This document shows positions 1 through 64,000 of a stretch of DNA of 64,000 nucleotides, one piece after another. The stretch comes from Microbulbifer hydrolyticus. GTDB taxonomy: Bacteria; Pseudomonadota; Gammaproteobacteria; Pseudomonadales; Cellvibrionaceae. The stretch spans positions 868,001-932,000 of the forward strand of contig NZ_CP047491.1 of the NCBI RefSeq assembly GCF_009931115.1. The letters are read 5' to 3'. The notes under the pieces were generated by a model. The model was given only the letters and a program-made list of their open reading frames with translations, had not been told where the DNA came from and searched no databases. Each line of letters starts with the position of its first letter. Positions within the stretch are counted from its first letter, which is position 1. A program made the translations under genes and the position numbers.

Positions 1-143
1 TAGTTCATGGCGGCGAACAGGGCGTCTGCGGCGGACTGGTCGGAGAGCGCCGCGCGCAGGGTCTGCTCTACCCGGTGGGCGGAGGTCTGCAGGAACACCT
101 TGAGCCCCGCGGACATGGCAACAGCCGATGTGGTCGTGCTCAC
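1..143 (-). CDS. ispA: IspA-type (2E,6E)-farnesyl diphosphate synthase, N-terminal fragment
   Basis: This is the first 47 codons of a gene that runs off the left edge. The fragment reads ...HRVEQTLRAALS... and ends near LFAAMNY, the usual lead-in to the first helices of bacterial farnesyl/geranyl diphosphate synthases. The catalytic DDxxD motifs lie outside the window. A GTG codon directly abuts the xseB stop; an ATG nine codons later (position 116) is an alternative start. The order xseB then ispA (usually followed by dxs) is a standard gammaproteobacterial operon, and this supports the call more than the short sequence does. The product would condense IPP with DMAPP/GPP for quinone and undecaprenyl precursor synthesis. 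Confidence 0.75.
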   Translation of the reverse strand, partial: MSTTTSAVAMSAGLKVFLQTSAHRVEQTLRAALSDQSAADALFAAMN

Positions 144-401
144 TTACTCCGCATCTCCGGCGAAGTCGTCTGCGGCGTCGAAGGGCAGCTCCTGAACCTG
201 GCCGTTTTCCTCCATCAGCACCTTCACCTTCTGCTCGGCACTGGCAAGCTTCTTCTGGCACTCGCGGGTAAGTTTCACCCCGCGCTCGAAATCCGATAGC
301 GCCTCATCGAGCGGCAGATCGCCGCTTTCCAAGCGCTCTACCAGCTGCTCCAGTTCTTCCAGTGCGCTCTCGAAAGTAGCGGCTTTCTTCTTGGCGGCCA
401 T
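144..401 (-). CDS. xseB: Exodeoxyribonuclease VII small subunit
   Basis: An 85-residue product with the family signature FESALEELEQLVERLESGDLPLDEAL followed by FERGVKL and an acidic C-terminal tail. XseB forms a complex with XseA that degrades single-stranded DNA to oligonucleotides. Length matches the roughly 80-residue family. The reading frame is open for 12 codons upstream, but MAAKKKAATFESAL is the conserved beginning, so the ATG at 401 is chosen. The stop codon is immediately followed by the ispA start, indicating translational coupling in one minus-strand operon. Confidence 0.93.
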   Translation of the reverse strand: MAAKKKAATFESALEELEQLVERLESGDLPLDEALSDFERGVKLTRECQKKLASAEQKVKVLMEENGQVQELPFDAADDFAGDAE

Positions 402-627
402 GACCGAATCTCTGCAATACCATTCAATTGCGGGCAACCTTAGCCGTTGAAGGTATGGCGGTCAATTGGTGTACCAGAGGACGTGACAGAGGTGGCGGCA
501 GCGACGCGAAGGCGGTACGGCACACGATCGAATTGCCACACCCCCTGCGACAATATGGCGCACTTGCGCGCGGGGCTTTTTCGGTAGCATTTGCAGTCGA
601 GATATAACGCTACACAAGGAAGAAGCT

Positions 628-2766
628 GTGCCCCGCCCTGCTGTCTTTTTACCTCGCTTTCGAACCCTGCCTGCCTTGATTGCCCTGACAGCCGCCGGCG
701 CTGCCGGCGCTGCCAGCATTGATAACGCCCGGGAACCGGACAATGCTCTGGAACAGGTCATCGTCACCGCCACCCGTGAGGCCAAGGCCCGCTCCGAGCT
801 GGCGGAATCCGTCGGGGTGATCAGCGAGGAGCAGCTGGAACATATCGCCCCGGCGCACCCGGCGGATGCCCTGAACCGGGTGGCGGGGGTGCATATAAAC
901 AACCTGGGCGGGGAAGGACACATGACCTCCATCCGCCAGCCCATCTCCACCGCCGGCGTCTACCTGTTCCTGGAAGACGGCATTCCCACCCGCCCAACCG
1001 GCTTCTTCAACCACAACGGTCTGTATGAGATCAACGTGCCACAAAGTGCCCGACTGGAGGTCACCAAGGGCCCGGCCTCGGCGCTCTACGGCAGTGACGC
1101 CATCGGTGGGGTGATCAACGCGGTGACCAAAGCAGCGCCCGATTCGGCGGAGGTCACAATCAACGGGGAGCTGGGTGCAGACGGCTGGCAGCGCGGGTTG
1201 ATTAGCGGTGGCAACAAACTGGGTGAAAACAGTGCCTTCCGCCTGGACCTGAACCGCACCGCCAGCGAGGGCTTCCGCGAAGAGGCGGAGTACACCCGCA
1301 CCTCCATGAGCGGTCGCCTGGACAGCCGGTTCGCCGAGGGCTGGGACAGCAAGACGGTGCTGTCCTACTCCACCATCGACCAGAGCGGTGTGTCCGGGCT
1401 GGAACAAGAGGACTATCGCAACGATGTACGCAAGAACCTCTACCACGGCGATATCGGCTACCGGGAAGTGGAGGCCTTCCGCCTGTCCTCCGAGCTGGCC
1501 TTTACCCCGGGCGATGACAGCCTGATCACCGCCACCCCATTTGTGCGCCACAACACCATGGCGATGATGCCCAGCTGGATGGTGACCTACGACCCGAATA
1601 TCCGCGATACCGAGTTCAGTTCCTACGGCCTGCTGCTGAAGTACCGTCGCAACTTTGACCGCGGTGAAGTGATTGTCGGCGTGGATGCGGACTACACCCC
1701 GTCGGAGTACCGCGAGGAACGCATCAGCGTGTCCCGTGATGGCGAGTACTTTGTGGATTACGCGCGCACCGGCGAGCTTACCTACCACTTTGAAGCGGAG
1801 CAGACCTCAGTCTCCCCCTACCTGCATGCGGAGTTCGCCCCCAGCGCAAACTGGCTGTTGAGTGCCGGCCTGCGCTACGACGTGTTCGCGGTGGATTACG
1901 AGGACCAGCTGGGCACTCCCAATACCGATCCCGCCCATTTCCGCCCCGCGTCCCAGTCCCGCGACTACGACAACCTGAGCCCCAAACTGGGCGCAGTGTA
2001 CAAGCTCAGCGACAATCACCAGCTCTACGCCAGCTACCGCCACGCCTTTCGCGCGCCCACCGTCGGCACCCTGTTCCGCCCGGGTTCCTCTGCGGGCACC
2101 ACCGAGCTGGACCCGGTTACCAGTGTCAGCCAGGAGGTCGGCCTGCGCGGTATTGTCGGCGAGCGCGTGAACTACGAGGTGGCGGTGTACGAGATGACCA
2201 CTGAAAACGACATCGTCAGTTACATCGAAGGTGATGATCGCAAGACCACCAATGCCGGTGAGACCAACCACAAGGGAGTTGAGGTGTCCGTGCAGGCGCC
2301 GGTGGGGCAGGAGTGGGAGCTGGGTGTTTCCTACGCGGCCATACGCCAGCAGTATGAGGACTTCTCCTATGTGCTCGGCCGGTTTGATCGAAGCTGTTTC
2401 TGCATGGTCAGCGAAAACCTGAACTTCGCCGGCAACGATATCAGCCGCGCGCCGGAATCCCTCGCCAACGTCACCCTGGCCTACACCCCCCAGTGGCTCG
2501 CCGGGCTGCGTATGGAGCTGGAGTGGTCCCATATGGGCGACTACTACACCGACGAAACCAATACCCGGAAGTACGCCGGCCACGAACTGTTCAACCTGCG
2601 CGCCACCCACGACGTTGGCGAAGACCTGTCCGTGTACGCGCGCCTGTCCAATATCACCGACGAGCGCTACTCCACCTACACATCCAACCAGGTGGGCGAC
2701 GCAGACCTGAGCTACCGCCCGGGGTTGCCGCGCTCCCTGTTTGCCGGTGTGCGCTATCGCTTCTGA
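628..2766 (+). CDS. TonB-dependent outer-membrane receptor
   Basis: A 712-residue protein starting at GTG with an AAGGA ribosome site about 8 bases upstream. It has a signal peptide (about residues 1-29), a TonB-box-like EQVIVTATR at 42-50, a plug domain with the LYGSDAIGGVIN motif near 155-165, and a beta-barrel ending in ...GVRYRF with a C-terminal Phe for BAM recognition. It should import a metal chelate or other nutrient using TonB energy. It lies 34 bp upstream of a PepSY membrane protein, a pairing common in siderophore or copper uptake loci, and then a RegB/RegA redox pair. The substrate cannot be read from the sequence; iron-siderophore, heme or copper are possibilities. Confidence 0.9.
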   Translation: MPRPAVFLPRFRTLPALIALTAAGAAGAASIDNAREPDNALEQVIVTATREAKARSELAESVGVISEEQLEHIAPAHPADALNRVAGVHINNLGGEGHMTSIRQPISTAGVYLFLEDGIPTRPTGFFNHNGLYEINVPQSARLEVTKGPASALYGSDAIGGVINAVTKAAPDSAEVTINGELGADGWQRGLISGGNKLGENSAFRLDLNRTASEGFREEAEYTRTSMSGRLDSRFAEGWDSKTVLSYSTIDQSGVSGLEQEDYRNDVRKNLYHGDIGYREVEAFRLSSELAFTPGDDSLITATPFVRHNTMAMMPSWMVTYDPNIRDTEFSSYGLLLKYRRNFDRGEVIVGVDADYTPSEYREERISVSRDGEYFVDYARTGELTYHFEAEQTSVSPYLHAEFAPSANWLLSAGLRYDVFAVDYEDQLGTPNTDPAHFRPASQSRDYDNLSPKLGAVYKLSDNHQLYASYRHAFRAPTVGTLFRPGSSAGTTELDPVTSVSQEVGLRGIVGERVNYEVAVYEMTTENDIVSYIEGDDRKTTNAGETNHKGVEVSVQAPVGQEWELGVSYAAIRQQYEDFSYVLGRFDRSCFCMVSENLNFAGNDISRAPESLANVTLAYTPQWLAGLRMELEWSHMGDYYTDETNTRKYAGHELFNLRATHDVGEDLSVYARLSNITDERYSTYTSNQVGDADLSYRPGLPRSLFAGVRYRF

Positions 2767-2800
2767 ACCCGAATAAGAACAAGAGCTTAACGAGAGCAGT

Positions 2801-4327
2801 ATGAACCTGAAAAAACAGTGGCTGGACTGGCACAACAAACTCGGTTGGTGGGCATTGGCGGGCATTCTGGTGTGGGCCATCTCCGGTATTACCCACCCGA
2901 TGATGGCCTGGTTTGGCCCGTCCGCGGCCAAGTTCTTCCCGCCCTCGGTGAGCCTGGATGCTTCTGAACTGGGCAAGCTGCCGGCGCTGCTGGCCGACGG
3001 CGACAAGGTCAGTGGTGCGCGGGTGGTCAAGCTGGTACCTGGTGCTGGTGCGCCACTGTTGCAGGTGACCGATTCCGAGACGGACCCGCGCCGCTATTAC
3101 CGCCTCGACAGCGGTCGCGAAGTCATCGATGGCGATCAGAACCAGGCGCGCTGGCTCGCTGCCTACTACAGCGGCCGTCCTTTGGAGCAGATTGCCGATA
3201 TCCGCCTGCAGACGGGGTTCGACAATGCCTACCCCTCGGTCAACCGCCTGCTGCCGGTATACCGGGTGCAGTTCCAGGGCGACGACGACCTGACCCTGTT
3301 TATTCACACGGAAACCGCAGCACTGGCTTCCATGACCGACAGCAGTAAAACCCTGTTGCAGGGGCTGTTCCGACAGCTGCACACGTTTGCCTGGCTGGAC
3401 GATCTGGAATACGGCCGCCTGATCCTGATCGGTCTGCTGATGCTGACGCTCACCGCCTTTGCCGCCACCGGCCTAGCCCTGGTTTTTGCTCTGAAGCAGA
3501 GAAAGATCCAAGACGGCAAACGCCGCTACCACCGCCTGCTGGGTTATGTGCTGTGGTTGCCACTGCTGGGCTGGTCCGCCAGCGGTTTTTACCATCTGCT
3601 GCAGTCGTCCCTGGTCGAGCCGGTGCAGGGGCTGCGCCTCGGTGAAGCGGGTGAATACCGCAACCTCACCGAAGACTTTGCCTGGGTGAAAACTCTGGAT
3701 GGTCGCGCCATCAACAGCCTGTCACTGATCCGTGGCGCCGATGGCGTGCCCCTGTATCGGGTGGGGCTGGCGCCGGCGGAAAGCGCCGCGCCGGGCACCC
3801 GCAACCAGCGCTTTGATGGTCGCCCCTCGGAAGCGGGCTCCCTGTTTGTGGATGCGCGCAGTGGTCGGTTACTGGAGGATTTCGGTGACCGTGAGCAGGC
3901 TCAGTTGCTCGCCGCCCGTCTGGCCGGGGTAGCGTCGCAGGATATTGCGGACATGAAACTGGTGACCCGCTACGGGCCCGGCTATGACTTCCGCAACAAG
4001 CGTCTGCCGGTATGGCAGGTGGATGTGGCGAATGACGAAAACACCATGTTGTTTGTGGATCCGGTGACCGGCGTGCTGGCGGACCAGTCCCGTAGTATCG
4101 ATCGCGCCGAGCGCCTCTCGTTTTCCCTGCTGCACAAATGGAACCACCTGACCCCGTTTACCGGCCGCCAGGCAAGGGATCTGATGATCGTCGCCACCCT
4201 GCTGGTGCTGCTTGCGAGTAGTGTGATCGGCGGGGTGATGCTGGCAGGCCGACGCAAGAAGCGTGCGCGCGGGCGCAATCCCGCGGCCGCCGGTACTGGC
4301 CCTGTGCCCGCGCCGGCGACACAATAG
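2801..4327 (+). CDS. PepSY-associated transmembrane protein
   Basis: A 508-residue inner-membrane protein with four hydrophobic segments at about residues 15-38, 206-230, 243-268 and 460-480. Between them are two large periplasmic parts carrying PepSY-like repeats (for example RYYRLDSGREVIDGD and LPVWQVDVANDENTMLFVDP). Conserved His residues sit near the membrane segments (WHNKLGWW, THPM, HKWNH), as in the PepSY_TM group sometimes implicated in reductive metal release. The C-terminus is Arg-rich, then Pro/Ala-rich. It directly follows the TonB receptor gene and probably handles the imported ligand at the inner membrane; that role is inferred from context. Confidence 0.85.
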   Translation: MNLKKQWLDWHNKLGWWALAGILVWAISGITHPMMAWFGPSAAKFFPPSVSLDASELGKLPALLADGDKVSGARVVKLVPGAGAPLLQVTDSETDPRRYYRLDSGREVIDGDQNQARWLAAYYSGRPLEQIADIRLQTGFDNAYPSVNRLLPVYRVQFQGDDDLTLFIHTETAALASMTDSSKTLLQGLFRQLHTFAWLDDLEYGRLILIGLLMLTLTAFAATGLALVFALKQRKIQDGKRRYHRLLGYVLWLPLLGWSASGFYHLLQSSLVEPVQGLRLGEAGEYRNLTEDFAWVKTLDGRAINSLSLIRGADGVPLYRVGLAPAESAAPGTRNQRFDGRPSEAGSLFVDARSGRLLEDFGDREQAQLLAARLAGVASQDIADMKLVTRYGPGYDFRNKRLPVWQVDVANDENTMLFVDPVTGVLADQSRSIDRAERLSFSLLHKWNHLTPFTGRQARDLMIVATLLVLLASSVIGGVMLAGRRKKRARGRNPAAAGTGPVPAPATQ

Positions 4328-4369
4328 GGCTCTCTAAGGTTCTTTCGTTTTCCACAAGAGTCGGTCTCC

Positions 4370-5689
4370 GTGTCATCCACAGCGTCAACTCCCATGGTGA
4401 GGCCCCCGGCAGCGGGGGATAAAACCATTATTACCAACCTGCGGCGCCTCACCGCGCTGCGGGCTATTGCGCTGTCTGCGTATATCGGGGTCAGCCTGTG
4501 GCTGGCGGATGCCCTCAGCGGCGGTGCGCTGGTGTTTGTGTTGCTGGGGGTGTTAACCACCCTGGTCAGCGGCTGGCGCGCCCGCGGCAGTGTGGCGGTG
4601 GGCCGGCTGGAATTCTTCGGTCACCTGCTGATGGACTGGCTGTGGTTGCCGCCGCTGCTGGCGTTCAGCGGTGGTGCCGCCAACCCGTTCGTCACCTACC
4701 TGCTGGTCCCGTTAACCATCGCCGCTGCCACCCAGCCGCGTATTTACGCCTGGCTGATGGCCGCGATCAGTATCGCCATCTATACCGGCCTGATGGCGTT
4801 TTTCCCCGGTGTGGACGGAGGTCACAGTGCCCATGCCGGGCATGATATGGGGCATGCCGCGAATAGTAGCAGCGACTTCTACCGCCACCTGATCGGCATG
4901 TGGGCCACCTTTACCTTCTCGGCACTGTTGATTGCCGGTTTCGTCAACAGCATGGCGGAAACCCTGCGCAGCCGCGACCGTCACCTGCACCAGCTGCGCC
5001 AGGAGCAGGCGCGGCGGGACCAGGTACTGTCCCTCGGCACCCTCGCCGCGGGCACCGCCCACGAGTTGGCGTCACCGCTGCAGACCATGGGCCTGCTGGT
5101 GGAGGAACTGCAGGCGCAGCAGGGGCAGGCTGCGCCGGATATGGCCGAGGATCTCGCTCTGCTGCAGCAGCAGGTTGGCCTGTGCAAGCAGGCGTTGGAG
5201 CAACTGAAAATCCGCGCGCGCGACCCCGATGGCAGCGACGCGCTGCAACCGGTGGCGAAATTTATCGACCGCAGCCTGGAGCGCTGGCAACTGCTGCGCC
5301 CGGAAGCGCGCTTTGATCTCACCCGGCAGGGGCCGCTGGATTTCAACGCGCGCCTGCCGCTGACTCTGGAGCAGGCCCTGATCAATGTCCTCAACAATGC
5401 CCTCGATGCCTCGCAGGCCGCGGGCAACCAAAGCCCGGTGCGCATCAATGCGGACTGGAGTACTGACAATCTGCGTATTCAGGTTGCCGACAGTGGCGGC
5501 GGGCTGGACAGCGCTACAGAATCCGAGGGCTTTGGTATCGGGCTGATCTTGAGCAAGACCGCACTGGCACAGCTGGGTGGGCGGCTCACGCTGGCGACGC
5601 GGGAGAACCAGGCTGGCACCATCGCCACCATCGAGTTGCCACTGGAAACCGCGGAAAACCCGCACCCGCAGGAGGAGCGGCGAACGTGA
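4370..5689 (+). CDS. regB: RegB/PrrB-family redox-sensing histidine kinase
   Basis: A 439-residue sensor kinase with about six N-terminal membrane segments. It keeps both redox hallmarks of the family: the GGxxNPF quinone-site motif (GGAANPF, residues 101-107) and a cysteine (Cys272) 41 residues after the phospho-accepting His231 of GTAHELASPL, close to the 40-residue spacing of His225 and Cys265 in Rhodobacter RegB. The catalytic domain has an N-box (INVLNNALDAS) and G-boxes (DSGGGL, GFGIGL). A His-rich periplasmic-side loop carries His152, 155, 158 and 162 plus Met160. It starts at GTG 4370; an ATG at 4394 is also possible. It overlaps regA by 4 bp. Confidence 0.9.
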   Translation: MSSTASTPMVRPPAAGDKTIITNLRRLTALRAIALSAYIGVSLWLADALSGGALVFVLLGVLTTLVSGWRARGSVAVGRLEFFGHLLMDWLWLPPLLAFSGGAANPFVTYLLVPLTIAAATQPRIYAWLMAAISIAIYTGLMAFFPGVDGGHSAHAGHDMGHAANSSSDFYRHLIGMWATFTFSALLIAGFVNSMAETLRSRDRHLHQLRQEQARRDQVLSLGTLAAGTAHELASPLQTMGLLVEELQAQQGQAAPDMAEDLALLQQQVGLCKQALEQLKIRARDPDGSDALQPVAKFIDRSLERWQLLRPEARFDLTRQGPLDFNARLPLTLEQALINVLNNALDASQAAGNQSPVRINADWSTDNLRIQVADSGGGLDSATESEGFGIGLILSKTALAQLGGRLTLATRENQAGTIATIELPLETAENPHPQEERRT

Positions 5690-6231
5690 GCAAGCGCCTG
5701 CTGATAGTGGACGATGAGCCGAGCACGCGCGACATGCTGGCGCGGGGGATGAGCCGACGTGGGTTTGAGGCGCGTGTTGCCGCATCGGTCGACGATGCGC
5801 TGGGACTGATTGCGCGCGAGAAATTCGATTGCGCGTTACTGGACCTGAAGATCCATCACGACAGTGGTCTGGAGCTGATTGCGCCGCTGCGGTCCGCCAA
5901 CCCGCGTGCGCGGATTATTCTGCTCACCGGTTATTCAAGCATCCCCACCGCCGTGGCGGCGATAAAGCTTGGCGCCGATGATTACCTGTGCAAACCCGCC
6001 GCTGGCGATCAGCTGGAGGCGGCTCTGGTGGGAGAATCGGGCAACCCCGGTGATGAGCCCGACCTGCCGGAAGTTTCCAGCCTGCCACCTTCGGTAAACC
6101 GGCTTGCCTGGGAACATATTCAGCGGGTACTCGCGGAAAACCACGGCAATATTTCCGCAACCGCCCGCGCACTGGGGATGCACCGGCGAACCCTCCAGCG
6201 GAAGCTGCAGAAGCGCCCGAAGGGGCAGTAA
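5686..6231 (+). CDS. regA: RegA/PrrA/ActR-family response regulator
   Basis: A 181-residue regulator: a receiver domain with the acidic pair D9-D10, phospho-acceptor Asp53 and Lys103, then a Fis-type helix-turn-helix in the last 40 residues (NISATARALGMHRRTLQRKL), which is very close to the nearly invariant RegA DNA-binding helix. The TGYSSIPTAVAAIKLGADDY block is also RegA-typical. Its GTG start overlaps the regB stop (GTGA), so the pair is co-translated. It is expected to receive phosphate from RegB and control respiratory or redox genes. Its position behind a TonB/PepSY uptake pair suggests local control of uptake as well, which is inference. Confidence 0.92.
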   Translation: MSKRLLIVDDEPSTRDMLARGMSRRGFEARVAASVDDALGLIAREKFDCALLDLKIHHDSGLELIAPLRSANPRARIILLTGYSSIPTAVAAIKLGADDYLCKPAAGDQLEAALVGESGNPGDEPDLPEVSSLPPSVNRLAWEHIQRVLAENHGNISATARALGMHRRTLQRKLQKRPKGQ

Positions 6232-6325
6232 TCGGGATCGGCGGATTCTTTTCGAAAAGCCTTACCCGGTGCATGTGCGCCAACGAACCGGTCTCAAAGC
6301 GGAACCCGGGGCTTGGACCAAAGCC

Positions 6326-7864
6326 TCACGGCAAATAATGCTCCAGCTGGCGTCCGGCCCCCTTGATCTCCCGTTCCATCAGGTAATGCGCCAGCGCGCG
6401 CTTCTGACTGTCGCTGAATCCGTAATTCGGCATGGGTGGGGTGGGGGTATCGAAGTAGTCGGCCAGCTGTTTTAGCGTGTACTTGCGGCTCAACTCTTTG
6501 AGAGGCAGCTTTTCATGGCAGCGGGCGCAGTCCCGGCGTTCGAAAATCTGTGCACCCTGGCGGGCCGCGCCGCCGTCGATGGCAAGGGGCTTTTTGGGCG
6601 CGCTGATGGGCGGACGGTTGGTGACCGGGGCATCGACATTATTCTGGCTGGCTTCCCCCGGCTGTACCCGGTAAACCGCTCCCGCGTAATCATCGGAAAT
6701 ATAAATATTGCCGCGTACATCCTCGGCAATATCCACTGGTCGCCCGTACACCGTACTCTTGTCCGCGCCCAGAAAGCCCCACATAAAGTCTTCCGTTCGG
6801 ATACTGCCATCCTGCTGCCAGTGCAGCGCCACCACCTTGTAGCCGTCTTTTACATCCCGGTTCCAGGAACCGTGCAAGGCAACCAGTGCTGACTCACGAT
6901 ACGCGTCCGGCTGCTCCGGGCTGCGCAGAAAGTGAATACCGAGCGGCGCATTGTGGGCGCGGAACTCGAACACCGGGGGAATGGAGGCGGCAATTTTCTG
7001 CTGCACCTCCCCCCCCTTGCCCACACCGAAGTCCGGGTCCGGTACCCGGTCACCATTGGCGTAGGGCCAGCCGTAAAAACCGCCCTGTTCAACGCGGTTC
7101 AATTCGCACGGCGGAAAGTCATTACCGAGCCAGTCGCGGCCATTGTCGGTGGCGTACAAGGCGCCATCCCTGGGAGACCAGTCAAAGCCTACGCTGTTGC
7201 GCAGGCCGGTAGCGTAAATCTGGAAATTGCTGCCGTCCGGGCGAAAGCGCATGATCGTTGCCCGGTGCGGGTCTTTTTCTATACAGACATTGCAGGTAGA
7301 ACCGCTAGAAAGATACATCCAGCCATCCGGACCTCTATCCAGTGTTTTGGTCCAGTGGTTGCCGGAATCGGCGAGGCCGGTGACGATTTTCTGGTAGCTG
7401 CCAGCAATGCGGCCATCGGAGTGATCAAAGGGCACGCGCCCAACGCCGTTGCTTTCGGCGATATATAGCCAGTCCTCAAACAGTGTCAGGCCGTGCGGCC
7501 GTTGCAGGCCGTCGATCAGCACCCGTTGCCCATCGGACTTGCCGTCGCCATTGCGGTCGGTGAGCAGCAGGCTCACCTGTCCGAGCTTCGGTTGTGACAC
7601 CAGCAGATCGCCGCTGCGCGTTACCGCCATAAAGCGTGCATTGGGCACCTGGTCGCTAAACAGGTGCAGGCGATAGCCTGGAGCCAGTCGCAATTGCTGC
7701 CCTACGGTTTTTTCATTGGTACTGGCACCGAGCAGTTGTCCCCAGGGCACGTTGATCCCGGGCACCAGCCCCGCTGCCACCGCGGCAATAAGGAGAATGA
7801 GGCAAATGGCAGCAAAAACTACCACCCGATAAAAAGTAAGCGTTTTATTCGACGAGGCACTCAC
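6326..7864 (-). CDS. PQQ-type sugar/sorbosone dehydrogenase fused to cytochrome c
   Basis: A 512-residue protein with an N-terminal membrane anchor (about residues 10-32), a six-bladed soluble glucose/sorbosone dehydrogenase-type propeller (blade motifs RPHGLTLFEDWLYIAE, GLRNSVGFDWSPRDGALYATDNG, GGFYGWPYANGD), and a C-terminal monoheme cytochrome c domain with C446-A-R-C449-H450 and a likely distal Met in PPMPNYG. It should oxidise an aldose or similar sugar in the periplasm and pass electrons through its own heme to the respiratory chain. A TATAGT -10-like element lies at 7892-7897 on the same strand, with three palindromes further upstream. The substrate is unknown. Confidence 0.85.
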   Translation of the reverse strand: MSASSNKTLTFYRVVVFAAICLILLIAAVAAGLVPGINVPWGQLLGASTNEKTVGQQLRLAPGYRLHLFSDQVPNARFMAVTRSGDLLVSQPKLGQVSLLLTDRNGDGKSDGQRVLIDGLQRPHGLTLFEDWLYIAESNGVGRVPFDHSDGRIAGSYQKIVTGLADSGNHWTKTLDRGPDGWMYLSSGSTCNVCIEKDPHRATIMRFRPDGSNFQIYATGLRNSVGFDWSPRDGALYATDNGRDWLGNDFPPCELNRVEQGGFYGWPYANGDRVPDPDFGVGKGGEVQQKIAASIPPVFEFRAHNAPLGIHFLRSPEQPDAYRESALVALHGSWNRDVKDGYKVVALHWQQDGSIRTEDFMWGFLGADKSTVYGRPVDIAEDVRGNIYISDDYAGAVYRVQPGEASQNNVDAPVTNRPPISAPKKPLAIDGGAARQGAQIFERRDCARCHEKLPLKELSRKYTLKQLADYFDTPTPPMPNYGFSDSQKRALAHYLMEREIKGAGRQLEHYLP

Positions 7865-7958
7865 GTTTGTCTTGATCTCGTAACAAAAGTAACTATAGTA
7901 AGGCGCTTAATGTCGCACGGTCGTACCAGTTGTGATACGCGCCAACCCCTTCTTTAAG

Positions 7959-8013
7959 ACCTGTTCAGGTTAAATGTGACGCCGGTCACATGCTTGTAAG
8001 ACATCTCTTACAA
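7959..8013. promoter_or_regulatory. Three adjacent palindromes, including a perfect CRP-type site
   Basis: Three inverted repeats lie side by side. At 7959-7970 ACCTG/CAGGT flank TT. At 7975-7990 TGTGA-N6-TCACA matches the CRP/Vfr core exactly. At 7994-8013 TTGTAAGA and TCTTACAA flank CATC, a perfect 8-bp repeat. They sit about 95-150 bp upstream of the sugar dehydrogenase start (minus strand) and also upstream of a possible plus-strand RNA. CRP-like carbon control of a sugar dehydrogenase would make sense; the regulators of the other two sites are not identified. Confidence 0.5.
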
Positions 8014-8029
8014 CAAATTCAGCACTTTC

Positions 8030-8322
8030 CCACTACCCGAATTTCCTGATTCAACCATAATGTATTTGCAAGGACGGAGAACGGATTGCAACGGCGGCAA
8101 GGACAGGTCCCCAAGGAATGGAGACCGCGCTGCCAAGCTCGAAAGGATTCGGGCACCATCCTGTGAGACGCACCGCTTGGGCCGGATTGCTCAAGCGGTG
8201 TTTTACGTTGTGGGGTCGTGAAAACACGCTTTTCGACGTTCCTGCCTGTCTGCTGATATCTCTACAAGTCATTTTCCCCCCCATTATTATTTTTCCCTGC
8301 AAACCGGTATTTCGGTTTTTTT
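8030..8322 (+). ncRNA. Candidate structured small RNA ending in an intrinsic terminator
   Basis: There is no credible protein here. The plus strand holds a 9-bp hairpin (CACCGCTTG with CAAGCGGTG, about 8170-8202), a CGTG-AAAA-CACG hairpin near 8216-8227, and an intrinsic terminator at 8301-8322. The 5' end is not known; the position given is just after the palindrome cluster. It could instead be an untranslated stretch of a longer transcript. No known RNA family was recognised. Confidence 0.3.
8301..8322 (+). terminator. Intrinsic terminator
   Basis: AAACCG and CGGTTT pair around a GTATTT loop, followed by a run of T to 8322. No recognised plus-strand gene precedes it, which is why a non-coding transcript is suspected. 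Confidence 0.55.
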
Positions 8323-8369
8323 GCCGCTCTTTTTCGTCACCGCGGTAAAAGTGTCTGGAAATCGTAACA

Positions 8370-8613
8370 ATCCTCCGCTTTAATCAGGACAGGACGGTCC
8401 AACAATGTGACCGCGGAGGATGACGCATTCAGTAACTTAGTGCTGTTACTACTGTTAACGCAACCACCTTTTCTCCATTGGTGGTCAAGCCTTCGTCGCC
8501 TCCAGATTTCGCCCCTTTCCTCCAGCTACGTTTTATTCCTCGCTCTTTTCCAACGCTTTCCCCGAATTTTTTTGCAAAGCCCCGTCCGGTTGCCCGCGGG
8601 GCTTTGTGCTTTT
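8370..8613 (+). promoter_or_regulatory. Hairpin-rich leader of the HNH gene
   Basis: Four inverted repeats follow each other: ATCCTCCGC (8370-8378) with GCGGAGGAT (8413-8421), enclosing a GGAC/GTCC hairpin; AGTAAC with GTTACT (8431-8450); ACCACC with GGTGGT (8463-8485); and a terminator (8574-8613). Between the third and the terminator lies a pyrimidine-rich tract. Only 29 bases separate the terminator from the HNH start codon, so transcripts made from upstream must pass it. This arrangement suggests an attenuated leader; the signal is unknown. Confidence 0.4.
8574..8613 (+). terminator. Intrinsic terminator immediately upstream of the HNH gene
   Basis: The stem GCAAAGCCCCG pairs with CGGGGCTTTG (then TGC) around a roughly 12-base loop and is followed by TTTT. 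It ends 17 bases before the GGAGGTG ribosome site of the HNH gene. Confidence 0.65.
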
Positions 8614-8642
8614 CGCCGTTCGCAATACCCGGAGGTGGACTC

Positions 8643-9230
8643 GTGCAAGCGCAAATCCTGAGGTTGAATCTCGCCGGACAGCCACTGGAGTGGCTGAGCT
8701 GGGAAGAGGCGGCGTGCCTCTATGTACGGGAGCTGGTGACCTGGACCATGGGCGGTGTAGTGCAGACTGTGCACGGCGGCATTAACCGGCAGGGAAAACG
8801 CTCTACCCTAGACCTCGCCGCCATCATTGCCTGCGGTGGTGACCGTATGGCACGCCCCCGTACCCGGCCACCACTTAATAACCGCGCGCTGTTCGCCCGC
8901 GACGAGCACACCTGCCTCTATTGCGGCAGCTGGTTCCCCATCCGCGAACTCACCCGCGACCACGTACACCCGGTGTCGAAAGGCGGTAAAGACGTGTGGG
9001 AAAACGTTGTCACCGCCTGCCGTCGCTGCAATCAGCACAAGGGCAACCGGCTGCTGGAGAATATCGAACTGGAATTGCTCGCACTGCCGTTTGCCCCCAA
9101 CGCTGCGGAATATCTGGCGCTCACTAACAGCGCCCGGATTCGCGGGGATCAGATGGAGTTTCTGCGCGGGCAGTTTTCTCGCAAGCGGCAGGAAGGGTGG
9201 CTGGGGGATGGGTTACCGCAGGCCTGTTGA
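8643..9230 (+). CDS. HNH endonuclease family protein
   Basis: A 195-residue protein with a complete HNH nuclease fold: CLYC zinc knuckle, DHVHPVSKGG, then WENVVTACRRCN and HKGNRL. The DH..H and N-H residues expected for metal binding and catalysis are present. The N-terminal 80 residues (LSWEEAACLYVRELVTWTMG) form a conserved-looking helical domain seen in a common family of proteobacterial HNH proteins. The frame is open further upstream, but a strong GGAGGTG ribosome site six bases ahead fixes the GTG start at 8643. The target is unknown. It lacks the RuvC and bridge regions of IscB and is not part of a visible restriction system. Confidence 0.85.
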   Translation: MQAQILRLNLAGQPLEWLSWEEAACLYVRELVTWTMGGVVQTVHGGINRQGKRSTLDLAAIIACGGDRMARPRTRPPLNNRALFARDEHTCLYCGSWFPIRELTRDHVHPVSKGGKDVWENVVTACRRCNQHKGNRLLENIELELLALPFAPNAAEYLALTNSARIRGDQMEFLRGQFSRKRQEGWLGDGLPQAC

Positions 9231-9279
9231 GCAGAGAGTTCTGCGTTGCTTGATGCGAGGGTGGCGCTTTCGTATTTAA

Positions 9280-10293
9280 CTAGCGAACAGCGCTACGAAT
9301 CAGGGCGCTGAGATAGGCACAAAAATCGTGTCCTTGATTCTGCAACATTTTCGGGAACATGGAGATGGAGGTCATGCCGGGGAAGGTGTTGACCTCATTG
9401 AGGTAAATCTCCCCTTCATCGGTCAGGAAAAAATCAATTCGCGACAGGTCTTTCAGTTGCAGGCCCACAAACGCCCGTTTTGACGCTTCCGCAATCCACC
9501 CCAGCTGCGCCTCTGACAAACCCTGCGCCACCACATGGGTCTGTGCACGGCTGCCTTCCGCGTACTTTTCCTCGTAGCTGTAGAATGTATCTTCCGGAGC
9601 GCAGACCTCTCCCGGCGGAGTAACCACCAACTCCCCCTCATAGGTGTACGCCGCCACTTCCAGCTCGCGCACCTTCAGGCACTTCTCCACCAGCACATAC
9701 GATGAAAGTGTAAAGGCCTCCTGTAGTGCCTTTTCCAGCTCCTCCTCATCGCTCACCCTGTAGCAACCGACAGACGACCCCTGGTTGGAAGCCTTTACAA
9801 ACAGTGTCCCCCACTTCGCCAGCGCATCCCGCGCCTTCGCAGATTCTTCCGCTGTATTGGTGCACAGGAACTGGTACGGCGTATTGTCGATGCCCAGCGC
9901 CGTGAGCCACAGCTTGGTAGTGATCTTGTTGAAGCAGATCTTGCTGGCCTCCGGGCCACAGCCGAAATAGGGCAGGCCGAGGATTTCCAGTTGCGACTGC
10001 AGGTCGCCGGTTTCACCGGGGTAGCCGTGTATGGAGGGGACGACATAATCCACTGGCTGGGCGCTGCCGGTCGCACTGTAGAGCAGCTTGTCCGAGCGCA
10101 GCTCCTGAACCTGGCCATTGCTATCCAGGAAGCGGCCGCTGTCGTCCATGGTGACGCGAGTCAGGCGGATGCCCGGTGCGCCCGCCAGTTCCCCCTGGAT
10201 AAAGTCGGCGGTACGCAGGGAGACGTCATGCTCGCTGCCGCCACCACCACAAATCAGCAGTACGTGGATGTCTTGTTGGGCCTTGTCGCTCAT
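9280..10293 (-). CDS. ddl: D-alanine--D-alanine ligase
   Basis: A 337-residue ATP-grasp enzyme that makes the D-Ala-D-Ala dipeptide for peptidoglycan in the cytoplasm. The N-terminal domain carries GGGGSEHDVSL and the HGYPGETGDLQ block; the ATP-grasp part has KASNQGSSVGCYRV, VEKCLKVRELEV and the metal/ATP site DFFLTDEGEIYLNEVNTFPGM. The HGYPGE form (rather than HGxxGE-D) and absence of a neighbouring mur/fts cluster suggest a stand-alone DdlA-like copy. It lies 10 bp downstream of mepA on the same strand, so two peptidoglycan genes are likely co-transcribed. Confidence 0.93.
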   Translation of the reverse strand: MSDKAQQDIHVLLICGGGGSEHDVSLRTADFIQGELAGAPGIRLTRVTMDDSGRFLDSNGQVQELRSDKLLYSATGSAQPVDYVVPSIHGYPGETGDLQSQLEILGLPYFGCGPEASKICFNKITTKLWLTALGIDNTPYQFLCTNTAEESAKARDALAKWGTLFVKASNQGSSVGCYRVSDEEELEKALQEAFTLSSYVLVEKCLKVRELEVAAYTYEGELVVTPPGEVCAPEDTFYSYEEKYAEGSRAQTHVVAQGLSEAQLGWIAEASKRAFVGLQLKDLSRIDFFLTDEGEIYLNEVNTFPGMTSISMFPKMLQNQGHDFCAYLSALIRSAVR

Positions 10294-10303
10294 TGGGCTC
10301 TCA

Positions 10304-11224
10304 TCAATCGGTTACTGTGGCACGGCCGCGTTCTGACACCGCCGCTGGCGCTGCCAGTACCTGCTCGCACTGTGCGGGCATCTCTGGTTTTTCTGGTGGC
10401 TCTTCCGGTTCTTCCGGCTCCGGGCGATTCAGGATGGCGTAAAACTCGTCGCTAAACCACCAGTCCAGGCCGCCACCACAGGGTTTGCCGCGTACTTTCT
10501 TCTGGGGTTTACAGTTCTTGTCCCCCGGCGGACAGTTCAGCCGCACGTGGAAATGATAGTTGTGTCCCCACCAGGGGCGTACCTTGCGCAGCCATTCATT
10601 ATCGCTGCCTGAAATATCGCACATTTTTCGCTTGATGGTGGGGTGGACAAAGATCCGCGCCACACGCGGGTCTTCCGAGGCAATGCGCAAAATACTGGGG
10701 ATGCGGGGGTCCCAGTTTTTCTCCAGCAGAACGTGCTTGCGTGTATCTGCCATGGGAATCGCAGAGATATTGTCGCGCTCCCAGGACGATAGCGGGCGCC
10801 GGGCGGCGCGCTTGTCCTGGGAGAACCAGATATCCACATCCAGCCCCATCTGGTGGCTTTGGTGCCCGCTACTAAATGGCCCGCCGCGGGCCATGGACAT
10901 ATCGCCGATCTGCAACCTGCCGAGGTTGTTGTCCTCCACCGCGCTGGAAAAGTCCTTGAGGAATTCCACCAGGTACGGGTTGCCGTAATGCCGGTCGCGC
11001 CCGGTGCGCACCAGCTGGAAACCTTCCCCGCGCAACGGCATCTGCTCCGCACCACTCAGGCAGCCGTTACTGTAGCCGCCAATACTGGCTGGAAGCTGGT
11101 TGGAGGGCTTTTTTACGGCCTCCCAGGGATTTTGGGCGAAACTGCTGGCAGCAGCGCAAAGCGCAATCAGGGCGACACACGCGGTGGCGATGAACGGAGA
11201 ATAGTGGCGGATGGAAGGAGGCAT
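10304..11224 (-). CDS. mepA: Penicillin-insensitive murein endopeptidase
   Basis: A 306-residue periplasmic LAS-family metallopeptidase with a signal peptide (about residues 1-30, ending SSFAQ). Zinc and catalytic motifs are visible: GHQSHQMGLDVDIWF, HPTIKRKMC and WWGHNYHFHVRLNCP. It cleaves D-Ala-mDAP cross-links. Paired Cys residues near the C-terminus match the family disulfides. The C-terminal tail is Pro/Glu-rich (EPEEPEEPPEKPEMP). Gene order hisC-mepA-ddl on one strand. Confidence 0.93.
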   Translation of the reverse strand: MPPSIRHYSPFIATACVALIALCAAASSFAQNPWEAVKKPSNQLPASIGGYSNGCLSGAEQMPLRGEGFQLVRTGRDRHYGNPYLVEFLKDFSSAVEDNNLGRLQIGDMSMARGGPFSSGHQSHQMGLDVDIWFSQDKRAARRPLSSWERDNISAIPMADTRKHVLLEKNWDPRIPSILRIASEDPRVARIFVHPTIKRKMCDISGSDNEWLRKVRPWWGHNYHFHVRLNCPPGDKNCKPQKKVRGKPCGGGLDWWFSDEFYAILNRPEPEEPEEPPEKPEMPAQCEQVLAAPAAVSERGRATVTD

Positions 11225-11272
11225 TTTTTACAGCAATGGCGTCGGTTAACAGATTAGTGCCCGGGGAAGTAT

Positions 11273-11294
11273 AGAGGTTCCTCGAGGAACCTCT
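11273..11294. repeat. Perfect 22-bp palindrome between hisC and mepA
   Basis: AGAGGTTCCTC is followed directly by its reverse complement. It lies 34 bp after the hisC stop and 48 bp before the mepA start. As RNA it would form a strong stem with a 4-base loop but has no T tract, so it could be a hisC processing/termination structure or an operator for mepA-ddl. Confidence 0.5.
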
Positions 11295-11328
11295 CTGGAC
11301 TACATCTCGTAAAACGTGTCGACGGTTC

Positions 11329-12423
11329 CTAAAGAATTTCCCGACAGGCGCTTACCAGCGCTTCCATTTCCTCATCCGTGCCAATGCTGATACGCAAGTA
11401 CTCACTAATCCGCGGCTTGTTGAAGTAGCGCACGATGATGTTGCGCTCGCGCAATGTCGTGAACAGTTCCTCGGCGGAAACCTTCGGCGGCTTGGCAAAG
11501 ATGAAGTTGGCGGTGGAGGGCACGATATCGAAGCCCATCTCGCCCAGTGCGGCAACAGTGTACTCGCGGGTGGCGATCACCTTCGCGCAGTTGTCCGTCA
11601 GCCATTCCCGGTCGGCGATGGCCGCCGTCGCCACTTTCTGCGCGATACCGTCGATGGGGTAGGAGTTGAACGAGTTCTTGGCCCGGTTCAGGGCCTCGAT
11701 CAGGTGCGCCTGACCCATCGCATAACCGAGACGCAGTCCCGCGAGCGCGTGGGATTTCGACAGGGTGTGGATTACCAGCAGGTTCGGGTAGCGGTCGATC
11801 AGTGCCGCCGCGCTTTCACCACCAAAATCGATATACGCTTCGTCGATCACCACCACCCGCTCGGAATGCAGTTGCAACAGCTTTTCGATTTCCGCGAGCG
11901 GCAGATAGCGGCCGGTGGGCGCGTTGGGGTTGGGGATAATCACGCCGCCAGCGCCGTCGATGGCGTAGTCTTCCACCGCAATGGAAAAGTCGTCCCGCAA
12001 CGGCAGGGTGCGCGCTTCTATTTCGTAAAACTGGCAGTACACCGGGTAAAAGCTGTAGGTGATGTCCGGGTACAGCAGCGGCTCCGGGCGCTTGAAGAAA
12101 CTGTAAAACGCGTGTGCCAGCACTTCGTCCGAGCCATTGCCCACAAACACCTGTTCCGGCTTCAGGGCAAACTGTTCGGCGATGGTCTCGCGCAGCTCGG
12201 TGGATTCCGGGTCCGGATACAGCCGCAGATGGCTCGCCAGGCCCGCTTCACCCAGCACCGCCTGGGCCCTGGGGGAGGGCGGATAGGGGCTCTCGTTGGT
12301 GTTGAGCTTGATCAGGCGCGCCGTGGTTTTGGGCTGTTCGCCGGGCACGTAGGGCTGGAGCCGCGCTACCGCGGGGCTCCAGAACGGGTTGTCTTGGGGC
12401 TGATCACTCATTTGATCGCTCAT
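11329..12423 (-). CDS. hisC: Histidinol-phosphate aminotransferase
   Basis: A 364-residue class I/II PLP aminotransferase. Family blocks include KLNTNESPYPPSP near the N-terminus, GNGSDEVL, PNAPTGRYLP and VIDEAYIDF, with the PLP lysine in HTLSKSHALAGLRLGYA. It converts imidazole acetol phosphate plus glutamate to histidinol phosphate in histidine synthesis. It starts 74 bp after the stop of the FHA membrane protein and is not near other his genes in this window; a second HisC-like role (aromatic transamination) cannot be excluded. Confidence 0.9.
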   Translation of the reverse strand: MSDQMSDQPQDNPFWSPAVARLQPYVPGEQPKTTARLIKLNTNESPYPPSPRAQAVLGEAGLASHLRLYPDPESTELRETIAEQFALKPEQVFVGNGSDEVLAHAFYSFFKRPEPLLYPDITYSFYPVYCQFYEIEARTLPLRDDFSIAVEDYAIDGAGGVIIPNPNAPTGRYLPLAEIEKLLQLHSERVVVIDEAYIDFGGESAAALIDRYPNLLVIHTLSKSHALAGLRLGYAMGQAHLIEALNRAKNSFNSYPIDGIAQKVATAAIADREWLTDNCAKVIATREYTVAALGEMGFDIVPSTANFIFAKPPKVSAEELFTTLRERNIIVRYFNKPRISEYLRISIGTDEEMEALVSACREIL

Positions 12424-12497
12424 GCTGTCACTCCTTGGCTGGGCAAACTGGTCCAGCGGGCGGAGATTTTAAGCGCTGTGGACGCAGACTTCGACGG

Positions 12498-13538
12498 CTA
12501 TTCGCCCTGGGTTTCCAGATTGTTGTCGGAAGCCGTCTTGCTGGAGGACTTTCCTCGCTTGTTTTTGCTTTTCTCGATGGGAATATCAAACAGTGCCGGG
12601 GTGCTGGCGAGGAACTCCTTCTGTGGCACCGGCTTGCGCCACAGGAAGTCCTTCGACTTCAGCTCCTTGGAAACCTCTGGTGCGCCGCTGAACTCATCCA
12701 TCTTGCCGATCTCCACCGCCGCGGCAAAACCCAGGAAGCACCACGGCAACAGGATCGAGGCCACAAGCCGCCAGTGCGGGGCGATATTGAGCGCCAGATA
12801 GGCTGCACACCACAGCATTACCGGGATCAATATGGCGAGGACGAGAATATTCAGCAGCGGCATCACCTGATGCAGTGAGAAGTTGAAATTGAGCAGGGTG
12901 CCGAACCACTGCCACGCCGCGTACAACAGTGCGGCGGAGGCGGCGATGGAAAGGTGCGCAAGGAAATGTGACTCGTGTTTCACTACCTTGCCGATAAACG
13001 CCCAGGCTGCCGCGTAGATCAGCAGGCCGAGTACCGCATCGGTCAGCACCTCGACCGCACCGGTCCACTTGAACTCACTGGTGCTGCCGAGGTAGGCCAT
13101 CCACAGGCTGAGTGCTGCCACCAGCACACACAGAGCAACGGCCACGGGTGTCGTTGCCAGACGGTCGAACACGGTCTCCGCCGAGTGCAGGGGAATGGCG
13201 GGCGGCACGCTCATCTCGGTGTCGATAAAGCGCAGCCGGCTCTTGCCAATCTGGATTTCATCGCCGCTCTCGATCAGGTGCTCGCGGATATTGGTGGGTT
13301 TTACCGACTTGTCGCGGAAATTGCGTATCAGGCGCATGCCGTTGAGGCTGTCCAGATCCCGCAGCACATAACAGCCGTCCTCATCGCGCACCACTTCCGC
13401 GTGTACCGGGTCGGCGTGGGGGTCTTCCACCATCACCGCATTGTCGTAGCAGCGGCCGATGGTGGTGCGCTCGCCGTCCATGCGGTAACGGGTACCCACC
13501 CGGTGGGCACGATTGATTTCTTCGATAATCAGTGCCAT
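12498..13538 (-). CDS. Membrane protein with N-terminal FHA domain
   Basis: A 346-residue protein. Residues about 20-110 form a forkhead-associated domain (TIGRCYDNAVMVEDPHADPVHAEV, then LRDLDSLNGMRLI and GDEIQIGKSRLRFID) that would bind phosphothreonine. About five hydrophobic segments follow (roughly 130-290), and a Lys/Ser-rich tail closes the protein. Its start overlaps the end of the trypsin-like protease gene by 10 bp, so the two are translationally coupled. The obvious partners for its FHA domain are the two Ser/Thr kinases encoded nearby. The function of the membrane part is unknown. Confidence 0.82.
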   Translation of the reverse strand: MALIIEEINRAHRVGTRYRMDGERTTIGRCYDNAVMVEDPHADPVHAEVVRDEDGCYVLRDLDSLNGMRLIRNFRDKSVKPTNIREHLIESGDEIQIGKSRLRFIDTEMSVPPAIPLHSAETVFDRLATTPVAVALCVLVAALSLWMAYLGSTSEFKWTGAVEVLTDAVLGLLIYAAAWAFIGKVVKHESHFLAHLSIAASAALLYAAWQWFGTLLNFNFSLHQVMPLLNILVLAILIPVMLWCAAYLALNIAPHWRLVASILLPWCFLGFAAAVEIGKMDEFSGAPEVSKELKSKDFLWRKPVPQKEFLASTPALFDIPIEKSKNKRGKSSSKTASDNNLETQGE

Positions 13539-14902
13539 TGAATTTCGCTCGCAAACTTCTTGGTAAAGGCGGTAGCGGACTCCTGGGTGAATCCCGAAAG
13601 AGTGAAATGGCTCACCAGGGCGCGGTTGTTCTGGTCCACCGTGAGGCTCACGTAGAACACGTCATAGAGGTCCGGGAATTCTTTATAGCGGCGCACACAA
13701 TAGGAAGTGCGCGCGATAACCGGCTTGCGGGAACCGCTGGACTGCACAGGCTTCTGGCTTTCCCCTGGCTGGTTGTCGCCGTTGCCCGCTTTGTTGCCGG
13801 CATCACCGTTGCGCGGATGACTGGTGAACTGCTGTTTGCAATTGAAGTCGGTCACATCGTCTTCCCCGGCGCTGTTGCCCGGGAAGAAGCCGCTCATATT
13901 CTCTTCATAGGCGGCGTAAAAGCGCGACGAGCGCAGGTCGTCGTCGGCCTGCAGCCAGAAGAACTCGTATTCCACCCGACCAGTATCAAAATCCTCCGAC
14001 AGGTACACCACATCCTGCCCGGTGCAGCCCTTGGCCACCTGCTTGATGGGTTCGTCTTCATCGTCGCTGGAATTCCCCCAGCACTGGATCGACGGGACTA
14101 TCTCTCCCACCACCTGCGCATCCCCCAGCGGCCGCAGCTGCCAGTCGGCGGCCAGCACCTCGTCGATGATGCGCTGCTGGTTCTGCTGCAGCTGGCGGTT
14201 GATCACCGGCTGTAGCTCCAGCGCGCCATTGCCGGCGGAGGCTTCTTTCTTGTAGTCCAGCAGCAGTGCCACCAGCTTGTTCACCGGCACCAGGAAACTG
14301 ATCTGGTTACCCGCGGTGGCCACATTGATGCCCACCACCTGGCCATTGCGGTTGATCACCGGGCCGCCGCTCATGCCCGGGTTGATGGAGCCGGAGAAAT
14401 GGATGCGGTCGTAAAAACTGCCGCCGGCGATACCGTTGTAGGTGCCGGGCACAATGGTCATGCCCAGATCCAGCGGATTGCCCATGGAGACGATGGTCTC
14501 GCCCTTGCTGGGAGACTTTGATGCCAGTCGCAGAAAGTCGCTCCCCGACTCGCCCTTCTGGCGCAGGATCGCGAGGTCGTTGATCACATCCACATCCAGC
14601 AGCTCCAGCTCGCCCTCCTTGCCGTCGACGGACAGGTACTTGAGCGCGTACTTCTCCGGGTGGTGCACCGCCTCGGACACCACATGGTAATTGGTGGCAA
14701 TCAGGCCGTCGGTGGAAATCTGGAAGCCGGAACCCAGCCCCGCCTTGGAATTGGACGACAGCTCGATCAGGCGGATCTGGTACAGGCTGCCGCGGTAATC
14801 GCTGTACAGCTGCTCGTAACTCTGCGCCAGCACCGGGCCGGCAGTGCACAACAGCAGCAGGGCCAACAGGGGTGAAAGCAGACGCTTGTAAAGGTTGGAC
14901 AT
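13529..14902 (-). CDS. Secreted trypsin-like serine protease
   Basis: A 457-residue protein with a signal peptide (residues 1-27, ending PVLAQ). The S1/HtrA-like catalytic triad is visible: His73 (ATNYHVV), Asp109 (VINDLAIL) and Ser178 (NPGMSGGPVINRNGQVVGI). No PDZ domain follows; instead there are about 250 residues with paired Cys and an Asn/Gly-rich linker near 365-385 that I do not recognise. It probably acts in the periplasm or at the surface. It is first in a transcript with the overlapping FHA gene and is divergent from the candidate RNA and DP-EP gene. Confidence 0.85.
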   Translation of the reverse strand: MSNLYKRLLSPLLALLLLCTAGPVLAQSYEQLYSDYRGSLYQIRLIELSSNSKAGLGSGFQISTDGLIATNYHVVSEAVHHPEKYALKYLSVDGKEGELELLDVDVINDLAILRQKGESGSDFLRLASKSPSKGETIVSMGNPLDLGMTIVPGTYNGIAGGSFYDRIHFSGSINPGMSGGPVINRNGQVVGINVATAGNQISFLVPVNKLVALLLDYKKEASAGNGALELQPVINRQLQQNQQRIIDEVLAADWQLRPLGDAQVVGEIVPSIQCWGNSSDDEDEPIKQVAKGCTGQDVVYLSEDFDTGRVEYEFFWLQADDDLRSSRFYAAYEENMSGFFPGNSAGEDDVTDFNCKQQFTSHPRNGDAGNKAGNGDNQPGESQKPVQSSGSRKPVIARTSYCVRRYKEFPDLYDVFYVSLTVDQNNRALVSHFTLSGFTQESATAFTKKFASEIQWH

Positions 14903-15212
14903 ATTTTGTGGTGCTTATCGGTAGCGAAAATTCACAGCCGCGCTCCCCGCCAGTAGTCGGCGTCCACAAAAGAGGAAAAAAGCGACGGCACAACAGGCTG
15001 ATTTCATTGTGGCCGAAATGTCGGCCGATAGTACGGGATCGGTCACAACCCAACAAGCGAGCCGGGCGCGCGCCGGCCGCGGATTAAAAACCGTTATCGA
15101 CAGTTGAGTGTAGTGAAGCTCGCGCGGGTCCGTGTAATTCACGGTCCCGCAAGCGGTGATGTGAGTGGTTGCTTCGGTAAGAGCGCTCGCCATATCTGAC
15201 ATTACCGATTGC

Positions 15213-15251
15213 TGTAATGGCGTGTAATGGCTTGTGATCGAACTGTAATGG
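15213..15251 (+). promoter_or_regulatory. Four helically phased TGTAATGG repeats
   Basis: TGTAATGG occurs at 15213, 15223 and 15244, with the variant TGTGATCG at 15233, giving steps of 10, 10 and 11 bp. A TAAAGT -10-like hexamer follows at 15261-15266, about 10 bp after the last repeat. This geometry resembles activators of the PhoB/OmpR type that replace the -35 box. The TGTAAT core is similar to, but not the same as, a Pho box (11-bp steps). The regulator is unknown. Confidence 0.4.
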
Positions 15252-15618
15252 GGTTCTGCGTAAAGTGCTCACCAAGGTTGAGGGGGACGCGATGCCCGGC
15301 CATCACAGGAGCCGCGGCAAGGTGGATTGCAGACACCCCGGCACCGGTGACCATCACGGAAGGTGGCACAAGGAAAGCGACGGAACTGCTTTCCGCACCG
15401 GATCCGGCACAGCGCCTCTCAGCCATATTTGCCAAAGGATTGGTAGTTACCTGTCACCGCATGAGCCTGGGGATGGGTAATAAATCAGGAAGACTTCGGC
15501 GCAAGCTGAACCGTCAGGCCGGCCCGGTAACCACAGAGCCTAGGAAGCCGGGATCGTGGAAGGGCCTGACAGAGGCAAGGATGCCTCATTTCGCTCTTGA
15601 TAGTGTTGTTGTAACCGT

Positions 15619-15640
15619 AGATGGCTGGGACCATCTTTTT
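15619..15640 (+). terminator. First of two tandem terminators
   Basis: AGATGG and CCATCT pair around CTGGGA, followed by TTTT. Confidence 0.5.
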
Positions 15641-15643
15641 AAT

Positions 15644-15678
15644 ACCGGCAGTAAGTTCGCTTACTGCCGGTTTTTTTT
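15644..15678 (+). terminator. Strong UUCG-capped intrinsic terminator
   Basis: CCGGCAGTAAG and CTTACTGCCGG form an 11-bp stem capped by TTCG, followed by eight T. The T run on the plus strand shows that it ends a plus-strand transcript arriving from the candidate RNA, 165 bp before the DP-EP start codon. Confidence 0.85.
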
Positions 15679-15844
15679 GGCAAAAATCTGCGGAAGTTTG
15701 TGTAGAAAAATGCCAAGCGGTTGCAGTAAGCTGTGTGACGCAGTTCTCGTTCTGAATCTGTGTTTGTTTTCAAAAATGTTTCAAGACCAACGATCACCCT
15801 GGGCGGTTTGCAGGGATAATAGTCATAAATTACAGGATAGAAAG

Positions 15845-16312
15845 ATGACCGAAGCAACCGAAGCCGTAGAAGCCTGCATTGAAGTGCCCGCGCAGGGTAA
15901 AGTTGAGATGAACTTCACCCTCGAGCCCACCGGTGCCGACCAGAAGTGGATTCTGAAGGATGACAATGGTGATGAGTGGGACACCATCTGCGTGAAGTTC
16001 GATGGAGTGAAGAACGGGGGCGTTGGCAAATCCGGGAAGGCCGAGCTGACGATCCAGATGGTCAACACCGATCTGGTATTCAAGAAGCTGTCGGGCAATA
16101 TCGACGGTATCAGTATCTATGATGTGATCAACGAAGGTAACGAAGGGATCTCCAACTGCAAGGTCGACAGCCAGAACGCGCAGGAGCTGAAGATGGTGCT
16201 GAAGGCCAACAAGCAGACCTCCAGTGGTTTTTCATTCAAGTGGGTAGGGCAGGATCAGAGCGGTGAGACGGTCTATTCGGCTGACCCTGATGCGCGGCTC
16301 GAACCGCTCTGA
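15845..16312 (+). CDS. DP-EP (DUF1888-like) family protein, putative self-cleaving beta-sandwich
   Basis: A 155-residue protein without signal peptide or membrane segment, rich in predicted beta strands. The C-terminus reads SADPDARLEPL, with an Asp147-Pro148 pair and an Glu-Pro pair at 153-154. The described DP-EP family member from Shewanella (SO1698) cleaves itself after an Asp near its C-terminus, releasing a 9-residue tail, and links that Asp to a Lys 18 residues upstream; here the tail after Asp147 is 8 residues and Lys132 lies 15 upstream. Family membership is my inference from this pattern. The frame is open upstream, but ATG 15845 follows the terminators and begins conserved-looking sequence. 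Its stop abuts the stop of the convergent kinase gene with no gap. Confidence 0.55.
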   Translation: MTEATEAVEACIEVPAQGKVEMNFTLEPTGADQKWILKDDNGDEWDTICVKFDGVKNGGVGKSGKAELTIQMVNTDLVFKKLSGNIDGISIYDVINEGNEGISNCKVDSQNAQELKMVLKANKQTSSGFSFKWVGQDQSGETVYSADPDARLEPL

Positions 16313-18904
16313 TCAGTCGCAGATAGCGTTTCTTACCTGCTCTGAAATCTGGGGCTGGGGGCAGAGCTGTTGGAAGGCCGGAAGGTTGAACCACTCTGCG
16401 CTCATGCCCTGCACTAATAACTGTTCAATATAGTAATTGGCTGAACTCCTTTCGCCTGCTAAGGCATAAATTTGTGCCGCGTTATATTTAATATCGGTAT
16501 CTTCCGGAGCTTTCTTTAAAAGCTCGAGTATTAAAGGTATAGCTTCACTCGAATGGTTCATGTTGGCTAGCGCAACGGCTCTATAACGCGCGGATTCTAG
16601 GTCTTCTTGTTCTTCAGTTAGATGTAGAATTTTATTGAATGTATGCTGCGCAGTACCATTGTTATCAAGCATCAAATAGGTTTCTGCAACCTGTCCTAGG
16701 GTGGGAACATCCTCTGGCACTTTTCTAAGAACTTTTTGGTAGGTGTTCAGGGATTCTTGATACTTCTGCTGTAAAAAGTAGACGACACCGAGATTGGAGC
16801 TCGTGCGCCAACCGCGCAATTGCTCTGGAATTGAAGTTATCGCTTTTTCCGCGGTTTCCAGATTGCCGCTTTCCAGTTCGATTACACCCAATGCGGAATA
16901 GGAAGACCAGTGCTCCGGAAAGGTTGTAATGGTCTTGTTCAGGGTGACGCGCCCATTGTCATAGTTACCGCTGGCTATCTGGTTCAGGGCAATAAGATAA
17001 AGGTTATCAGCAGATGGATTGAGTTCAGCAGCTTCTCTCGCATATTTTAGGCCTGACTCATAATCCCCATTTCGGTAGTGGTTTCGAGCGCGCTCACTCA
17101 GCAGTTCGGCGAGTGGGAAGTCCGTCGTTTCAAGTGTGGATATTAACTGCTGGTATTGCTCTGGGTAGTCACCCAGGCCATAGATGAATAGTTTGAGCCT
17201 GCTTGTTAATACTTTGGAAATCCCAAAGTTATCTGCCTTCTCAAGTGTCCGCAGGGCGGACTCCAAGTGTGTTGTATTGCCGCCAAGCACAAATAGTCGC
17301 GCGGCTACGTCAGATATGCTTTGGTAGAGATGCGCATTGCGTGGGTATCGATCGCTCAGTGATGTGAGGTCTCCGAGATCTTTTTCATCAAGAGCTTTGG
17401 CTTCCATTCGGTCGAGAATGTCGAGATAAACTCTGTAGTCGTCATCAGACATGCTTACCTGTTTAAGTAGCTCCCGCTGATAAGCTGGAGGGAACAACAG
17501 GGCAGCGCTATTGCTGGTGCGATACTGCGCCTCTTGTTTCTTGTCCGTCAGGAAAGTAAAACTCTCCTGTCGTTTAATCTGATTGTTCTCCGGTGCGATG
17601 CGCTGCAGTGAGATTTCGCAGCGTGCTCGGGCACAATCGAGCTGTGCGAAGAGAGCATCGGTTACCCCTTTATCCTTCAGTTTTTTAAGTTGCGTCTCAA
17701 AGTCCTGCCCCTCCTTCGGGGTAAAACTCACCAATGCACTCGCCTTCAACTGCGAAACTGAATTCATCAAAGCCTGCCGCACCATGGTCGCGGTCAGCGC
17801 CTTGGCATTTTCCTCGCCGCGAATCTCGCCGTTGATTTCCACCGGCATCACCGCAATATACTGCGGCTCCAGCCGGGTAATTTCCTTCCAGCCCCAGTAA
17901 CCACTCGCACTCAAAACCAGCACCGCGGCCACACCCGCCAGTGCCCGCTGCCAGCGGCGGCGGCTTTTGACTTTGTGGTGGGTAAACAGGTCGGTGAGCG
18001 TTGCGGTGAAGTCTTCGGTGTCGCTTTCCAGCCCCTGTTTGTACAGCAGTTCAAACCCCTGATACACGATCAGCGCACTCTGCGGGCGCTGGGTGGGGTC
18101 TTTGGCGAGGAGTTTGTCCAGCAGTACGGCCAGCGGTTCGGGGATACCCGGCCACGCCTGTTGCGGCGGGATATGGGGTTCGCTGGTGATGCGGCTGGCC
18201 ATGGCCAGGGCGCCGCCCTCGTGTTTTTCAAACGGGCGGCTGCCGCACAGCAGTTCAAACGCAATGGTGCCGAGGCTGAACAGGTCGCTGCGGGCATCCA
18301 GGGGTTTGCCCTGGATCTGTTCCGGCGACATGGCGGTGATGGTGCCGGCGAGCTGGTTCTCGGCGGTGAGGGTTTTCTCGTCCAGCTGCTGGGATTTGGC
18401 GATGCCGAAGTCGGTGATCTTGGCCACCGGCTCGCCCTTGCTGTTCTCGGCAATCAGGATGTTGTCGGATTTCAGGTCGCGGTGAATGATGCCGAGGTTG
18501 TGGGCTTCCGTGAGTCCCTTGCAGATCTGCATCAGCAGGCTGAGTTTCTGCTGCAGGCTGGGGCGGCGCTCGCGCATCCAGGCGCGCAGGGTGGTGCCCT
18601 CGATATATTCCATCACCAGCGCAATGCTGTCGCCTTCTTCAAGCACATCGTAGAGGGCGACGATATTGGGGTGGTTGAGCTGGGCGAGCAGGCGCGCTTC
18701 CTGCTGGATGCGGTCGCGGGCGTTCTGGCTGGCGGCGTCGTCCTTGAGCTTTTTGATCGCCACCTGACGGTGCAGCTTGCGGTCTTCGGCCAGGTACACA
18801 ATGCCCATGCCGCCGGCGCCCAGTGTGCTCTGGGTGCGGTAGCGGTCACTGGCTACGGGATCGGGTGTGGCCTTGAGGCCGGCCTCGGGATCGGCAATAT
18901 CCAT
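16313..18904 (-). CDS. Membrane Ser/Thr protein kinase with TPR ectodomain (kinase 1)
   Basis: An 863-residue protein. A complete Hanks-type kinase domain spans about residues 22-280: glycine loop LGAGGMGIVYLA, Lys51 (VAIKK), catalytic Asp143 (HRDLKSDN) and DFG Asp165. A single membrane segment lies near 316-336. The exterior part begins with a TolB/FlgO-like stretch (YIAVMPVEINGE) and continues with many TPR motifs (about 560-850). It should sense a periplasmic state and phosphorylate cytoplasmic targets, with the two FHA proteins as likely readers. The 3' half (about 16313-17600) uses more A/T-rich codons than the kinase half. It is 87 bp downstream of kinase 2. Confidence 0.9.
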   Translation of the reverse strand: MDIADPEAGLKATPDPVASDRYRTQSTLGAGGMGIVYLAEDRKLHRQVAIKKLKDDAASQNARDRIQQEARLLAQLNHPNIVALYDVLEEGDSIALVMEYIEGTTLRAWMRERRPSLQQKLSLLMQICKGLTEAHNLGIIHRDLKSDNILIAENSKGEPVAKITDFGIAKSQQLDEKTLTAENQLAGTITAMSPEQIQGKPLDARSDLFSLGTIAFELLCGSRPFEKHEGGALAMASRITSEPHIPPQQAWPGIPEPLAVLLDKLLAKDPTQRPQSALIVYQGFELLYKQGLESDTEDFTATLTDLFTHHKVKSRRRWQRALAGVAAVLVLSASGYWGWKEITRLEPQYIAVMPVEINGEIRGEENAKALTATMVRQALMNSVSQLKASALVSFTPKEGQDFETQLKKLKDKGVTDALFAQLDCARARCEISLQRIAPENNQIKRQESFTFLTDKKQEAQYRTSNSAALLFPPAYQRELLKQVSMSDDDYRVYLDILDRMEAKALDEKDLGDLTSLSDRYPRNAHLYQSISDVAARLFVLGGNTTHLESALRTLEKADNFGISKVLTSRLKLFIYGLGDYPEQYQQLISTLETTDFPLAELLSERARNHYRNGDYESGLKYAREAAELNPSADNLYLIALNQIASGNYDNGRVTLNKTITTFPEHWSSYSALGVIELESGNLETAEKAITSIPEQLRGWRTSSNLGVVYFLQQKYQESLNTYQKVLRKVPEDVPTLGQVAETYLMLDNNGTAQHTFNKILHLTEEQEDLESARYRAVALANMNHSSEAIPLILELLKKAPEDTDIKYNAAQIYALAGERSSANYYIEQLLVQGMSAEWFNLPAFQQLCPQPQISEQVRNAICD

Positions 18905-18991
18905 CTGCGTGTGTTCTTTTTTAGAGCCTGAAAAGACCGCCCTGGCCGTTACCCCTGGCCCGGGCGTGCGGTGAGGTTCGCGGAATTGCTG

Positions 18992-21661
18992 TTACAGCTT
19001 CGCGCTGGTCTCGCCGCTGCGGGCGATCTGGGAATCGCCCGCGCTGTTTTGTTGTTCATTGTTGTGTTCGGCGCCGCCACAGAGACCCGGGTATTGCTGC
19101 CGGAGATCGTTGAAGGCGGGCATGTTGCAGATTTTGACAAACCGCGCGGTGCAATACCAGACGGGGGAGATCCCCTGTTCCAGGGTTTTGCGGATATGCG
19201 CCTTGGCGGAGAGCAGGTCGCCGGTGGTGATATACACCTGCGCGCGGGCGTAATTGGTGTAGAGGTCGTCCGGGGCGTCGCGGCGGATCTTGAGCAGGTT
19301 TTCCACCGCCTTCTCGCCTTCACCCAGTTCGGCGTAGGCGCGGGCCTGCATCAGCAGGCCTTCCCAGTCGCTGCGGCCCTGGGTGAGTTGCAGTGCCTGC
19401 TGGGCAAAATCCCGGGCGCGTTTTGTTTGTTGCTGCTCGCGGGCGATCTCGGCGCGGTACAGCAGCGGGTCGGCGTCTTTGGGGGCCAGCTCGGAGACCC
19501 GTTTAAAGCAGGTCTGCGACTGCGCGTACTGCTTCTCGATGTAGTAGGCCAGGCACAGGTTGTAGGTGTCCATGGGGCCGATGCGGTCGAGGCCGGCCTC
19601 GGTGAGCAGGCGGATGGTCTCCTGGGCGCGGCCGGCGTCGAGCATATTGCCCGCGAGCAGGGAGATGGCGTCGATGGATTCGCTGTTGAGGGCGATGGCC
19701 TCCCTGAGTACTTCGTTGGCCGCGGGCATATCCCCATCGAGGGTGAGGATCAGGGCTTTCTGGTCGAGGTAGATGTAGCTGGTACGCAGGGCGAGGGCGC
19801 TGTTGATACTTTCCAGGGCGCGGCTGTAGTCCCCGCGCTGCTGGTGGTACATGGCACTCAGCTGGTGGTAGCTGGCCTTGTCCGGCAGGACCAGCTTCAG
19901 CTTTGCCAGCAGCGCCTCGGGGCGGCCGGGGTTGTCGCGCAGCATGGACAAGCGCAATTCGCTGATCAGCAGCTCCGGGGTGTCATCGAGCCGGGCCGGG
20001 GCCTTTTGCAGCAGGCGGGCGAGGCGCTCGTGGGCTTCCGCGGCGCGGGTGTTGAACTCCTGGTCGATGGCCATCTCGGCGTACAGCTCGTACAGCGGCG
20101 CAAAGCTGGGTGCGCGTTTCTGCAGGCTGTCCAGTTGATCGAGGAGATCGCCTAAATGGAGATAGTCGTGGCGGCGCTCGTAGATTTCCAGGTAGGTGAG
20201 GTAATCCTCGGCGCCGATCAGGTTGGCCTGGTTGGCCGCTTTTGCCGGGTAGTCGGACAGCAGGCTGTCAAGCTGGTGCAGGGTGCGGGCACGGCTCTCC
20301 AGGCCCTCTTCCATGGAGAGGCGGGTGCTCTGGCTGCCGATGACGGCGAGGGTGTCGCTGTCCAGCAGCTCCAGCGACAGTTCACAGCTGCGGCCCTGGC
20401 AGTCCACATCCGGGATCAGCAGCAGGTCCGCATTGAGGGAGTTCGCCTGGTTGGCGAGGGGCTGGCCGGTGAGCTTGCGGGACTCGGAATAGGAAATCAG
20501 GTGCAGCCCGCGGCGGCCTGACAGCCCTTGCTTGAGCGCATTCTGCACATTGCCGATCAGCAGGCGCTGGTTGTGGGAAAGGCTTTCCTGCCCGCGTACA
20601 GCCGGCTCCAGCACCGCAATATAGTGGCCTTTCTGGGATTCTGCGGGCGGCGAGTACAGGGAAATGCCGAGTACCACGGCGATGCTGGCGGCGCAGGTCG
20701 CCAGTGCACCGGCGGTTATTTTGGCGGCGCGGGCAAATTTGCGGCGCGGCTTGTGGGGGCGATGGAAGTAGCTTTCCGACGTCACCGTGGCGGTGAGGCT
20801 GTGGGTGCGGGTAAAGCTGGTGCCGCTGCCGCGAATCTGCTGCAGCAGGGATTCCAGCTCCGCGGCCACTTCGGCGGCATTCAGCGGGCGCTGCTCGGGC
20901 TGTTTTGCCAGCAACCGGTCCAGCAGCTCGCAAACCGCGAGGGGTAATTCCGGGGCCAGTTTCGAAGCCGGCGGGTGCGGACTTTTGACGATGCGATCGA
21001 CAATCACATAGGGGCTGTTGTTGTCGCCGAACGGGTTCTGCCCGCACAGCAGGCGGTAGGCGACCACGCCGAGAGCGAACAGGTCGCTGCGGTTGTCCAG
21101 TGGTTTGCCCTGGGCCTGTTCCGGTGACATGGCGCCCCAGCTGCCGGCCACATGCTGCTCGCGGGTGAGGCCGCTGTCTTCCCGCCAGTTTTTGGCAATG
21201 CCGAAGTCGGTAATCTTGATGGTGCCATCGCTGTCCACCAGGATATTTTCCGCTTTCAGGTCCCGGTGGATGATGCCCGCACCGTGGGCGCGGGACAGGC
21301 CGGCGCAGATCTGTTTGATCAGCTGCAGCTTTTGCGGCAGGTCCAGAGTGCGCTCGCGCTGCCAGCGGTCGAGGCTGCAGCCGTCCACATATTCCATCAC
21401 CAGCGCGATACCGCTTGCGTCCTCCACCACGTCGTAGAGCTGCACGATATTGCTGTGGTTGAGTTGCGCGAGCAGCAGGGCCTCGCGGCGAATACGCTCG
21501 CCGGCGTTGCTGCTGTTGGGATTGCGTAGCAGTTTTTTGATCGCCACTTTGCGGTTCAGGCGTTCATCGGTTGCCAGGTACACCACACCCATTCCGCCGG
21601 AGCCGAGCCTGGCAGTGGCGTGGTAGCGGCCGATGTAGAAAGGTAACTGCTCTGATTGCAT
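18992..21661 (-). CDS. Membrane Ser/Thr protein kinase with TPR ectodomain (kinase 2)
   Basis: An 889-residue paralogue of kinase 1 with the same plan: kinase domain (about residues 12-275; LGSGGMGVVYLA, Lys42, HRDLKAEN with Asp134, DFG Asp152), a juxtamembrane linker, a membrane segment near 312-336, a TolB/FlgO-like region (HYIAVLEPAVRG) and TPR repeats (about 540-850). The activation segment reads AGSWGAMSPEQ, where kinase 1 has AGTITAMSPEQ. All catalytic residues are intact. It follows the FHA/winged-helix gene by 119 bp and precedes kinase 1, so FHA2, kinase 2 and kinase 1 look like one transcript. Codon use is uniformly GC-rich, unlike the 3' part of kinase 1. Confidence 0.9.
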   Translation of the reverse strand: MQSEQLPFYIGRYHATARLGSGGMGVVYLATDERLNRKVAIKKLLRNPNSSNAGERIRREALLLAQLNHSNIVQLYDVVEDASGIALVMEYVDGCSLDRWQRERTLDLPQKLQLIKQICAGLSRAHGAGIIHRDLKAENILVDSDGTIKITDFGIAKNWREDSGLTREQHVAGSWGAMSPEQAQGKPLDNRSDLFALGVVAYRLLCGQNPFGDNNSPYVIVDRIVKSPHPPASKLAPELPLAVCELLDRLLAKQPEQRPLNAAEVAAELESLLQQIRGSGTSFTRTHSLTATVTSESYFHRPHKPRRKFARAAKITAGALATCAASIAVVLGISLYSPPAESQKGHYIAVLEPAVRGQESLSHNQRLLIGNVQNALKQGLSGRRGLHLISYSESRKLTGQPLANQANSLNADLLLIPDVDCQGRSCELSLELLDSDTLAVIGSQSTRLSMEEGLESRARTLHQLDSLLSDYPAKAANQANLIGAEDYLTYLEIYERRHDYLHLGDLLDQLDSLQKRAPSFAPLYELYAEMAIDQEFNTRAAEAHERLARLLQKAPARLDDTPELLISELRLSMLRDNPGRPEALLAKLKLVLPDKASYHQLSAMYHQQRGDYSRALESINSALALRTSYIYLDQKALILTLDGDMPAANEVLREAIALNSESIDAISLLAGNMLDAGRAQETIRLLTEAGLDRIGPMDTYNLCLAYYIEKQYAQSQTCFKRVSELAPKDADPLLYRAEIAREQQQTKRARDFAQQALQLTQGRSDWEGLLMQARAYAELGEGEKAVENLLKIRRDAPDDLYTNYARAQVYITTGDLLSAKAHIRKTLEQGISPVWYCTARFVKICNMPAFNDLRQQYPGLCGGAEHNNEQQNSAGDSQIARSGETSAKL

Positions 21662-21780
21662 GGTATTGACTGCGGTAATAAATCTACGGGTAAACCGCCG
21701 TCCGTGGATAGTGAAGCCCGCTGTGAGCGGGCGTAAAGTTACATCGCGTATTCCGTGCGACTACCTTGCTCGCGAGCCGC

Positions 21781-22779
21781 TCACGCTGGCTCCGGGGCTA
21801 CGGCGAATTCGCCGGTGCTGGCCTCCAGCTCCTCTTTCTGGGACCCCTTGAAGATGTCCAGCTGATAGCAGCCCAGGCGCATTTCATAGGCTCGGCGTTC
21901 GACCAGCCGCGACGTGTCGATGGCGTCCGGCAGGCTGTCGGCAATCTGTTTCCGGGCGCGAAAAATCTGCGTATTCAGGTGGTTTACCGTGATCCCGAGC
22001 TCGCGGGTGGCCAGGTCGATGGCGACCCAGCCCTGATCGGGTGCATCCACGTTGCGTTGAATGTCGCGAATGCGCGCCCGTGCAAGATACAGCAGCAGGT
22101 AGTTGTGGGTGCGTGCCGCAAGGTCCAGGCGCATATCGTCTTTCGCCAGCTGCAGCTGAATGTGCTCTTCGTGGTGGCTGACGGTAAATCGCAGACGGAA
22201 ATCCGATACGCACAGGTTTTTGAACGAGAGCTCGGTAGTGGTGCTCTGGCTGGCGGCCAGGAACAGTTCCCAGCTGTGGTGGGCGCAGTCTACGCGGCCA
22301 CCGTGATTGACGACCTTGGCACTCTCGCCGTGCTCGGGGCTTTCGAGCAGCTCGTAGATCCATACACCGTTGATCGGGTTGAAGTGCAGGCTGGCAATCG
22401 GTTCGTGTTCGTCCGGCAGCAGGTGGTAGGACTCCAGCGGCTGGCTGTCGCCGGTGTCGATGTCGATCAGCAGATTTTCCGGCGGGTCGAGGTTTTCGAC
22501 TCGCCACACGGGGTTATTGGCGCGGCCAAAGGCCAGCTTGTCGCCCAGGTGCAGCTGCTGGTTTTTGGCAGGAATCAGTTGCTGGTCATTGACCCAGGTG
22601 CCGTTGCGGCTGAGGTCGCGAATGATCCAGTGACTGCCAGTCCATTGGATGGCGGCGTGTATGCCGGATATTTCCGGCAGGGTGATGCGTGTATCGGCAA
22701 CCCCCTGGCGGCGGCCAATAGTGTGGTGCGCCATCAGGTAGACGGGCTGATCCCGATCAGGATGTTGCAAGCTGGCCAT
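21781..22779 (-). CDS. FHA-domain protein with C-terminal winged-helix-like DNA-binding region
   Basis: A 332-residue cytoplasmic protein. The N-terminal FHA domain (about residues 15-90) has TIGRRQGVADTRITLPEISGIHAAI and LSRNGTWVNDQQL. The C-terminal third (YLARARIRD..., GWVAIDLATRELGITVNHLNTQI, then ARKQIAD...LVERR) resembles the OmpR/trans_reg_C winged helix. The combination recalls mycobacterial EmbR, an FHA regulator phosphorylated by a Ser/Thr kinase, though the domain order is reversed. The ATG at 22779 with a GGGAAGGGA ribosome site is preferred over an upstream TTG. It heads the operon with the two kinases and may be their output. Confidence 0.78.
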   Translation of the reverse strand: MASLQHPDRDQPVYLMAHHTIGRRQGVADTRITLPEISGIHAAIQWTGSHWIIRDLSRNGTWVNDQQLIPAKNQQLHLGDKLAFGRANNPVWRVENLDPPENLLIDIDTGDSQPLESYHLLPDEHEPIASLHFNPINGVWIYELLESPEHGESAKVVNHGGRVDCAHHSWELFLAASQSTTTELSFKNLCVSDFRLRFTVSHHEEHIQLQLAKDDMRLDLAARTHNYLLLYLARARIRDIQRNVDAPDQGWVAIDLATRELGITVNHLNTQIFRARKQIADSLPDAIDTSRLVERRAYEMRLGCYQLDIFKGSQKEELEASTGEFAVAPEPA

Positions 22780-23250
22780 GTTTAGTCCCTTCCCCAATAA
22801 AGCTGCACGTTGCCGCCCAAGCCTCTTTTTGGTGAAGGTTTTGGCGGCTACCCATACCGGGTAGTGATGCAGAAGTTATCAAGACAGGAAGGCCGGAATG
22901 GTTTTCGCCGCGCACGGCCATGTGCGCAACGGTCATGCCAAACTCACTGGGAGAGCGAGGTTGGTATGGGCCAAATCTTCTCATTTGGACACGGTTGTTG
23001 CGTGGCGTGGTACACCATGCGCCGGTCCTTCCGGCGTGATCCACGTCTCATATTGGCTGCTGCAACCGAGCTTTTTGCCGCTGTCTTGAGTCAGTAGACG
23101 CTAACCCAACGGGCGAGCGTCCACTTTAGTGTTATTGCGCTATTTATACCGGACTGCAGGCTGAATGCAATGACTGGATGTGAATTGCTACCTATCAGGG
23201 TAAAGCTTGCTTTGGCGCGCAAATAAACCTGCGGCGATTGCTTGGCGGGA
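22780..23250. other. Intergenic region between the kinase operon and ectR
   Basis: 471 bp with no supported gene. It must hold the promoter of the leftward FHA/kinase operon and the 3' end of the leftward ectR transcript. One small hairpin (CGCCGG-TCCTT-CCGGCG, 23020-23036) is visible without a T tract. Short open frames here show no protein-like sequence. Confidence 0.4.
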
Positions 23251-24078
23251 TCAACTTCCGTCGTGGTGCTCCGGGTCGTTTTTGTCGTCGTGCGCCGGGA
23301 TGCTGCGGCTGTCCTTGCGGTCGAGATCGCCCACATCCAGAACCGGGGACGCATCGATATGCTCGGCATCCATCATCAGGGCCACCCGCTGTAGCGAGGA
23401 GATGATCATCGATTGCTCCCACTCGCGCAGATCGCGGAACTGTTTGACGAAGTGCTCCTGCAGCGGGGTGGGGGCGTCGCGGATGATCTCGGCACCCTTG
23501 TCGGTGAGGTGCGCGTGCACCTTGCGTTTGTCTTCCAGCGAGCGTTCGCGGTAGACCAGTCCGCGCTTTTCCAGGCGGTCGAGAATGGTAGTGACCGTGG
23601 CCTGGCTCAGGCTGATCTCCTTCGCCAGGGCGCCGATGGTGACCTGGCCCTGCTCGCGGATCGCCTGCAACAGCAGCAGCTGTGGCGCGGTTAGCCCCGC
23701 GGTCTTTACCAGCTGCTTGGAATGCAGGTCGGTGGCGCGGATCAGGCGGCGCAGGGTAATCAATACTTCTTCAATTTTGTCCATCAGCAGCAGGCTCTCG
23801 AGTTCGCGACGGCTTATTTGCCTGCGGCCGACTTTAGATCGTGCGTCGTTTTTGTCAATTACCAAGCCGGCGCTGTCGTCGGCTGAAAGTGCGCGGTGCG
23901 CGTTTTTTGAACGGTCAGTCGAGCTCTGGGTGTGATTCGGCGACTGTTTCGCCCGGGGTTCACCGGGTGGGCTTTTGCGCCCCCCGATGTTCCGCGCGCC
24001 CCGGTAATCATTGGGCTCCGGGTCGGTTTGCGCGTCTTCATTTGAAGCTGCGCTGCTCATATTCTGATCAAGTTGCAT
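23251..24078 (-). CDS. ectR: MarR-family regulator of ectoine synthesis, EctR-like
   Basis: A 275-residue protein whose residues about 98-240 form a MarR winged helix (VTIGALAKEISLSQATVTTILDRL, then KRGLVYRERSLEDKRKVHAHLT). It is divergent from ectA, the position of EctR1 repressors in halotolerant methylotrophs and marine gammaproteobacteria. The N-terminal 95 residues are polar and low in complexity, and are long compared with the roughly 180-residue relatives. The ATG at 24078 has an AAGG ribosome site; an internal start near residue 97 (LLLMDKIEEVL) is possible. The C-terminal tail is Asp/His-rich (HDDKNDPEHHDG). Confidence 0.85.
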   Translation of the reverse strand: MQLDQNMSSAASNEDAQTDPEPNDYRGARNIGGRKSPPGEPRAKQSPNHTQSSTDRSKNAHRALSADDSAGLVIDKNDARSKVGRRQISRRELESLLLMDKIEEVLITLRRLIRATDLHSKQLVKTAGLTAPQLLLLQAIREQGQVTIGALAKEISLSQATVTTILDRLEKRGLVYRERSLEDKRKVHAHLTDKGAEIIRDAPTPLQEHFVKQFRDLREWEQSMIISSLQRVALMMDAEHIDASPVLDVGDLDRKDSRSIPAHDDKNDPEHHDGS

Positions 24079-24242
24079 GAGGTTTGGCCTTGCACCCTCA
24101 ACAATGTTTAGAGTACTATGGATTTAAATATTTAGAGCAGTAAATAATTTTTTAGGGAAAAGGTCAAATTTCAGGCGAAATTAAGCGGGGTAAGCACTCC
24201 GCCGTTTTTGTTACGGAAGTTTGATACAGATCTAACAATTTG
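24079..24242. promoter_or_regulatory. ectR-ectA divergent promoter region
   Basis: A_T-rich compared with its surroundings. TTTAGAG occurs at 24107-24113 and 24131-24137 and TTTAGGG at 24151-24157, direct repeats 24 and 20 bp apart. Part of the region (GGATTTAAATATTTAGAG) is a likely promoter core. EctR binding and osmotic control of ectABC would be expected here; the exact start sites are not resolved. Confidence 0.45.
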
Positions 24243-24851
24243 ATGACTAAAGGTATTGGTTTGAGCGCCACTAGCGAATTGAAAGAAGACGACTCGACTG
24301 ACGACAAGGTGAAGCTGGCGCAGCAGGAGGAGACTCGTAACAAGAGTGCCCAGGTTCTGTTGCGCCGCCCGGTCAGCGAAGATGGTGCCGATGTGCACCA
24401 GCTGATCGCGGATTGCCCACCTCTGGATACCAACTCCCTCTACTGCAACCTGCTGCAGGCCTGCCACTTCTCCGGCACCAGTGTCGCCGCGGAGCTGGAT
24501 GGCAAGCTGGTGGGTTTCATCTCCGGTTACATCGTTCCCGAGCGCCCCGACACACTGTTTATCTGGCAGGTGGCGGTAGCGGAACAGGGCCGCGGCATGG
24601 GCCTTGCCGGCCGTATGCTGCGCGAGATCCTCGCCCGTCCGGCATGTGCTGACGTGCGCTTCCTGGAAACCACCATCACCCCGGACAACGACGCATCCTG
24701 GGCGCTGTTCCGCAGCCTCGCGCGCAAGCTCGAGGCGGACTGTGCCGACTCGGTGATGTTTGATCGCGAGCGCCATTTCAGGGGCCAGCACGACAGCGAA
24801 ATGCTGCTGCGCATCGGTCCATTTGACGCCTCGCGGAAGGTCGCCGGCTGA
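24243..24851 (+). CDS. ectA: L-2,4-diaminobutyrate N-gamma-acetyltransferase
   Basis: A GNAT-family acetyltransferase of about 202 residues; it acetylates diaminobutyrate, the second step of ectoine synthesis. EctA blocks are clear: RRPVSEDGADVHQLI, DTNSLYCNLLQACHF, the acetyl-CoA loop EQGRGMGLAGRML and ETTITPDNDASW. The start is uncertain: ATG 24243 lacks a good ribosome site, while an in-frame TTG at 24261 follows AAAGG at a proper distance. The extra N-terminal 35 residues are polar and not typical of EctA. Confidence 0.95.
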   Translation: MTKGIGLSATSELKEDDSTDDKVKLAQQEETRNKSAQVLLRRPVSEDGADVHQLIADCPPLDTNSLYCNLLQACHFSGTSVAAELDGKLVGFISGYIVPERPDTLFIWQVAVAEQGRGMGLAGRMLREILARPACADVRFLETTITPDNDASWALFRSLARKLEADCADSVMFDRERHFRGQHDSEMLLRIGPFDASRKVAG

Positions 24852-24932
24852 GCGGTTAATGCCGCTCTGTGAACTGTTTTTTGTTTTTCCAATTCACCTC
24901 TTTAAATCAACGACTCAAAAAGGGTTGTCACA

Positions 24933-26261
24933 ATGAAAGTATTTGACGAAATCGAATCTGAAGTAATGAGTTACGCCCGCGCTTTCCCGCGGGTTTTTAA
25001 CAAGGCGCAGGGCGAATACCTGTACGACGAAGAAGGCAACCAGTACCTGGACTTCCTCGCCGGTGCCGGCACCCTGAACTACGGCCACAACAACCCCATC
25101 TTCAAAAAAGCGCTGCTGGAGTACATCGAGCAGGATGGCATTACCCACGGTCTGGACCTGCATACCAAGGCCAAGCGCGAGTTCCTGGAGTCTTTCTACG
25201 AGAACATCCTGAAGCCGCGCGACATGACCTACGTCATGCAGTTCACCGGCCCCACCGGTACCAACGCGGTGGAAGCGGCACTGAAGGTTGCACGTAAATA
25301 CAAGGGCCGTGAGAACGTGATTTCTTTCACCAACGGCTTCCACGGCTGTAGCCTGGGTGCGCTGGCCGCTACCGGTAACTCACACCACCGCGGTGCTTCC
25401 GGTGTGAGCATGAGCAGCGTTGCGCGTATGCCTTACGACGGTTACCTGGGTGACGAGTTCGACACCACGGCATACCTGGACAAGGTGCTGAGCGATTCCT
25501 CAAGCGGTATCGACCATCCGGCGGCGGTACTGGTGGAAACCGTACAGGGTGAAGGCGGTATCAATGCTGCCAGCGTTGAGTGGCTGCGCAACCTGCAGGA
25601 CGTGTGTCACAAGCACGATGTACTGCTGATTGTCGATGACATTCAGGCGGGCTGTGGCCGTACCGGTAGCTACTTCAGCTTTGAGGAAGCGGGTATCAAG
25701 CCGGACATCGTTACCCTGTCCAAATCCCTGAGTGGCTACGGCCTGCCGTTTGCGGTTGTCCTGATGAAGCCGGAGCTGGACCAGTGGAAGCCGGGTGAGC
25801 ACAACGGTACTTTCCGCGGTAACAACCTGGCCTTCGTCACTGCCAAGGCAGCCATCGACCACTACTGGAGCGATGACAAGTTTGCCAAGGAAGTGCTGCG
25901 CAAAGGTGAGTACATCGAGAAGCGCCTGCAAACCATCGTCGACAAATACGGCGACGGCAATATGACCACCCGCGGTCGCGGTATGTTCCGTGGCCTGAAC
26001 TGCGTAAGCGGCGAGCTGGCCGACAAGATCACCACTGAAGCGTTCCGCAACGGCCTGGTTATCGAGACCAGTGGTGCGGATGACCACGTTGTGAAAACCC
26101 TGTGCCCGCTGACCATCAGCGATGAAAACCTCACCAAGGCGCTGGATATTGTGGAAGCCGCTGTAGCCAAAGTGCTGAAAGGCGAAGATGTGCCGGAAGA
26201 AAAAGACTTCTTCGCGGACGATGTTGAGCAGGAAAACCGCACCCTCGCGGGCGCAGCCTGA
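24933..26261 (+). CDS. ectB: Diaminobutyrate--2-oxoglutarate aminotransferase
   Basis: A 442-residue class III PLP aminotransferase that converts aspartate-semialdehyde to diaminobutyrate, the first committed ectoine step. Visible motifs: MQFTGPTGTNAVEAALK, FTNGFHGCSLGALAATGN, IVDDIQAGCGRTG and the PLP lysine in TLSKSLSGYGLP. The C-terminus has an extra acidic tail (KDFFADDVEQEN). It follows ectA by 81 bp, an interval holding a small AGCGG/CCGCT hairpin. Confidence 0.97.
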   Translation: MKVFDEIESEVMSYARAFPRVFNKAQGEYLYDEEGNQYLDFLAGAGTLNYGHNNPIFKKALLEYIEQDGITHGLDLHTKAKREFLESFYENILKPRDMTYVMQFTGPTGTNAVEAALKVARKYKGRENVISFTNGFHGCSLGALAATGNSHHRGASGVSMSSVARMPYDGYLGDEFDTTAYLDKVLSDSSSGIDHPAAVLVETVQGEGGINAASVEWLRNLQDVCHKHDVLLIVDDIQAGCGRTGSYFSFEEAGIKPDIVTLSKSLSGYGLPFAVVLMKPELDQWKPGEHNGTFRGNNLAFVTAKAAIDHYWSDDKFAKEVLRKGEYIEKRLQTIVDKYGDGNMTTRGRGMFRGLNCVSGELADKITTEAFRNGLVIETSGADDHVVKTLCPLTISDENLTKALDIVEAAVAKVLKGEDVPEEKDFFADDVEQENRTLAGAA

Positions 26262-26281
26262 TCGACCAGGTATTGAACGAC

Positions 26282-26308
26282 ATGCGGCCGCATTGACGGC
26301 CGCATTTT
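26282..26308 (+). terminator. Intra-operon terminator-like hairpin between ectB and ectC
   Basis: ATGCGGCCG and CGGCCGCAT pair around CATTGA and are followed by TTTT, 20 bp after the ectB stop and 45 bp before ectC. It may cause partial termination or protect the 3' end of ectAB mRNA. Confidence 0.55.
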
Positions 26309-26352
26309 TCCAAGACCAGAAATTCAAACACTGATTTTAAATAGAGTTAGTA

Positions 26353-26757
26353 ATGATCGTAAGAAAACTGCAAGAAGCCGAACAAACCAATCGTCGTATT
26401 GTTTCCGAGGGCTGGGAGAGCACTCGCCTGTTGCTGAAGAACGACAACATGGGCTTCTCTTTCCATATCACCACCATCTATGAAGGCGCTGACCTGCACC
26501 TGCATTACCAGAATCACCTGGAGTCTGTTTACTGCATCTCCGGTGAAGGCTCCGTAATGGCGGAAGAGGACGGTGTGGTACATGAGATCACTCCGGGCAC
26601 CATCTATATTCTGGACAAGAACGACAAGCACGTACTCAAGGCCAAATCTGAAATGAAGATGGCCTGTGTTTTCAACCCTCCTTTGCACGGTAAAGAAGTG
26701 CATAACGCGGAAGGCGCCTACGAGCTGGAAGCGGAAGAGGTAAAGGACGAAAAATAA
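26353..26757 (+). CDS. ectC: L-ectoine synthase
   Basis: A 134-residue cupin that cyclises N-gamma-acetyldiaminobutyrate to ectoine. It has the family start [33 protein letters not shown] and the cupin metal region [16 protein letters not shown] with later KNDKHVLKA. Length matches the family (about 130). No ectD hydroxylase gene is present nearby, so the product here is ectoine rather than hydroxyectoine, as far as this window shows. Confidence 0.97.
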
Positions 26758-26857
26758 GCCGGTTGTGACAAACATAGCAGCGGAGTTCTGGGGCACTACC
26801 CGCAAATATTTTGGTGCTCCACCCGAACCTACTGAAATCGGTAAACGAAAGGATCCC

Positions 26858-28303
26858 ATGAAGACACATACGGTTGAAAAAATTGGCGGCACGTCCATGA
26901 GTGACTACCGCGCAGTACGTGACAACATCATTCTGAAAAACGGCAAAGCGAAAGCGGAAGGGTTGTACCAGCGTGTTTTCGTGGTATCTGCCTATGGCGG
27001 TATTACCGACATGCTGCTGGAGCATAAAAAATCCGGACGCCCGGGGGTGTTTGCCCTGTTTGCCGGTGCCGATGACGAGCGTGAATGGTCGGATGCGGTA
27101 GCCGGGCTGCGTGCGCGCATGGAAGAAATCAACGCAACCCTGTTCCACGACGATGTGACGCTGGCCAAGGCCAATGGCTTTATCGGCGAGCGACTGGACG
27201 ACGCGGCCAATTGTCTTGGAGACCTCGAGCGGGTGTGCCAGCACGGTCACTTCGCCCTGGAGGGCCACCTGGATGTGGTCAGCGAAATGCTCGCCAGCCT
27301 GGGTGAGGCGCACAGCGCATGGAACACGGTGCAGCTGCTCAAGCAGGAAGGAATCAATGCGCGCTTTATCGACCTGACCGGTTGGCGCGATGGCGAGCAT
27401 ATGACCCTGGACGAGCGTATCGAGCGTGCCTTCGCCGATGTCGACTTTGACAGCGAGTTGCCGATTGCAACGGGCTATGCCCACACCGCTGACGGCCTGA
27501 TGAAGACCTTCGCACGTGGTTACAGTGAAATGACCTTCAGCCGCATCGCCGTGAAAACCGGTGCCAGCGAAGCGATCATTCACAAGGAGTACCACCTGAG
27601 CAGTGCCGATCCGCGCCTGGTAGGCGAAGAGCAGGCGGTGCCGATCGGTCGTACCAATTACGACGTTGCGGACCAGCTGGCGAATCTCGGTATGGAGGCA
27701 ATCCACCCCCGCGCAGCCAAAGGTCTGCGCCAGCAGGAGATCCCGCTGCGGGTGATGAACACCTTTGAGCCCGAGCACCGCGGCACACTGGTCACTGGCG
27801 ACTATGTAAGCGACACACCGCAGGTGGAAATCATCGCGGGGCGTAAAAACATCTATGCTGTTGAATGTTTCGATCAGGATATGATGGGCAGCATGACCAG
27901 TTACGACCGGGCGATCAACGAAATCATTGCGCGCTTCAAGGGCAGTGTGGTGACCAAGGATACCAACGCCAACACCATTACCCACTACCTGGGCAACAAC
28001 CTGAAGACCGTCAAGCGGATCAAGAAAGCCATTGGCGAGTTGTTCCCGGATTGCGACATCCAGGTGCGCAAAGTGGCGGTGGTTTCCGCTATTGGCAGTG
28101 ACATGAAAATCTCCGGGATGCTGTCCCGGGCGGTGAGTGCGCTGGCCAATTCCACCATCAGCATTCTCGCGGTGCACCAGTCGATGCGCCAGGTAGACAT
28201 GCAGTTTGTGATCGACGAAAGCGATTACGAAAGTGCGGTCAAAAGCCTGCACGCCGCACTGGTCGAAGTGCACGAACACGGCGACGCAATATGCGCAGCC
28301 TGA
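26858..28303 (+). CDS. ask: Ectoine-specific aspartate kinase (Ask_Ect)
   Basis: A 481-residue aspartokinase. It opens with KIGGTSMSDY rather than the usual KFGGTS, typical of the ectoine-linked branch, and keeps the aspartate/ATP regions (FSRIAVKTGASEAIIHKEYHLSS) and two C-terminal ACT domains (VVSAIGSDMKISGML; ILAVHQSMRQVDMQFVIDE). It phosphorylates aspartate to feed aspartate-semialdehyde to EctB and is thought to escape normal feedback. The frame is open from 26765, but ATG 26858 follows an AAAGGA site. It overlaps the next gene by 13 bp. Confidence 0.95.
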   Translation: MKTHTVEKIGGTSMSDYRAVRDNIILKNGKAKAEGLYQRVFVVSAYGGITDMLLEHKKSGRPGVFALFAGADDEREWSDAVAGLRARMEEINATLFHDDVTLAKANGFIGERLDDAANCLGDLERVCQHGHFALEGHLDVVSEMLASLGEAHSAWNTVQLLKQEGINARFIDLTGWRDGEHMTLDERIERAFADVDFDSELPIATGYAHTADGLMKTFARGYSEMTFSRIAVKTGASEAIIHKEYHLSSADPRLVGEEQAVPIGRTNYDVADQLANLGMEAIHPRAAKGLRQQEIPLRVMNTFEPEHRGTLVTGDYVSDTPQVEIIAGRKNIYAVECFDQDMMGSMTSYDRAINEIIARFKGSVVTKDTNANTITHYLGNNLKTVKRIKKAIGELFPDCDIQVRKVAVVSAIGSDMKISGMLSRAVSALANSTISILAVHQSMRQVDMQFVIDESDYESAVKSLHAALVEVHEHGDAICAA

Positions 28304-29316
28304 TTTTGGCACTGACTCACCGACTGCCGCCAGCTTTGCTGGCGGCAGTGTTCGTTGTGACCTGTGCTTTTTTATCCGCAGGTGAGTCAGCGCAGGCACA
28401 GGATGCCGACACTCAGGAGGCACCGGTTGTTACCGCTGAAGAGGCGGCGGAAAACAAGAAAAAGCTGGAAGAGCTGGATCGGGTGTCTGATGCGGTAGAC
28501 GAGATCAACAAGCCGCTCTACAGCCCGTTTATCGAGCGCTATGTGCTTGATGAACTGAAGCAGCTGCGGGTGGATATGGCGGCACAAAAGGTCTCTCTGA
28601 CCGAAAACATTGTCGACCGCCAACTGAGTGCTGCCGACAAGGCGATTACCTACGCCACCGATACCATCACCTATTTCTTTTACCTGATCGCTGGATTCAG
28701 TTCCCTGCTGGTGATCATGGGCTGGACCTCCATTCGCGATGTAAAGGAGAAGGTACACACCCTCGCCAATCAGGAAATTTCCAGCCTGGTGGAGCAATAC
28801 GAAGAGCGTCTGCGCAGTATCGAAGAACAGCTTTCTGAAAAGACCCAGCATATCGAGCACAACCGGGATGAGATCGAATTGACCCAGGAGGTTCACTCCC
28901 TGTGGCTGCGGGCCGGACGCGAGCAGACCCCCACCGGGAAGATTGCTGTCTACGACCAGATCCTGAAGTTGCGCCAGGACGACGGCGAAGCGCTGACCTA
29001 CAAAGCCGATGCAGTACTGGAGCTGGACGAGCCCCAGTGGGCGATTAACCTGTGCCTGCAGGCACTGCAGATCGACAGCGAAAACGGCAATGCCTACTAC
29101 CAGCTGGCTTGCGCTTACGCCTATCTGGAGCAGTGGGAGGAGTCCATTAGCTATTTGCGGAAGGCGCTGGATATCTCTACGGCATACCGCGACGAGGCGC
29201 TGGAAGATTCAGCGTTTAACGGGCTGTATGAACTGGAAGAGTTTGCCGAGTTGATGGGGATTCAGCCCGAGAGCACGGGTGGTCGTGCCGAGGGTGATCA
29301 GGAAGGGGCGCGCTGA
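28291..29316 (+). CDS. TPR-containing membrane protein in the ectoine operon
   Basis: A 341-residue protein with a signal peptide (about residues 1-33), a second hydrophobic segment at about 123-147, a coiled coil (about 152-205) and two or three TPR motifs (about 206-310). Its start lies inside the 3' end of ask (13-bp overlap), so translation is probably coupled. I do not recognise the family. Its position between the ectoine aspartokinase and an SSS transporter suggests a role in osmotic sensing or in organising transport at the membrane, which is inference only. The C-terminal tail is Gly/Glu-rich. Confidence 0.75.
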   Translation: MRSLILALTHRLPPALLAAVFVVTCAFLSAGESAQAQDADTQEAPVVTAEEAAENKKKLEELDRVSDAVDEINKPLYSPFIERYVLDELKQLRVDMAAQKVSLTENIVDRQLSAADKAITYATDTITYFFYLIAGFSSLLVIMGWTSIRDVKEKVHTLANQEISSLVEQYEERLRSIEEQLSEKTQHIEHNRDEIELTQEVHSLWLRAGREQTPTGKIAVYDQILKLRQDDGEALTYKADAVLELDEPQWAINLCLQALQIDSENGNAYYQLACAYAYLEQWEESISYLRKALDISTAYRDEALEDSAFNGLYELEEFAELMGIQPESTGGRAEGDQEGAR

Positions 29317-29383
29317 CCGCGCCCGCCCAGATAAATACAACGGCTGTACAAAACCAATAACTATTTGAAACTGCTTTAGGGGA

Positions 29384-30808
29384 ATGGACGTGCTGATCAG
29401 CTTTCTGTTTTTTCTTTCTTTATTTGCCGCGGTGGGGATCAGTTCCTACCGCAAAAGCCGCGGCACCAAAAAAGATTATTATCTCGCGAGTCAGGACGTA
29501 TCGCCCATGCTGGTGGGGTTGTCCGCTGTGGCCACCAACAACAGCGGTTACATGTTCATCGGTGTGATTGGCTATACCTACGCCACCGGTCTCGCCTCCA
29601 TCTGGCTGATGCTCGGCTGGATTCTTGGGGATTTCCTCGGCTCCCTGTGGATGCATAAAAACCTTCGCGAGGCGGCCAAGCGCAGCGGTGAATCCAGTTA
29701 TGCGGGTGTACTGGCCTGCTGGCAGGGCTCGCGCTTCGGCAACTGGCAAAAGCTTGCCGGTGTCCTCTCCCTGCTGTTCCTGCTCGCCTATGCCAGCGCG
29801 CAGCTGGTGGCCGGTAGTAAAGCCCTCTATGTAGTGCTGGACCTGCCCATCTGGAGTGGCGCGGTGATCGGTGGTGTGATCGTCGCTGCATACTGCCTCG
29901 CCGGCGGTATCCGCGCATCCATCTGGACGGACGCGGCGCAGTCACTGGTGATGGTGGTTGCCATGGGCTTGTTGCTGTATGTCGCCACGCAATCCGTAGG
30001 TGGCCTGGGTGCGGCCTGGCAGCAGATGGGGCAGGTGGAAGGCTTCCTCAACTGGTATCCGCAGGACCTCCTGCTGCCAGGGCTTGCTGGTGGTGTGCTG
30101 TTTGCCTTGAGCTGGCTGTTTGCGGGTATTTCCGTGGTGGGCCAACCGCACGTCATGGTGCGCTTTATGGCACTGGACAACGCCGGACACATGGTTCAGG
30201 CGCGCTGCTGGTATTACCTGTGGTTTACGATTTTCTACTTTATGGCCACGGGTGTGGGCATGCTGTCACGGATCATGTTGAGCGACCCGGGTTCATTCGA
30301 TGCGGAGCTGGCGCTGCCGATGATGGCAATGGAACTGCTGTCTCCGGTGTTCGTAGGCCTGATTCTCGCGGGTATATTTGCGGCGACCATGTCGACTGCG
30401 GATTCGCTGGTATTAAGCTGCTCCGCTGCTATTACCAGCGACATCCTGCCAAAGAGCACGGAAGACACCCGGGTGCTGAAATTGGCCACCGTCGGTATCA
30501 CCGCGGCGGCGGTGATCTGGGCGCTGTCGAATGATCAGAGCGTGTTCAGCCTGGTAGTGATGAGTTGGTCCGCGCTCGCCTCGGCATTTGCCCCGCTACT
30601 GATGGTGCTGGCCGCAGGCGGGCGGCCATCACAGAAACTGGCAATCACCATGAGTGTACTCGGCCTCGCGACCGCGCTGATCTGGCGTTGGCTGGGTTGG
30701 CATGCACATATCTATGAAGGTATGCCGGGAATCCTGATGGGGCTTGTGGTGTTTGCCGTTGGACGCTTGCTGGAAAGAGAGCCGGTGACCAAAGCGGTAA
30801 ATGCCTGA
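29384..30808 (+). CDS. Sodium:solute symporter (SSS/PutP family)
   Basis: A 474-residue protein with about 12-13 membrane segments. SSS motifs include YYLASQDVSPMLVGLSAVATNNSGYMFIG, the GGIRASIWTDAAQSLVMV block and the sodium-site region AATMSTADSLVLSCSAAITSDI. A GTG at 29390 has better spacing to the AGGGGA ribosome site than the ATG at 29384. It follows the ectoine genes by 67 bp and ends before a strong terminator, so it likely belongs to the osmoprotectant locus, importing ectoine, proline or another compatible solute. SSS transporters have been reported near ect genes in other bacteria; the substrate here is not shown. Confidence 0.85.
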   Translation: MDVLISFLFFLSLFAAVGISSYRKSRGTKKDYYLASQDVSPMLVGLSAVATNNSGYMFIGVIGYTYATGLASIWLMLGWILGDFLGSLWMHKNLREAAKRSGESSYAGVLACWQGSRFGNWQKLAGVLSLLFLLAYASAQLVAGSKALYVVLDLPIWSGAVIGGVIVAAYCLAGGIRASIWTDAAQSLVMVVAMGLLLYVATQSVGGLGAAWQQMGQVEGFLNWYPQDLLLPGLAGGVLFALSWLFAGISVVGQPHVMVRFMALDNAGHMVQARCWYYLWFTIFYFMATGVGMLSRIMLSDPGSFDAELALPMMAMELLSPVFVGLILAGIFAATMSTADSLVLSCSAAITSDILPKSTEDTRVLKLATVGITAAAVIWALSNDQSVFSLVVMSWSALASAFAPLLMVLAAGGRPSQKLAITMSVLGLATALIWRWLGWHAHIYEGMPGILMGLVVFAVGRLLEREPVTKAVNA

Positions 30809-30836
30809 CAGGTTTACGCGTTACTGGCGTGGTCTC

Positions 30837-30879
30837 GAGCAACAAAAAACCCGGCATAATGCCGGGTTTTTTGTTGCTC
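30837..30879. terminator. Bidirectional intrinsic terminator
   Basis: A 20-bp perfect stem (GAGCAACAAAAAACCCGGCA with its complement) around TAA. The A and T tracts inside the stem serve both strands: the rightward symporter/ectoine transcript and the leftward yceI gene. Confidence 0.92.
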
Positions 30880-30915
30880 CATCCTGTGAGATAGAGATGT
30901 GCTTCTCGGGGAGGA

Positions 30916-31482
30916 TTACTGACGGATACCTTCCACGTCCAGAATCATTTCCACGGTCTGGGAAGCTGGACCCAGGTCGTAGTCTATGCCGAAGTCTTTC
31001 AGCTTGAATTCCGTGGTGCCGGTAAAGCCCTGACGGTAGCCGCCCCAGGGATCCTTGCCACCGCCGATTTCGGACACATCGATGGTGATTGGCTTGGTAA
31101 CGCCGTGCAGGGTCAGATCACCTTTTAGCAGCGCCTTGCCATCGCCATTCGGTTCAAAGCTGGTGCTCTTGAACGTGGCTGTGGGGAACTTGCCCACGTT
31201 CAGGAAGTCTTCGCCACGCAGGTGCTTGTCACGCTCTGCGTGGTTGCTGTTCAGGCTAGTGGTGTCCACGGTCACCTGTACTGAGGAATCTTGCGGCTTG
31301 GCTTCGTCGTACACAAAGCTGCCATCGAACTTGTCAAAGCGCCCATAGAGCCAGCTGTAGCCCAGGTGCTTGATACGGAACTGGACGAACGCGTGCGCGC
31401 CTTTGGTGTCGATCTGGTATTCCGCTGCCTGTGCGGAAGCGCCTACCAGGGTAGCGAACAGTAATACGGCAAGTCTTTTCAT
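30916..31482 (-). CDS. yceI: YceI-family periplasmic lipid-binding protein
   Basis: A 188-residue protein with a signal peptide (residues 1-19, SAQA) and a YceI lipocalin-like barrel: [52 protein letters not shown] and [14 protein letters not shown]. Members bind isoprenoid-type lipids such as ubiquinone precursors. It is encoded just downstream of a cytochrome b561, the normal YceI/CybB pairing, suggesting a quinone-linked role. Confidence 0.93.
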
Positions 31483-31587
31483 GTTTCAGGTTCCTATTGG
31501 TCGTTTTACAGATGGATTGTGTTTCGGGTTGTTGAGCCGGCCTGTCGCCGGTCAGGTCAAGGCTGTAAATACATGTTTCGTTGATGC

Positions 31588-32142
31588 TTATCCGCGTGGG
31601 GCTCGGCCAAGCATTTTTATCAGCGTTCTGTCCTTGTTGACGAAGTGGTGCTTGAACGCCGCAAGCCCGTGCAGCACAACCAGCCCCATCAGCGCCCATG
31701 CCAGCCACTTGTGAATGGATCCGGCAATATCTTCCTGGTTTTCCAGCCCGTGCAGGGTTGCCGGTACGCTGAACCAGTTGAACACCTCGATGGCGCGGCC
31801 GTCCGCGGTGCTGATCAGGTAACCGGAAACGAAAATCACCAGCAGCAGGCCGTAGATCAGCCCGTGTGCGGCGCCTGCCGCGCGCTGCTGCCAGCGCGGC
31901 GCCGGCTCCGGAGCCGGTTCGACATTTGCCCAGCGCCATACCAGACGTGCAGCCAGCAGCATCAGCAGCAATATCCCCACCGACTTGTGGATATCCGGAC
32001 CCTGACGGTACCAGGGGTCGTAGTAGGACAGCCCCACCATCCACCAGCCGAGGGCAAACATGCCGATGATGGCGGGCGCCATCAGCCAGTGAAAGAGTAC
32101 GGCCACCCAGCCGTAATGGGTTGTGCTGTTGCGGGTCTGCAC
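31588..32142 (-). CDS. Cytochrome b561-family membrane protein
   Basis: A protein of about 184 residues with four membrane segments and the paired heme histidines of the b561 family (FHW, DIHKS, SIHKW, VLHGL). It likely oxidises ubiquinol and works with YceI. The frame is open to an ATG at 32214, but that ATG forms part of a TATAAT element and the N-terminal extension is atypical. The GTG at 32142, six bases after GGAG, fits the family start (RNSTTHYGWVAVLFHW) better. Confidence 0.85.
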   Translation of the reverse strand: MQTRNSTTHYGWVAVLFHWLMAPAIIGMFALGWWMVGLSYYDPWYRQGPDIHKSVGILLLMLLAARLVWRWANVEPAPEPAPRWQQRAAGAAHGLIYGLLLVIFVSGYLISTADGRAIEVFNWFSVPATLHGLENQEDIAGSIHKWLAWALMGLVVLHGLAAFKHHFVNKDRTLIKMLGRAPRG

Positions 32143-32395
32143 GACGGACTCCGTCTGTGGTTTGGGATAATGGTTTCGATCGATGGGTTTAATACGATCT
32201 ATCGATGCGGGCATTATAAAAATTCTGTGGCGCTGGAATAGCGCAAAAAGCCGGTGCTATTTTTCGAAAAAATCGCACCGGGGTGAGTCGAGCTTTGCGG
32301 GAAATTATGGTTGAGCGTTGCCGGGCGTAGCACGGTAGGCCCGGTACTGGGGAAGTCGCGCCGGTTCAGCGCGCGGCGAGAGTGGTGGCTGGCGG

Positions 32396-33097
32396 TCAGT
32401 AGTGGCTGGCGTGCTGGCGCTCGGCGGCGTTCAGGACTTTGCCGAGCAGGCTCGGCTCCAGCTTGGTGCGGTTGCTGAGCTGATGGGTGAGCCATTCCAG
32501 GTCGTGGGGGGATTCACTGCTGTCCCGTCCGTTTTCCATCGCCAGCTGTTCCAGCTGCCAGATCACGTCGAGTAACAGGTCCGGTTCCAGTGCCTGTTCT
32601 TCGTCCGCCTTGAACAGATGGCTTTCCAGGCGGTCCAGGTCCCGGCGCTTTACGACCAGTTCCGCGTAGTTCGGGTACCAGCGGCTGCTGAATGGCTCCG
32701 GGCGACGGCTGAAATCGAAGGTGATCTGCAGGCGATTTCCATTGCCGTCGCGGAGTGTCGGGGTGTCGTTTTCCTCCGCGGGCAGGGCGGGGCGCTGGCG
32801 CAGTATGCCGACTATGGCGCGCCAATCACTGCTGTATTCCGGGCACAGCCGCAGCGGCTCGGTGAGTTCGGTTTTCGGCTTGCCCGGACGGTCGATGTAG
32901 GCAAGCTGTTGGCCCGGGCGGTACCAGTAGAGGTCCAGGGTATGGTCTTCGGCCAGGCGCGCCAGGTCGTCGCTGGTCAGGGGATCTTCCGACAGGGCGC
33001 TCAGATGGTCAACGGCCTGCTGCACGCTGAGCCAGCGCCGCATATGGAAGGGTTTTCCTGCTGATTTTTCCGATCCGTTACCGCCCGCCGTCGCCAT
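32396..33097 (-). CDS. Conserved hypothetical protein
   Basis: A 233-residue soluble protein I do not recognise. The N-terminal 60 residues (RRWLSVQQAVDHLSALSEDPLTSDDLARLAEDH) look like a small helix-turn-helix or excisionase-like module; the rest is mixed alpha/beta with no signal peptide. A ribosome site (AGGGAAGCAGGG) precedes the ATG. It stands alone between corA and the cytochrome b561 gene. Confidence 0.6.
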   Translation of the reverse strand: MATAGGNGSEKSAGKPFHMRRWLSVQQAVDHLSALSEDPLTSDDLARLAEDHTLDLYWYRPGQQLAYIDRPGKPKTELTEPLRLCPEYSSDWRAIVGILRQRPALPAEENDTPTLRDGNGNRLQITFDFSRRPEPFSSRWYPNYAELVVKRRDLDRLESHLFKADEEQALEPDLLLDVIWQLEQLAMENGRDSSESPHDLEWLTHQLSNRTKLEPSLLGKVLNAAERQHASHY

Positions 33098-33164
33098 TAT
33101 TGCCCTGCTTCCCTGTAGTGCTTTTGACCCTCTAAAGATTAGCAGTTGGCGGTGATTTTGGTGG

Positions 33165-34118
33165 CTACAGCCACCCTTTCTTCTTGAAGTACAGGTAGGG
33201 CGCCATGCCTGCCATCAGCATCAGCAGCAGTGCCCACGGGTAGCCGAGTAGCCACTCCAGTTCCGGCATGTGTTCAAAGTTCATGCCGTAGATGCTCGCG
33301 ACCATGGTCGGGGGCAGGAAGACCACGGCGGCGATGGAGAAGATTTTGATGATCTTGTTCTGTTCGATATTGATAAAGCCCTGGGTGGAGTCCATCAGGA
33401 AGTTGATCTTCTCGAACAGGAAGGTGGTGTGGGACATCAGTGTGTCGATGTCGCGCAATATGCCCCAGCAGCTTTCACGCAGCTCCGGGTCATCTTTCAG
33501 ATGGCGCTGCAGGAAGGCGATGGAGCGCTGGGTATCCATCAGGCACAGGCGAATCTTGCCGTTGGAATCCTCGAGTTTGGCGAGGTGGTCGATGGCTTCC
33601 TCCAGGTCCGCTTCTTCATCTTCCAGCACCAGGTGGCTGACTTCTCCCAGTTTCAGGTAGTTGTCTTCCAGCGCGTCGGCGAGATTTTCCACCTTCTGTT
33701 CAAACAGCAGGATCAGCAGTTCCTGCGCGTTGTGCGCTTCCACCTGGTTGCGGCGGGCACGCATGCGCAGCAGGCGGAAGTCGGCCAGTTCGCTGTCGCG
33801 TACGGTGATCAGGCGTTGCGGCTGGAGGATGAAAGCCGCGGTAGAGGTTTCGTGGCGACCTTCACTCTGGGTAAGGTACAGGGAGTGCACATGGATGCCC
33901 GCGGCGTCGATAAAGTATCGGGCGGAGGATTCCAGCTCTTCGACGTCTTCGGATTCGGGAAGCTCGGTACGCAACAGCTGTTCCAGCAGGTCGCGCTCGT
34001 TCTCCTCCGGATCCTGGAGGTCAATCCACGCAGCGTCTGACAGGGGTTGGCTCTGATAGTCGCTGCCGGCGTATGTCTCTTTGATCTTGCCGCGCTGGAT
34101 TTGGAACAGTCTCAGCAT
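33165..34118 (-). CDS. corA: CorA-family magnesium/cobalt transporter
   Basis: A 317-residue inner-membrane ion channel. It has the long acidic cytoplasmic domain, two C-terminal membrane segments, the selectivity loop YGMNFEHMPEL after the first, and the basic end YFKKKGWL. It imports Mg2+ (and Co2+/Ni2+) passively. The length is typical. No Mg riboswitch was seen upstream. Confidence 0.95.
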   Translation of the reverse strand: MLRLFQIQRGKIKETYAGSDYQSQPLSDAAWIDLQDPEENERDLLEQLLRTELPESEDVEELESSARYFIDAAGIHVHSLYLTQSEGRHETSTAAFILQPQRLITVRDSELADFRLLRMRARRNQVEAHNAQELLILLFEQKVENLADALEDNYLKLGEVSHLVLEDEEADLEEAIDHLAKLEDSNGKIRLCLMDTQRSIAFLQRHLKDDPELRESCWGILRDIDTLMSHTTFLFEKINFLMDSTQGFINIEQNKIIKIFSIAAVVFLPPTMVASIYGMNFEHMPELEWLLGYPWALLLMLMAGMAPYLYFKKKGWL

Positions 34119-34274
34119 TACCGCTTCCTTGGTCGTCAGAATGACTCCCGGGCAGGGCTGCCCGGGAGGTTAGTGACCGGAATGGTGTCAGGCTGTCGAC
34201 AACAAATCAATCGCCGCCACCGGCAAGGGGCTGCGCTGAGACTACTTCCCCATAACTGGCTTGTCGCAGCCGGT

Positions 34275-34712
34275 TTACAACCAGGTGGGCAGTTGTGCCC
34301 GGATCTCCTCGCTGTCGCAGGAGGCGAGATTTTTGCGTGACTCACCGGCAATCGTTGCGAGGCAGGGTGAGCTCATGGACTGGCGCAAGCTGCCGGCCAT
34401 TGACGGCTCTGCAACGATGTACAGACGGTCAAAGCGCCCTTCCTGACGGCCCTTTTCCAGAGTGTGCGCGATATCGCGGGCGAATTTTTGTGCGCCCTGT
34501 TTGCGCAGACTGGTGGGTTCAGACATCGCATGGCGACCCTGACCGGCGCTGTCGAAGGCCCTTCCCGGGGCATCACTGACCAGTTCATGCGCCTTCATGC
34601 GCCCTTCCGGATAAACAAGAGATTCTATTTCATTGAGTGAGCCCGCACGTTTTTCCGCTTCAAATACGCGGGCGTGAGTATGGTTGGCTACCAGAACCCA
34701 GGCTTTTGACAT
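34275..34712 (-). CDS. Host attachment protein family (PF10116-like)
   Basis: A 145-residue protein starting MSKAWVLVANHTHARVFEAEKRAG, with the family blocks ARDIAHTLEKGRQEGRFDRLYIVAEPSMAGSLRQ. The name comes from an Agrobacterium attachment gene; the fold resembles an RNase/eRF1-like domain and the biochemical role is not settled. It contains one His in the ANHTH motif near the start. It is a single gene with no phage context. Confidence 0.85.
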   Translation of the reverse strand: MSKAWVLVANHTHARVFEAEKRAGSLNEIESLVYPEGRMKAHELVSDAPGRAFDSAGQGRHAMSEPTSLRKQGAQKFARDIAHTLEKGRQEGRFDRLYIVAEPSMAGSLRQSMSSPCLATIAGESRKNLASCDSEEIRAQLPTWL

Positions 34713-35019
34713 GGCCGTATACCTCTTTTTTTGCTGAGTCTTTCCCCCAAATGTTAGGACGGGGTCGGCCGGGTTCCTATTGTTCTGGTTATTAAGATTC
34801 TGTTTAACACGGTGCTCCCGACAATCGAATCAGGTTATGCCGTAGAACCTGATCGTAAGCTCTCCGGTAAATATGCTGTGAAATGACTCACTAACCGGTG
34901 TTTGGTCGCTATCTGGCCCGTTGGTTGCAAGGGGTTGAGGGTTAAATGGTTGATGACTTGCTTGCTGGTGCCGCAGCGCAGCCAGGTTCGCCAACCTGAA
35001 CCCATTGGGAGCGGAATCC
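34713..35019. promoter_or_regulatory. Intergenic region with two CAGGTT inverted repeats
   Basis: A divergent promoter region. ATCAGGTT and AACCTGAT (34829-34853, 9-base spacer) and CAGGTT and AACCTG (34983-34998, 4-base spacer) share the same half-site. The second lies 21 bp before the start codon at 35020. They could be operators or mRNA hairpins; no regulator is assigned. Confidence 0.35.
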
Positions 35020-35751
35020 ATGCCTTACAAAATTATCTGTTTACCTTCACTAAACGCATTCACTCGTGCATCTCTCTTTTCGCTATCCATCGTGACATCA
35101 GCCCTTTCGCCAGTGACCGCGATGGCCAAGAGTTCGGACAGCTGGCTGGGACTAGGCAGTGAGGATCCGCTTATCCGGCTGGCGGTCACGCCGGTGGAGA
35201 TCCGGATCGAGGCACCGACGCCCCTAACCGGGAATAATCTGGAACTTTTGCTGGCACTGTCCGGTAGCGATGGCGGGCTGGGGGAAATGCGCGAAAAGGC
35301 GAGCCGGGAATTCAGGGCCTATCTCGATCGCGAGGTCCAGCAGCGGTTTGGAGCGTTCTTTGAGGATGAGCGGGTTCACCTGGTGGACAGCAGGGCGCCA
35401 CTCACCCTGCATACGGATTTCGATATTGCGATTCGTCAGAAGATCCTGGATATCTTCAGCAGCAAAGACTACGACCTGGAAAAGGGAACCATGACGGTAT
35501 ACGGGAAGTTCCATTATCGCCTGCAGGGTGCGACTGCGGATGCGCCGGTTCTGCGCGAAGGCACCATCGATCTGTCAGATCTGGACCTGCGGGCCCGCTA
35601 CCGTACCCGCGCGCCGAAGGGCGGCGGCGTGGTGGAAGATACCACCCGTGAGGCGACCGAGCGCCTGTTGGCCGAGATTGCCGAAGAAGTGCTCGATCAA
35701 GTCGAGGATGCACTGGAAGCGGACTCCCTGCTGGAATTGGCTCGGAGATAA
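35020..35751 (+). CDS. Secreted hypothetical protein
   Basis: A 243-residue protein with a likely signal peptide (about residues 1-36, ending SPVTAMA). The mature part is mixed, with a conserved-looking acidic helix region (EATERLLAEIAEEVLDQVEDALEADS) at the end. I do not recognise the family. The frame is open from GTG 35005, but ATG 35020 after GGGAGCGGA is better placed. It was probably exported to the periplasm or outer membrane; no cysteine lipobox is seen. Confidence 0.65.
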   Translation: MPYKIICLPSLNAFTRASLFSLSIVTSALSPVTAMAKSSDSWLGLGSEDPLIRLAVTPVEIRIEAPTPLTGNNLELLLALSGSDGGLGEMREKASREFRAYLDREVQQRFGAFFEDERVHLVDSRAPLTLHTDFDIAIRQKILDIFSSKDYDLEKGTMTVYGKFHYRLQGATADAPVLREGTIDLSDLDLRARYRTRAPKGGGVVEDTTREATERLLAEIAEEVLDQVEDALEADSLLELARR

Positions 35752-35963
35752 TTCCGGCAGGGCTGCTCGTTTGCTCCAGGGCAGCCCGTCTCATCCTCCC
35801 AATGCCTACCATTTTGCCCGCGCCTACCGCTTGAATCGAACCTGCCTGACAAATCCTGTCGCAATTCTTTGAATTGATACACTGGCACCAGTAGGGTGCA
35901 ATGAAGCGACAGCTGCCCCAGGGGTGTGCAAATCCGGGGCGTCGCTGGCCGGTGATCTGTTAA

Positions 35964-37142
<1,179 letters not shown>

Positions 37143-37151
37143 GGTATATCG

Positions 37152-37997
37152 ATGACGCTAGAACTTGTCAGCAAAACCCAGTGCTTCGATGGTAGCCAGT
37201 GTCAATACACCCATCGATCGGAAGTGCTCGATTGCGAGATGCGCTTTTCAATTTTCCTGCCCTCGCAAGCGGAAAAGGAGCAGCGATTCCCGGTGCTCTA
37301 CTGGCTCTCCGGACTTACCTGCACCGACGAAAATTTTTCCCAGAAGGCGGGCGCCCAGCGCATGGCGGCCGAGTTGGGTATTGTGCTGGTCATTCCGGAC
37401 ACGAGCCCACGCGGTGATTCAGTGCCGGATAATGAAAGCTATGATCTCGGGAAAGGCGCGGGGTATTACGTGAATGCCACCCAGACGCCATGGAAATCGC
37501 ACTACCAGATGTATGACTATCTGGTGAAGGAATTGCCGGAGCTGGTGGAGGACACTTTCCCGGTGAGTGATCGCCGCGCCATCAGTGGGCACTCCATGGG
37601 CGGGCACGGCGCGCTGACCATCGCGCTGAAGAATCCCGGTCGCTATATCTCGGTGTCCGCATTCAGTCCCATCTGTAACCCGATGGCCTGCCCCTGGGGA
37701 GAAAAGGCCCTGGCGGCCTACCTGGGGCCGGACAAAACCCTTTGGGAGGAATACGATGCGACCGTCTTGCTGAGCCGCTCAACCGAACGGTTGCCGATAC
37801 TGATATCCCAGGGCGAAGCGGACCAGTTTCTCGAAGAGCAGCTAAAGCCAAATGCACTGAAGGCCGCGGCCGAAGCGGCAGGCTACCCGCTTAAACTGGA
37901 GTTTCATGCGGGCTACGACCACAGCTATTACTTTATCGCTACGTTTATCGAGCAGCACCTGCGGTTTCACGCCGACTATCTGCTGCATATCGATTGA
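37152..37997 (+). CDS. fghA: S-formylglutathione hydrolase
   Basis: A 281-residue esterase-D-type alpha/beta hydrolase. The nucleophile is in [10 protein letters not shown] and the His in [22 protein letters not shown] and [13 protein letters not shown] are family blocks. It hydrolyses S-formylglutathione to formate and glutathione. It starts 9 bp after frmA, so the two form a formaldehyde-detoxification operon. No frmR repressor gene is adjacent. Confidence 0.96.
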
Positions 37998-38010
37998 TCA
38001 GTTGAGCCAG

Positions 38011-38053
38011 CCGGCACCCTGGCGTCCTGGGATCAATAGCCCCAGGGTGCCGG
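38011..38053. terminator. Stem-loop between convergent genes
   Basis: CCGGCACCCTGG pairs with CCAGGGTGCCGG (12 bp) around a 19-base loop. It lies just past fghA and overlaps the last codons of the lipoprotein gene on the other strand. There is no T tract, so termination is likely but not certain. Confidence 0.5.
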
Positions 38054-38644
38054 GGGTGTGGCTACGGGCTGGGTCAGGTCAAACTGGACTCGAAACTCGC
38101 GTCCATTCGGCCTGGTGAGTTCGTAGATGAAGTTTTCCCCGGGGTGAATCTCCATCGCCCAGGTATTGTTCAGTGACGCATCTAACCCTTCGCGCTTGAA
38201 CGTTGCTATCGACTCCTCGTCGACCGGAAACTCCTGCCGGAATTGCGTCCCCGCATTCCTGGTATCACCGCCATACATGGTGACCGCATCTTCACTGCCA
38301 TCTTCGTGGCGATGGTCGTGCTTCAGACGCAAACCGTTCCCGGTGCGTGTGAGAATCCAGGTGCGGGAGTGGTCTTCTCCCACATGGAAGGGAATACGGA
38401 TCTCGCTCGCGGGGTTCTCGCAGCCGCGTACATGCATCACCAGCGTTTTGCCCTCGAAGGAATCCGGCGTATTGGAGCGGGGTTCGTTGATGGTAATTTT
38501 TCCGGCGAAGGCCTTGCCACAGTACGCGGCGATATTGGTGAGAAAGTCATCGGCTGCATGCCGGGACTCGGGGCGTGGCTCACAGGCGGCCGTAAAGATG
38601 GCGCTGAGAAAAACGAGAAGGGTTTTGCAGGCCTGACTGTGCAT
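38033..38644 (-). CDS. Putative lipoprotein of unknown function
   Basis: A 203-residue protein with a lipoprotein signal (residues 1-21; lipobox FTAAC). The mature part has conserved-looking beta segments (GKITINEP, TLVMHVRGCENPASEIRIPFHVG, LRLKHDHRHEDGS) and probable Cys pair. I do not recognise the family. It faces fghA and is preceded by the DsbA-family gene on the same strand at 73 bp. Confidence 0.7.
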   Translation of the reverse strand: MHSQACKTLLVFLSAIFTAACEPRPESRHAADDFLTNIAAYCGKAFAGKITINEPRSNTPDSFEGKTLVMHVRGCENPASEIRIPFHVGEDHSRTWILTRTGNGLRLKHDHRHEDGSEDAVTMYGGDTRNAGTQFRQEFPVDEESIATFKREGLDASLNNTWAMEIHPGENFIYELTRPNGREFRVQFDLTQPVATPPAPWGY

Positions 38645-38717
38645 CGGATTTATCCCTTTGAGTGAAGAGCGAAGCGGTTCAGGCCAGTTTACAAAGAAAT
38701 AGCTGGACGGTGGCGCA

Positions 38718-39371
38718 TCAGGCGGTGGGTTCAGTCAACTGCTCCAGTTGCTGCTCAAAGGCGCTTACTTCCTGAGCGCCACTGATGGCGTATTCGTGAT
38801 TGAACATAAACAGGGGGACGCCGCGGATACCCTGCATTTGGATCTGTTCTTCCCGGGCCAGAGTCTGCCGGGCGATGGCGTTGTCGTGCAGGGCTGCCAG
38901 CGCCTCTGTCCGGTCCAGCCCTACCGCTTCTGCGGCATCGAGCAACACATTCTCATGGTTGAGATTTTTGCCATGGGTGAAATAATCCTCAAACAGGCGC
39001 ATTTGCAGCGCTGTCTGGTGCCCGGTGGGCTCTGCCCAGTGCAGCAGGCGGTGGGCCTGGTTGGTGTTATAGATGCGCATTTCGTCGGAGAAGTTGAACT
39101 CGAAACCGAGTTCGCGGCCAATCTCTGTCAACCGCTCTCTGTTCTCCGCGCTTTCCTCATTGGAGATGCGGTATTTGCCGGTGATATGTTCGCGCAGGTT
39201 TTCGCCGGCTTCCGGCATTTGCGGATTCAGCTCGAAGGGATGCCAGACGATATTGATATCGAACTGATCGGGGAATTTGGCGAGCGCCTGCTGCAGGCGT
39301 TGATAACCGATCACGCACCAGGGGCAGACTACATCGGAGACGATATCGATTCTCAGATAGCTTTTCGTCAT
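38718..39371 (-). CDS. DsbA-family oxidoreductase, FrnE-like
   Basis: A 217-residue cytoplasmic thioredoxin-fold protein with an N-terminal CPWC active site (DVVCPWCVIGYQRLQQAL), a helical insertion and the cis-Pro loop GIRGVPLFMFN. No signal peptide, as expected for the FrnE/2-hydroxychromene-isomerase-like branch associated with oxidative stress. It may act as a disulfide isomerase or in polyketide/aromatic metabolism; the sequence does not decide. Confidence 0.88.
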   Translation of the reverse strand: MTKSYLRIDIVSDVVCPWCVIGYQRLQQALAKFPDQFDINIVWHPFELNPQMPEAGENLREHITGKYRISNEESAENRERLTEIGRELGFEFNFSDEMRIYNTNQAHRLLHWAEPTGHQTALQMRLFEDYFTHGKNLNHENVLLDAAEAVGLDRTEALAALHDNAIARQTLAREEQIQMQGIRGVPLFMFNHEYAISGAQEVSAFEQQLEQLTEPTA

Positions 39372-39819
39372 CGCGGCGTGCCTTTTGTATTCTTTATGCC
39401 GTTATTTATCCCGACATAATGACCCGGGATTCTTGGCGTGTAAACACACGCTCGGGATATGTGGCGTTTTGCTTCTCGGAACGTTCCCCGCTGGGGAGGT
39501 GTCGACAGGATTTTGTACTGTGATGGCTCTGATTTCAGTGTATGTCAGTACTGTCATTCTGTAGTTTCTAGTGGCGTTTTCCAGGGTGAAATGTGAACTG
39601 TTTAACGCTATTTGAGGCCGAATCCCACAGTCGGTAGCTCAAAAAATGCCCTGGAGCTCCTGCGGCTCATGCCTGAGCCCATATGGGGCTCAACGTGCGT
39701 TCCTGTCACATCGCCGCAAATTCTGGCGCCAACTTGGCTGTCACTCTATCATTTCGTGCCTGAAATCAGGGGCTGCATCGGCAGTTTCTCCCGACAAATT
39801 CGAGATGATGAGTGCTTGC
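39372..39819. other. Intergenic region before the DPP IV gene
   Basis: 448 bp without a supported gene. It has short hairpins (GCGTGT-AAAC-ACACGC at 39436-39451; GAGCCC/GGGCTC near 39674-39690) and one copy of TAGTTTCTAGTG near 39562, which matches the tandem repeat by cydB. The frame of the peptidase stays open back to 39646 but the sequence is not protein-like there. Confidence 0.4.
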
Positions 39820-42027
39820 ATGAAACGGAAACTGTTTTTCCTCCTGGGTTACGCGTTTGCCAGTTTTTCTACTGCCGAACAGCTGACCATCGACAGATTG
39901 TTCTCTGACCCCGCCCTGAGCGGCACCAGTCCCCGCGCACTGCAATATTCCCCGGACGGTAGTCGTGTGACTTTTCTCAAAGGCCGCGAGAACGACTACA
40001 ACCGCTACGACCTGTGGGAGTACCGCCTGAAGGATGGCGAGACCCGTATGCTGGTGAATTCCGACAGGCTGCACAGTGGGGAAGAGAATCTCTCCGACGA
40101 GGAAAAGGCCCGGCGTGAGCGCCAGCGTATTTTCGGCAGCGGCATCATGGAATACAGCTGGTCGAAAGATGGTAAATCCCTGCTGTTTCCCCTCGCCGGC
40201 GATGTCTTCTACTACGACGTGAGTCGGGGTGAGCCGAAACGTCTGACAGAAACCGAGGCGTTTGAGACCGACGTACGGGTGTCCCCGAAAGGCCACTTTG
40301 TTTCTTTTATCCGCGACCAGAATATTTTTGTGGTGGACCTGAAAACCGGCAAAGAGCGCAAGCTCACTTCCGATGGCAAGGGCCCGATCAAAAACGGTAT
40401 GGCCGAATTTGTGGCCCAGGAAGAAATGGACCGCATGACCGGTTACTGGTGGTCGCCGGACGAAAAACGCATTGCCTACCTGCAGGTTGATGAGAGCCCG
40501 GTGGATGAGGTGACCCGCAGCGAGATCTATGCAGATCGCATTGATATGATCAAGCAGCGCTACCCCGCCGCCGGTCGCCCCAACGTAAAAATCAAACTGG
40601 GCGTGCTCGATCTCGCCAGTGGTAAAACCCAGTGGCTGGACCTGGGCAAAGACGAAGACATTTACATTGCGCGGGTGAAATGGGCCCGCGACAACCTGCT
40701 TTCCTATCAATGGCAGAACCGCAGCCAGAACAAACTGGAGTTGCGCTTTGTGGATATTCCCAGCGGCAAGACTCGCGTGGCATTGGCGGAAACCAGTGAT
40801 ACCTGGGTCAACCTGTTCCACGACCTGCGCTTTCTGAAAAACAGCGACCGTTTCATTTGGGCCTCGGAGAAAGATGGCTTCAAGCACCTGTACCTGTACG
40901 ATTTCAGTGGCAAGCAGCTGGCGCAGCTAACCGATGGTGAGTGGGCGATTGATGAGCTGGAAGCGCTGGACGAAAAATCCGGCAAGGTCTATTTCTCCGG
41001 CCGCAAAGATACGCCGCTGGAACGACACCTGTATGTGACCAACCTGGACGGCAGCGGCAAGGTTGAAAAAATCTCCTCCCGCGCCGGTATGCACAGTATC
41101 GAATTTGCCGACGATGCCTCCGGCTATATCGATACCTATTCCAACCCCACCACACCGGCTCAGGTCAGTCTGCACGGAAATGATGGCAAGCGCGTGACCT
41201 GGTTGCAGGAAAACAAGGTGGAGAAAGGTCACCCCCTGTATCCGTATATGAGCGATTGGATCGAGCCGGAGTTTGGGCAGATCAAGGCGCCGGAAGGGCA
41301 CACCCTGTATTACCGCATGTACAAGCCCGCGGATTTTGATCCGAAGAAGGCCTACCCGGTAATGGTGTTCCTTTACGGCGGCCCGCACGCCCAGCTGGTG
41401 ACCAACAGCTGGGACAGGCCGTTCAATCAATACATGGCGCAGCAGGGCTATGTGGTGTTCACTCTGGACAACCGCGGCTCGGCCAATCGCGGCAAGCAAT
41501 TTGAGGATCCCATTTTCAAGAAAATGGGCAGTGTGGAAGTAGATGACCAGGTGACTGGCGTCAAGTTCCTGCGCTCCTTGCCGTTTGTCGACCCGGAGCG
41601 TATTGGCGTGTACGGGCACAGTTACGGCGGCTATATGGCGCTGATGAGCATGTTCAAGGCGGGCGATTATTTCAAGGCGGGTATCTCCGGCGCGCCGGTA
41701 ACCGATTGGGGGCTTTACGATACCCATTACACCGAGCGTTATATGGGTAATCCCAATGAAGTACCCGAGGCGTACAAGGCATCATCGGTGTTCCCCTATG
41801 TCGACGGACTGAAGGGCCCGCTGCTGATTTATCACGGTATGGCGGATGACAATGTGTTGTTCACCAATACCACCCGCCTGATCAAGCAGCTGCAGGATAA
41901 TGGCCAGCAGTTCGAGCTGATGACCTACCCGGGCAAGAAGCACAGCCTGCGCGGTAAGGAAACCCGCAAGCACTGGTACCAGATGATGAAGGACTTTTTT
42001 GACCGGCACCTGAAAAGCGAGCACTGA
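39820..42027 (+). CDS. S9 family peptidase, dipeptidyl peptidase IV type
   Basis: A 735-residue protein with a signal peptide (about residues 1-20, MKRKLFFLLGYAFASFSTA). The N-terminal beta-propeller (DPP IV N, about 80-450) has the substrate-anchoring Glu motif EFVAQEEMDRMTGYWWSPD; the C-terminal alpha/beta hydrolase has Ser601 (GHSYGGYMAL), an Asp in MADDNVLF and a His in KKHSLRG. It cleaves X-Pro/X-Ala dipeptides from peptides in the periplasm. ATG 39820 is chosen because it begins the signal peptide; ATG 39805 is possible. Confidence 0.93.
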   Translation: MKRKLFFLLGYAFASFSTAEQLTIDRLFSDPALSGTSPRALQYSPDGSRVTFLKGRENDYNRYDLWEYRLKDGETRMLVNSDRLHSGEENLSDEEKARRERQRIFGSGIMEYSWSKDGKSLLFPLAGDVFYYDVSRGEPKRLTETEAFETDVRVSPKGHFVSFIRDQNIFVVDLKTGKERKLTSDGKGPIKNGMAEFVAQEEMDRMTGYWWSPDEKRIAYLQVDESPVDEVTRSEIYADRIDMIKQRYPAAGRPNVKIKLGVLDLASGKTQWLDLGKDEDIYIARVKWARDNLLSYQWQNRSQNKLELRFVDIPSGKTRVALAETSDTWVNLFHDLRFLKNSDRFIWASEKDGFKHLYLYDFSGKQLAQLTDGEWAIDELEALDEKSGKVYFSGRKDTPLERHLYVTNLDGSGKVEKISSRAGMHSIEFADDASGYIDTYSNPTTPAQVSLHGNDGKRVTWLQENKVEKGHPLYPYMSDWIEPEFGQIKAPEGHTLYYRMYKPADFDPKKAYPVMVFLYGGPHAQLVTNSWDRPFNQYMAQQGYVVFTLDNRGSANRGKQFEDPIFKKMGSVEVDDQVTGVKFLRSLPFVDPERIGVYGHSYGGYMALMSMFKAGDYFKAGISGAPVTDWGLYDTHYTERYMGNPNEVPEAYKASSVFPYVDGLKGPLLIYHGMADDNVLFTNTTRLIKQLQDNGQQFELMTYPGKKHSLRGKETRKHWYQMMKDFFDRHLKSEH

Positions 42028-42051
42028 GCGCGGGGGATTTCGCGCAAAACG

Positions 42052-42088
42052 AAAAAAGGGGGCTTTGCCAGGCAAAGCCCCCTTTTTT
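42052..42088. terminator. Bidirectional intrinsic terminator
   Basis: An 18-bp perfect stem (AAAAAAGGGGGCTTTGCC with its complement) around a single A; the T and A tracts serve both the peptidase (rightward) and the YdcH-like gene (leftward). Confidence 0.92.
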
Positions 42089-42101
42089 ATTCATACTGGC
42101 T

Positions 42102-42353
42102 TCACGTGGAGCCATTTCTACCAATGATTCTGTGGTACAGGCGATCCTTCATATGTGCCCGCCGGATTTTCATCTGGTTGAAGTGGTTGTCATCGGTGGT
42201 AACCCCTCGCTCCTCCAGACCCCGTATTTGTTTATCCAGCTTGTGGTAGCTGTCGCTCGTTGTACGGAACTCGAGGTCTTCATCGCGCAAGTGCCGAATG
42301 GTTTTGGCGTATTTTGGGAAGTCGGCGGCCAGTGCGTGAGAGGGTATTGCCAT
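42102..42353 (-). CDS. YdcH-family (DUF465) small protein
   Basis: An 83-residue basic, helical protein: FPKYAKTIRHLRDEDLEFRTTSDSYHKLDKQIRGLEERGV then LKKxR-like KIRRAHMKDRLYHRI. The spacing of HKLDKQIRGLE matches DUF465 proteins, which form helical hairpins of unclear function. Standing alone, terminated by the shared hairpin. Confidence 0.85.
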   Translation of the reverse strand: MAIPSHALAADFPKYAKTIRHLRDEDLEFRTTSDSYHKLDKQIRGLEERGVTTDDNHFNQMKIRRAHMKDRLYHRIIGRNGST

Positions 42354-42399
42354 GGGCTTGTCTCCAGGTTGGCGGGTGAATGTTGATCTTTACCCTTGC

Positions 42400-42593
42400 A
42401 AGTCTAGTTTTTGATTGGAAAGTACGCCGGGAATCCAGGGGGCAGGATTGGAAAGATGGCAGGGAAGTGATCTTTTATAGAAAAATCCAAATGAGAAGCT
42501 ATTGCGTTCGTAGTATCGCAGGCTGGACTCCCGCCCGATGATTGCGGGCTGTCATCGATGCTTCCTTAAAGCCGGGCCTGTTCCGGCTTTTTT
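42400..42593 (+). ncRNA. Possible small RNA with intrinsic terminator
   Basis: The plus strand has a CCCGC/GCGGG hairpin (about 42531-42548) and a terminator (AAAGCCGG and CCGGCTTT around GCCTGTT, then TTT, 42568-42593). No plus-strand gene ends here; the peptidase has its own terminator 480 bp earlier. A short unannotated transcript is one explanation; read-through protection for the pectate lyase gene is another. The left end is a guess. Confidence 0.25.
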
Positions 42594-42701
42594 GTGCCCG
42601 GGGCACCGGGCGGTTTCATCGCCAAGCGGCTTTTGCTACTATCGTTTTGGTCTTACCAAATAATGATTTCTGCCTGACAGAAGCCCGTAGCGAGCTCTTG
42701 C

Positions 42702-43895
42702 ATGAAACTGCCCCATATACCGGCACGGTCCCTGCTGCTTTCCACCCTGATGCTGGTTATCTCTGGCTGTAGTGCCGAGGCCGGTCCGCTGGACTCGCTC
42801 CAGCCCGCCAGAACCATGGCGGAGTACCGGGCCATGTCGGAGCAGCTCTACAAGCTCGACCAGGCCGCGGTTAAGGCGGAAGCCAGGGCGGCGGGGCTGG
42901 ACAAGTCGCCGAAACCGAACAAAGCCAAGCGCTTTGGTTTCGATGCGAAGCAGGCGGCCAAAGACAGCGCCTTTTTTGCCTCGGAGGAAGGGCGCCAGAT
43001 CGCCGAGAACCTGCTTACATTCCAGACTCCGTCCGGAGGCTGGTCCAAGCGCACGGACATGAGTGTGCCGCGGGAAAAGGGCCAGCAGTTTGGTGTCGAG
43101 AAGGATTACGTTCCGACCTTCGACAACCTCGCCACCAGCACCCAGTTCTGGGTGATGGTGAATGCATGCAACAGCCTCAAAGAGACCCGTTACTGTGATT
43201 CCGCCGCGCGCGCGCTCAAGTACATCCTGATTGCGCAGTACCCCAACGGTGGCTGGCCGCAGACATTCCCGCTGCGGGGCAAGTATCACGATTACATCAC
43301 CTACAACGACACCGCCATCACCAGCCTGCTGACCATTGTCGCCGCTGCGGCCAATGGCGACCCGCGCCTGGATTTTGTCCCGGACGAGCTGTGTGAACTC
43401 GCCGCAGGCAGCCTGCAGCGCGCGCTGGAAATGGTGGTGGCGACTCAGGTCGAAGTCGATGGCAAGCCGGCCATCTGGGGTGCGCAGCACGATGCGGAAA
43501 CCCTTGAACCCACTGCCGCGCGCGCATTTGAGCCGGTCGCCCTGGCCTCCAGTGAAAGTGCGGACCTGGTACTGTTCCTGATGTCCCTGGAGCAGCCGCC
43601 GGAACCTATCCAGCAATCCATCGAGAATGCGAAGGCCTGGTTCGACAAGCACCGTATCGACGGTCTGCGCTACCGCCGTGACGGCAACCTGCCGTCACTG
43701 GTGCCGGAGGAGGACGCCGATCCGCTGTGGGCACGTTTTTACGACATCGACAGCGATCGCCCGGTATTCGGCGACCGTGACGGTAAAGTGTATTTTGATG
43801 TGGACAAGGTGTCCGAAGAGCGCCGGCGCGGTTACGCCTGGTATACCGAGCAGCCGTACAAGGTGGTAAAAGAATACCGCAAGTGGCAGCGGTAA
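42702..43895 (+). CDS. Pectate lyase, polysaccharide lyase family 10
   Basis: A 397-residue lipoprotein (lipobox VISGC at about residue 23). PL10 signatures are clear: LLTFQTPSGGWSKRTD, QYPNGGWPQTFPLRG, YITYNDTAITSLL, GAQHDAETLEPTAARAFEP, and the end block ARFYDIDSDRPVFGDRDG...ERRRGYAWY. The enzyme cleaves polygalacturonate by beta-elimination, probably at the outer membrane. It carries no carbohydrate-binding module. It stands alone, not in a pectin gene cluster. Confidence 0.93.
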   Translation: MKLPHIPARSLLLSTLMLVISGCSAEAGPLDSLQPARTMAEYRAMSEQLYKLDQAAVKAEARAAGLDKSPKPNKAKRFGFDAKQAAKDSAFFASEEGRQIAENLLTFQTPSGGWSKRTDMSVPREKGQQFGVEKDYVPTFDNLATSTQFWVMVNACNSLKETRYCDSAARALKYILIAQYPNGGWPQTFPLRGKYHDYITYNDTAITSLLTIVAAAANGDPRLDFVPDELCELAAGSLQRALEMVVATQVEVDGKPAIWGAQHDAETLEPTAARAFEPVALASSESADLVLFLMSLEQPPEPIQQSIENAKAWFDKHRIDGLRYRRDGNLPSLVPEEDADPLWARFYDIDSDRPVFGDRDGKVYFDVDKVSEERRRGYAWYTEQPYKVVKEYRKWQR

Positions 43896-43938
43896 CCTGC
43901 CCCAAGGTGCGCTCCGCGAGTAACCCTTCCGGCACGCG

Positions 43939-43974
43939 AAAAAAAGCCCCCGGTTAATCCCGGGGGCTTTTTTT
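43939..43974. terminator. Bidirectional intrinsic terminator
   Basis: AAAAAAAGCCCCCGG pairs with CCGGGGGCTTTTTTT around a TTAATC loop, between the pectate lyase (rightward) and cydB (leftward). Confidence 0.9.
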
Positions 43975-43990
43975 ATGCGAAACACAGTGT

Positions 43991-44032
43991 CTAGTTTCTA
44001 GTGCCTAGTTTCTAGTGCCTGGTTTCTAGTGA
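43991..44032. repeat. Three tandem 14-bp CTAG-rich repeats
   Basis: CTAGTTTCTAGTGC is repeated exactly twice and then once as CTGGTTTCTAGTGA. The third copy contains the cydB stop codon (44026-44028). A further partial copy (TAGTTTCTAGTG) lies near 39562. Confidence 0.8.
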
Positions 44033-45045
44033 TAGTGCAGTTCCGTGGCCTTGCCGTGAAACACGCGGTAGGAAAAAGCGGTGTACAGCAGGATCACCGG
44101 CACAACGATCACCGCGCCCACCAGAATAAACTGCAGTGATTCCCGCGCACTGGCCGCTTCCCAGATATCCAGTTGTCCCGGCACAATCTCCGGGAAAAAA
44201 CTGAAACCGAGCCCGCTAAAGCACAGCACAAAAATGCCCACGACAATTGCAAACGGCACCCCGCTGTGACGGTCTCCCGCCTTGGGCAGACGCCGCAGGA
44301 GAATGTCGTTGGCAATGAAGCCGATAAAGCACAGGGTGGGGATCAGAAGTACAAACATCACCAGCGGAAAGGTAAACCAGCGGTCGAACACGCCCGGGTT
44401 AACCAGCGGGTTGATCAGGCATACTGACACCACGCCGAGCAGAGACGCGCGTCCGGCTCTTTTGGTCCAGCGCACGGCCCGCGCCTGCAGGGATGATTCC
44501 GTTTTCAACACCAGCCAAGCCGCACCGATATAGCTGTAGGCGGCGGTAACCCCGAGGGCACTGATCCCACAGAACAGCAGCGCCGACAGGCTCTGGTCAA
44601 ACCCCATCACATATTGCCCGAGCATGTAGCCCTGGGTGAGGGTGGTGATCAGCGAGCCGATTTTGAATGTCCTGTCCCATGCCAGCTTGTGGTCCACCGC
44701 CGCCTTGGCGCGGAAGTCGAATGCTACCCCGCGCATGATCAGTCCGATCAGCATGATCGCCACCGGAATATACAGCTGCATCAGAATCAGGCTGTGCGCT
44801 GCCGGAAACGCGATCAACAGCAGACCGATGGCCAGTACCAGCCAGGTCTCGTTCGCATCCCAGAACGGACCGATGGACGCAATCATGGTGTCCCGCTGCA
44901 GTTCATCCTGTTCGCCCATCGGCAACAGGATACCCACACCGAGGTCATAGCCGTCGAGAATTGCATAGGCCAGCACCGCGAGCCCCATCAGTCCGACAAA
45001 TATCACTGGCAGCCAGTCGTTACCGTGGTTGATGACCTCGTTCAT
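44026..45045 (-). CDS. cydB: Cytochrome bd-type quinol oxidase subunit II
   Basis: A 339-residue subunit with about eight to nine membrane segments and CydB blocks: YAILDGYDLGVGILLP near the start, IGPFWDANETWLVL, and MRGVAFDFRAK. With CydA it oxidises quinol and reduces oxygen, conserving energy and resisting cyanide, sulfide and NO. Its start overlaps the cydA stop by 4 bp. The stop codon lies in a tandem repeat. No cydX-like small gene was seen downstream. Confidence 0.94.
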   Translation of the reverse strand: MNEVINHGNDWLPVIFVGLMGLAVLAYAILDGYDLGVGILLPMGEQDELQRDTMIASIGPFWDANETWLVLAIGLLLIAFPAAHSLILMQLYIPVAIMLIGLIMRGVAFDFRAKAAVDHKLAWDRTFKIGSLITTLTQGYMLGQYVMGFDQSLSALLFCGISALGVTAAYSYIGAAWLVLKTESSLQARAVRWTKRAGRASLLGVVSVCLINPLVNPGVFDRWFTFPLVMFVLLIPTLCFIGFIANDILLRRLPKAGDRHSGVPFAIVVGIFVLCFSGLGFSFFPEIVPGQLDIWEAASARESLQFILVGAVIVVPVILLYTAFSYRVFHGKATELHYH

Positions 45046-46421
45046 GCGTTACCTCCGACAGCGTGTGATTCCGGTAGATTGGTGAGACTGCCATCCGCCG
45101 CAGGTTCGTTGGTTTCAAACTCCTCGACGGTTACAGACTTGAGCGCCATCTGCTTCAGGGTGTGGATGTAGGCCCACATCAGAACGGCATACACGACGAG
45201 GTAGAGGCCGAGTGAAAGTCCAACGTTGGCCGGTGCCACCGGGGTGACGGCGTCAGCGGTTTTGAGGATGCCGGTCACCAGCCACGGCTGGCGTCCGACC
45301 TCGGTCACATACCAGCCCGCCAGCGTTGCCACCCAGCCGGAGAAGGTCATCGCCACCAGCAGTTTCAGAAAGCCGCGCGGCATCTGCGGCCTGCGCAACA
45401 GGTAGCAGCCGGCCCAGGCGGTGGCCAGCATCAGCAGGCCCACGCCGACCATGATGCGAAAGCCAAAAAACAGTGGTTTTACCGGTGGGTGGTCGTTTTC
45501 AAACGCGTTGAGCCCGCGTATTTCACCGTCGCTGTGATGGGTGAGGATCAGGCTCGCGAGTTTGGGAACGCCAAGGGCAAAGTGGTTGCTGCGGCTTTCC
45601 TCGTCCGGCACTGCGAACAGCAGCAGCGGCGCACCGCGTTCGGTTTCCCAGACCCCTTCCATCGCGGCAATCTTCTGCGGCTGGTGTTCAAAAGTATTGA
45701 GCCCGTGCAGGTCGCCCACAAATGCCTGCAACGGCGCCAGTACGGCGGCGAGAATCAGTGCGGTTTTGAGCGCGAGGCGGGGCGCCTGTTTTTCGTCGCC
45801 CTTGAGTATGCGATAGGCGGACAGGCCAGCGACAAAAAAGGAGGCGGTCAATCCCGAGGCCAGCAGCATGTGCGCGAGCCGGTAGGGGAATGAGGGATTG
45901 AAAATGACTTCCAGCCAGCTGGTGGCATGCACCACGCCATCGCGGATCTCATAGCCGGCCGGTGTCTGCATCCAGGAATTGAGTGCGAGGATCCAGAACG
46001 CGGAAAGTGTCGTGCCCACCGCCACCATCAATGCGGAAAAGGTGTGCACCTTGCTCGGTACCCGCTTGATGCCGAACAGCATGATGCCGAGAAATGTCGC
46101 CTCCAGGAAAAAAGCGGTGAGTACCTCATACCCCAGCAAGGGACCGGCGATATTGCCGACCTTTTCCATATAGCCCGGCCAGTTGGTGCCGAACTGGAAT
46201 GACATGGTGATACCGCTGACCACGCCCAGGGCAAACGTCAGTGCAAACACCTTTACCCAGAAGCGGTACGCGCGCATCCATACCGGGTTGCCGGTGAAAT
46301 CGAAGCGCAGTTTGAAAAAGAACAGAATCCAGCAAAGGGCGATGGTGATGGTGGGAAACAGAATGTGAAAGCTGATATTGGTGGCGAACTGGATCCGCGA
46401 CAGCATCAGAGTGTCCAGCAT
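45042..46421 (-). CDS. cydA: Cytochrome bd-type quinol oxidase subunit I (CIO type)
   Basis: A 459-residue subunit that binds hemes b558, b595 and d. It starts LDTLMLSRIQFATNISFHILFP with the b595/d His19-like ligand and has GWYVTEVGRQPW near the quinol site. The Q-loop is short, placing it with the cyanide-insensitive CioA branch. The gene follows the GbsR-like regulator by 82 bp on the same strand, so regulator, cydA and cydB probably form one unit. Confidence 0.94.
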   Translation of the reverse strand: MLDTLMLSRIQFATNISFHILFPTITIALCWILFFFKLRFDFTGNPVWMRAYRFWVKVFALTFALGVVSGITMSFQFGTNWPGYMEKVGNIAGPLLGYEVLTAFFLEATFLGIMLFGIKRVPSKVHTFSALMVAVGTTLSAFWILALNSWMQTPAGYEIRDGVVHATSWLEVIFNPSFPYRLAHMLLASGLTASFFVAGLSAYRILKGDEKQAPRLALKTALILAAVLAPLQAFVGDLHGLNTFEHQPQKIAAMEGVWETERGAPLLLFAVPDEESRSNHFALGVPKLASLILTHHSDGEIRGLNAFENDHPPVKPLFFGFRIMVGVGLLMLATAWAGCYLLRRPQMPRGFLKLLVAMTFSGWVATLAGWYVTEVGRQPWLVTGILKTADAVTPVAPANVGLSLGLYLVVYAVLMWAYIHTLKQMALKSVTVEEFETNEPAADGSLTNLPESHAVGGNA

Positions 46422-46503
46422 AGGTACCTCATTGGCAGGTCGCGGCCAAACGTGACCGCGGACGGGTTACAGCGGGTGCTCGGAACGTATTGTGGTTTTC
46501 CCC

Positions 46504-47058
46504 TTAGGTTTTGGTTTTTTTGGCTTTGCTGCCGGCTTTCAGGTCCAGCAGCTTGTTCAGTCCTGAGCCCAGCTTCATCAACTTGGCCAGGTCCTTGTGC
46601 TCGAGTTTGCTGAGGGTATTGGCGAACTGGTCGAGCATCTCCAGCAGGCTGTAGACCTCCTGGATACGTTCCTGAGCCTGGGCTTCCTGCTCATCGCGCG
46701 GATCGCTCAGCAGCAGCTGGCGCAGGAGTGTGAGGGTCGGGTCCAGCTCCCGCTTGCGGCGCTCTTCAAAGACAGTGCGCGCGAGGTCCCAGATGGAGCC
46801 CGCCGCGGTGAAGTAGTCCTTGCGGTCCCCGGGTTGGTGGTGCAACTCGATCAGGCGCCACGCCTGTAATTCTTTCAGCCCCATGCTTACATTGCCGCGG
46901 CTGATTCTCAGGGCCTCCGCCAGCTGGTCGGCATTCACCGGTTCCGGGTGAATCGTGAGCAGGGCAAACATCTGGCCCACGGTGCGGTTGAATCCCCAGC
47001 GGCTACCCATTTCGCCGAAGTGCAGTACAAAGGCCTGAGCCTGACTGGATAGTTTCAT
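46504..47058 (-). CDS. GbsR/MarR-family transcriptional regulator
   Basis: A 184-residue regulator: N-terminal LSSQAQAFVLHFGEMGSRWGFNRTVGQMFALL and winged helix NADQLAEALRISRGNVSMGLKELQAW, as in GbsR proteins. The C-terminal half is helical with a Lys-rich end. It is immediately upstream of cydAB on the same strand and has a perfect palindrome 13 bp before its start, so autoregulation and control of the bd oxidase are likely. The inducing signal is unknown. Confidence 0.88.
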   Translation of the reverse strand: MKLSSQAQAFVLHFGEMGSRWGFNRTVGQMFALLTIHPEPVNADQLAEALRISRGNVSMGLKELQAWRLIELHHQPGDRKDYFTAAGSIWDLARTVFEERRKRELDPTLTLLRQLLLSDPRDEQEAQAQERIQEVYSLLEMLDQFANTLSKLEHKDLAKLMKLGSGLNKLLDLKAGSKAKKTKT

Positions 47059-47070
47059 TTTCTTTATAAC

Positions 47071-47088
47071 TTTCAGAAATTTCTGAAA
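47071..47088. promoter_or_regulatory. Perfect 18-bp palindrome upstream of the GbsR/cydAB unit
   Basis: TTTCAGAAATTTCTGAAA is its own reverse complement and lies 12 bp ahead of the regulator start codon (47058). Probable operator of the GbsR/MarR protein. Confidence 0.65.
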
Positions 47089-47185
47089 ATTGTAAACTTC
47101 AATTGACCTGTGTCAAGGACCGGTGAGAAATCAGTGGCCGCTGAGGAGGAGAGGAGGTCGGTTTTGGCTGGGATACGGCGAGCGT

Positions 47186-48067
47186 TCAGATCGCCTGCAG
47201 GGCTCTTGCGTGCCAGTCATCGGGCACAATAAAACCACGGCTGACCTCGGTACCGCCGGCCATGGCCGCCACGCATATCGGACCGCGGTCACTGAGCATT
47301 CCTTGGAAATGCTCTGGTTGCAGCCCGGCCGGGCGGTCGGGGAGGGCGTTGCAGGGCGCGAGCCAGGCCTGTTTGGGCAGTTGCAGCCAGCGCCAGTCCC
47401 GGGAGGAAAAGGCGGTGCAGAACCTCTCGGTATCTGCCCACCAGAAATTGTCTGCGTCGGACGTTGCGTTGCTTTTTAGTACGGTGCTGTCCAGTGCGGT
47501 GAACAGCCGGCCCGGCACGCGAGTCCATTGCCGGTCGAGCTTTATTCCTGACTCCCGCAAGACCGCTTGCGCGGTTTCTGTATCGACGATGGGCAGCTGG
47601 TGCTCGGCCATTCGCGCCAGTTTGATATCCAGCCGGTCCCGCAACCCGGGCCCCACCCAATAATCATCGACATGAAGGTAGAACTTTACCGCTACCTCCC
47701 AGTGCTCCACCGCGCTATCTGGAATATGACGTACGACAAAGTCCAGTTCCCCCAGGGTTTTTCCGTGATCGCGAATCGGCAGGTTGTGGGCGAGAAGCAC
47801 GTAGTCCGGGTGGTGGTCGAAGATGAACTTCCAGAGGGATTCAAAGTAGGCGCCGAGACGGTGGTTCTGCAGTTGTTGCAACTGAAGGAGTAGTTGCGGC
47901 TCGAGCCGTGTCCGGGTCTGTGGGTCAGAAAAATACTGCCACAGTGGTGAGAGCCGGGATTCTGGCAGCCAGGGTAAGGATGCCTCTGGTGTTATATCCG
48001 GGCACTTGAGTGCCCAGACCAGGTTGTCCCAGTGGTTGGGGGTGGCAGAGGCGGTCGAGTCGATCAT
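47186..48067 (-). CDS. DUF1853 family protein
   Basis: A 293-residue soluble protein with the DUF1853 blocks LGAYFESLWKFIFDHHPDYVLLAHNLPI, GELDFVVRH and HWEVAVKFYLH. The GELDF...HWE-KFY pattern resembles a PD-(D/E)xK nuclease-like core, but activity has not been shown. Conserved in many gammaproteobacteria; function unknown. Single gene between the cyd regulator and the autotransporter. Confidence 0.85.
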   Translation of the reverse strand: MIDSTASATPNHWDNLVWALKCPDITPEASLPWLPESRLSPLWQYFSDPQTRTRLEPQLLLQLQQLQNHRLGAYFESLWKFIFDHHPDYVLLAHNLPIRDHGKTLGELDFVVRHIPDSAVEHWEVAVKFYLHVDDYWVGPGLRDRLDIKLARMAEHQLPIVDTETAQAVLRESGIKLDRQWTRVPGRLFTALDSTVLKSNATSDADNFWWADTERFCTAFSSRDWRWLQLPKQAWLAPCNALPDRPAGLQPEHFQGMLSDRGPICVAAMAGGTEVSRGFIVPDDWHARALQAI

Positions 48068-48106
48068 GTCGCCAGTATAGGGAAGCGGGCGTGGCGATGT
48101 AATCCG

Positions 48107-50443
48107 CTACCACTTAAAGCGAAAGCCAAGGGTCAGGCTCGTCTCGTAGCTATCCCCAAAATTTTCAAAGCTGGTCGCGTAATCCAATTCTCCGTAAACC
48201 GAGCAGCGGTCGCCACACTGGTCGTAGGTAAAGCCAACACCTACCTGCCCCCACCAGTCGTCGCGGGACTGATACAGTGAGGTGCCGGAGACTTTCACTT
48301 CTGTCTCATCGTCGAAGTAATACAACGTGTTGGCAATCGCGTAGAGGCCGATGCGTTCGAGCAATAGGTTACCGTACATATTGCGGTTGATCCGCTGGCT
48401 CACACGCTGCTCAAACGCGACACCCAGGCGGCCAAAACCGCCGTGATTATCGGTGTCTTTCAAGTGTGCGCCGAAAGGGTCCCGGTTATCGTCGATATCT
48501 TCCGCGTTGTATGCCAGCTGGAGCTGGGGAGTGAGGGAGTAAAAGTCGCACAGCTTGAAACTGTGCCCGCCTTCAACAGAAAAATTGAAGCCGACGGCAT
48601 CATTGCCGGTACCGAGATACCAGAGTTCGTGGGAGTACAGGTCTGAATCGAACCAGTTGAACTGGGCCTGTACGTCCACATAAGTGCTCTCACTGCCGTA
48701 CCAGGTCAAGGTGCTGCCGATACCCCAGTTGTCGGTGCGAATGTCACCGTGGCCAAAAAAGCTGTCCAGCTCTGTGCTGCCGTAGCCGTACTGGGCGAAC
48801 ACGCCGAATATCAGACGACCGCGATAAACGGCGGGGTCGAATGAAAAGTCCGCGCCTACCTGAATCTGGCCAAAATCCTGCTGCCACTGGGCATGGGCCG
48901 TCGATTCCTCCGGGGCGTTATCGCTGTACTCCGAGTTGCCTCGCACCCACAAGCCGCCACCATCAATGGCGCGTTCGATTGCGTTGCCGTAACAGCAAAT
49001 ACCGCGATCACGGTGGCTGGTGCCGGCCCAGAAACGGTTGCCTACGCGCTTTCGCAGCGTGGTTGGCCGGTTCATGCGGCGGATGGCCTGTGCATACGTT
49101 TCGTAAAGCACAGCGCCGGGCTGCCAGCGGGGAATCAGTTCGCCGCCGCCGTTAAAGGGATCTTCGAGCGTCGAGCGCAAATACCAGGTGCCATCATCCG
49201 GATCGTCCACACCGCCGCGATACAGGCTGTAACCGTAGGCCCCGCCCACGGTAGCCGGGCGCCCGTCATATCCCAGGTAGTCGCCACTCAGGATAAACGC
49301 TCGCCGGGGATTGTCGCCCTCGACCTGGATAATGGGAATGCCATCGCCTGTGGTGGCTGCGCCATCCCCATCCGCATTGAAGATACGCACGAACGTTCGT
49401 CCAGCGGCATCCCCTTCGATGCGCAGGAAATCTGTAGGAGCGTTGTCGCCTGCGAGTCGGGTATCCATCCACAGGCGCCCGTCGCGACCAAAGTAATCGC
49501 CAAATCGACCGTCAGGGTGACGTGTAATATCAAGGCGGTTGAATTTATTATTCTGCAACAGCAGGGTGCCCGCATTGTGCACGTCACCCGATATGGTCAT
49601 TTGGGGCCCTACTGGCTCCAGAATGCCACCAAATCGGATGTCCAGCCCCAGCAGCTGCTGGCCATTGCGTCCGCCGCCAACCTCCAGGCTGTTGGACATA
49701 CGCATCCGCGAGCTTCCATTGATGATGATCTGTTCCCAGTTACGTAGCAGTTCGCCATCCACCAGGTGATCCAACTTGAAACGAAGGGTGTCAATGAAAC
49801 CATCATCGGCGGTAAGGTCATCTCCCCCATCCAAAATGGCTTCGCCTTCGTAGGCATAGGCATCGATCTCGATATAGTCGGAGCCATCACCCATATAGAC
49901 TTCGTTGACAAGCCCTTCATCGAAGTAAAAGGTATCGTCTCCTGCCCCCATGTTCAGCGACCTGAATATAAAGCCGCCGTCGAGCAGCATGTAGTCTGCG
50001 CCGGTGCCGGTATTTAATTCGAAAATGAGGCCATCGTAGACTTCGATGTAATCATCGCCCGCACCGGTATCCAGGCCGCCACCCAGATAACCACCAATTT
50101 CTGAGTCCCGTATATCCATGATCACGGTATCGTTGCCATCGCCGGTAATCAGGTCGGTTTCTATTTTTGCGCCATTGATTTCGACCTGGTCATCTCCAGA
50201 GCCGGTATCCAGCGTGCCAATCGTTCCGCCATCCAGCGTGAGCGTATCGTCCCCTTCAAGACTGCTGACGTTGGCACCGGCGGCATCGTTATCTTCATCG
50301 CACAGAATCTGATCCGGGCCGGCGGTGCCGATGTTACCGGGTGTGCAGTCTGCGAGGGACGTGAGCGGCAGGAACAGCAGGAACGGCAGGACGACACCTG
50401 CCCACAGCCTCATGCGTCTGCCAGATGGCAACTCAGAATTCAT
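48107..50443 (-). CDS. Autotransporter with RTX-like repeats in its passenger
   Basis: A 778-residue type Va autotransporter: signal peptide (residues about 1-31), an Asp/Gly-rich passenger start (about 35-215) with several GDGNDT / GAGDDY / GTGADY / GDGSDY repeats, a beta-helix stretch (LEVGGGRNGQQLLGLDIRFG), and a C-terminal 12-strand barrel (about 500-778) ending LGFRFKW. The repeats resemble calcium-binding RTX nonapeptides but are irregular. The barrel would export the passenger to the surface. Its start overlaps the upstream OmpW-like gene by 11 bp, indicating coupling. Confidence 0.85.
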   Translation of the reverse strand: MNSELPSGRRMRLWAGVVLPFLLFLPLTSLADCTPGNIGTAGPDQILCDEDNDAAGANVSSLEGDDTLTLDGGTIGTLDTGSGDDQVEINGAKIETDLITGDGNDTVIMDIRDSEIGGYLGGGLDTGAGDDYIEVYDGLIFELNTGTGADYMLLDGGFIFRSLNMGAGDDTFYFDEGLVNEVYMGDGSDYIEIDAYAYEGEAILDGGDDLTADDGFIDTLRFKLDHLVDGELLRNWEQIIINGSSRMRMSNSLEVGGGRNGQQLLGLDIRFGGILEPVGPQMTISGDVHNAGTLLLQNNKFNRLDITRHPDGRFGDYFGRDGRLWMDTRLAGDNAPTDFLRIEGDAAGRTFVRIFNADGDGAATTGDGIPIIQVEGDNPRRAFILSGDYLGYDGRPATVGGAYGYSLYRGGVDDPDDGTWYLRSTLEDPFNGGGELIPRWQPGAVLYETYAQAIRRMNRPTTLRKRVGNRFWAGTSHRDRGICCYGNAIERAIDGGGLWVRGNSEYSDNAPEESTAHAQWQQDFGQIQVGADFSFDPAVYRGRLIFGVFAQYGYGSTELDSFFGHGDIRTDNWGIGSTLTWYGSESTYVDVQAQFNWFDSDLYSHELWYLGTGNDAVGFNFSVEGGHSFKLCDFYSLTPQLQLAYNAEDIDDNRDPFGAHLKDTDNHGGFGRLGVAFEQRVSQRINRNMYGNLLLERIGLYAIANTLYYFDDETEVKVSGTSLYQSRDDWWGQVGVGFTYDQCGDRCSVYGELDYATSFENFGDSYETSLTLGFRFKW

Positions 50444-51182
50444 AGGTCACGCCCAGATTCAGGGTCCAGGGGTTGGTTTCAAAGTCCGAGTAAAGGCGGT
50501 CGTATCCGGGTTCTGTTGGGTAAGTGATGACCCCGTCTGTGTCGGCGTCGGTATACATCACGGCGGCATTGATCAGCCAGGAACGAGCGATACCGCGCCC
50601 AAGGCGCCAGTCGATTCCCAGCTGCGCACTGGCACCCCAGGAGTGTCCCATACCGAATTTGGCGAGCCCGTTCGATAGCCCGCTACCCATCAGGTATCGC
50701 TGAAATTCCGGGTTCAATTCATCATCGTAAAAATCGGAGTAGTTTACGCCGATACCGAGGTAGGGTTGACCGAGGCAGTCCAGATCGGCCATGTACCAGT
50801 TCACGAACAGGTTGGCCGATGACATGGAGAAGCGGCCGAAGTAAATATTGTCACGCCCCGGGTAAGCGCGAAAGTTTTCCAGCCGCAGCGAGTGGTCGGC
50901 GTCGCCCACATAGAGCAACTCCAGACCTAGATAAGGCAGGGGCCGCCAGACACCGGAGACATTCCAGGTGGTATCGTCCTCGATATCCCATTTCGTCCGG
51001 TACAGGTCCCAATCCTGCAACAGGTAATATTTCAGGGAGGTGGCGTCATCATCGGGATAGACGAAGCTTGCGCCCAGGCGGACATAGAATCGTTTCAGGT
51101 CCACATCCGAGACAGGAATCTGCGCATTCGCAAATACTGGGAACAGAAACATCAGGATTGCGGCCAGCCTGAGCTTTTTCAT
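50433..51182 (-). CDS. OmpW-like outer-membrane protein
   Basis: A 249-residue protein with signal peptide (about residues 1-20, FANAQ) and an eight-stranded-barrel pattern ending LNLGVTYEF. OmpW-like features include WRPLPYLGLELLYVG and PYLGIGVNYSDFY. OmpW proteins form narrow hydrophobic channels. The first gene of a pair with the autotransporter, with an 11-bp overlap. Substrate and the reason for the pairing are not known. Confidence 0.8.
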   Translation of the reverse strand: MKKLRLAAILMFLFPVFANAQIPVSDVDLKRFYVRLGASFVYPDDDATSLKYYLLQDWDLYRTKWDIEDDTTWNVSGVWRPLPYLGLELLYVGDADHSLRLENFRAYPGRDNIYFGRFSMSSANLFVNWYMADLDCLGQPYLGIGVNYSDFYDDELNPEFQRYLMGSGLSNGLAKFGMGHSWGASAQLGIDWRLGRGIARSWLINAAVMYTDADTDGVITYPTEPGYDRLYSDFETNPWTLNLGVTYEF

Positions 51183-51446
51183 CGTTAACTCCGTTTAACA
51201 CCGATTGACTGCCGCGATACTGCTTATGGTTGAAATTTCGCGTTGGCGTGTCAAAAGCCTTGTGATGGCGCGGCAATTATTTAAATTGGAACTGCCGGGG
51301 AAAATCTGAAAACACCTGTAAAAATAGCATGGAGTGGGCATGTTGCAGGGCAAATACTGACTGCTTGATAGCGGCTGGTTTTTAGGATGGTAGAAAGGGC
51401 CCAGAAGGGCCCGTTGCCAATTAACCCGGTGCGATTAATACAGTCG

Positions 51447-53498
51447 TCAGCCCCGTTTTTTTCGAAAAAAGATAACAAGCAGCAATAGCAACATCAGGAT
51501 CGGACCGGCAGAACCACCACTGCTGCGGGGGTAGGCGCGGGAGCCATTGAAGGCCGGCTGGGCGCTGTCCTGTCGGTGATCCTGTATCGGTGCCGCTTCA
51601 CGATTCTGGCGCGCCGCTCTTTCCCTATCGACCCGCGCCTTGTTGTTGCGCTTGATGCCCTGTTGTTCAAATACCTGCTCCTCTACAACGACCAGTGAGG
51701 TGTAGGGCGTTACCAGGCCATGCTCCACGGCAAGGTCCACAATGGCATCTTCGCTGTCGGCATCGTGGCCCAGGTAATCCATTTTGTTCTGGATATCTTC
51801 GATGGTGGCGTATGCCCACAGACGTTCCAGCTCGGGATTGCGCGTATCGGTGGCAGGGAACTTGAGATCTGAGGTGTAGTGCACCTCGCGCTCGGAGACC
51901 TTGCCGTCGATGGTGAGTTTTGCTGCGCCGTCGCCCCAGTAATGTCCGAATACAATCAGCTGCTGACCGCGGTAGAGGGAGCCGATGCGCTGTGGTGTCA
52001 AATCGCGCACTTTGACCCCGGAAATCCTTACGTCGATATCGCGGTAAGACTCATGCCGCAATTTGTCTGCCGCCTGGACCAGCCGCCCGGAAATATCGTC
52101 GCTGTTGGAGATGGCCATGGCAAAACCGTTGGATACGCGAGCCATGCCATCCAGTAGTGGTCGGTTGGCGCTGTTCCCCATAACGAAAGTGAACAAACGT
52201 ATGTCGTGTTGCTCGAGCAGCTTGAGGAACGCCTTCTTCGCGGTTACCCCCACATTGGCCACGCCATCGGTTACCAGGATCACCGCACTGGGACGATCTG
52301 CATCCAGTTGCTCGTAGGCGGACTTGAGGCCGGCAAACAGGTTGGTGCCGCCACTGGGCTGCAGGGATTCAAGCTGCTGCAGGTAACGGTTTACATTGCT
52401 GTCGGTTACCGGAACAAAACCGCTCGTCAGATCCTGTGCCTGATCGTTAAACAGCACTATGCGAAAGCGGTCTGTTGGCGGTAGTTTGCCCAACCCCTTG
52501 CGTACTCCCTCGGCAAGGCTGTGATACTTCCCGGCCATGGATCCCGACATATCCAGTACAAAGGTCCAGTCCCTGCCCTGACTGGCCGTACCCAGGTCAT
52601 CGCCGGGTGTCAGTGTCAGCATGAATGTGCCTCGATCACTGCCCTCGGGGCGATAGGTCACCATATCGACTGCGCCCGGCAATCCCTGCTGGTGGCGCCA
52701 GTAAACAACGATGTCCTTGTCGAGCGTGAATGCACTGCCGGAAGTTGGTGGGGCTGGCTGTGCCTGTCCCTCTTCGTTAGTGACAACAGCGCTGCCCGCG
52801 GTATTCGCGAACGCCGCTTTCCATTCCTGTCCGGACTGTTGCTGTACTTGAGCCTGTGGATGTGCCGGCAACAGGAACTGATCGATGGGATAGGAAGAGC
52901 GCATGCTCAGGTTGAAACTGAACGCCTCCTGCACATGCTCCTGATAGGTGAAGAAGGCCATGCGCTCCTCGTCCACACCGCCTTCTTCCAGTGGATAGAC
53001 ATAGCGCCCTATACCCAGTTCGGCATGTACAGGCTGTATATACACCAGGCGGATACGCACCGTATCGTTGGGCTGCACCGGGTAGACGCGGCTATCGAAG
53101 CTGCGGTACTCGTCCTGCTCGGTCAGTGCCGTTCTTCTGCCCTGCGCTTTTTCCTGCTCGTACAGGGTGCGTGCCTGCTGCTTCGGCAGCACCTCGCCCG
53201 TCACCGCATTGCCGTCGATCCAGTAGGTGAACTCGCCTACCGATGCTTTCTCGGGGACGGGAAAACTGTAAACCGCTTCGAGCGCACGGTCGTTCGGGTT
53301 GTAAAAGGTCTGGTCTACTTCCGTGATGGCGTAGCCGTCGTCGATCACCACGTTCACGTGATGCTCCCTGATTTCCAGGGCGGGTAGCGAGCCGTCTGCG
53401 GGTGTCAGCAGGCCGGCAGCTGCCACAAGCTGGGGTGCGAGCGCTCCCAGCAGCAGACAGCTGAACCAGTGAATGGGCTTCTTCCATAATCGTTGCAT
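51447..53498 (-). CDS. VIT and VWA domain protein with GlyGly-CTERM-like anchor
   Basis: A 683-residue exported protein: signal peptide (about 1-28), VIT domain (about 30-160; EVDQTFYNPNDRALEAVYSFP), VWA domain (about 310-490) with MIDAS residues D316-x-S-x-S (LDMSGSM), GGTNL and TDGVANVG. The C-terminus has a GG (about 661-662), a hydrophobic segment and FRKKRG, the tripartite GlyGly-CTERM sorting form. Rhombosortase is encoded at 61.9-62.5 kb. It resembles the marine 'sortase target' VIT/VWA family, but with this different tail. ATG 53498 follows GGAGGAA; the open extension upstream is not coding. Confidence 0.87.
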   Translation of the reverse strand: MQRLWKKPIHWFSCLLLGALAPQLVAAAGLLTPADGSLPALEIREHHVNVVIDDGYAITEVDQTFYNPNDRALEAVYSFPVPEKASVGEFTYWIDGNAVTGEVLPKQQARTLYEQEKAQGRRTALTEQDEYRSFDSRVYPVQPNDTVRIRLVYIQPVHAELGIGRYVYPLEEGGVDEERMAFFTYQEHVQEAFSFNLSMRSSYPIDQFLLPAHPQAQVQQQSGQEWKAAFANTAGSAVVTNEEGQAQPAPPTSGSAFTLDKDIVVYWRHQQGLPGAVDMVTYRPEGSDRGTFMLTLTPGDDLGTASQGRDWTFVLDMSGSMAGKYHSLAEGVRKGLGKLPPTDRFRIVLFNDQAQDLTSGFVPVTDSNVNRYLQQLESLQPSGGTNLFAGLKSAYEQLDADRPSAVILVTDGVANVGVTAKKAFLKLLEQHDIRLFTFVMGNSANRPLLDGMARVSNGFAMAISNSDDISGRLVQAADKLRHESYRDIDVRISGVKVRDLTPQRIGSLYRGQQLIVFGHYWGDGAAKLTIDGKVSEREVHYTSDLKFPATDTRNPELERLWAYATIEDIQNKMDYLGHDADSEDAIVDLAVEHGLVTPYTSLVVVEEQVFEQQGIKRNNKARVDRERAARQNREAAPIQDHRQDSAQPAFNGSRAYPRSSGGSAGPILMLLLLLVIFFRKKRG

Positions 53499-53661
53499 TA
53501 TCGGTTCCTCCGGATGCCATCTTGGGCGGGAAAGAAAAACGCGCCGGGATCGCCCGGGCACCGGAGTATTTAGTGCTAGGGGCTCACAATAATCACCCGA
53601 AAACGGTAAAGTCGCGTTATATGGTTCCAAAAGTACTGAATAACGATACCTTGGTGATGTG

Positions 53662-54420
53662 ATGAGCCAGACACAGGCACTGATGAAGACGCTCAAGCGC
53701 GAGTTGAAGGCGAGGGGGGTGACTTATGCCGAGGTCGCAAAACGGCTGCAGTTGTCCGAAAGCAGCATCAAGCGCCTGCTCAGCGGTGACACTCTTTCTG
53801 TGGTTCGGCTAGAGAGCTTGTGCGAGATTGCCGGCATGGACTTCTCCGACCTGATACGCAAGACCAGCGAAGCCCGTCGCGGTATCACAACACTGACAGA
53901 GGAGCAGGAGCGCGAGGTTGCCGGCGACCCGCACCTGTTGTTGGTAACGGTGTGCGTCCTCAACCACTGGACTATCGAGCAGATACTGCAGACCTACGAG
54001 CTCAGCGAGCCGGCATGTACCCGGCTACTGGCCAGGCTTGACCGGCTGAAACTGATCGAGCTGCTGCCCCTTAACCGTTACCGGTTGATCGTCGCCAAGG
54101 AATTCCACTGGTTACCCGGTGGACCCATCCAGAAATTCTTTCGCAAAGAAGTGCAGCCGGACTTTCTCGATTCGAACTTTGCCGGCCCCGGCGAGAAAAT
54201 GATATTCCGCACCGGCATGCTTTCGCGCGCAGCCAATGCCGAGCTGATGAGGCGGATGGATCGGCTGCTGGAGCAGTTTCACGAACTGCATGACGCGGAT
54301 ACCAGCCTGGCACTGGATGAGCGTTTTGGGTCCAGCCTGATGGTGGCACTGCGACCGTGGGAGTTACAGCACTTCAGCCGGTTGCGGCGGCGGGATATGG
54401 AGAAAGTGTTTCCCGAGTAA
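53662..54420 (+). CDS. XRE-type helix-turn-helix regulator
   Basis: A 252-residue protein with an N-terminal XRE helix-turn-helix (LKRELKARGVTYAEVAKRLQLSESSIKRLLSGD, about 10-65). The C-terminal 170 residues include a second winged-helix-like part (NHWTIEQILQTYELSEPACTRLLARLDRLKLIELLP) and a helical domain I do not recognise. Divergent from the VIT/VWA gene with about 160 bp between starts, so may regulate it. ATG 53662 is preferred to the overlapping GTG. Confidence 0.82.
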   Translation: MSQTQALMKTLKRELKARGVTYAEVAKRLQLSESSIKRLLSGDTLSVVRLESLCEIAGMDFSDLIRKTSEARRGITTLTEEQEREVAGDPHLLLVTVCVLNHWTIEQILQTYELSEPACTRLLARLDRLKLIELLPLNRYRLIVAKEFHWLPGGPIQKFFRKEVQPDFLDSNFAGPGEKMIFRTGMLSRAANAELMRRMDRLLEQFHELHDADTSLALDERFGSSLMVALRPWELQHFSRLRRRDMEKVFPE

Positions 54421-54490
54421 GCGCTTCCGGATTGGCTTGCAAGTCTTTGTTGCCTCAGCCGTCGCGACTGTTGAGGAGGGGGAGAGGAGA

Positions 54491-54512
54491 GGGGAGGGCC
54501 TAAGCCCTCCCC
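54491..54512. terminator. Hairpin between convergent genes
   Basis: GGGGAGGGC and GCCCTCCCC pair around CTAA, between the XRE gene and the TonB receptor (tail to tail). No T tract on either side. Confidence 0.5.
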
Positions 54513-54541
54513 CGAATTGACCCCGCGTAGAATCCTACGGG

Positions 54542-57160
54542 TTAAAAGCTATAAGTCATCTTCCCGTAGACGAAACGGCCGCGTGGGTCATGCTGGCTGG
54601 AAACATAACCGTAAAGATCCGAGTCACCGTCGCCAATCGCGAAGGGTGGCTCTTCGTCGAGTGCGTTGTCGGCTCCGAGGCTGAGAACCATATTTTCAAA
54701 GCCGGTGTAACGGGCCTGCAGGTTCAGCGTCATGAACGAATCGACGATGCGCGAGCGGTTGGTGTCGTAATCCAGGGTGCCATCGAAATCGATGTCGGGT
54801 GTGTCTTCGAATTCACCGATGTAATTCAGCCCGACAGTGAATGCGAAGGTGTCCCGGGTCCAGTCAGCGGAAGCAGCCCAGCGGTGTTCAGGGTATTCAT
54901 ACTCACCGGCCAGGTCCCGTTTCAGGAAACTCTCGCCGGAGGAATCCAGTTCCACTCGCTCGAACTCGGTCAGGTAGGAATAATCCAGGCGCAGGCCCAG
55001 GTCGCCGCCGGCGACCGTGAGTGCGGAGTACACCATGCTCAGGTCGATACCGGAAACGGTCTGCTCACCAATATTGATAAAGCCGCTATTGATGGACTGC
55101 AGCGAGCCGAGGGATTCGCCGGGCAGCGGTGTGGAACGCACACACACGGTGCTGTTCTGATCGTTACAGAATTCACTGTACAGGTAGCCGAAGGGTACCT
55201 CGTCGATCTTGCCTTCCTGGGTGATGCTCCACAGGTCCACGGACAACTGCATGTTATCCACAGGCTTGATGACGGCACCGATATTGAATGACTCGGACTC
55301 CTCCGCTTCCAGATCCGGGTTACCGGAGAAAACGATGTTGTAGTCGGTGCTGGCACAGTAGGCGTCATTGATCGCGCAGCCGTAAGTGTCGGTGAAGAAC
55401 AGCGATTCCTCGGATGGGCCAAGGCCGATCTGTGCCAGGGACGGCGCACGGAAGCCGGTGCCCCAGGATGCGCGCAATGACAGTTGTTCACTGGCGGTCC
55501 ACAGCAGGTTGGCCATGGGGTTTGTTGTGCTGCCGAAGTCGCTGTAATCGTCGAATCGGCCAGCCAGTGTCAGATCCAGATTGGCCGGTAGCGGAATGGC
55601 AAATTCCACAAATGCCGAGCTGATATCGCGGCTGGCAGAGGCGGAAACCGACTCGGTACCGAAAATCAGGCCGCGCTGGAACTGGTCGTCGGGAATATCG
55701 GAGGCTTTTTCTTCGCGATGTTCAAGCCCCGCCGCCATAGCAATGGCGCCATTGCTGGTATCAAACAGTTCACCATTGATGGTGAAGTCTACGCTGCGCA
55801 ATTCTGATTTACCCTGGCGCACCAGGCTGGTGGTGATGGCGTCGATCACGGATTGTGGATTCTGCACGCCGCCAAACGGGTTGTAGCGGCCCGCATCAAT
55901 TTCTTCCTGCAGAAAATCCGTCCGCACCCAGCCCTGGGAGCGGTCGCCGCTCTGGGTGGATTCACTGCGTGAGCGCTGCACCGAGGCCTCCCAGTCCCAG
56001 TCTGCAATACTGCCGCGCAGACCGAAAACACCACGCAGGTTGTCGGTTTCAATGTCCCACTGACGTGCGCCCGCGTCGACGGTGCGATAGCGGCCGACAC
56101 CGATACTGGTGGCTCCGGCAAATGGATTGTTCGGGTGGTTGATCGGCACGGTCAGCCCGGCATCCTCGTCCAGTGGTGTGGGTGCGCCCTGGGCGATGGA
56201 GGTGTTGTGCTGTACCGCCAGTTCACTGAAGAACTCCAGGTTGTCGGTCAGCTGCGCATGACCCAGCATAAGCACGCCGGTGCGCTCGGATTCCGGAGTC
56301 AGGAGTGTCCAGGGGCCGTAGTCGTACACGCAGGTCTGGCCGAACGCATTGCCGTCCGGGCAGTTGGGGTCGATGGTGGTTTCGCCATCGACGATAAAGC
56401 GGCCCGGATAGCCGCGCGAAGAGCGGAAGTCCATACCGCCGCGGAAGGACTGGTCTGCAGTATCCAGGCCGTTCCGTTCTACGCTGGCAAGCGTCGAGTT
56501 TGTGTGGTGATCAAAAATCACCGTGAGGTTGGCGTCGTCGCTATTGATGCCCCAAACAGCGGATACCGATTGCTCGTCGTAACCATCGGCACCACCGTAG
56601 TCCACGGCAATTTCGGTGCCTTCAAAATCCTTGCGCAGAACCAGGTTGACCACACCGGCGACCGCGTCGGAGCCATAAATCGCGGAGGCACCGTCTTTCA
56701 ACACTTCCACGCGTTCGACTGCGGCAATCGGAATTGTATTTATATCGACAAAGTTTGTGGTGATGCTCTCGGCAAAGGCGCTGATGGCCACGCGCTTGCC
56801 GTTCACCAGTACCAGTGTGGCATCGGCACCCATACCGCGCAGGCTGACAGCTGCGGCGCCATTGGCGGTGGAGTCCTGGTTATTCCCGCGGGTGGAGAAA
56901 GTGCCATTACCCGCTGCCGGGTTTTTTTCAAACATCTGCTGCAGGTTGGTGTAGCCCGCTTTTTCCAGGGCCTCGCGATCCATCACCTGGATTGGTGTTG
57001 CCGTCTCAAACTCGGCATTGCGCTGAATACGGGAGCCGACAACCGCGACTTCCTCCATCGCACTTTCCTCAGCGGCGAACAGGGTCTGCGGAACGGCAGT
57101 GGCGGTCGCGGCCAGAATGGCGCTGGATAAAACATTGCGGCGTGATAATGATCTTTTCAT
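54542..57160 (-). CDS. TonB-dependent receptor, large oligosaccharide/peptide type
   Basis: An 872-residue outer-membrane receptor. The signal region reads MKRSLSRRNVLSSAILAATATA; a TonB box-like EEVAVVGSR follows at 36-44. The plug has IQVMDREALEKAGYTNLQQMF, SLRGMGADATLVLVNGKRV and the AIYGSDAVAGVVN motif, the pattern of the large marine receptors for carbohydrates or peptides (OMR family). The barrel ends FVYGKMTYSF. No transporter or hydrolase lies beside it, so the substrate is open. Confidence 0.92.
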   Translation of the reverse strand: MKRSLSRRNVLSSAILAATATAVPQTLFAAEESAMEEVAVVGSRIQRNAEFETATPIQVMDREALEKAGYTNLQQMFEKNPAAGNGTFSTRGNNQDSTANGAAAVSLRGMGADATLVLVNGKRVAISAFAESITTNFVDINTIPIAAVERVEVLKDGASAIYGSDAVAGVVNLVLRKDFEGTEIAVDYGGADGYDEQSVSAVWGINSDDANLTVIFDHHTNSTLASVERNGLDTADQSFRGGMDFRSSRGYPGRFIVDGETTIDPNCPDGNAFGQTCVYDYGPWTLLTPESERTGVLMLGHAQLTDNLEFFSELAVQHNTSIAQGAPTPLDEDAGLTVPINHPNNPFAGATSIGVGRYRTVDAGARQWDIETDNLRGVFGLRGSIADWDWEASVQRSRSESTQSGDRSQGWVRTDFLQEEIDAGRYNPFGGVQNPQSVIDAITTSLVRQGKSELRSVDFTINGELFDTSNGAIAMAAGLEHREEKASDIPDDQFQRGLIFGTESVSASASRDISSAFVEFAIPLPANLDLTLAGRFDDYSDFGSTTNPMANLLWTASEQLSLRASWGTGFRAPSLAQIGLGPSEESLFFTDTYGCAINDAYCASTDYNIVFSGNPDLEAEESESFNIGAVIKPVDNMQLSVDLWSITQEGKIDEVPFGYLYSEFCNDQNSTVCVRSTPLPGESLGSLQSINSGFINIGEQTVSGIDLSMVYSALTVAGGDLGLRLDYSYLTEFERVELDSSGESFLKRDLAGEYEYPEHRWAASADWTRDTFAFTVGLNYIGEFEDTPDIDFDGTLDYDTNRSRIVDSFMTLNLQARYTGFENMVLSLGADNALDEEPPFAIGDGDSDLYGYVSSQHDPRGRFVYGKMTYSF

Positions 57161-57530
57161 GGTGATTGCTCGTCCATTTGCTGTCTTTATTATTGAATGA
57201 CCAAAATCACCTGGTCATTCAGGTGCGTGGACAACATTATCAACGGGCATTTTTTTAAGCAACGAGGTTGCGGCAAGACGAATATTATTAAAAGACTATT
57301 TTAATTTGGTGCGCAATCTTAGTGTGAAAGGCTTTTCAGAATTTGGATGTTTCAGGCGACATCGGTCTGAAGCTGGGGGGAGAAGCTGGGGGGGGAGAGG
57401 CTGACTGCGCGCGATCCGATGGGGTACTTGATACTCGCCAAATGAGCCGTGGCCAGGCTGCTTGTCCATAGGTGTGAATCACCAATGGACAAGCGCTGCC
57501 CGTTGACCGGCAGTTGCTGGCTGCCGGTAT
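57161..57530. other. Intergenic region with two stem-loops after rnr
   Basis: 370 bp. The left part is AT-rich and should hold the promoter of the TonB receptor (leftward). Next to rnr lie two stem-loops: ACCGGCAG with CTGCCGGT (57506-57528) and CTTGTCCAT with ATGGACAAG (57461-57493, with an inner GGTG/CACC stem). Neither has a T tract, but they are well placed to end the rnr transcript. Two AGCTGGGGGG direct repeats lie near 57370-57395. Confidence 0.45.
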
Positions 57531-59804
57531 TTAGTCGGCGAGTGCCAGTTCTATTTTGCGGCGCTCCATGTCGACACGCACAACGCGCACCCTGACCGTA
57601 TCGCCGAGGGCGAAGCTGCTGTTACCGCGTTCGCCGATAAGGCGCTGCTTGCCGGCATCAAAATGGTAAAAGTCCTTTTTCAGTGCCGAAATATGCACCA
57701 GCCCTTCAACCTGAATATCATTGATCTCGATAAACAGCCCGAAGCTGGTGACACTGCTTACCAGTCCTTCAAAAGTATCGCCAACAAAGTCCTGCATATA
57801 CTCGCACTTCAACCAGGCTTCTACGTCCCAGCTCGCCTTGTCGGCGCGACGCGATGCACTGGAACAGTGTACTGCCAGGCTCTGCATTCCGGTCTTGTCG
57901 TACGGGTAGCTTTTGCCCTCGGTGAGAACTTCCGCTTTCTCGAACCGTTGTACTGGTGCCTTGCCTTTGCCGAGGACGAATTTCAATGCACGGCGTACCG
58001 GGTTGCCTTGTTGCGGCTGGCGGATCACGGAGCGAATGGCTCTGTGTACCAGCAGGTCCGGATAGCGGCGAATGGGCGAGGTAAAGTGCGCATAAGCGGA
58101 GTAGGCGAGGCCAAAGTGGCCGCGATTTTCCGGGCTGTATTCCGCCTGGCTGAGCGAGCGCAGCATCATGGTGCGAATGGTTTGCGCATCGGTGCGGTGT
58201 CCAATGTTACTCAGCAGACGGTCGTAATGCGCGGGGGAAGGCTTGTCGCCCCCCGCCAGCTTGAGACCTTTCTCGCCAAGGAATGCGCGCAGGGCGGTCA
58301 ATTTTTTGTCCTGCGGGCCTTCATGCACCCGGTACAGCGCAGGTATTTTCTGCTTTTCCAGGAAGTCCGCGGTCGCCACATTGGCGCTCAGCATGAATTC
58401 CTCAATCATCTTGTGTGCGTCGTTCCGTATGACCGGGACGATACGTTCAATCTTGCGGTTTTCGGTGAACTCGAACTTCACTTCCGGCTTTTCAAAATCC
58501 ATTGCGCCGCGTTTTGTACGCGCTTTCTTCAACACCGAGTACAGCTGGTGCAGGGCATGGATATGCGGCGCTGTTTCTTGCAGCTTCTGTGCAGTCTGGC
58601 GTCCCTGTCTCGAATTCGGTGCGGTGATGAACGCGTTTACCTGGTTATAGGTAAGCCGGGCATGCGAGTGGATAACGCCCTCTGAAAAGGTGTAACCGGT
58701 CATCTTTCCGGACTTGTTGATGGTCATTTCACAGACCATCACCAGGCGGTCTACGTGCGGATTGAGCGAGCACAGGCCGTTGGAGAGGGATTCCGGTAGC
58801 ATGGGTACCACGCGGCCAGGGAAATACACGGAGGTCGCGCGCACCTGCGCTTCCTCATCGAGAGCACTGCCCGGCGCGACATAGTGGGAAACGTCCGCAA
58901 TAGCCACCAGCAAGCGCCAGTTGCCTGAAGCGGTCTTTTCACAGAACACCGCATCGTCAAAGTCCTTGGCGTCTTCACCGTCGATGGTGACAAACGGCAG
59001 TGCTCTCAAGTCGGCGCGGTGCAGTTTGTCCGCCTCGGGAACTTCGCTGCCGAGCCGTCTGGCTGCACGAATCGCTTCCTGTGGCCAGCTATGGGGGATG
59101 TCATGACTGCGGATCGCCACATCGATCTCCATGCCGGCACCCATGGCATCCCCGAGCAGCTCGGTTACGCGACCAAAGGCATTGTAGCGGTGGTTTGGAT
59201 AGTCGATGACTTGCACATATACATACTGCCCGGGTTTTGCGCCCATCAAATGATCGCGGTCCAGGTCAATTTCGTGAGCGATGCGCGTATTTTCCGGCTG
59301 CAGAAAGTAGTCGCCATCTTCACATTGCAAACGCCCCACCAGGTGAGTGGTTTTACGTTCGAGAATATTGACGATAACGCCGGTCTTGCGACCGCGGCGG
59401 TCTTCGCCACTAACGCGGGCCTGAACGAGATCACCGTCGAATACGGTCAGCATTTCGTTGTCAGAAAGAAACAGGTCTTCGCTGGTATCTTCACTGGTCA
59501 GGAAACCGAAGCCATCCGGGTGGCCGATAACACGTCCGCTGATCAGATCTTCCGGCTTTAACAGGCTGTAGCCCTCGCGGCGATCGAACAGGATCTGCCC
59601 GTCGCGTTCCATGGCGCGCAGGCGGCGACGCAGGGCTTCTTTCTGCTCATCACTGGAGAGTTTCAGGACTTTGGCCAGGCGTTCCCGGTCGAGCTTTTGC
59701 TCGCCTTTATCCAGCAGGCTCATAATGAATTCGCGTGCGGGAATAGGGTGGCTGTATTTTTTTGCGTCTTCAGGATTAAACGCAGCTATTGGGGCTTTGC
59801 TCAT
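57531..59804 (-). CDS. rnr: Ribonuclease R
   Basis: A 757-residue RNB-family 3'-5' exoribonuclease with N-terminal helix-turn-helix, two cold-shock domains (GRVIGHPDGFGFLTSED), the catalytic RNB domain (FVTIDGEDAKDFDDAVF with its Asp cluster) and a C-terminal S1 domain. It ends at ERRKIELALAD, directly after S1, without the Lys-rich tail of E. coli RNase R (813 residues). The enzyme degrades structured RNA and takes part in quality control. Start ATG 59804 after GGAGA. No rlmB follows in this window. Confidence 0.95.
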   Translation of the reverse strand: MSKAPIAAFNPEDAKKYSHPIPAREFIMSLLDKGEQKLDRERLAKVLKLSSDEQKEALRRRLRAMERDGQILFDRREGYSLLKPEDLISGRVIGHPDGFGFLTSEDTSEDLFLSDNEMLTVFDGDLVQARVSGEDRRGRKTGVIVNILERKTTHLVGRLQCEDGDYFLQPENTRIAHEIDLDRDHLMGAKPGQYVYVQVIDYPNHRYNAFGRVTELLGDAMGAGMEIDVAIRSHDIPHSWPQEAIRAARRLGSEVPEADKLHRADLRALPFVTIDGEDAKDFDDAVFCEKTASGNWRLLVAIADVSHYVAPGSALDEEAQVRATSVYFPGRVVPMLPESLSNGLCSLNPHVDRLVMVCEMTINKSGKMTGYTFSEGVIHSHARLTYNQVNAFITAPNSRQGRQTAQKLQETAPHIHALHQLYSVLKKARTKRGAMDFEKPEVKFEFTENRKIERIVPVIRNDAHKMIEEFMLSANVATADFLEKQKIPALYRVHEGPQDKKLTALRAFLGEKGLKLAGGDKPSPAHYDRLLSNIGHRTDAQTIRTMMLRSLSQAEYSPENRGHFGLAYSAYAHFTSPIRRYPDLLVHRAIRSVIRQPQQGNPVRRALKFVLGKGKAPVQRFEKAEVLTEGKSYPYDKTGMQSLAVHCSSASRRADKASWDVEAWLKCEYMQDFVGDTFEGLVSSVTSFGLFIEINDIQVEGLVHISALKKDFYHFDAGKQRLIGERGNSSFALGDTVRVRVVRVDMERRKIELALAD

Positions 59805-60047
59805 AATGTTCTCTTGGAGAAACCGCCAATAAGATTGCGCTCGGTAAAAACTTGAGTGATGTGTCAGGGCAGATCAGGTGTTACTCGGCAAGGTATGCAG
59901 GCGGATAACGCGCGACGGCGTTGGGGGTAAAACAAGAAGGTATTCAATTGGCGTTCAGTTTGAATGCCGGTCTTTCAGCCTGAGGTACCGGTAAGGGTAC
60001 CTCGGCGAGAGTGGCGACAGTGCGTTTACCGCAAAGGCCACTCAGCT

Positions 60048-60068
60048 GCGGACCAGTGACTGGTCCGC
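60048..60068. terminator. Stem-loop after the cold-shock gene
   Basis: GCGGACCA and TGGTCCGC pair around GTGAC, 21 bp past the csp stop. A second hairpin (GAGGTACC/GGTACCTC, 59982-60003) lies 45 bp further. Weak T content; probable 3' end of the csp mRNA. Confidence 0.5.
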
Positions 60069-60089
60069 TATCGTTGCAACCGTTTCGGA

Positions 60090-60299
60090 TCAGGCGCAAA
60101 CAATATTTTCAGCTTGCGGGCCTTTCGGGCCCTGGGTCACGGTGAACTCAACGGCCTGGCCTTCGGCCAGGGTCTTGAATCCAGAGCTTGCAATGGCGCT
60201 GAAGTGTGCGAACACATCGGGGCCAGATTTCTGTTCAATAAAGCCAAAGCCTTTGGATTCGTTAAACCACTTAACAGTGCCGGTAGTAGTGTTGGACAT
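60090..60299 (-). CDS. CspA-family cold-shock protein
   Basis: A 69-residue RNA chaperone with the CSD motifs RNP1 (KGFGFIE) and RNP2 (VFAHF), and typical [11 protein letters not shown]. It binds single-stranded RNA. Upstream is a promoter (60447-60475) and a 5' leader of about 140 bases, the usual setting for cold-responsive control through mRNA folding. Which of the several Csp paralogues this is cannot be told here. Confidence 0.95.
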
Positions 60300-60446
60300 G
60301 ATAATTTCCTGTAAACAAATATGGGTACGCCTTCATGAGGCATGAATAGCAAAAAAAAGACTGGAATTTAGATGCTACAGGACGAAGACGGACTGCTACG
60401 ACGAAACTGAGGATTTAAACAAGAGGCTTACTTTTTAACTATTGTC

Positions 60447-60475
60447 ACTGTAGGGCCACGTTTGAACTAAGTCAA
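60447..60475 (-). promoter_or_regulatory. Sigma-70 promoter of the cold-shock gene
   Basis: On the minus strand TTGACT and TACAGT are separated by exactly 17 bp. The start site would be near 60440, giving a long untranslated leader of about 140 bases before the ATG. Confidence 0.65.
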
Positions 60476-60631
60476 AGCTTTTCTTATACCCTTTATTTGA
60501 GAGCAGGTGGATAACCAGTCATATTCAGGCCTTTCGCTGCCCCCAGTCGTCCACCTCCGATGGCCTGTGGCGCCGCGATAGACTCTTCGCGGGGAGGCGC
60601 GGCGGAGGGATTCCTCAGGCTATCCTTTTGC

Positions 60632-60652
60632 CATTACAATCAGATTGTAATG
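60632..60652. promoter_or_regulatory. 21-bp palindromic operator upstream of the ribbon-helix-helix gene
   Basis: CATTACAATC and GATTGTAATG flank a single A. It overlaps a TACAAT -10-like element and lies 22 bp before the GTG start, so binding would block transcription. A related repeat is found at 60959-60981. Confidence 0.6.
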
Positions 60653-60674
60653 CTTTGATGTATGGGATTGTTCC

Positions 60675-60866
60675 GTGGAAACCAAGACTGCACGTTTTAC
60701 CGTATTGCTCGACCCGAGGAAAAAGAAGGCATTTGAACAGCTTTGCGCCTCCCAGGACCTGACGCCCTCGCAGGTGACCCGCCAGTTGATCCGCAAGTAC
60801 CTAGAAGAACACGACATTGATTTTCTGAGCGAGGAACCGCCGGAAGAGAAGGCCCACAAGCGCTAG
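60675..60866 (+). CDS. CopG/Arc-type ribbon-helix-helix regulator
   Basis: A 63-residue protein: METKTARFTVLLDP forms the N-terminal DNA-binding strand, then two helices (KKKAFEQLCASQD, TPSQVTRQLIRKYLEE) and an acidic tail. GTG start. No toxin gene follows, so a toxin-antitoxin role is unlikely. A perfect palindrome overlaps its promoter, suggesting autorepression. Confidence 0.75.
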   Translation: METKTARFTVLLDPRKKKAFEQLCASQDLTPSQVTRQLIRKYLEEHDIDFLSEEPPEEKAHKR

Positions 60867-60958
60867 TCTCCCATTAGCAGCCACCATCTTGTGGGCTTTG
60901 GGCATGGGCTGTCACAGCACAGACAACCCCAATAACGACCCTGGCGGAGATTATCACC

Positions 60959-60981
60959 GCATTATAATGTTGTTATAATGC
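60959..60981. promoter_or_regulatory. Inverted repeat upstream of yjdM
   Basis: GCATTATAA and TTATAATGC flank TGTTG, 47 bp before yjdM. Each arm contains TATAAT, so the site doubles as promoter. It resembles the palindrome at 60632 in outer bases (CATTA...TAATG) and overall 21-bp length. Confidence 0.5.
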
Positions 60982-61028
60982 GCCGCTAAGCCGCCAGGCT
61001 GTATCTGTATCATGCTCAGGAGATGTCG

Positions 61029-61370
61029 ATGAGTTCCACCTTACCCCCCTGTCCTAAATGTGACTCTACCTACGTGTATCAGGATCAGGAGATGCTGATC
61101 TGCCCGGAATGCGCCCACGAATGGAACCCCTCCGAGGCTGCCGTGGATGAAGACGCGCTGGATATCCGGGATGCAAATGGCACCCCGCTGGCGGAAGGGG
61201 ACAAGATTACCCTGGCGAAAGACCTGAAGGTCAAAGGATCCTCCCAGGTACTCAAGATCGGTACCAAAGCGAAGATCAAGCGCCTGGTGGATGGTGACCA
61301 TGACCTGGACTGCAGGGTCGATGGCGCCGGCGACATGATGCTCAAGTCCGAGTTCGTGAAGAAGGCGTGA
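61029..61370 (+). CDS. yjdM: YjdM/PhnA-type zinc-ribbon protein
   Basis: A 113-residue protein with an N-terminal zinc ribbon ([16 protein letters not shown]) and a C-terminal beta-barrel ([45 protein letters not shown]). Despite the old name PhnA it is not tied to phosphonate use; function is not settled. ATG 61029 is chosen because the AGGAG site is six bases ahead; ATG 61023 is too close to it. Confidence 0.93.
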
Positions 61371-61564
61371 TTGTCTTTCGGGACCTTCACACCCTTGCGC
61401 GGCGCGTCGTAACGCGGCCCGCGTGCGTTAGGTAGCGGCAGGGCGCGCACACAAAAGATCTGTCACTCACCGGTCACTCTTTTCCGCGGCGTTTTAACGT
61501 TTTGCATGTAAAAAAGACTACCTTTTCTATCGTCGAATTCACTGCGGAGAGAGCGGAGAGAGCA

Positions 61565-61765
61565 ATGGCGTCTTTGGAAGAAATGGAGCTGGATAAGCAC
61601 CGGGAGACGCTGCGACAAGACATTGATAAGTTGGTGGATAAATACCTCAGGGAAATAGAGTGGAGTGTCCCTGATGTCGATGAGCAGCGCGCGCGGGAGC
61701 TGATCCTCGCCGAAATTGAACAGCATGTTAAGACGTTGCGTGGCGGATCGTCGCTGACGGCCTAA
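61565..61765 (+). CDS. Small acidic helical protein of unknown function
   Basis: A 66-residue product from ATG 61565, preceded by GGAGAGAGC as ribosome site. It is charged and helical (EMELDKHRETLRQDIDKLVDKYLREIEW, then QRARELILAEIEQHVKTL). No membrane segment, no cysteine. I do not recognise it. The frame is open from 61502 but the extension has no ribosome site. Confidence 0.55.
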   Translation: MASLEEMELDKHRETLRQDIDKLVDKYLREIEWSVPDVDEQRARELILAEIEQHVKTLRGGSSLTA

Positions 61766-61903
61766 ACCACGCCGTCTTTAGGGGCTAAATGACCCCCTTC
61801 TCTTGTCGTGGCATGAGGCAGCATAGCGCTGTCCGCTGACGATCTCCCCACCTCGCGCCGGATGTGATCCCACAGGCCGAGATCCTTGTAGTGGTGGATA
61901 GCG

Positions 61904-62545
61904 CTAGTCTGGGCGGCCTGCTCGAGACCAGAACACTGGCCGGGCAATAGCCTGCCCGAACCTGGTACCCAGTAGAAGCAATATTGCGACGGCAGCGCCG
62001 GCAAGTGCCCCCCAGAAGTGTGCCTCGGTCACCACCGGGGCGCCGATCAGCTCTGTCACCATGCTGCCACTGGTGCCGAAGGTTTCTGAATAGAGTTTGA
62101 GCACTACTGCAGCGAGCACGACCAAGCCCGGCAAGCGCTCGCCCGCTGTAGTGATATTGAATACCGCACCCAGCACCAGCAGGGCGTGGATAACCCCCGA
62201 CAGTCCCCGGTACCAGGTGATCTGCGGTTCGAACAGCAGCAGCGCCAGGCCGCAAAGGGCACCGATGATGGCGAGCCCTGCCAGGGCTATGTTCAGCCGG
62301 GGGCGCATAGGCATTAGGGCCCACGCCAGCGTCAGCCCGCAGCCGTTCAACAACAGGTGGTTCAGGTTGGTGTGGGTCAGGTGGCCGCTAACAATACGCC
62401 AGTATTCACCCGCGAGAATCCGGCTCCGATCGTAAGAAAGCAGTGCGCCAAGTGTATCCTCTTTAACGTATATGGCCGCTGCCGCCGCTACCACAATCAG
62501 CGGTGGCAGCCAGTAGAGGACTTGTTGTAACCGCTGCTTGTTCAT
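61904..62545 (-). CDS. rrtA: Rhombosortase
   Basis: A 213-residue rhomboid-type intramembrane serine protease with about six membrane segments. Motifs: SGHLTHTNLNHLLLN (residues 53-67), the nucleophile Ser116 in YRGLSGVIHALL, and His176 in TEAHFWGALAG, the form that separates rhombosortases from general rhomboids. Rhombosortase cuts GlyGly-CTERM tails; a likely substrate is the VIT/VWA protein at 51.4-53.5 kb. It follows the glycoside hydrolase by 46 bp on the same strand. Confidence 0.85.
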   Translation of the reverse strand: MNKQRLQQVLYWLPPLIVVAAAAAIYVKEDTLGALLSYDRSRILAGEYWRIVSGHLTHTNLNHLLLNGCGLTLAWALMPMRPRLNIALAGLAIIGALCGLALLLFEPQITWYRGLSGVIHALLVLGAVFNITTAGERLPGLVVLAAVVLKLYSETFGTSGSMVTELIGAPVVTEAHFWGALAGAAVAILLLLGTRFGQAIARPVFWSRAGRPD

Positions 62546-62591
62546 GTCCGGAGCCTCAGGGCTATGTGCGACGCTGGTCGCGTCGCTGGGG

Positions 62592-64000
62592 TTAGTGCTG
62601 GCGGGTTATTGGGTGATCGATACGCTCGCTTTCGAGCCCATTGCGATCCACTGCGACAACTGCAATTGCAGCGATTTCATCCTGCTGGCTGAATTCATGG
62701 CTCAACACATCCCGCGCAAAAATTTCATAGTGCCATTTCCCGTTCGTTTGATAGTAAAGCAGCCAGCGGGATGCCGCTTCCTCGCCGCGCGGTTGCCAGT
62801 CAATTAACAGGCTGTCTGCAATTGATTGATAACGTACGTCGGGTGCCATGGGGCGCGCACTGTCGAGCCACGGAGAGGCGGGCACGAGTGCCTGATGGTA
62901 AAACACGGTTTCTTTCAGTAGCTGCGCAAACTTAGGGTTTTCGCTGATCGTTTTTATGTTCCAGAAAACCTGACCGGTTTGGTCCCCCAGTAGCGCCCGG
63001 GTGAACAGGATCTGGTTGATGATTTCGTCGGTGCCCTGCTGCGTTGCGACCTGATTGCTGTTCAAGCCCGGCCAGAGATGCCGCTGCAGGCGGTTTTCGC
63101 CCTGCCACCAGGCCAGCAGCATGGGATAACTCTGTTGAATACGGTTGATGTTCCAGTACAGCTGAGGCGTGAAATAGTCCAGCCAGCCTTCGTTCAGCCA
63201 CAGCTTCGCATCGGCATAGAGCTTCTCATGTTGGTCAAAGCCGGCGATGGTCTCCGGATACTTGGGTCGCCATATACCGAAGGGGCTAATGCCGACTTTT
63301 ACATGGGGTTTGATACGTTTAACTTCGCTGTAGAGGTTTTTGACAAAGCGGTTTACGGCGTCCCGGCGCCAGTCAGACAGACCCAGTTGTCCGCCTTGCT
63401 GCTGATAGGCCTGATAACTTTCGCTGTCGGGAAAGGGCGCCTCCTGGTTGTAGGAAGGGTAGGGATAGAAGTAGTCATCGTAGTGAATGCCATCGATATC
63501 GTAGCGTTGCACAATGTCCGTTATCACCGCCAGCGAATGTGCAATAGTGTCGGCATGGGTCGGTTTCATCCAGTACATGCCGTTGGCCAACTTTACCACC
63601 AACTCTGGCTTTTTATTGACGATAGAGTGCTCGGATAGTGGGCCTCCCTGGGTGTGGTGGGCGCGGTAGGGATTTACCCAGGCGTGCAGTTCAAGGCCGC
63701 GCTGGTGGGCCTGTTCTATCCAGAACGCGAGAGGATCATAGTAGGGCTCGGGTGCCTTGCCCTGTTCGCCGGAAAGATAATACGACCAGGGTTCCAGCTC
63801 GCTGGCATACAGGGCATCTGCCTGTGGACGGACCTGAAAAATCACCGCATTCATATTCGCCGCGGCAACCTTGTCCAACAGCGCGATGGCCTCCTGTTGC
63901 TGCTGCGCGACTGGAAGACCAGGCTTGCTCGGCCAGTCAATATTGGCAACCGTAGCCACCCAGGCCGCGCGAAATTCTCTCGCCACAGTTTCCCGCTCAG
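62592..64000 (-). CDS. GHL10-family glycoside hydrolase (DUF187-like), 5'-truncated
   Basis: The gene enters from beyond the right edge; 469 codons are visible. The catalytic barrel begins EFRAAWVATVANIDWPSKPGL and includes NAVIFQVRPQADALYASELEPWS, WVNPYRAHH, DGIHYDDYFYPYP and VGISPFGIWRPKYP, the markers of PF02638. A fibronectin-like end follows (about the last 90 residues). GTG 63986 is unlikely to be the true start since the family has a signal peptide before EFRAAWVATV and the frame stays open to the window edge. Substrate unknown; some relatives act on peptidoglycan. Confidence 0.87.
   Translation of the reverse strand, partial: ERETVAREFRAAWVATVANIDWPSKPGLPVAQQQQEAIALLDKVAAANMNAVIFQVRPQADALYASELEPWSYYLSGEQGKAPEPYYDPLAFWIEQAHQRGLELHAWVNPYRAHHTQGGPLSEHSIVNKKPELVVKLANGMYWMKPTHADTIAHSLAVITDIVQRYDIDGIHYDDYFYPYPSYNQEAPFPDSESYQAYQQQGGQLGLSDWRRDAVNRFVKNLYSEVKRIKPHVKVGISPFGIWRPKYPETIAGFDQHEKLYADAKLWLNEGWLDYFTPQLYWNINRIQQSYPMLLAWWQGENRLQRHLWPGLNSNQVATQQGTDEIINQILFTRALLGDQTGQVFWNIKTISENPKFAQLLKETVFYHQALVPASPWLDSARPMAPDVRYQSIADSLLIDWQPRGEEAASRWLLYYQTNGKWHYEIFARDVLSHEFSQQDEIAAIAVVAVDRNGLESERIDHPITRQH

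Follow-up and report, generated by a model that had tools for sequence, protein, structure and literature searches.

Unit A of the region analysed here, which comprises the genes for the FHA-domain protein FHA2, the kinases K2 and K1 and a small DP-EP protein, is probably a polymorphic ligand-receptor system (we put this at about 65%), in which the C-terminal tail of the DP-EP protein would act as the pherotype-like ligand of the TPR ectodomain of K1. What can be read from the sequences is the exchange of this ectodomain, a covariation that is specific to the tail and to particular K1 sites, the predicted DP-EP fold, and the conserved pairing of the two genes; we infer that the tail physically binds K1. 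The window, i.e., the whole 64,000-nucleotide stretch of the Microbulbifer hydrolyticus genome that was analysed, contains the following features of interest.

12498-13538, minus strand: FHA1, membrane FHA protein with an N-terminal FHA domain (E = 4e-9); unit B
13529-14902, minus strand: secreted trypsin-like protease (Trypsin_2, E = 1e-25); unit B
15213-15682, plus strand: structured RNA with a terminator hairpin, upstream of the DP-EP gene
15845-16312, plus strand: DP-EP protein, SO1698-like predicted fold, convergent with K1; unit A
16277-16288, plus strand: S-A-D-P motif, DP-EP residues 145-148, invariant in the alignments
16286-16309, plus strand: DP-EP tail PDARLEPL, residues 148-155, candidate ligand by covariation
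16313-18904, minus strand: kinase 1 (K1), Pkinase and TPR matches, candidate receptor; unit A
16316-17869, minus strand: K1 ectodomain, residues 346-863, exchanged between species
16805-16954, minus strand: K1 residues 651-700, where the association with tail position 3 lies
17075-17344, minus strand: K1 residues 521-610, where the match to the last tail residue lies
18992-21661, minus strand: kinase 2 (K2), Ser/Thr kinase with a membrane segment and a TPR ectodomain, conserved partner; unit A
21781-22779, minus strand (ATG at 22779): FHA2, FHA domain (E = 5e-15), candidate output of unit A

Two gene units

The gene inventory of the first-pass annotation, made from the sequence alone, holds throughout, coordinates included. 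Both kinases are indeed membrane Ser/Thr kinases with TPR ectodomains (Pkinase E values of ~1e-55 each, TPR matches, and membrane segments), the protease gene does share 10 nt with the FHA1 gene, and the two FHA proteins are more than chance would bring together, the genome having five FHA-domain matches in total. The hypervariable K1 ectodomain and the matching DP-EP tail had been overlooked.

The region consists of two units, not one: unit A, as above, and unit B, formed by the protease and FHA1. Unit A is also present in other genera, and unit B is also found elsewhere, mostly without unit A. Within the genus of the window, 44 of 48 genomes encode FHA2 and FHA1 on the same contig, at a distance of 8.1 to 36 kb, and the remaining 4, whose assemblies are fragmented, encode them on separate contigs; K2 has no match in 10 of the 48. 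Among 80 named FHA2 loci, a kinase is encoded within 700 nt of FHA2 in 56 and at a greater distance in 13, with none in 11, some of which are short contigs. Outside the genus code of the window, an FHA1 match (E < 1e-10) was found in 17 genomes, and in all of them the protease and FHA1 are adjacent (matches no more than 750 nt apart). G070 is the only one of the 17 in which this pair lies beside unit A; G067, with FHA2 4 kb from the pair, is a doubtful case.

A single pathway uniting the kinases and the protease with FHA1 and FHA2, as originally proposed, would fit the neighbourhood being the same in all 44 contiguous loci of the genus, but the protease-FHA1 pair lacks an adjoining unit A in 15 or 16 of the 17 outside genomes, and we consider such a pathway unlikely. 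What stands of it is that kinases with TPR ectodomains and an FHA protein form a conserved signalling unit, whereas the inclusion of the protease is not supported. Co-occurrence in other genomes is borne out for unit A but, outside Microbulbifer, largely not for the combination of A and B. The part assigned to FHA1 is also weakened: in 44 of 45 sequences, Asp replaces the usual FHA Ser, and because this is presumably the Ser that usually binds phosphothreonine, readout by FHA1 is doubtful.

Exchange of the K1 ectodomain

The membrane segment is clear in K2 (hydropathy of 2.09 at residue 315) and weaker in K1 (1.43 at residue 321). It is the most hydrophobic stretch of the protein in 39 of 44 K1 sequences and reaches a hydropathy of at least 1.6 in just 14 of them. 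The TPR ectodomain of K1 is predicted to be periplasmic.

In 17 pairs of sister species (FHA2 identity of at least 94%), K1 residues 346 to 863 are 20 to 74% identical, compared to 75 to 99% for the kinase domain, and the ectodomain has the lower value in every pair. By contrast, the K2 ectodomain is 92 to 99% identical in 8 of the 11 pairs that possess K2. The exchanged blocks have sharp edges in the 8 pairs chosen for inspection and terminate in or near the DP-EP gene. As judged from these alignments, the K1 ectodomain is exchanged between species while that of K2 mostly stays conserved.

Such allele exchange, combined with hypervariability, resembles the traces of a conflict, in which attack or deception by competitors or by products of phages would drive the diversification of the ectodomain, with the DP-EP protein being a decoy, an inhibitor or an immunity partner and not a signal. 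The PADLOC kinase models do match the kinase domains, although they are generic, but the same search returned nothing for the DP-EP protein or FHA2, and none of the genes scanned in the stretch was recognised as a toxin or secretion gene. We regard a conflict of this kind as quite improbable.

Covariation of the DP-EP tail with K1

Covariation was measured in 44 of the 48 genomes of the genus; G001, G006, G007, and G016, in which the locus is split between contigs, were left out of this main set, and G001 and G016 (through L124 and L131), together with G070, served as hold-outs. With FHA2 controlled for, the tail correlates with the K1 TPR region at a partial r of 0.517, whereas the value for the kinase domain is 0.09. 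The correlation is 0.70 within DP-EP body type I (13 genomes) and 0.56 within type II (27 genomes), with P = 0.001 for the full set and for each type. In the 35 genomes with K2, the tail follows the K1 TPR region (0.585) and not the TPR region (-0.05) or ectoN part (-0.07) of K2; its correlation with the protease, given FHA2 and the body, is -0.04 in a set in which the G037 tail was misread. A nearest-neighbour test with tails permuted only inside FHA2 clades gave P = 0.0002. An exception is the pair G021 and G025, which have similar tails, yet K1 TPR regions only 51% identical.

The signal is confined largely to the tail. The whole DP-EP protein correlates with the K1 TPR region, given FHA2, at r = 0.198, and its body, given FHA2 and the tail, at 0.134 (P = 0.039, again with the misread G037 tail), and these weak links led us to reject the body as the partner of K1. 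Even so, windows upstream of the Asp-Pro bond also correlate with the K1 TPR region in body type I (0.46 and 0.39), and nearest neighbours by DP-EP body have 2.84 of 7 tail residues in common, against a shuffled mean of 2.20.

The match can be narrowed to particular residues. For the last tail residue, 10 genomes with Leu were compared to 13 with Glu or Gln, setting aside 8 whose tails end in other residues and 13 whose tails are longer, at gap-free columns with at most five residue types (391 and 353 columns). The tail of the window, PDARLEPL, ends in Leu, and that of G018, PKARIEPE, which belongs to another group, ends in Glu. Six K1 columns between residues 525 and 605 separate the two classes in 23 of 23 genomes; none of 1,000 shuffles, free or within clades, gave any such column. 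The mean z of this signal is 3.5 to 4.5 at K1 residues 521 to 610, compared to -0.05 to 0.55 at residues 701 to 863, the part encoded nearest the tail. On trees, the tail class changes once for residues 521 to 610 and 6 to 7 times for residues 701 to 863, the kinase domain, FHA2, and the DP-EP body. Tail position 3 is associated with K1 residues from about 652 to 682, although the trees do not distinguish this sub-site, since those for residues 651 to 700, 701 to 863, and 346 to 520 require 4 changes each. Tail positions 2, 4, and 5 have no clear K1 site. The hold-outs give a mixed picture: G001 fits at 3 of the 4 K1 positions 550, 573, 577, and 605 and G070 at 1 of 4, and the rule at K1 residue 674 fits in 3 of 3 cases. 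Independent pairs on supported FHA2 branches agree in 5 of 5 cases (P = 0.0625). The class of longer tails was not used, as its marked columns include some in the kinase domain, a lineage effect.

Could linkage alone produce this pattern? The tail codons directly adjoin the 3' end of the K1 gene (the two stop codons are 1 nt apart in the window), and exchange blocks end in or near DP-EP, so that any block replacing the ectodomain would carry the tail along without any recognition; K1 residues 774 to 863 still correlate with the tail at r = 0.415. However, the strongest matches, at residues 525 to 605, lie some 800 to 1,000 nt from the tail codons, with the nearly silent residues 701 to 863 in between, and a sliding profile is higher at residues 631 to 720 than at 774 to 863 (difference of 0.14; interval, 0.058 to 0.222). 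Given that the part of K1 encoded closest to the tail carries hardly any signal for the last tail residue, linkage by itself appears to explain the match poorly, and we give it little probability.

The DP-EP protein

The window protein has no match to Pfam PF08985. Its syntenic counterparts in G055, G050, and G048 match this family above the cut-off, that in L181 falls below it, and those in G052, G064, and L184 have no match. In a Foldseek search with the predicted fold, three SO1698 chains were the only matches at E ≤ 0.001, with modest TM-scores of 0.45 to 0.58. The "DP-EP-like" label of the first-pass annotation is therefore apt, resting as it now does on the syntenic proteins and on a predicted fold that matches SO1698 only. 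Six spurious open reading frames were removed from the DP-EP list. The alignments have an S-x-D-P motif near the C terminus, with invariant S, D, and P, followed by a tail of ~8 residues with a proline at its start and usually another at the penultimate position. We take this to be the self-cleavage motif of SO1698, cut at the Asp-Pro bond. Asp37 and Lys98 of SO1698, which we assume to have functional roles there, are not conserved in these proteins, and therefore self-cleavage may have been lost; both residues also vary among the Shewanella-type members.

The window protein and the homologues in view lack a signal peptide, except for that from L237, in which a Sec signal peptide is evident by eye. 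With the TPR domain predicted to be periplasmic, this could mean that the DP-EP protein is an intracellular self-processing protein or a kinase substrate, its tail varying for other reasons and the ectodomain sensing something else. But the tail covaries with the ectodomain (0.52) and not with the kinase domain (0.09), and the L237 homologue does bear its signal peptide; we judge an intracellular role to be very unlikely.

Proposed mechanism

In the ligand-receptor system that we favour, K1 would be the receptor, made up of a Ser/Thr kinase domain in the cytoplasm, a single membrane segment, and a TPR groove in the periplasm. Its ligand would be the C-terminal tail (~8 residues) of the DP-EP protein, whose gene lies next to that of K1 and head-on to it. 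The tail might be released by cutting of the Asp-Pro bond, as for SO1698, and a DP-EP protein without a signal peptide would have to reach the periplasm by some route. K1 residues 525 to 605 would read the last tail residue and residues from about 652 to 682 would read position 3, an arrangement that would place the tail antiparallel along the repeats. Binding would activate the kinase; FHA2 would then presumably read its targets in a phosphorylation-dependent manner, leading to a transcriptional output. Recombination, by swapping ectodomain and tail between species, would create specificity groups comparable to the pherotypes of peptide quorum sensing in Gram-positive bacteria.

DP-EP proteins also occur farther afield, with PF08985 found in 1 of 369 genomes in a thin draw of the class and in 24 of 247 genomes drawn from the order of G460. 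The gene neighbourhood was read in 21 of the latter 24, and in all 21 the DP-EP gene follows a large gene, whose product was a winged helix-STAND-TPR protein in each of the 9 cases scanned. A broader proposal, to which we give rather less than even odds, is that this is a new, Gram-negative kind of pherotype: a beta-sandwich protein would cut its own Asp-Pro bond and free a peptide of ~8 residues, which sister cells would read through the periplasmic TPR groove of a receptor Ser/Thr kinase, with recombination generating many specificity groups in Microbulbifer. Shewanella-type DP-EP proteins would be paired with a TPR-bearing membrane STAND transcription factor, making DP-EP a general class of ligands for TPR receptors.

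Comparison with known systems

In PknH-EmbR and other kinase-FHA regulator pairs, a membrane Ser/Thr kinase is encoded beside an FHA protein. Unit A resembles them in having such a kinase adjoin an FHA protein whose C-terminal domain may bind DNA; FHA2 has an FHA domain with the usual motif residues, but its domain order differs from that of EmbR-like regulators. We know of no such pair that has a hypervariable ectodomain with a cognate tail. A kinase and an FHA protein are also combined in the type VI secretion PpkA-Fha-PppA pathway; here, the type VI FHA model TIGR03354 (TagH) scored 30.8 bits, below its cut-off of 120.25. To our knowledge, bacterial receptor Ser/Thr kinases that carry TPR ectodomains have no described ligand, and a receptor-peptide pair with this kind of kinase would be new.

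The literature searched, including PMC11655445, PMC9765709, PMC4408185, and PMC1262709, yielded no ligand for such a kinase and no role for a DP-EP protein. SO1698 of Shewanella oneidensis (DP-EP; PF08985, DUF1888), with which the window protein has the fold and the S-x-D-P motif in common while differing at Asp37 and Lys98, is reported to be a self-cleaving endopeptidase (PMC11655445); nothing was found in this literature tying it to a receptor or a biological role.

According to PMC9765709, RRNPPA receptors (Rap, PlcR, NprR, AimR, and others) read a short peptide in a concave TPR groove, and their Bacillales members have the gene for the peptide immediately downstream of that for the receptor. 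K1 is like them in its TPR domains, and the covariation suggests that it may bind a peptide. However, they are cytoplasmic Firmicutes receptors of Sec-exported propeptides, whereas the TPR domain of K1 is the ectodomain of a membrane kinase. With a Pkinase domain and a membrane segment, K1 falls outside a family defined as cytoplasmic and devoid of kinase domains; both K1 and K2 are Hanks-type Ser/Thr kinases (PF00069, E ~1e-55).

The ComQXPA genes of Bacillus are highly polymorphic among strains with near-identical core genes and define communication groups (PMC4408185), a likeness to unit A. They differ in using a histidine kinase and a modified peptide in a Gram-positive host, as opposed to the Ser/Thr kinase, TPR ectodomain, and DP-EP tail seen here, and the genes scanned in the stretch gave no match for either the ComP histidine kinase or the ComQ isoprenyltransferase. 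If our reading of unit A is correct, Gram-negative bacteria gain a polymorphic peptide-recognition system, and a protein family hitherto known for self-cutting gains a function; the covariation offers a concrete and cheap test of tail-ectodomain specificity.

FHA proteins, protease, and structured RNA

The FHA2 motif is well preserved, with S, H, and N-G in 53 of 53 sequences and G-R in 52 of 53. In the AF2 model (pLDDT of 88.6), the order of helices and strands in the C-terminal domain is winged-helix-like, and our guess is that this domain is of that type. A profile search of PDB sequences gave no match for it, an hhalign comparison with Trans_reg_C gave a probability of 3%, and the Foldseek matches listed for FHA2 concern its FHA part. 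FHA1 has several hydrophobic segments, as read off the sequence. The catalytic residues H73, D109, and S178 of the protease are kept in all 50 aligned homologues. A defence system was considered and rejected, the PADLOC matches being generic ones to kinase domains and trypsin-like domains.

The candidate RNA upstream of the DP-EP gene had no Rfam match at the gathering threshold and one implausible match below it. It is real, as the first-pass annotation supposed: all 25 genomes of the genus that were searched have the structured RNA, none of the 13 others searched has it, and its 3' part has two-sided changes in 17 of 41 pairs, which none of 500 shuffles equalled.

Organization and distribution of the locus

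All genes that the first-pass annotation had combined into one kinase/FHA signaling island are present and intact. FHA2 and the kinases K2 and K1 form the first block of the locus; the protease gene overlaps that of FHA1 by 10 nt, and the small protein DP-EP, with an RNA upstream of its gene, lies between K1 and the protease.

Features of the locus (window coordinates, strand)
21781-22779, minus: FHA2, FHA-domain protein
18992-21661, minus: K2, TPR kinase
16313-18904, minus: K1, TPR kinase
15845-16312, plus: DP-EP
15213-15682, plus: structured RNA (by covariation) with a terminator; its core, GCTCTTGATAGTGTTGTTGTAA, is highly conserved
13529-14902, minus: secreted trypsin-like protease
12498-13538, minus: FHA1, FHA-domain protein

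The nearest named loci are from Microbulbifer, and two of the five FHA-domain matches in the whole genome (a single 4.2-Mb contig) sit at this locus. Ectoine-type genes lie upstream of FHA2 (24240-28303), and matches to ectA and ectB hold the same spot in many Microbulbifer loci. Some Microbulbifer species carry, between DP-EP and the protease, a PLP enzyme of Cys/Met metabolism that is absent from the window; the two scanned have 593 aa (L068, 9543-11324) and 641 aa (L091, 9577-11502).

Every one of the 48 genus genomes has FHA2, as do other genera, and 1 to 3 TPR kinases often come after it; of 80 named FHA2 loci, 56 have a kinase no more than 700 nt away, 13 have one at a greater distance, and 11 have none. 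K1 has matches in 48/48 genus genomes, and a K2-type match is missing in 10 of them. A small ORF (DP-EP), mostly of 150 to 200 codons and running toward the last kinase gene at its 3' end, is found in all 46 evaluable genus genomes (in G006 and G007 the contig stops too early), about 110 nt or less from the K1 end in 45 and 650 nt off in G044. G070 encodes it too, as do 11 named loci from other genera or MAGs; genera with DP-EP beside the kinase include Gilvimarinus, Pseudoteredinibacter, Exilibacterium, and Aestuariibacter, as well as Shewanella salipaludis. No recognizable DP-EP was found at the FHA2-kinase loci L156, L164, L175, and L187 or at four with longer kinases. Components of this unit can decay: a stop codon splits FHA2 in G042 (L089, 16613-17605), a kinase remnant is seen in G005 (L067, 10644-11027), and K1 is broken into pieces in G040 (L066, 6252-9953).

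Among genomes outside the genus code of the window, 17 have an FHA1 match at E<1e-10. In all of them the protease and FHA1 are neighbors, and the pair adjoins the FHA2-kinase unit only in G070; G067 has FHA2 4 kb off. The usual FHA Ser is replaced by Asp in 44 of 45 FHA1 sequences, whereas the Ser, His, and Asn-Gly of the motif are kept in all 53 FHA2 sequences. Thus, the FHA2-kinase part of the proposed island recurs in other genera, but the protease and FHA1 are treated here as a separate unit that shares its address in Microbulbifer.

Exchange of the K1 ectodomain

In each of the 17 genome pairs with FHA2 identity of at least 94%, K1 residues 346 to 863, the TPR part, are less similar (20 to 74%) than the kinase domain (75 to 99%). 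Thus, G008 and G041 share 99% identity in FHA2 and the protease and 94% in the K1 kinase domain, with 34% in the TPR part; the respective values for FHA2, protease, kinase domain, and TPR part are 98, 96, 98, and 47% in G018/G026 and 96, 100, 95, and 20% in G029/G032. In blastn comparisons of eight chosen pairs, the divergent block has sharp edges, starting between K1 codons ~270 and 534 and ending near the K1 3' end or near the DP-EP start. Conversely, G012 and G022 have TPR parts 98 to 99% identical despite an FHA2 identity of 89%. Taken together, these sequence patterns indicate that K1 ectodomain alleles pass from species to species. Both members carry K2 in 11 of the 17 pairs, and its ectodomain is 92 to 99% identical in eight of these, 81% in G039/G046, 64% in G013/G042, and 58% in G021/G025; in the latter two pairs K2 seems to have been exchanged as well.

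Covariation of the DP-EP tail with the K1 ectodomain

A Foldseek search with the AF2 model of DP-EP (pLDDT of 92, built with 33 sequences) gave three matches at E<=0.001, each to a mutant of SO1698, "an aspartic peptidase from Shewanella oneidensis." The S-x-D-P motif, which holds the Asp-Pro bond, is invariant among the aligned DP-EP sequences; in SO1698 the cut falls at Asp116-Pro117. SO1698 has been reported to be a self-cleaving endopeptidase (PMC11655445). Conservation of its Asp37 and Lys98 is lacking in Microbulbifer and incomplete among Shewanella-type members, so that self-cleavage may have been lost in the Microbulbifer protein. The tail following the Asp is PDARLEPL in the window; of 44 genomes, 31 have an eight-residue tail and 13 a longer one.

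Tail distances, taken over the 7 residues following the Pro, were compared with K1 TPR distances after removal of FHA2 divergence. The partial correlation is 0.517 in 44 genomes, 0.70 in DP-EP body type I (13 genomes), and 0.56 in type II (27 genomes), each with P = 0.001 from 1,000 permutations. For the 7 residues preceding the Pro it is 0.14 overall, 0.39 in type I, and -0.15 in type II, so that covariation drops sharply at Asp-Pro overall and in type II. In type I the drop is less sharp, and the two windows further upstream still give 0.39 and 0.46. The tail shows a partial correlation of only 0.09 with the K1 kinase domain and -0.04 with the protease (FHA2 and DP-EP body removed). In the 35 K2-bearing genomes, the value is 0.585 for the K1 TPR part, whereas the similarly built paralogue K2 shows nothing (TPR, -0.05; ectoN, -0.07). 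Nearest neighbors by K1 TPR agree at a mean of 3.48 of the 7 tail residues, versus 2.20 in shuffles (maximum, 2.86), 2.23 for neighbors by FHA2, 2.48 by kinase domain, and 2.84 by DP-EP body; with shuffling confined to FHA2 clades, P = 0.0002.

The obvious rival explanation is linkage: the tail codons adjoin the 3' end of K1, and the two would be transferred together. However, covariation with the tail is stronger at K1 residues 631 to 720 (0.557) than at 774 to 863 (0.415), a difference of 0.14 (bootstrap interval, 0.058 to 0.222), although the latter residues are closer to the tail, and single K1 residues far from the tail match its last residue. Among genomes with eight-residue tails, those ending in Leu (10) and in Glu or Gln (13) are split perfectly by K1 positions 525, 532, 550, 573, 577, and 605; none of 1,000 shuffles, free or within clades, yielded even one such column. 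The mean z for the last residue reaches 3.5 to 4.5 at K1 521 to 610, compared with -0.05 to 0.55 at 701 to 863 and 0.33 in the kinase domain; pairs within a tail class have an FHA2 identity of 0.756, and pairs between classes 0.748. With the stronger signal at the distant sites in both respects, linkage explains the data poorly.

On trees of K1 segments, tail class needs a single change for 521-610, 2 for 346-520, 5 for 651-700, and 6 each for 701-863 and the kinase domain; the FHA2 and DP-EP body trees need 7 each. By comparison, shuffled labels need ~7.7 changes (four trees tested this way). Independent pairs taken from well-supported branches of the FHA2 tree agree in 5 of 5 cases, where the floor of the sign test is 0.0625. 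Since K1 521-640 still groups by class after removal of the top columns, each class may trace to a single allele lineage. K1 521-640 and the tail stay together while the intervening DNA reassorts.

Tail position 3 (Ala versus larger) tracks K1 674 (Val as opposed to Ala, Gly, or Ser), where no more than 2 of 31 do not fit, and also tracks K1 682 and 652. The sizes at position 3 and K1 674 look as packing would want; this sub-site does not stand out on the trees, where 651-700, 701-863, and 346-520 each need 4 changes. Judging from the two sub-sites, the tail would run antiparallel along the TPR repeats. Among the hold-outs, G001 (tail end Glu) has six nearest K1 TPR neighbors, every one with a final Glu or Gln in its tail, and fits 3 of the 4 last-residue positions 550, 573, 577, and 605; the distant species G070 (Gln) fits 1 of these 4. 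The tail of G016 ends in Lys and checks position 3 alone; the K1 674 rule holds in all three. As a misfit, G021 and G025 have similar tails despite strongly different K1 TPR parts.

Proposed mechanism

At the level of sequence, we regard the conserved pairing, ectodomain allele exchange, tail- and site-specific covariation, and DP-EP fold as established. The DP-EP tail likely binds the TPR groove of K1, and its binding would switch the kinase; FHA2, a putative DNA binder, could plausibly read a phosphorylated partner and act on DNA. An Asp-Pro cut may set the tail free, and the tail may reach the periplasm of the producing cell or of a sister cell by export, lysis, or another route. This arrival is the weakest step of the mechanism, and the K1 membrane segment is weak by hydropathy.

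The single parts (Hanks kinase, FHA, TPR, and DP-EP fold) are of known kinds. The proposed system would work like the ComQXPA pherotypes (PMC4408185) and would read a peptide much as the RRNPPA TPR receptors do (PMC9765709), without being a member of either. No description of a receptor Ser/Thr kinase matched to a hypervariable protein tail turned up in the open-access literature searched. We rate the combination as new as a system, the principle of a polymorphic ligand and receptor being already known.

DP-EP beside a possible second receptor type

A PF08985 protein is encoded in 24 of 247 genomes of the order of G460. In all 21 whose gene surroundings were read, DP-EP follows a same-strand gene of 1,051 to 1,141 codons, directly so in 20; in L237 (G493) a second DP-EP match intervenes, giving a tandem pair (5812-6733). 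A hydrophobic segment near residue 590 is seen in 20 of the 21 large proteins, and the nine scanned combine a winged helix (Trans_reg_C) and nSTAND1 with TPR matches, several below the cutoff only. The tails of these DP-EP proteins are largely similar (P-[QE]-[VI]-x-N), and the one examined of the two in L237 has, by eye, an evident Sec signal peptide at its N terminus. DP-EP proteins thus adjoin two unrelated putative membrane receptors, K1 and the winged helix-nSTAND1 proteins, each with a TPR-like end.

The upstream RNA

The RNA was found in all 25 genus genomes searched and in none of the 13 searched outside the genus; it has no Rfam match and shows two-sided changes at 17 of 41 base pairs. 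In G023 (L095, L096) and G034 (L098, L099), the stretch between DP-EP and the protease extends to ~20 to 30 kb with many unlabeled ORFs and five RNA copies in each genome, and may be a hot spot for insertions linked to the RNA.
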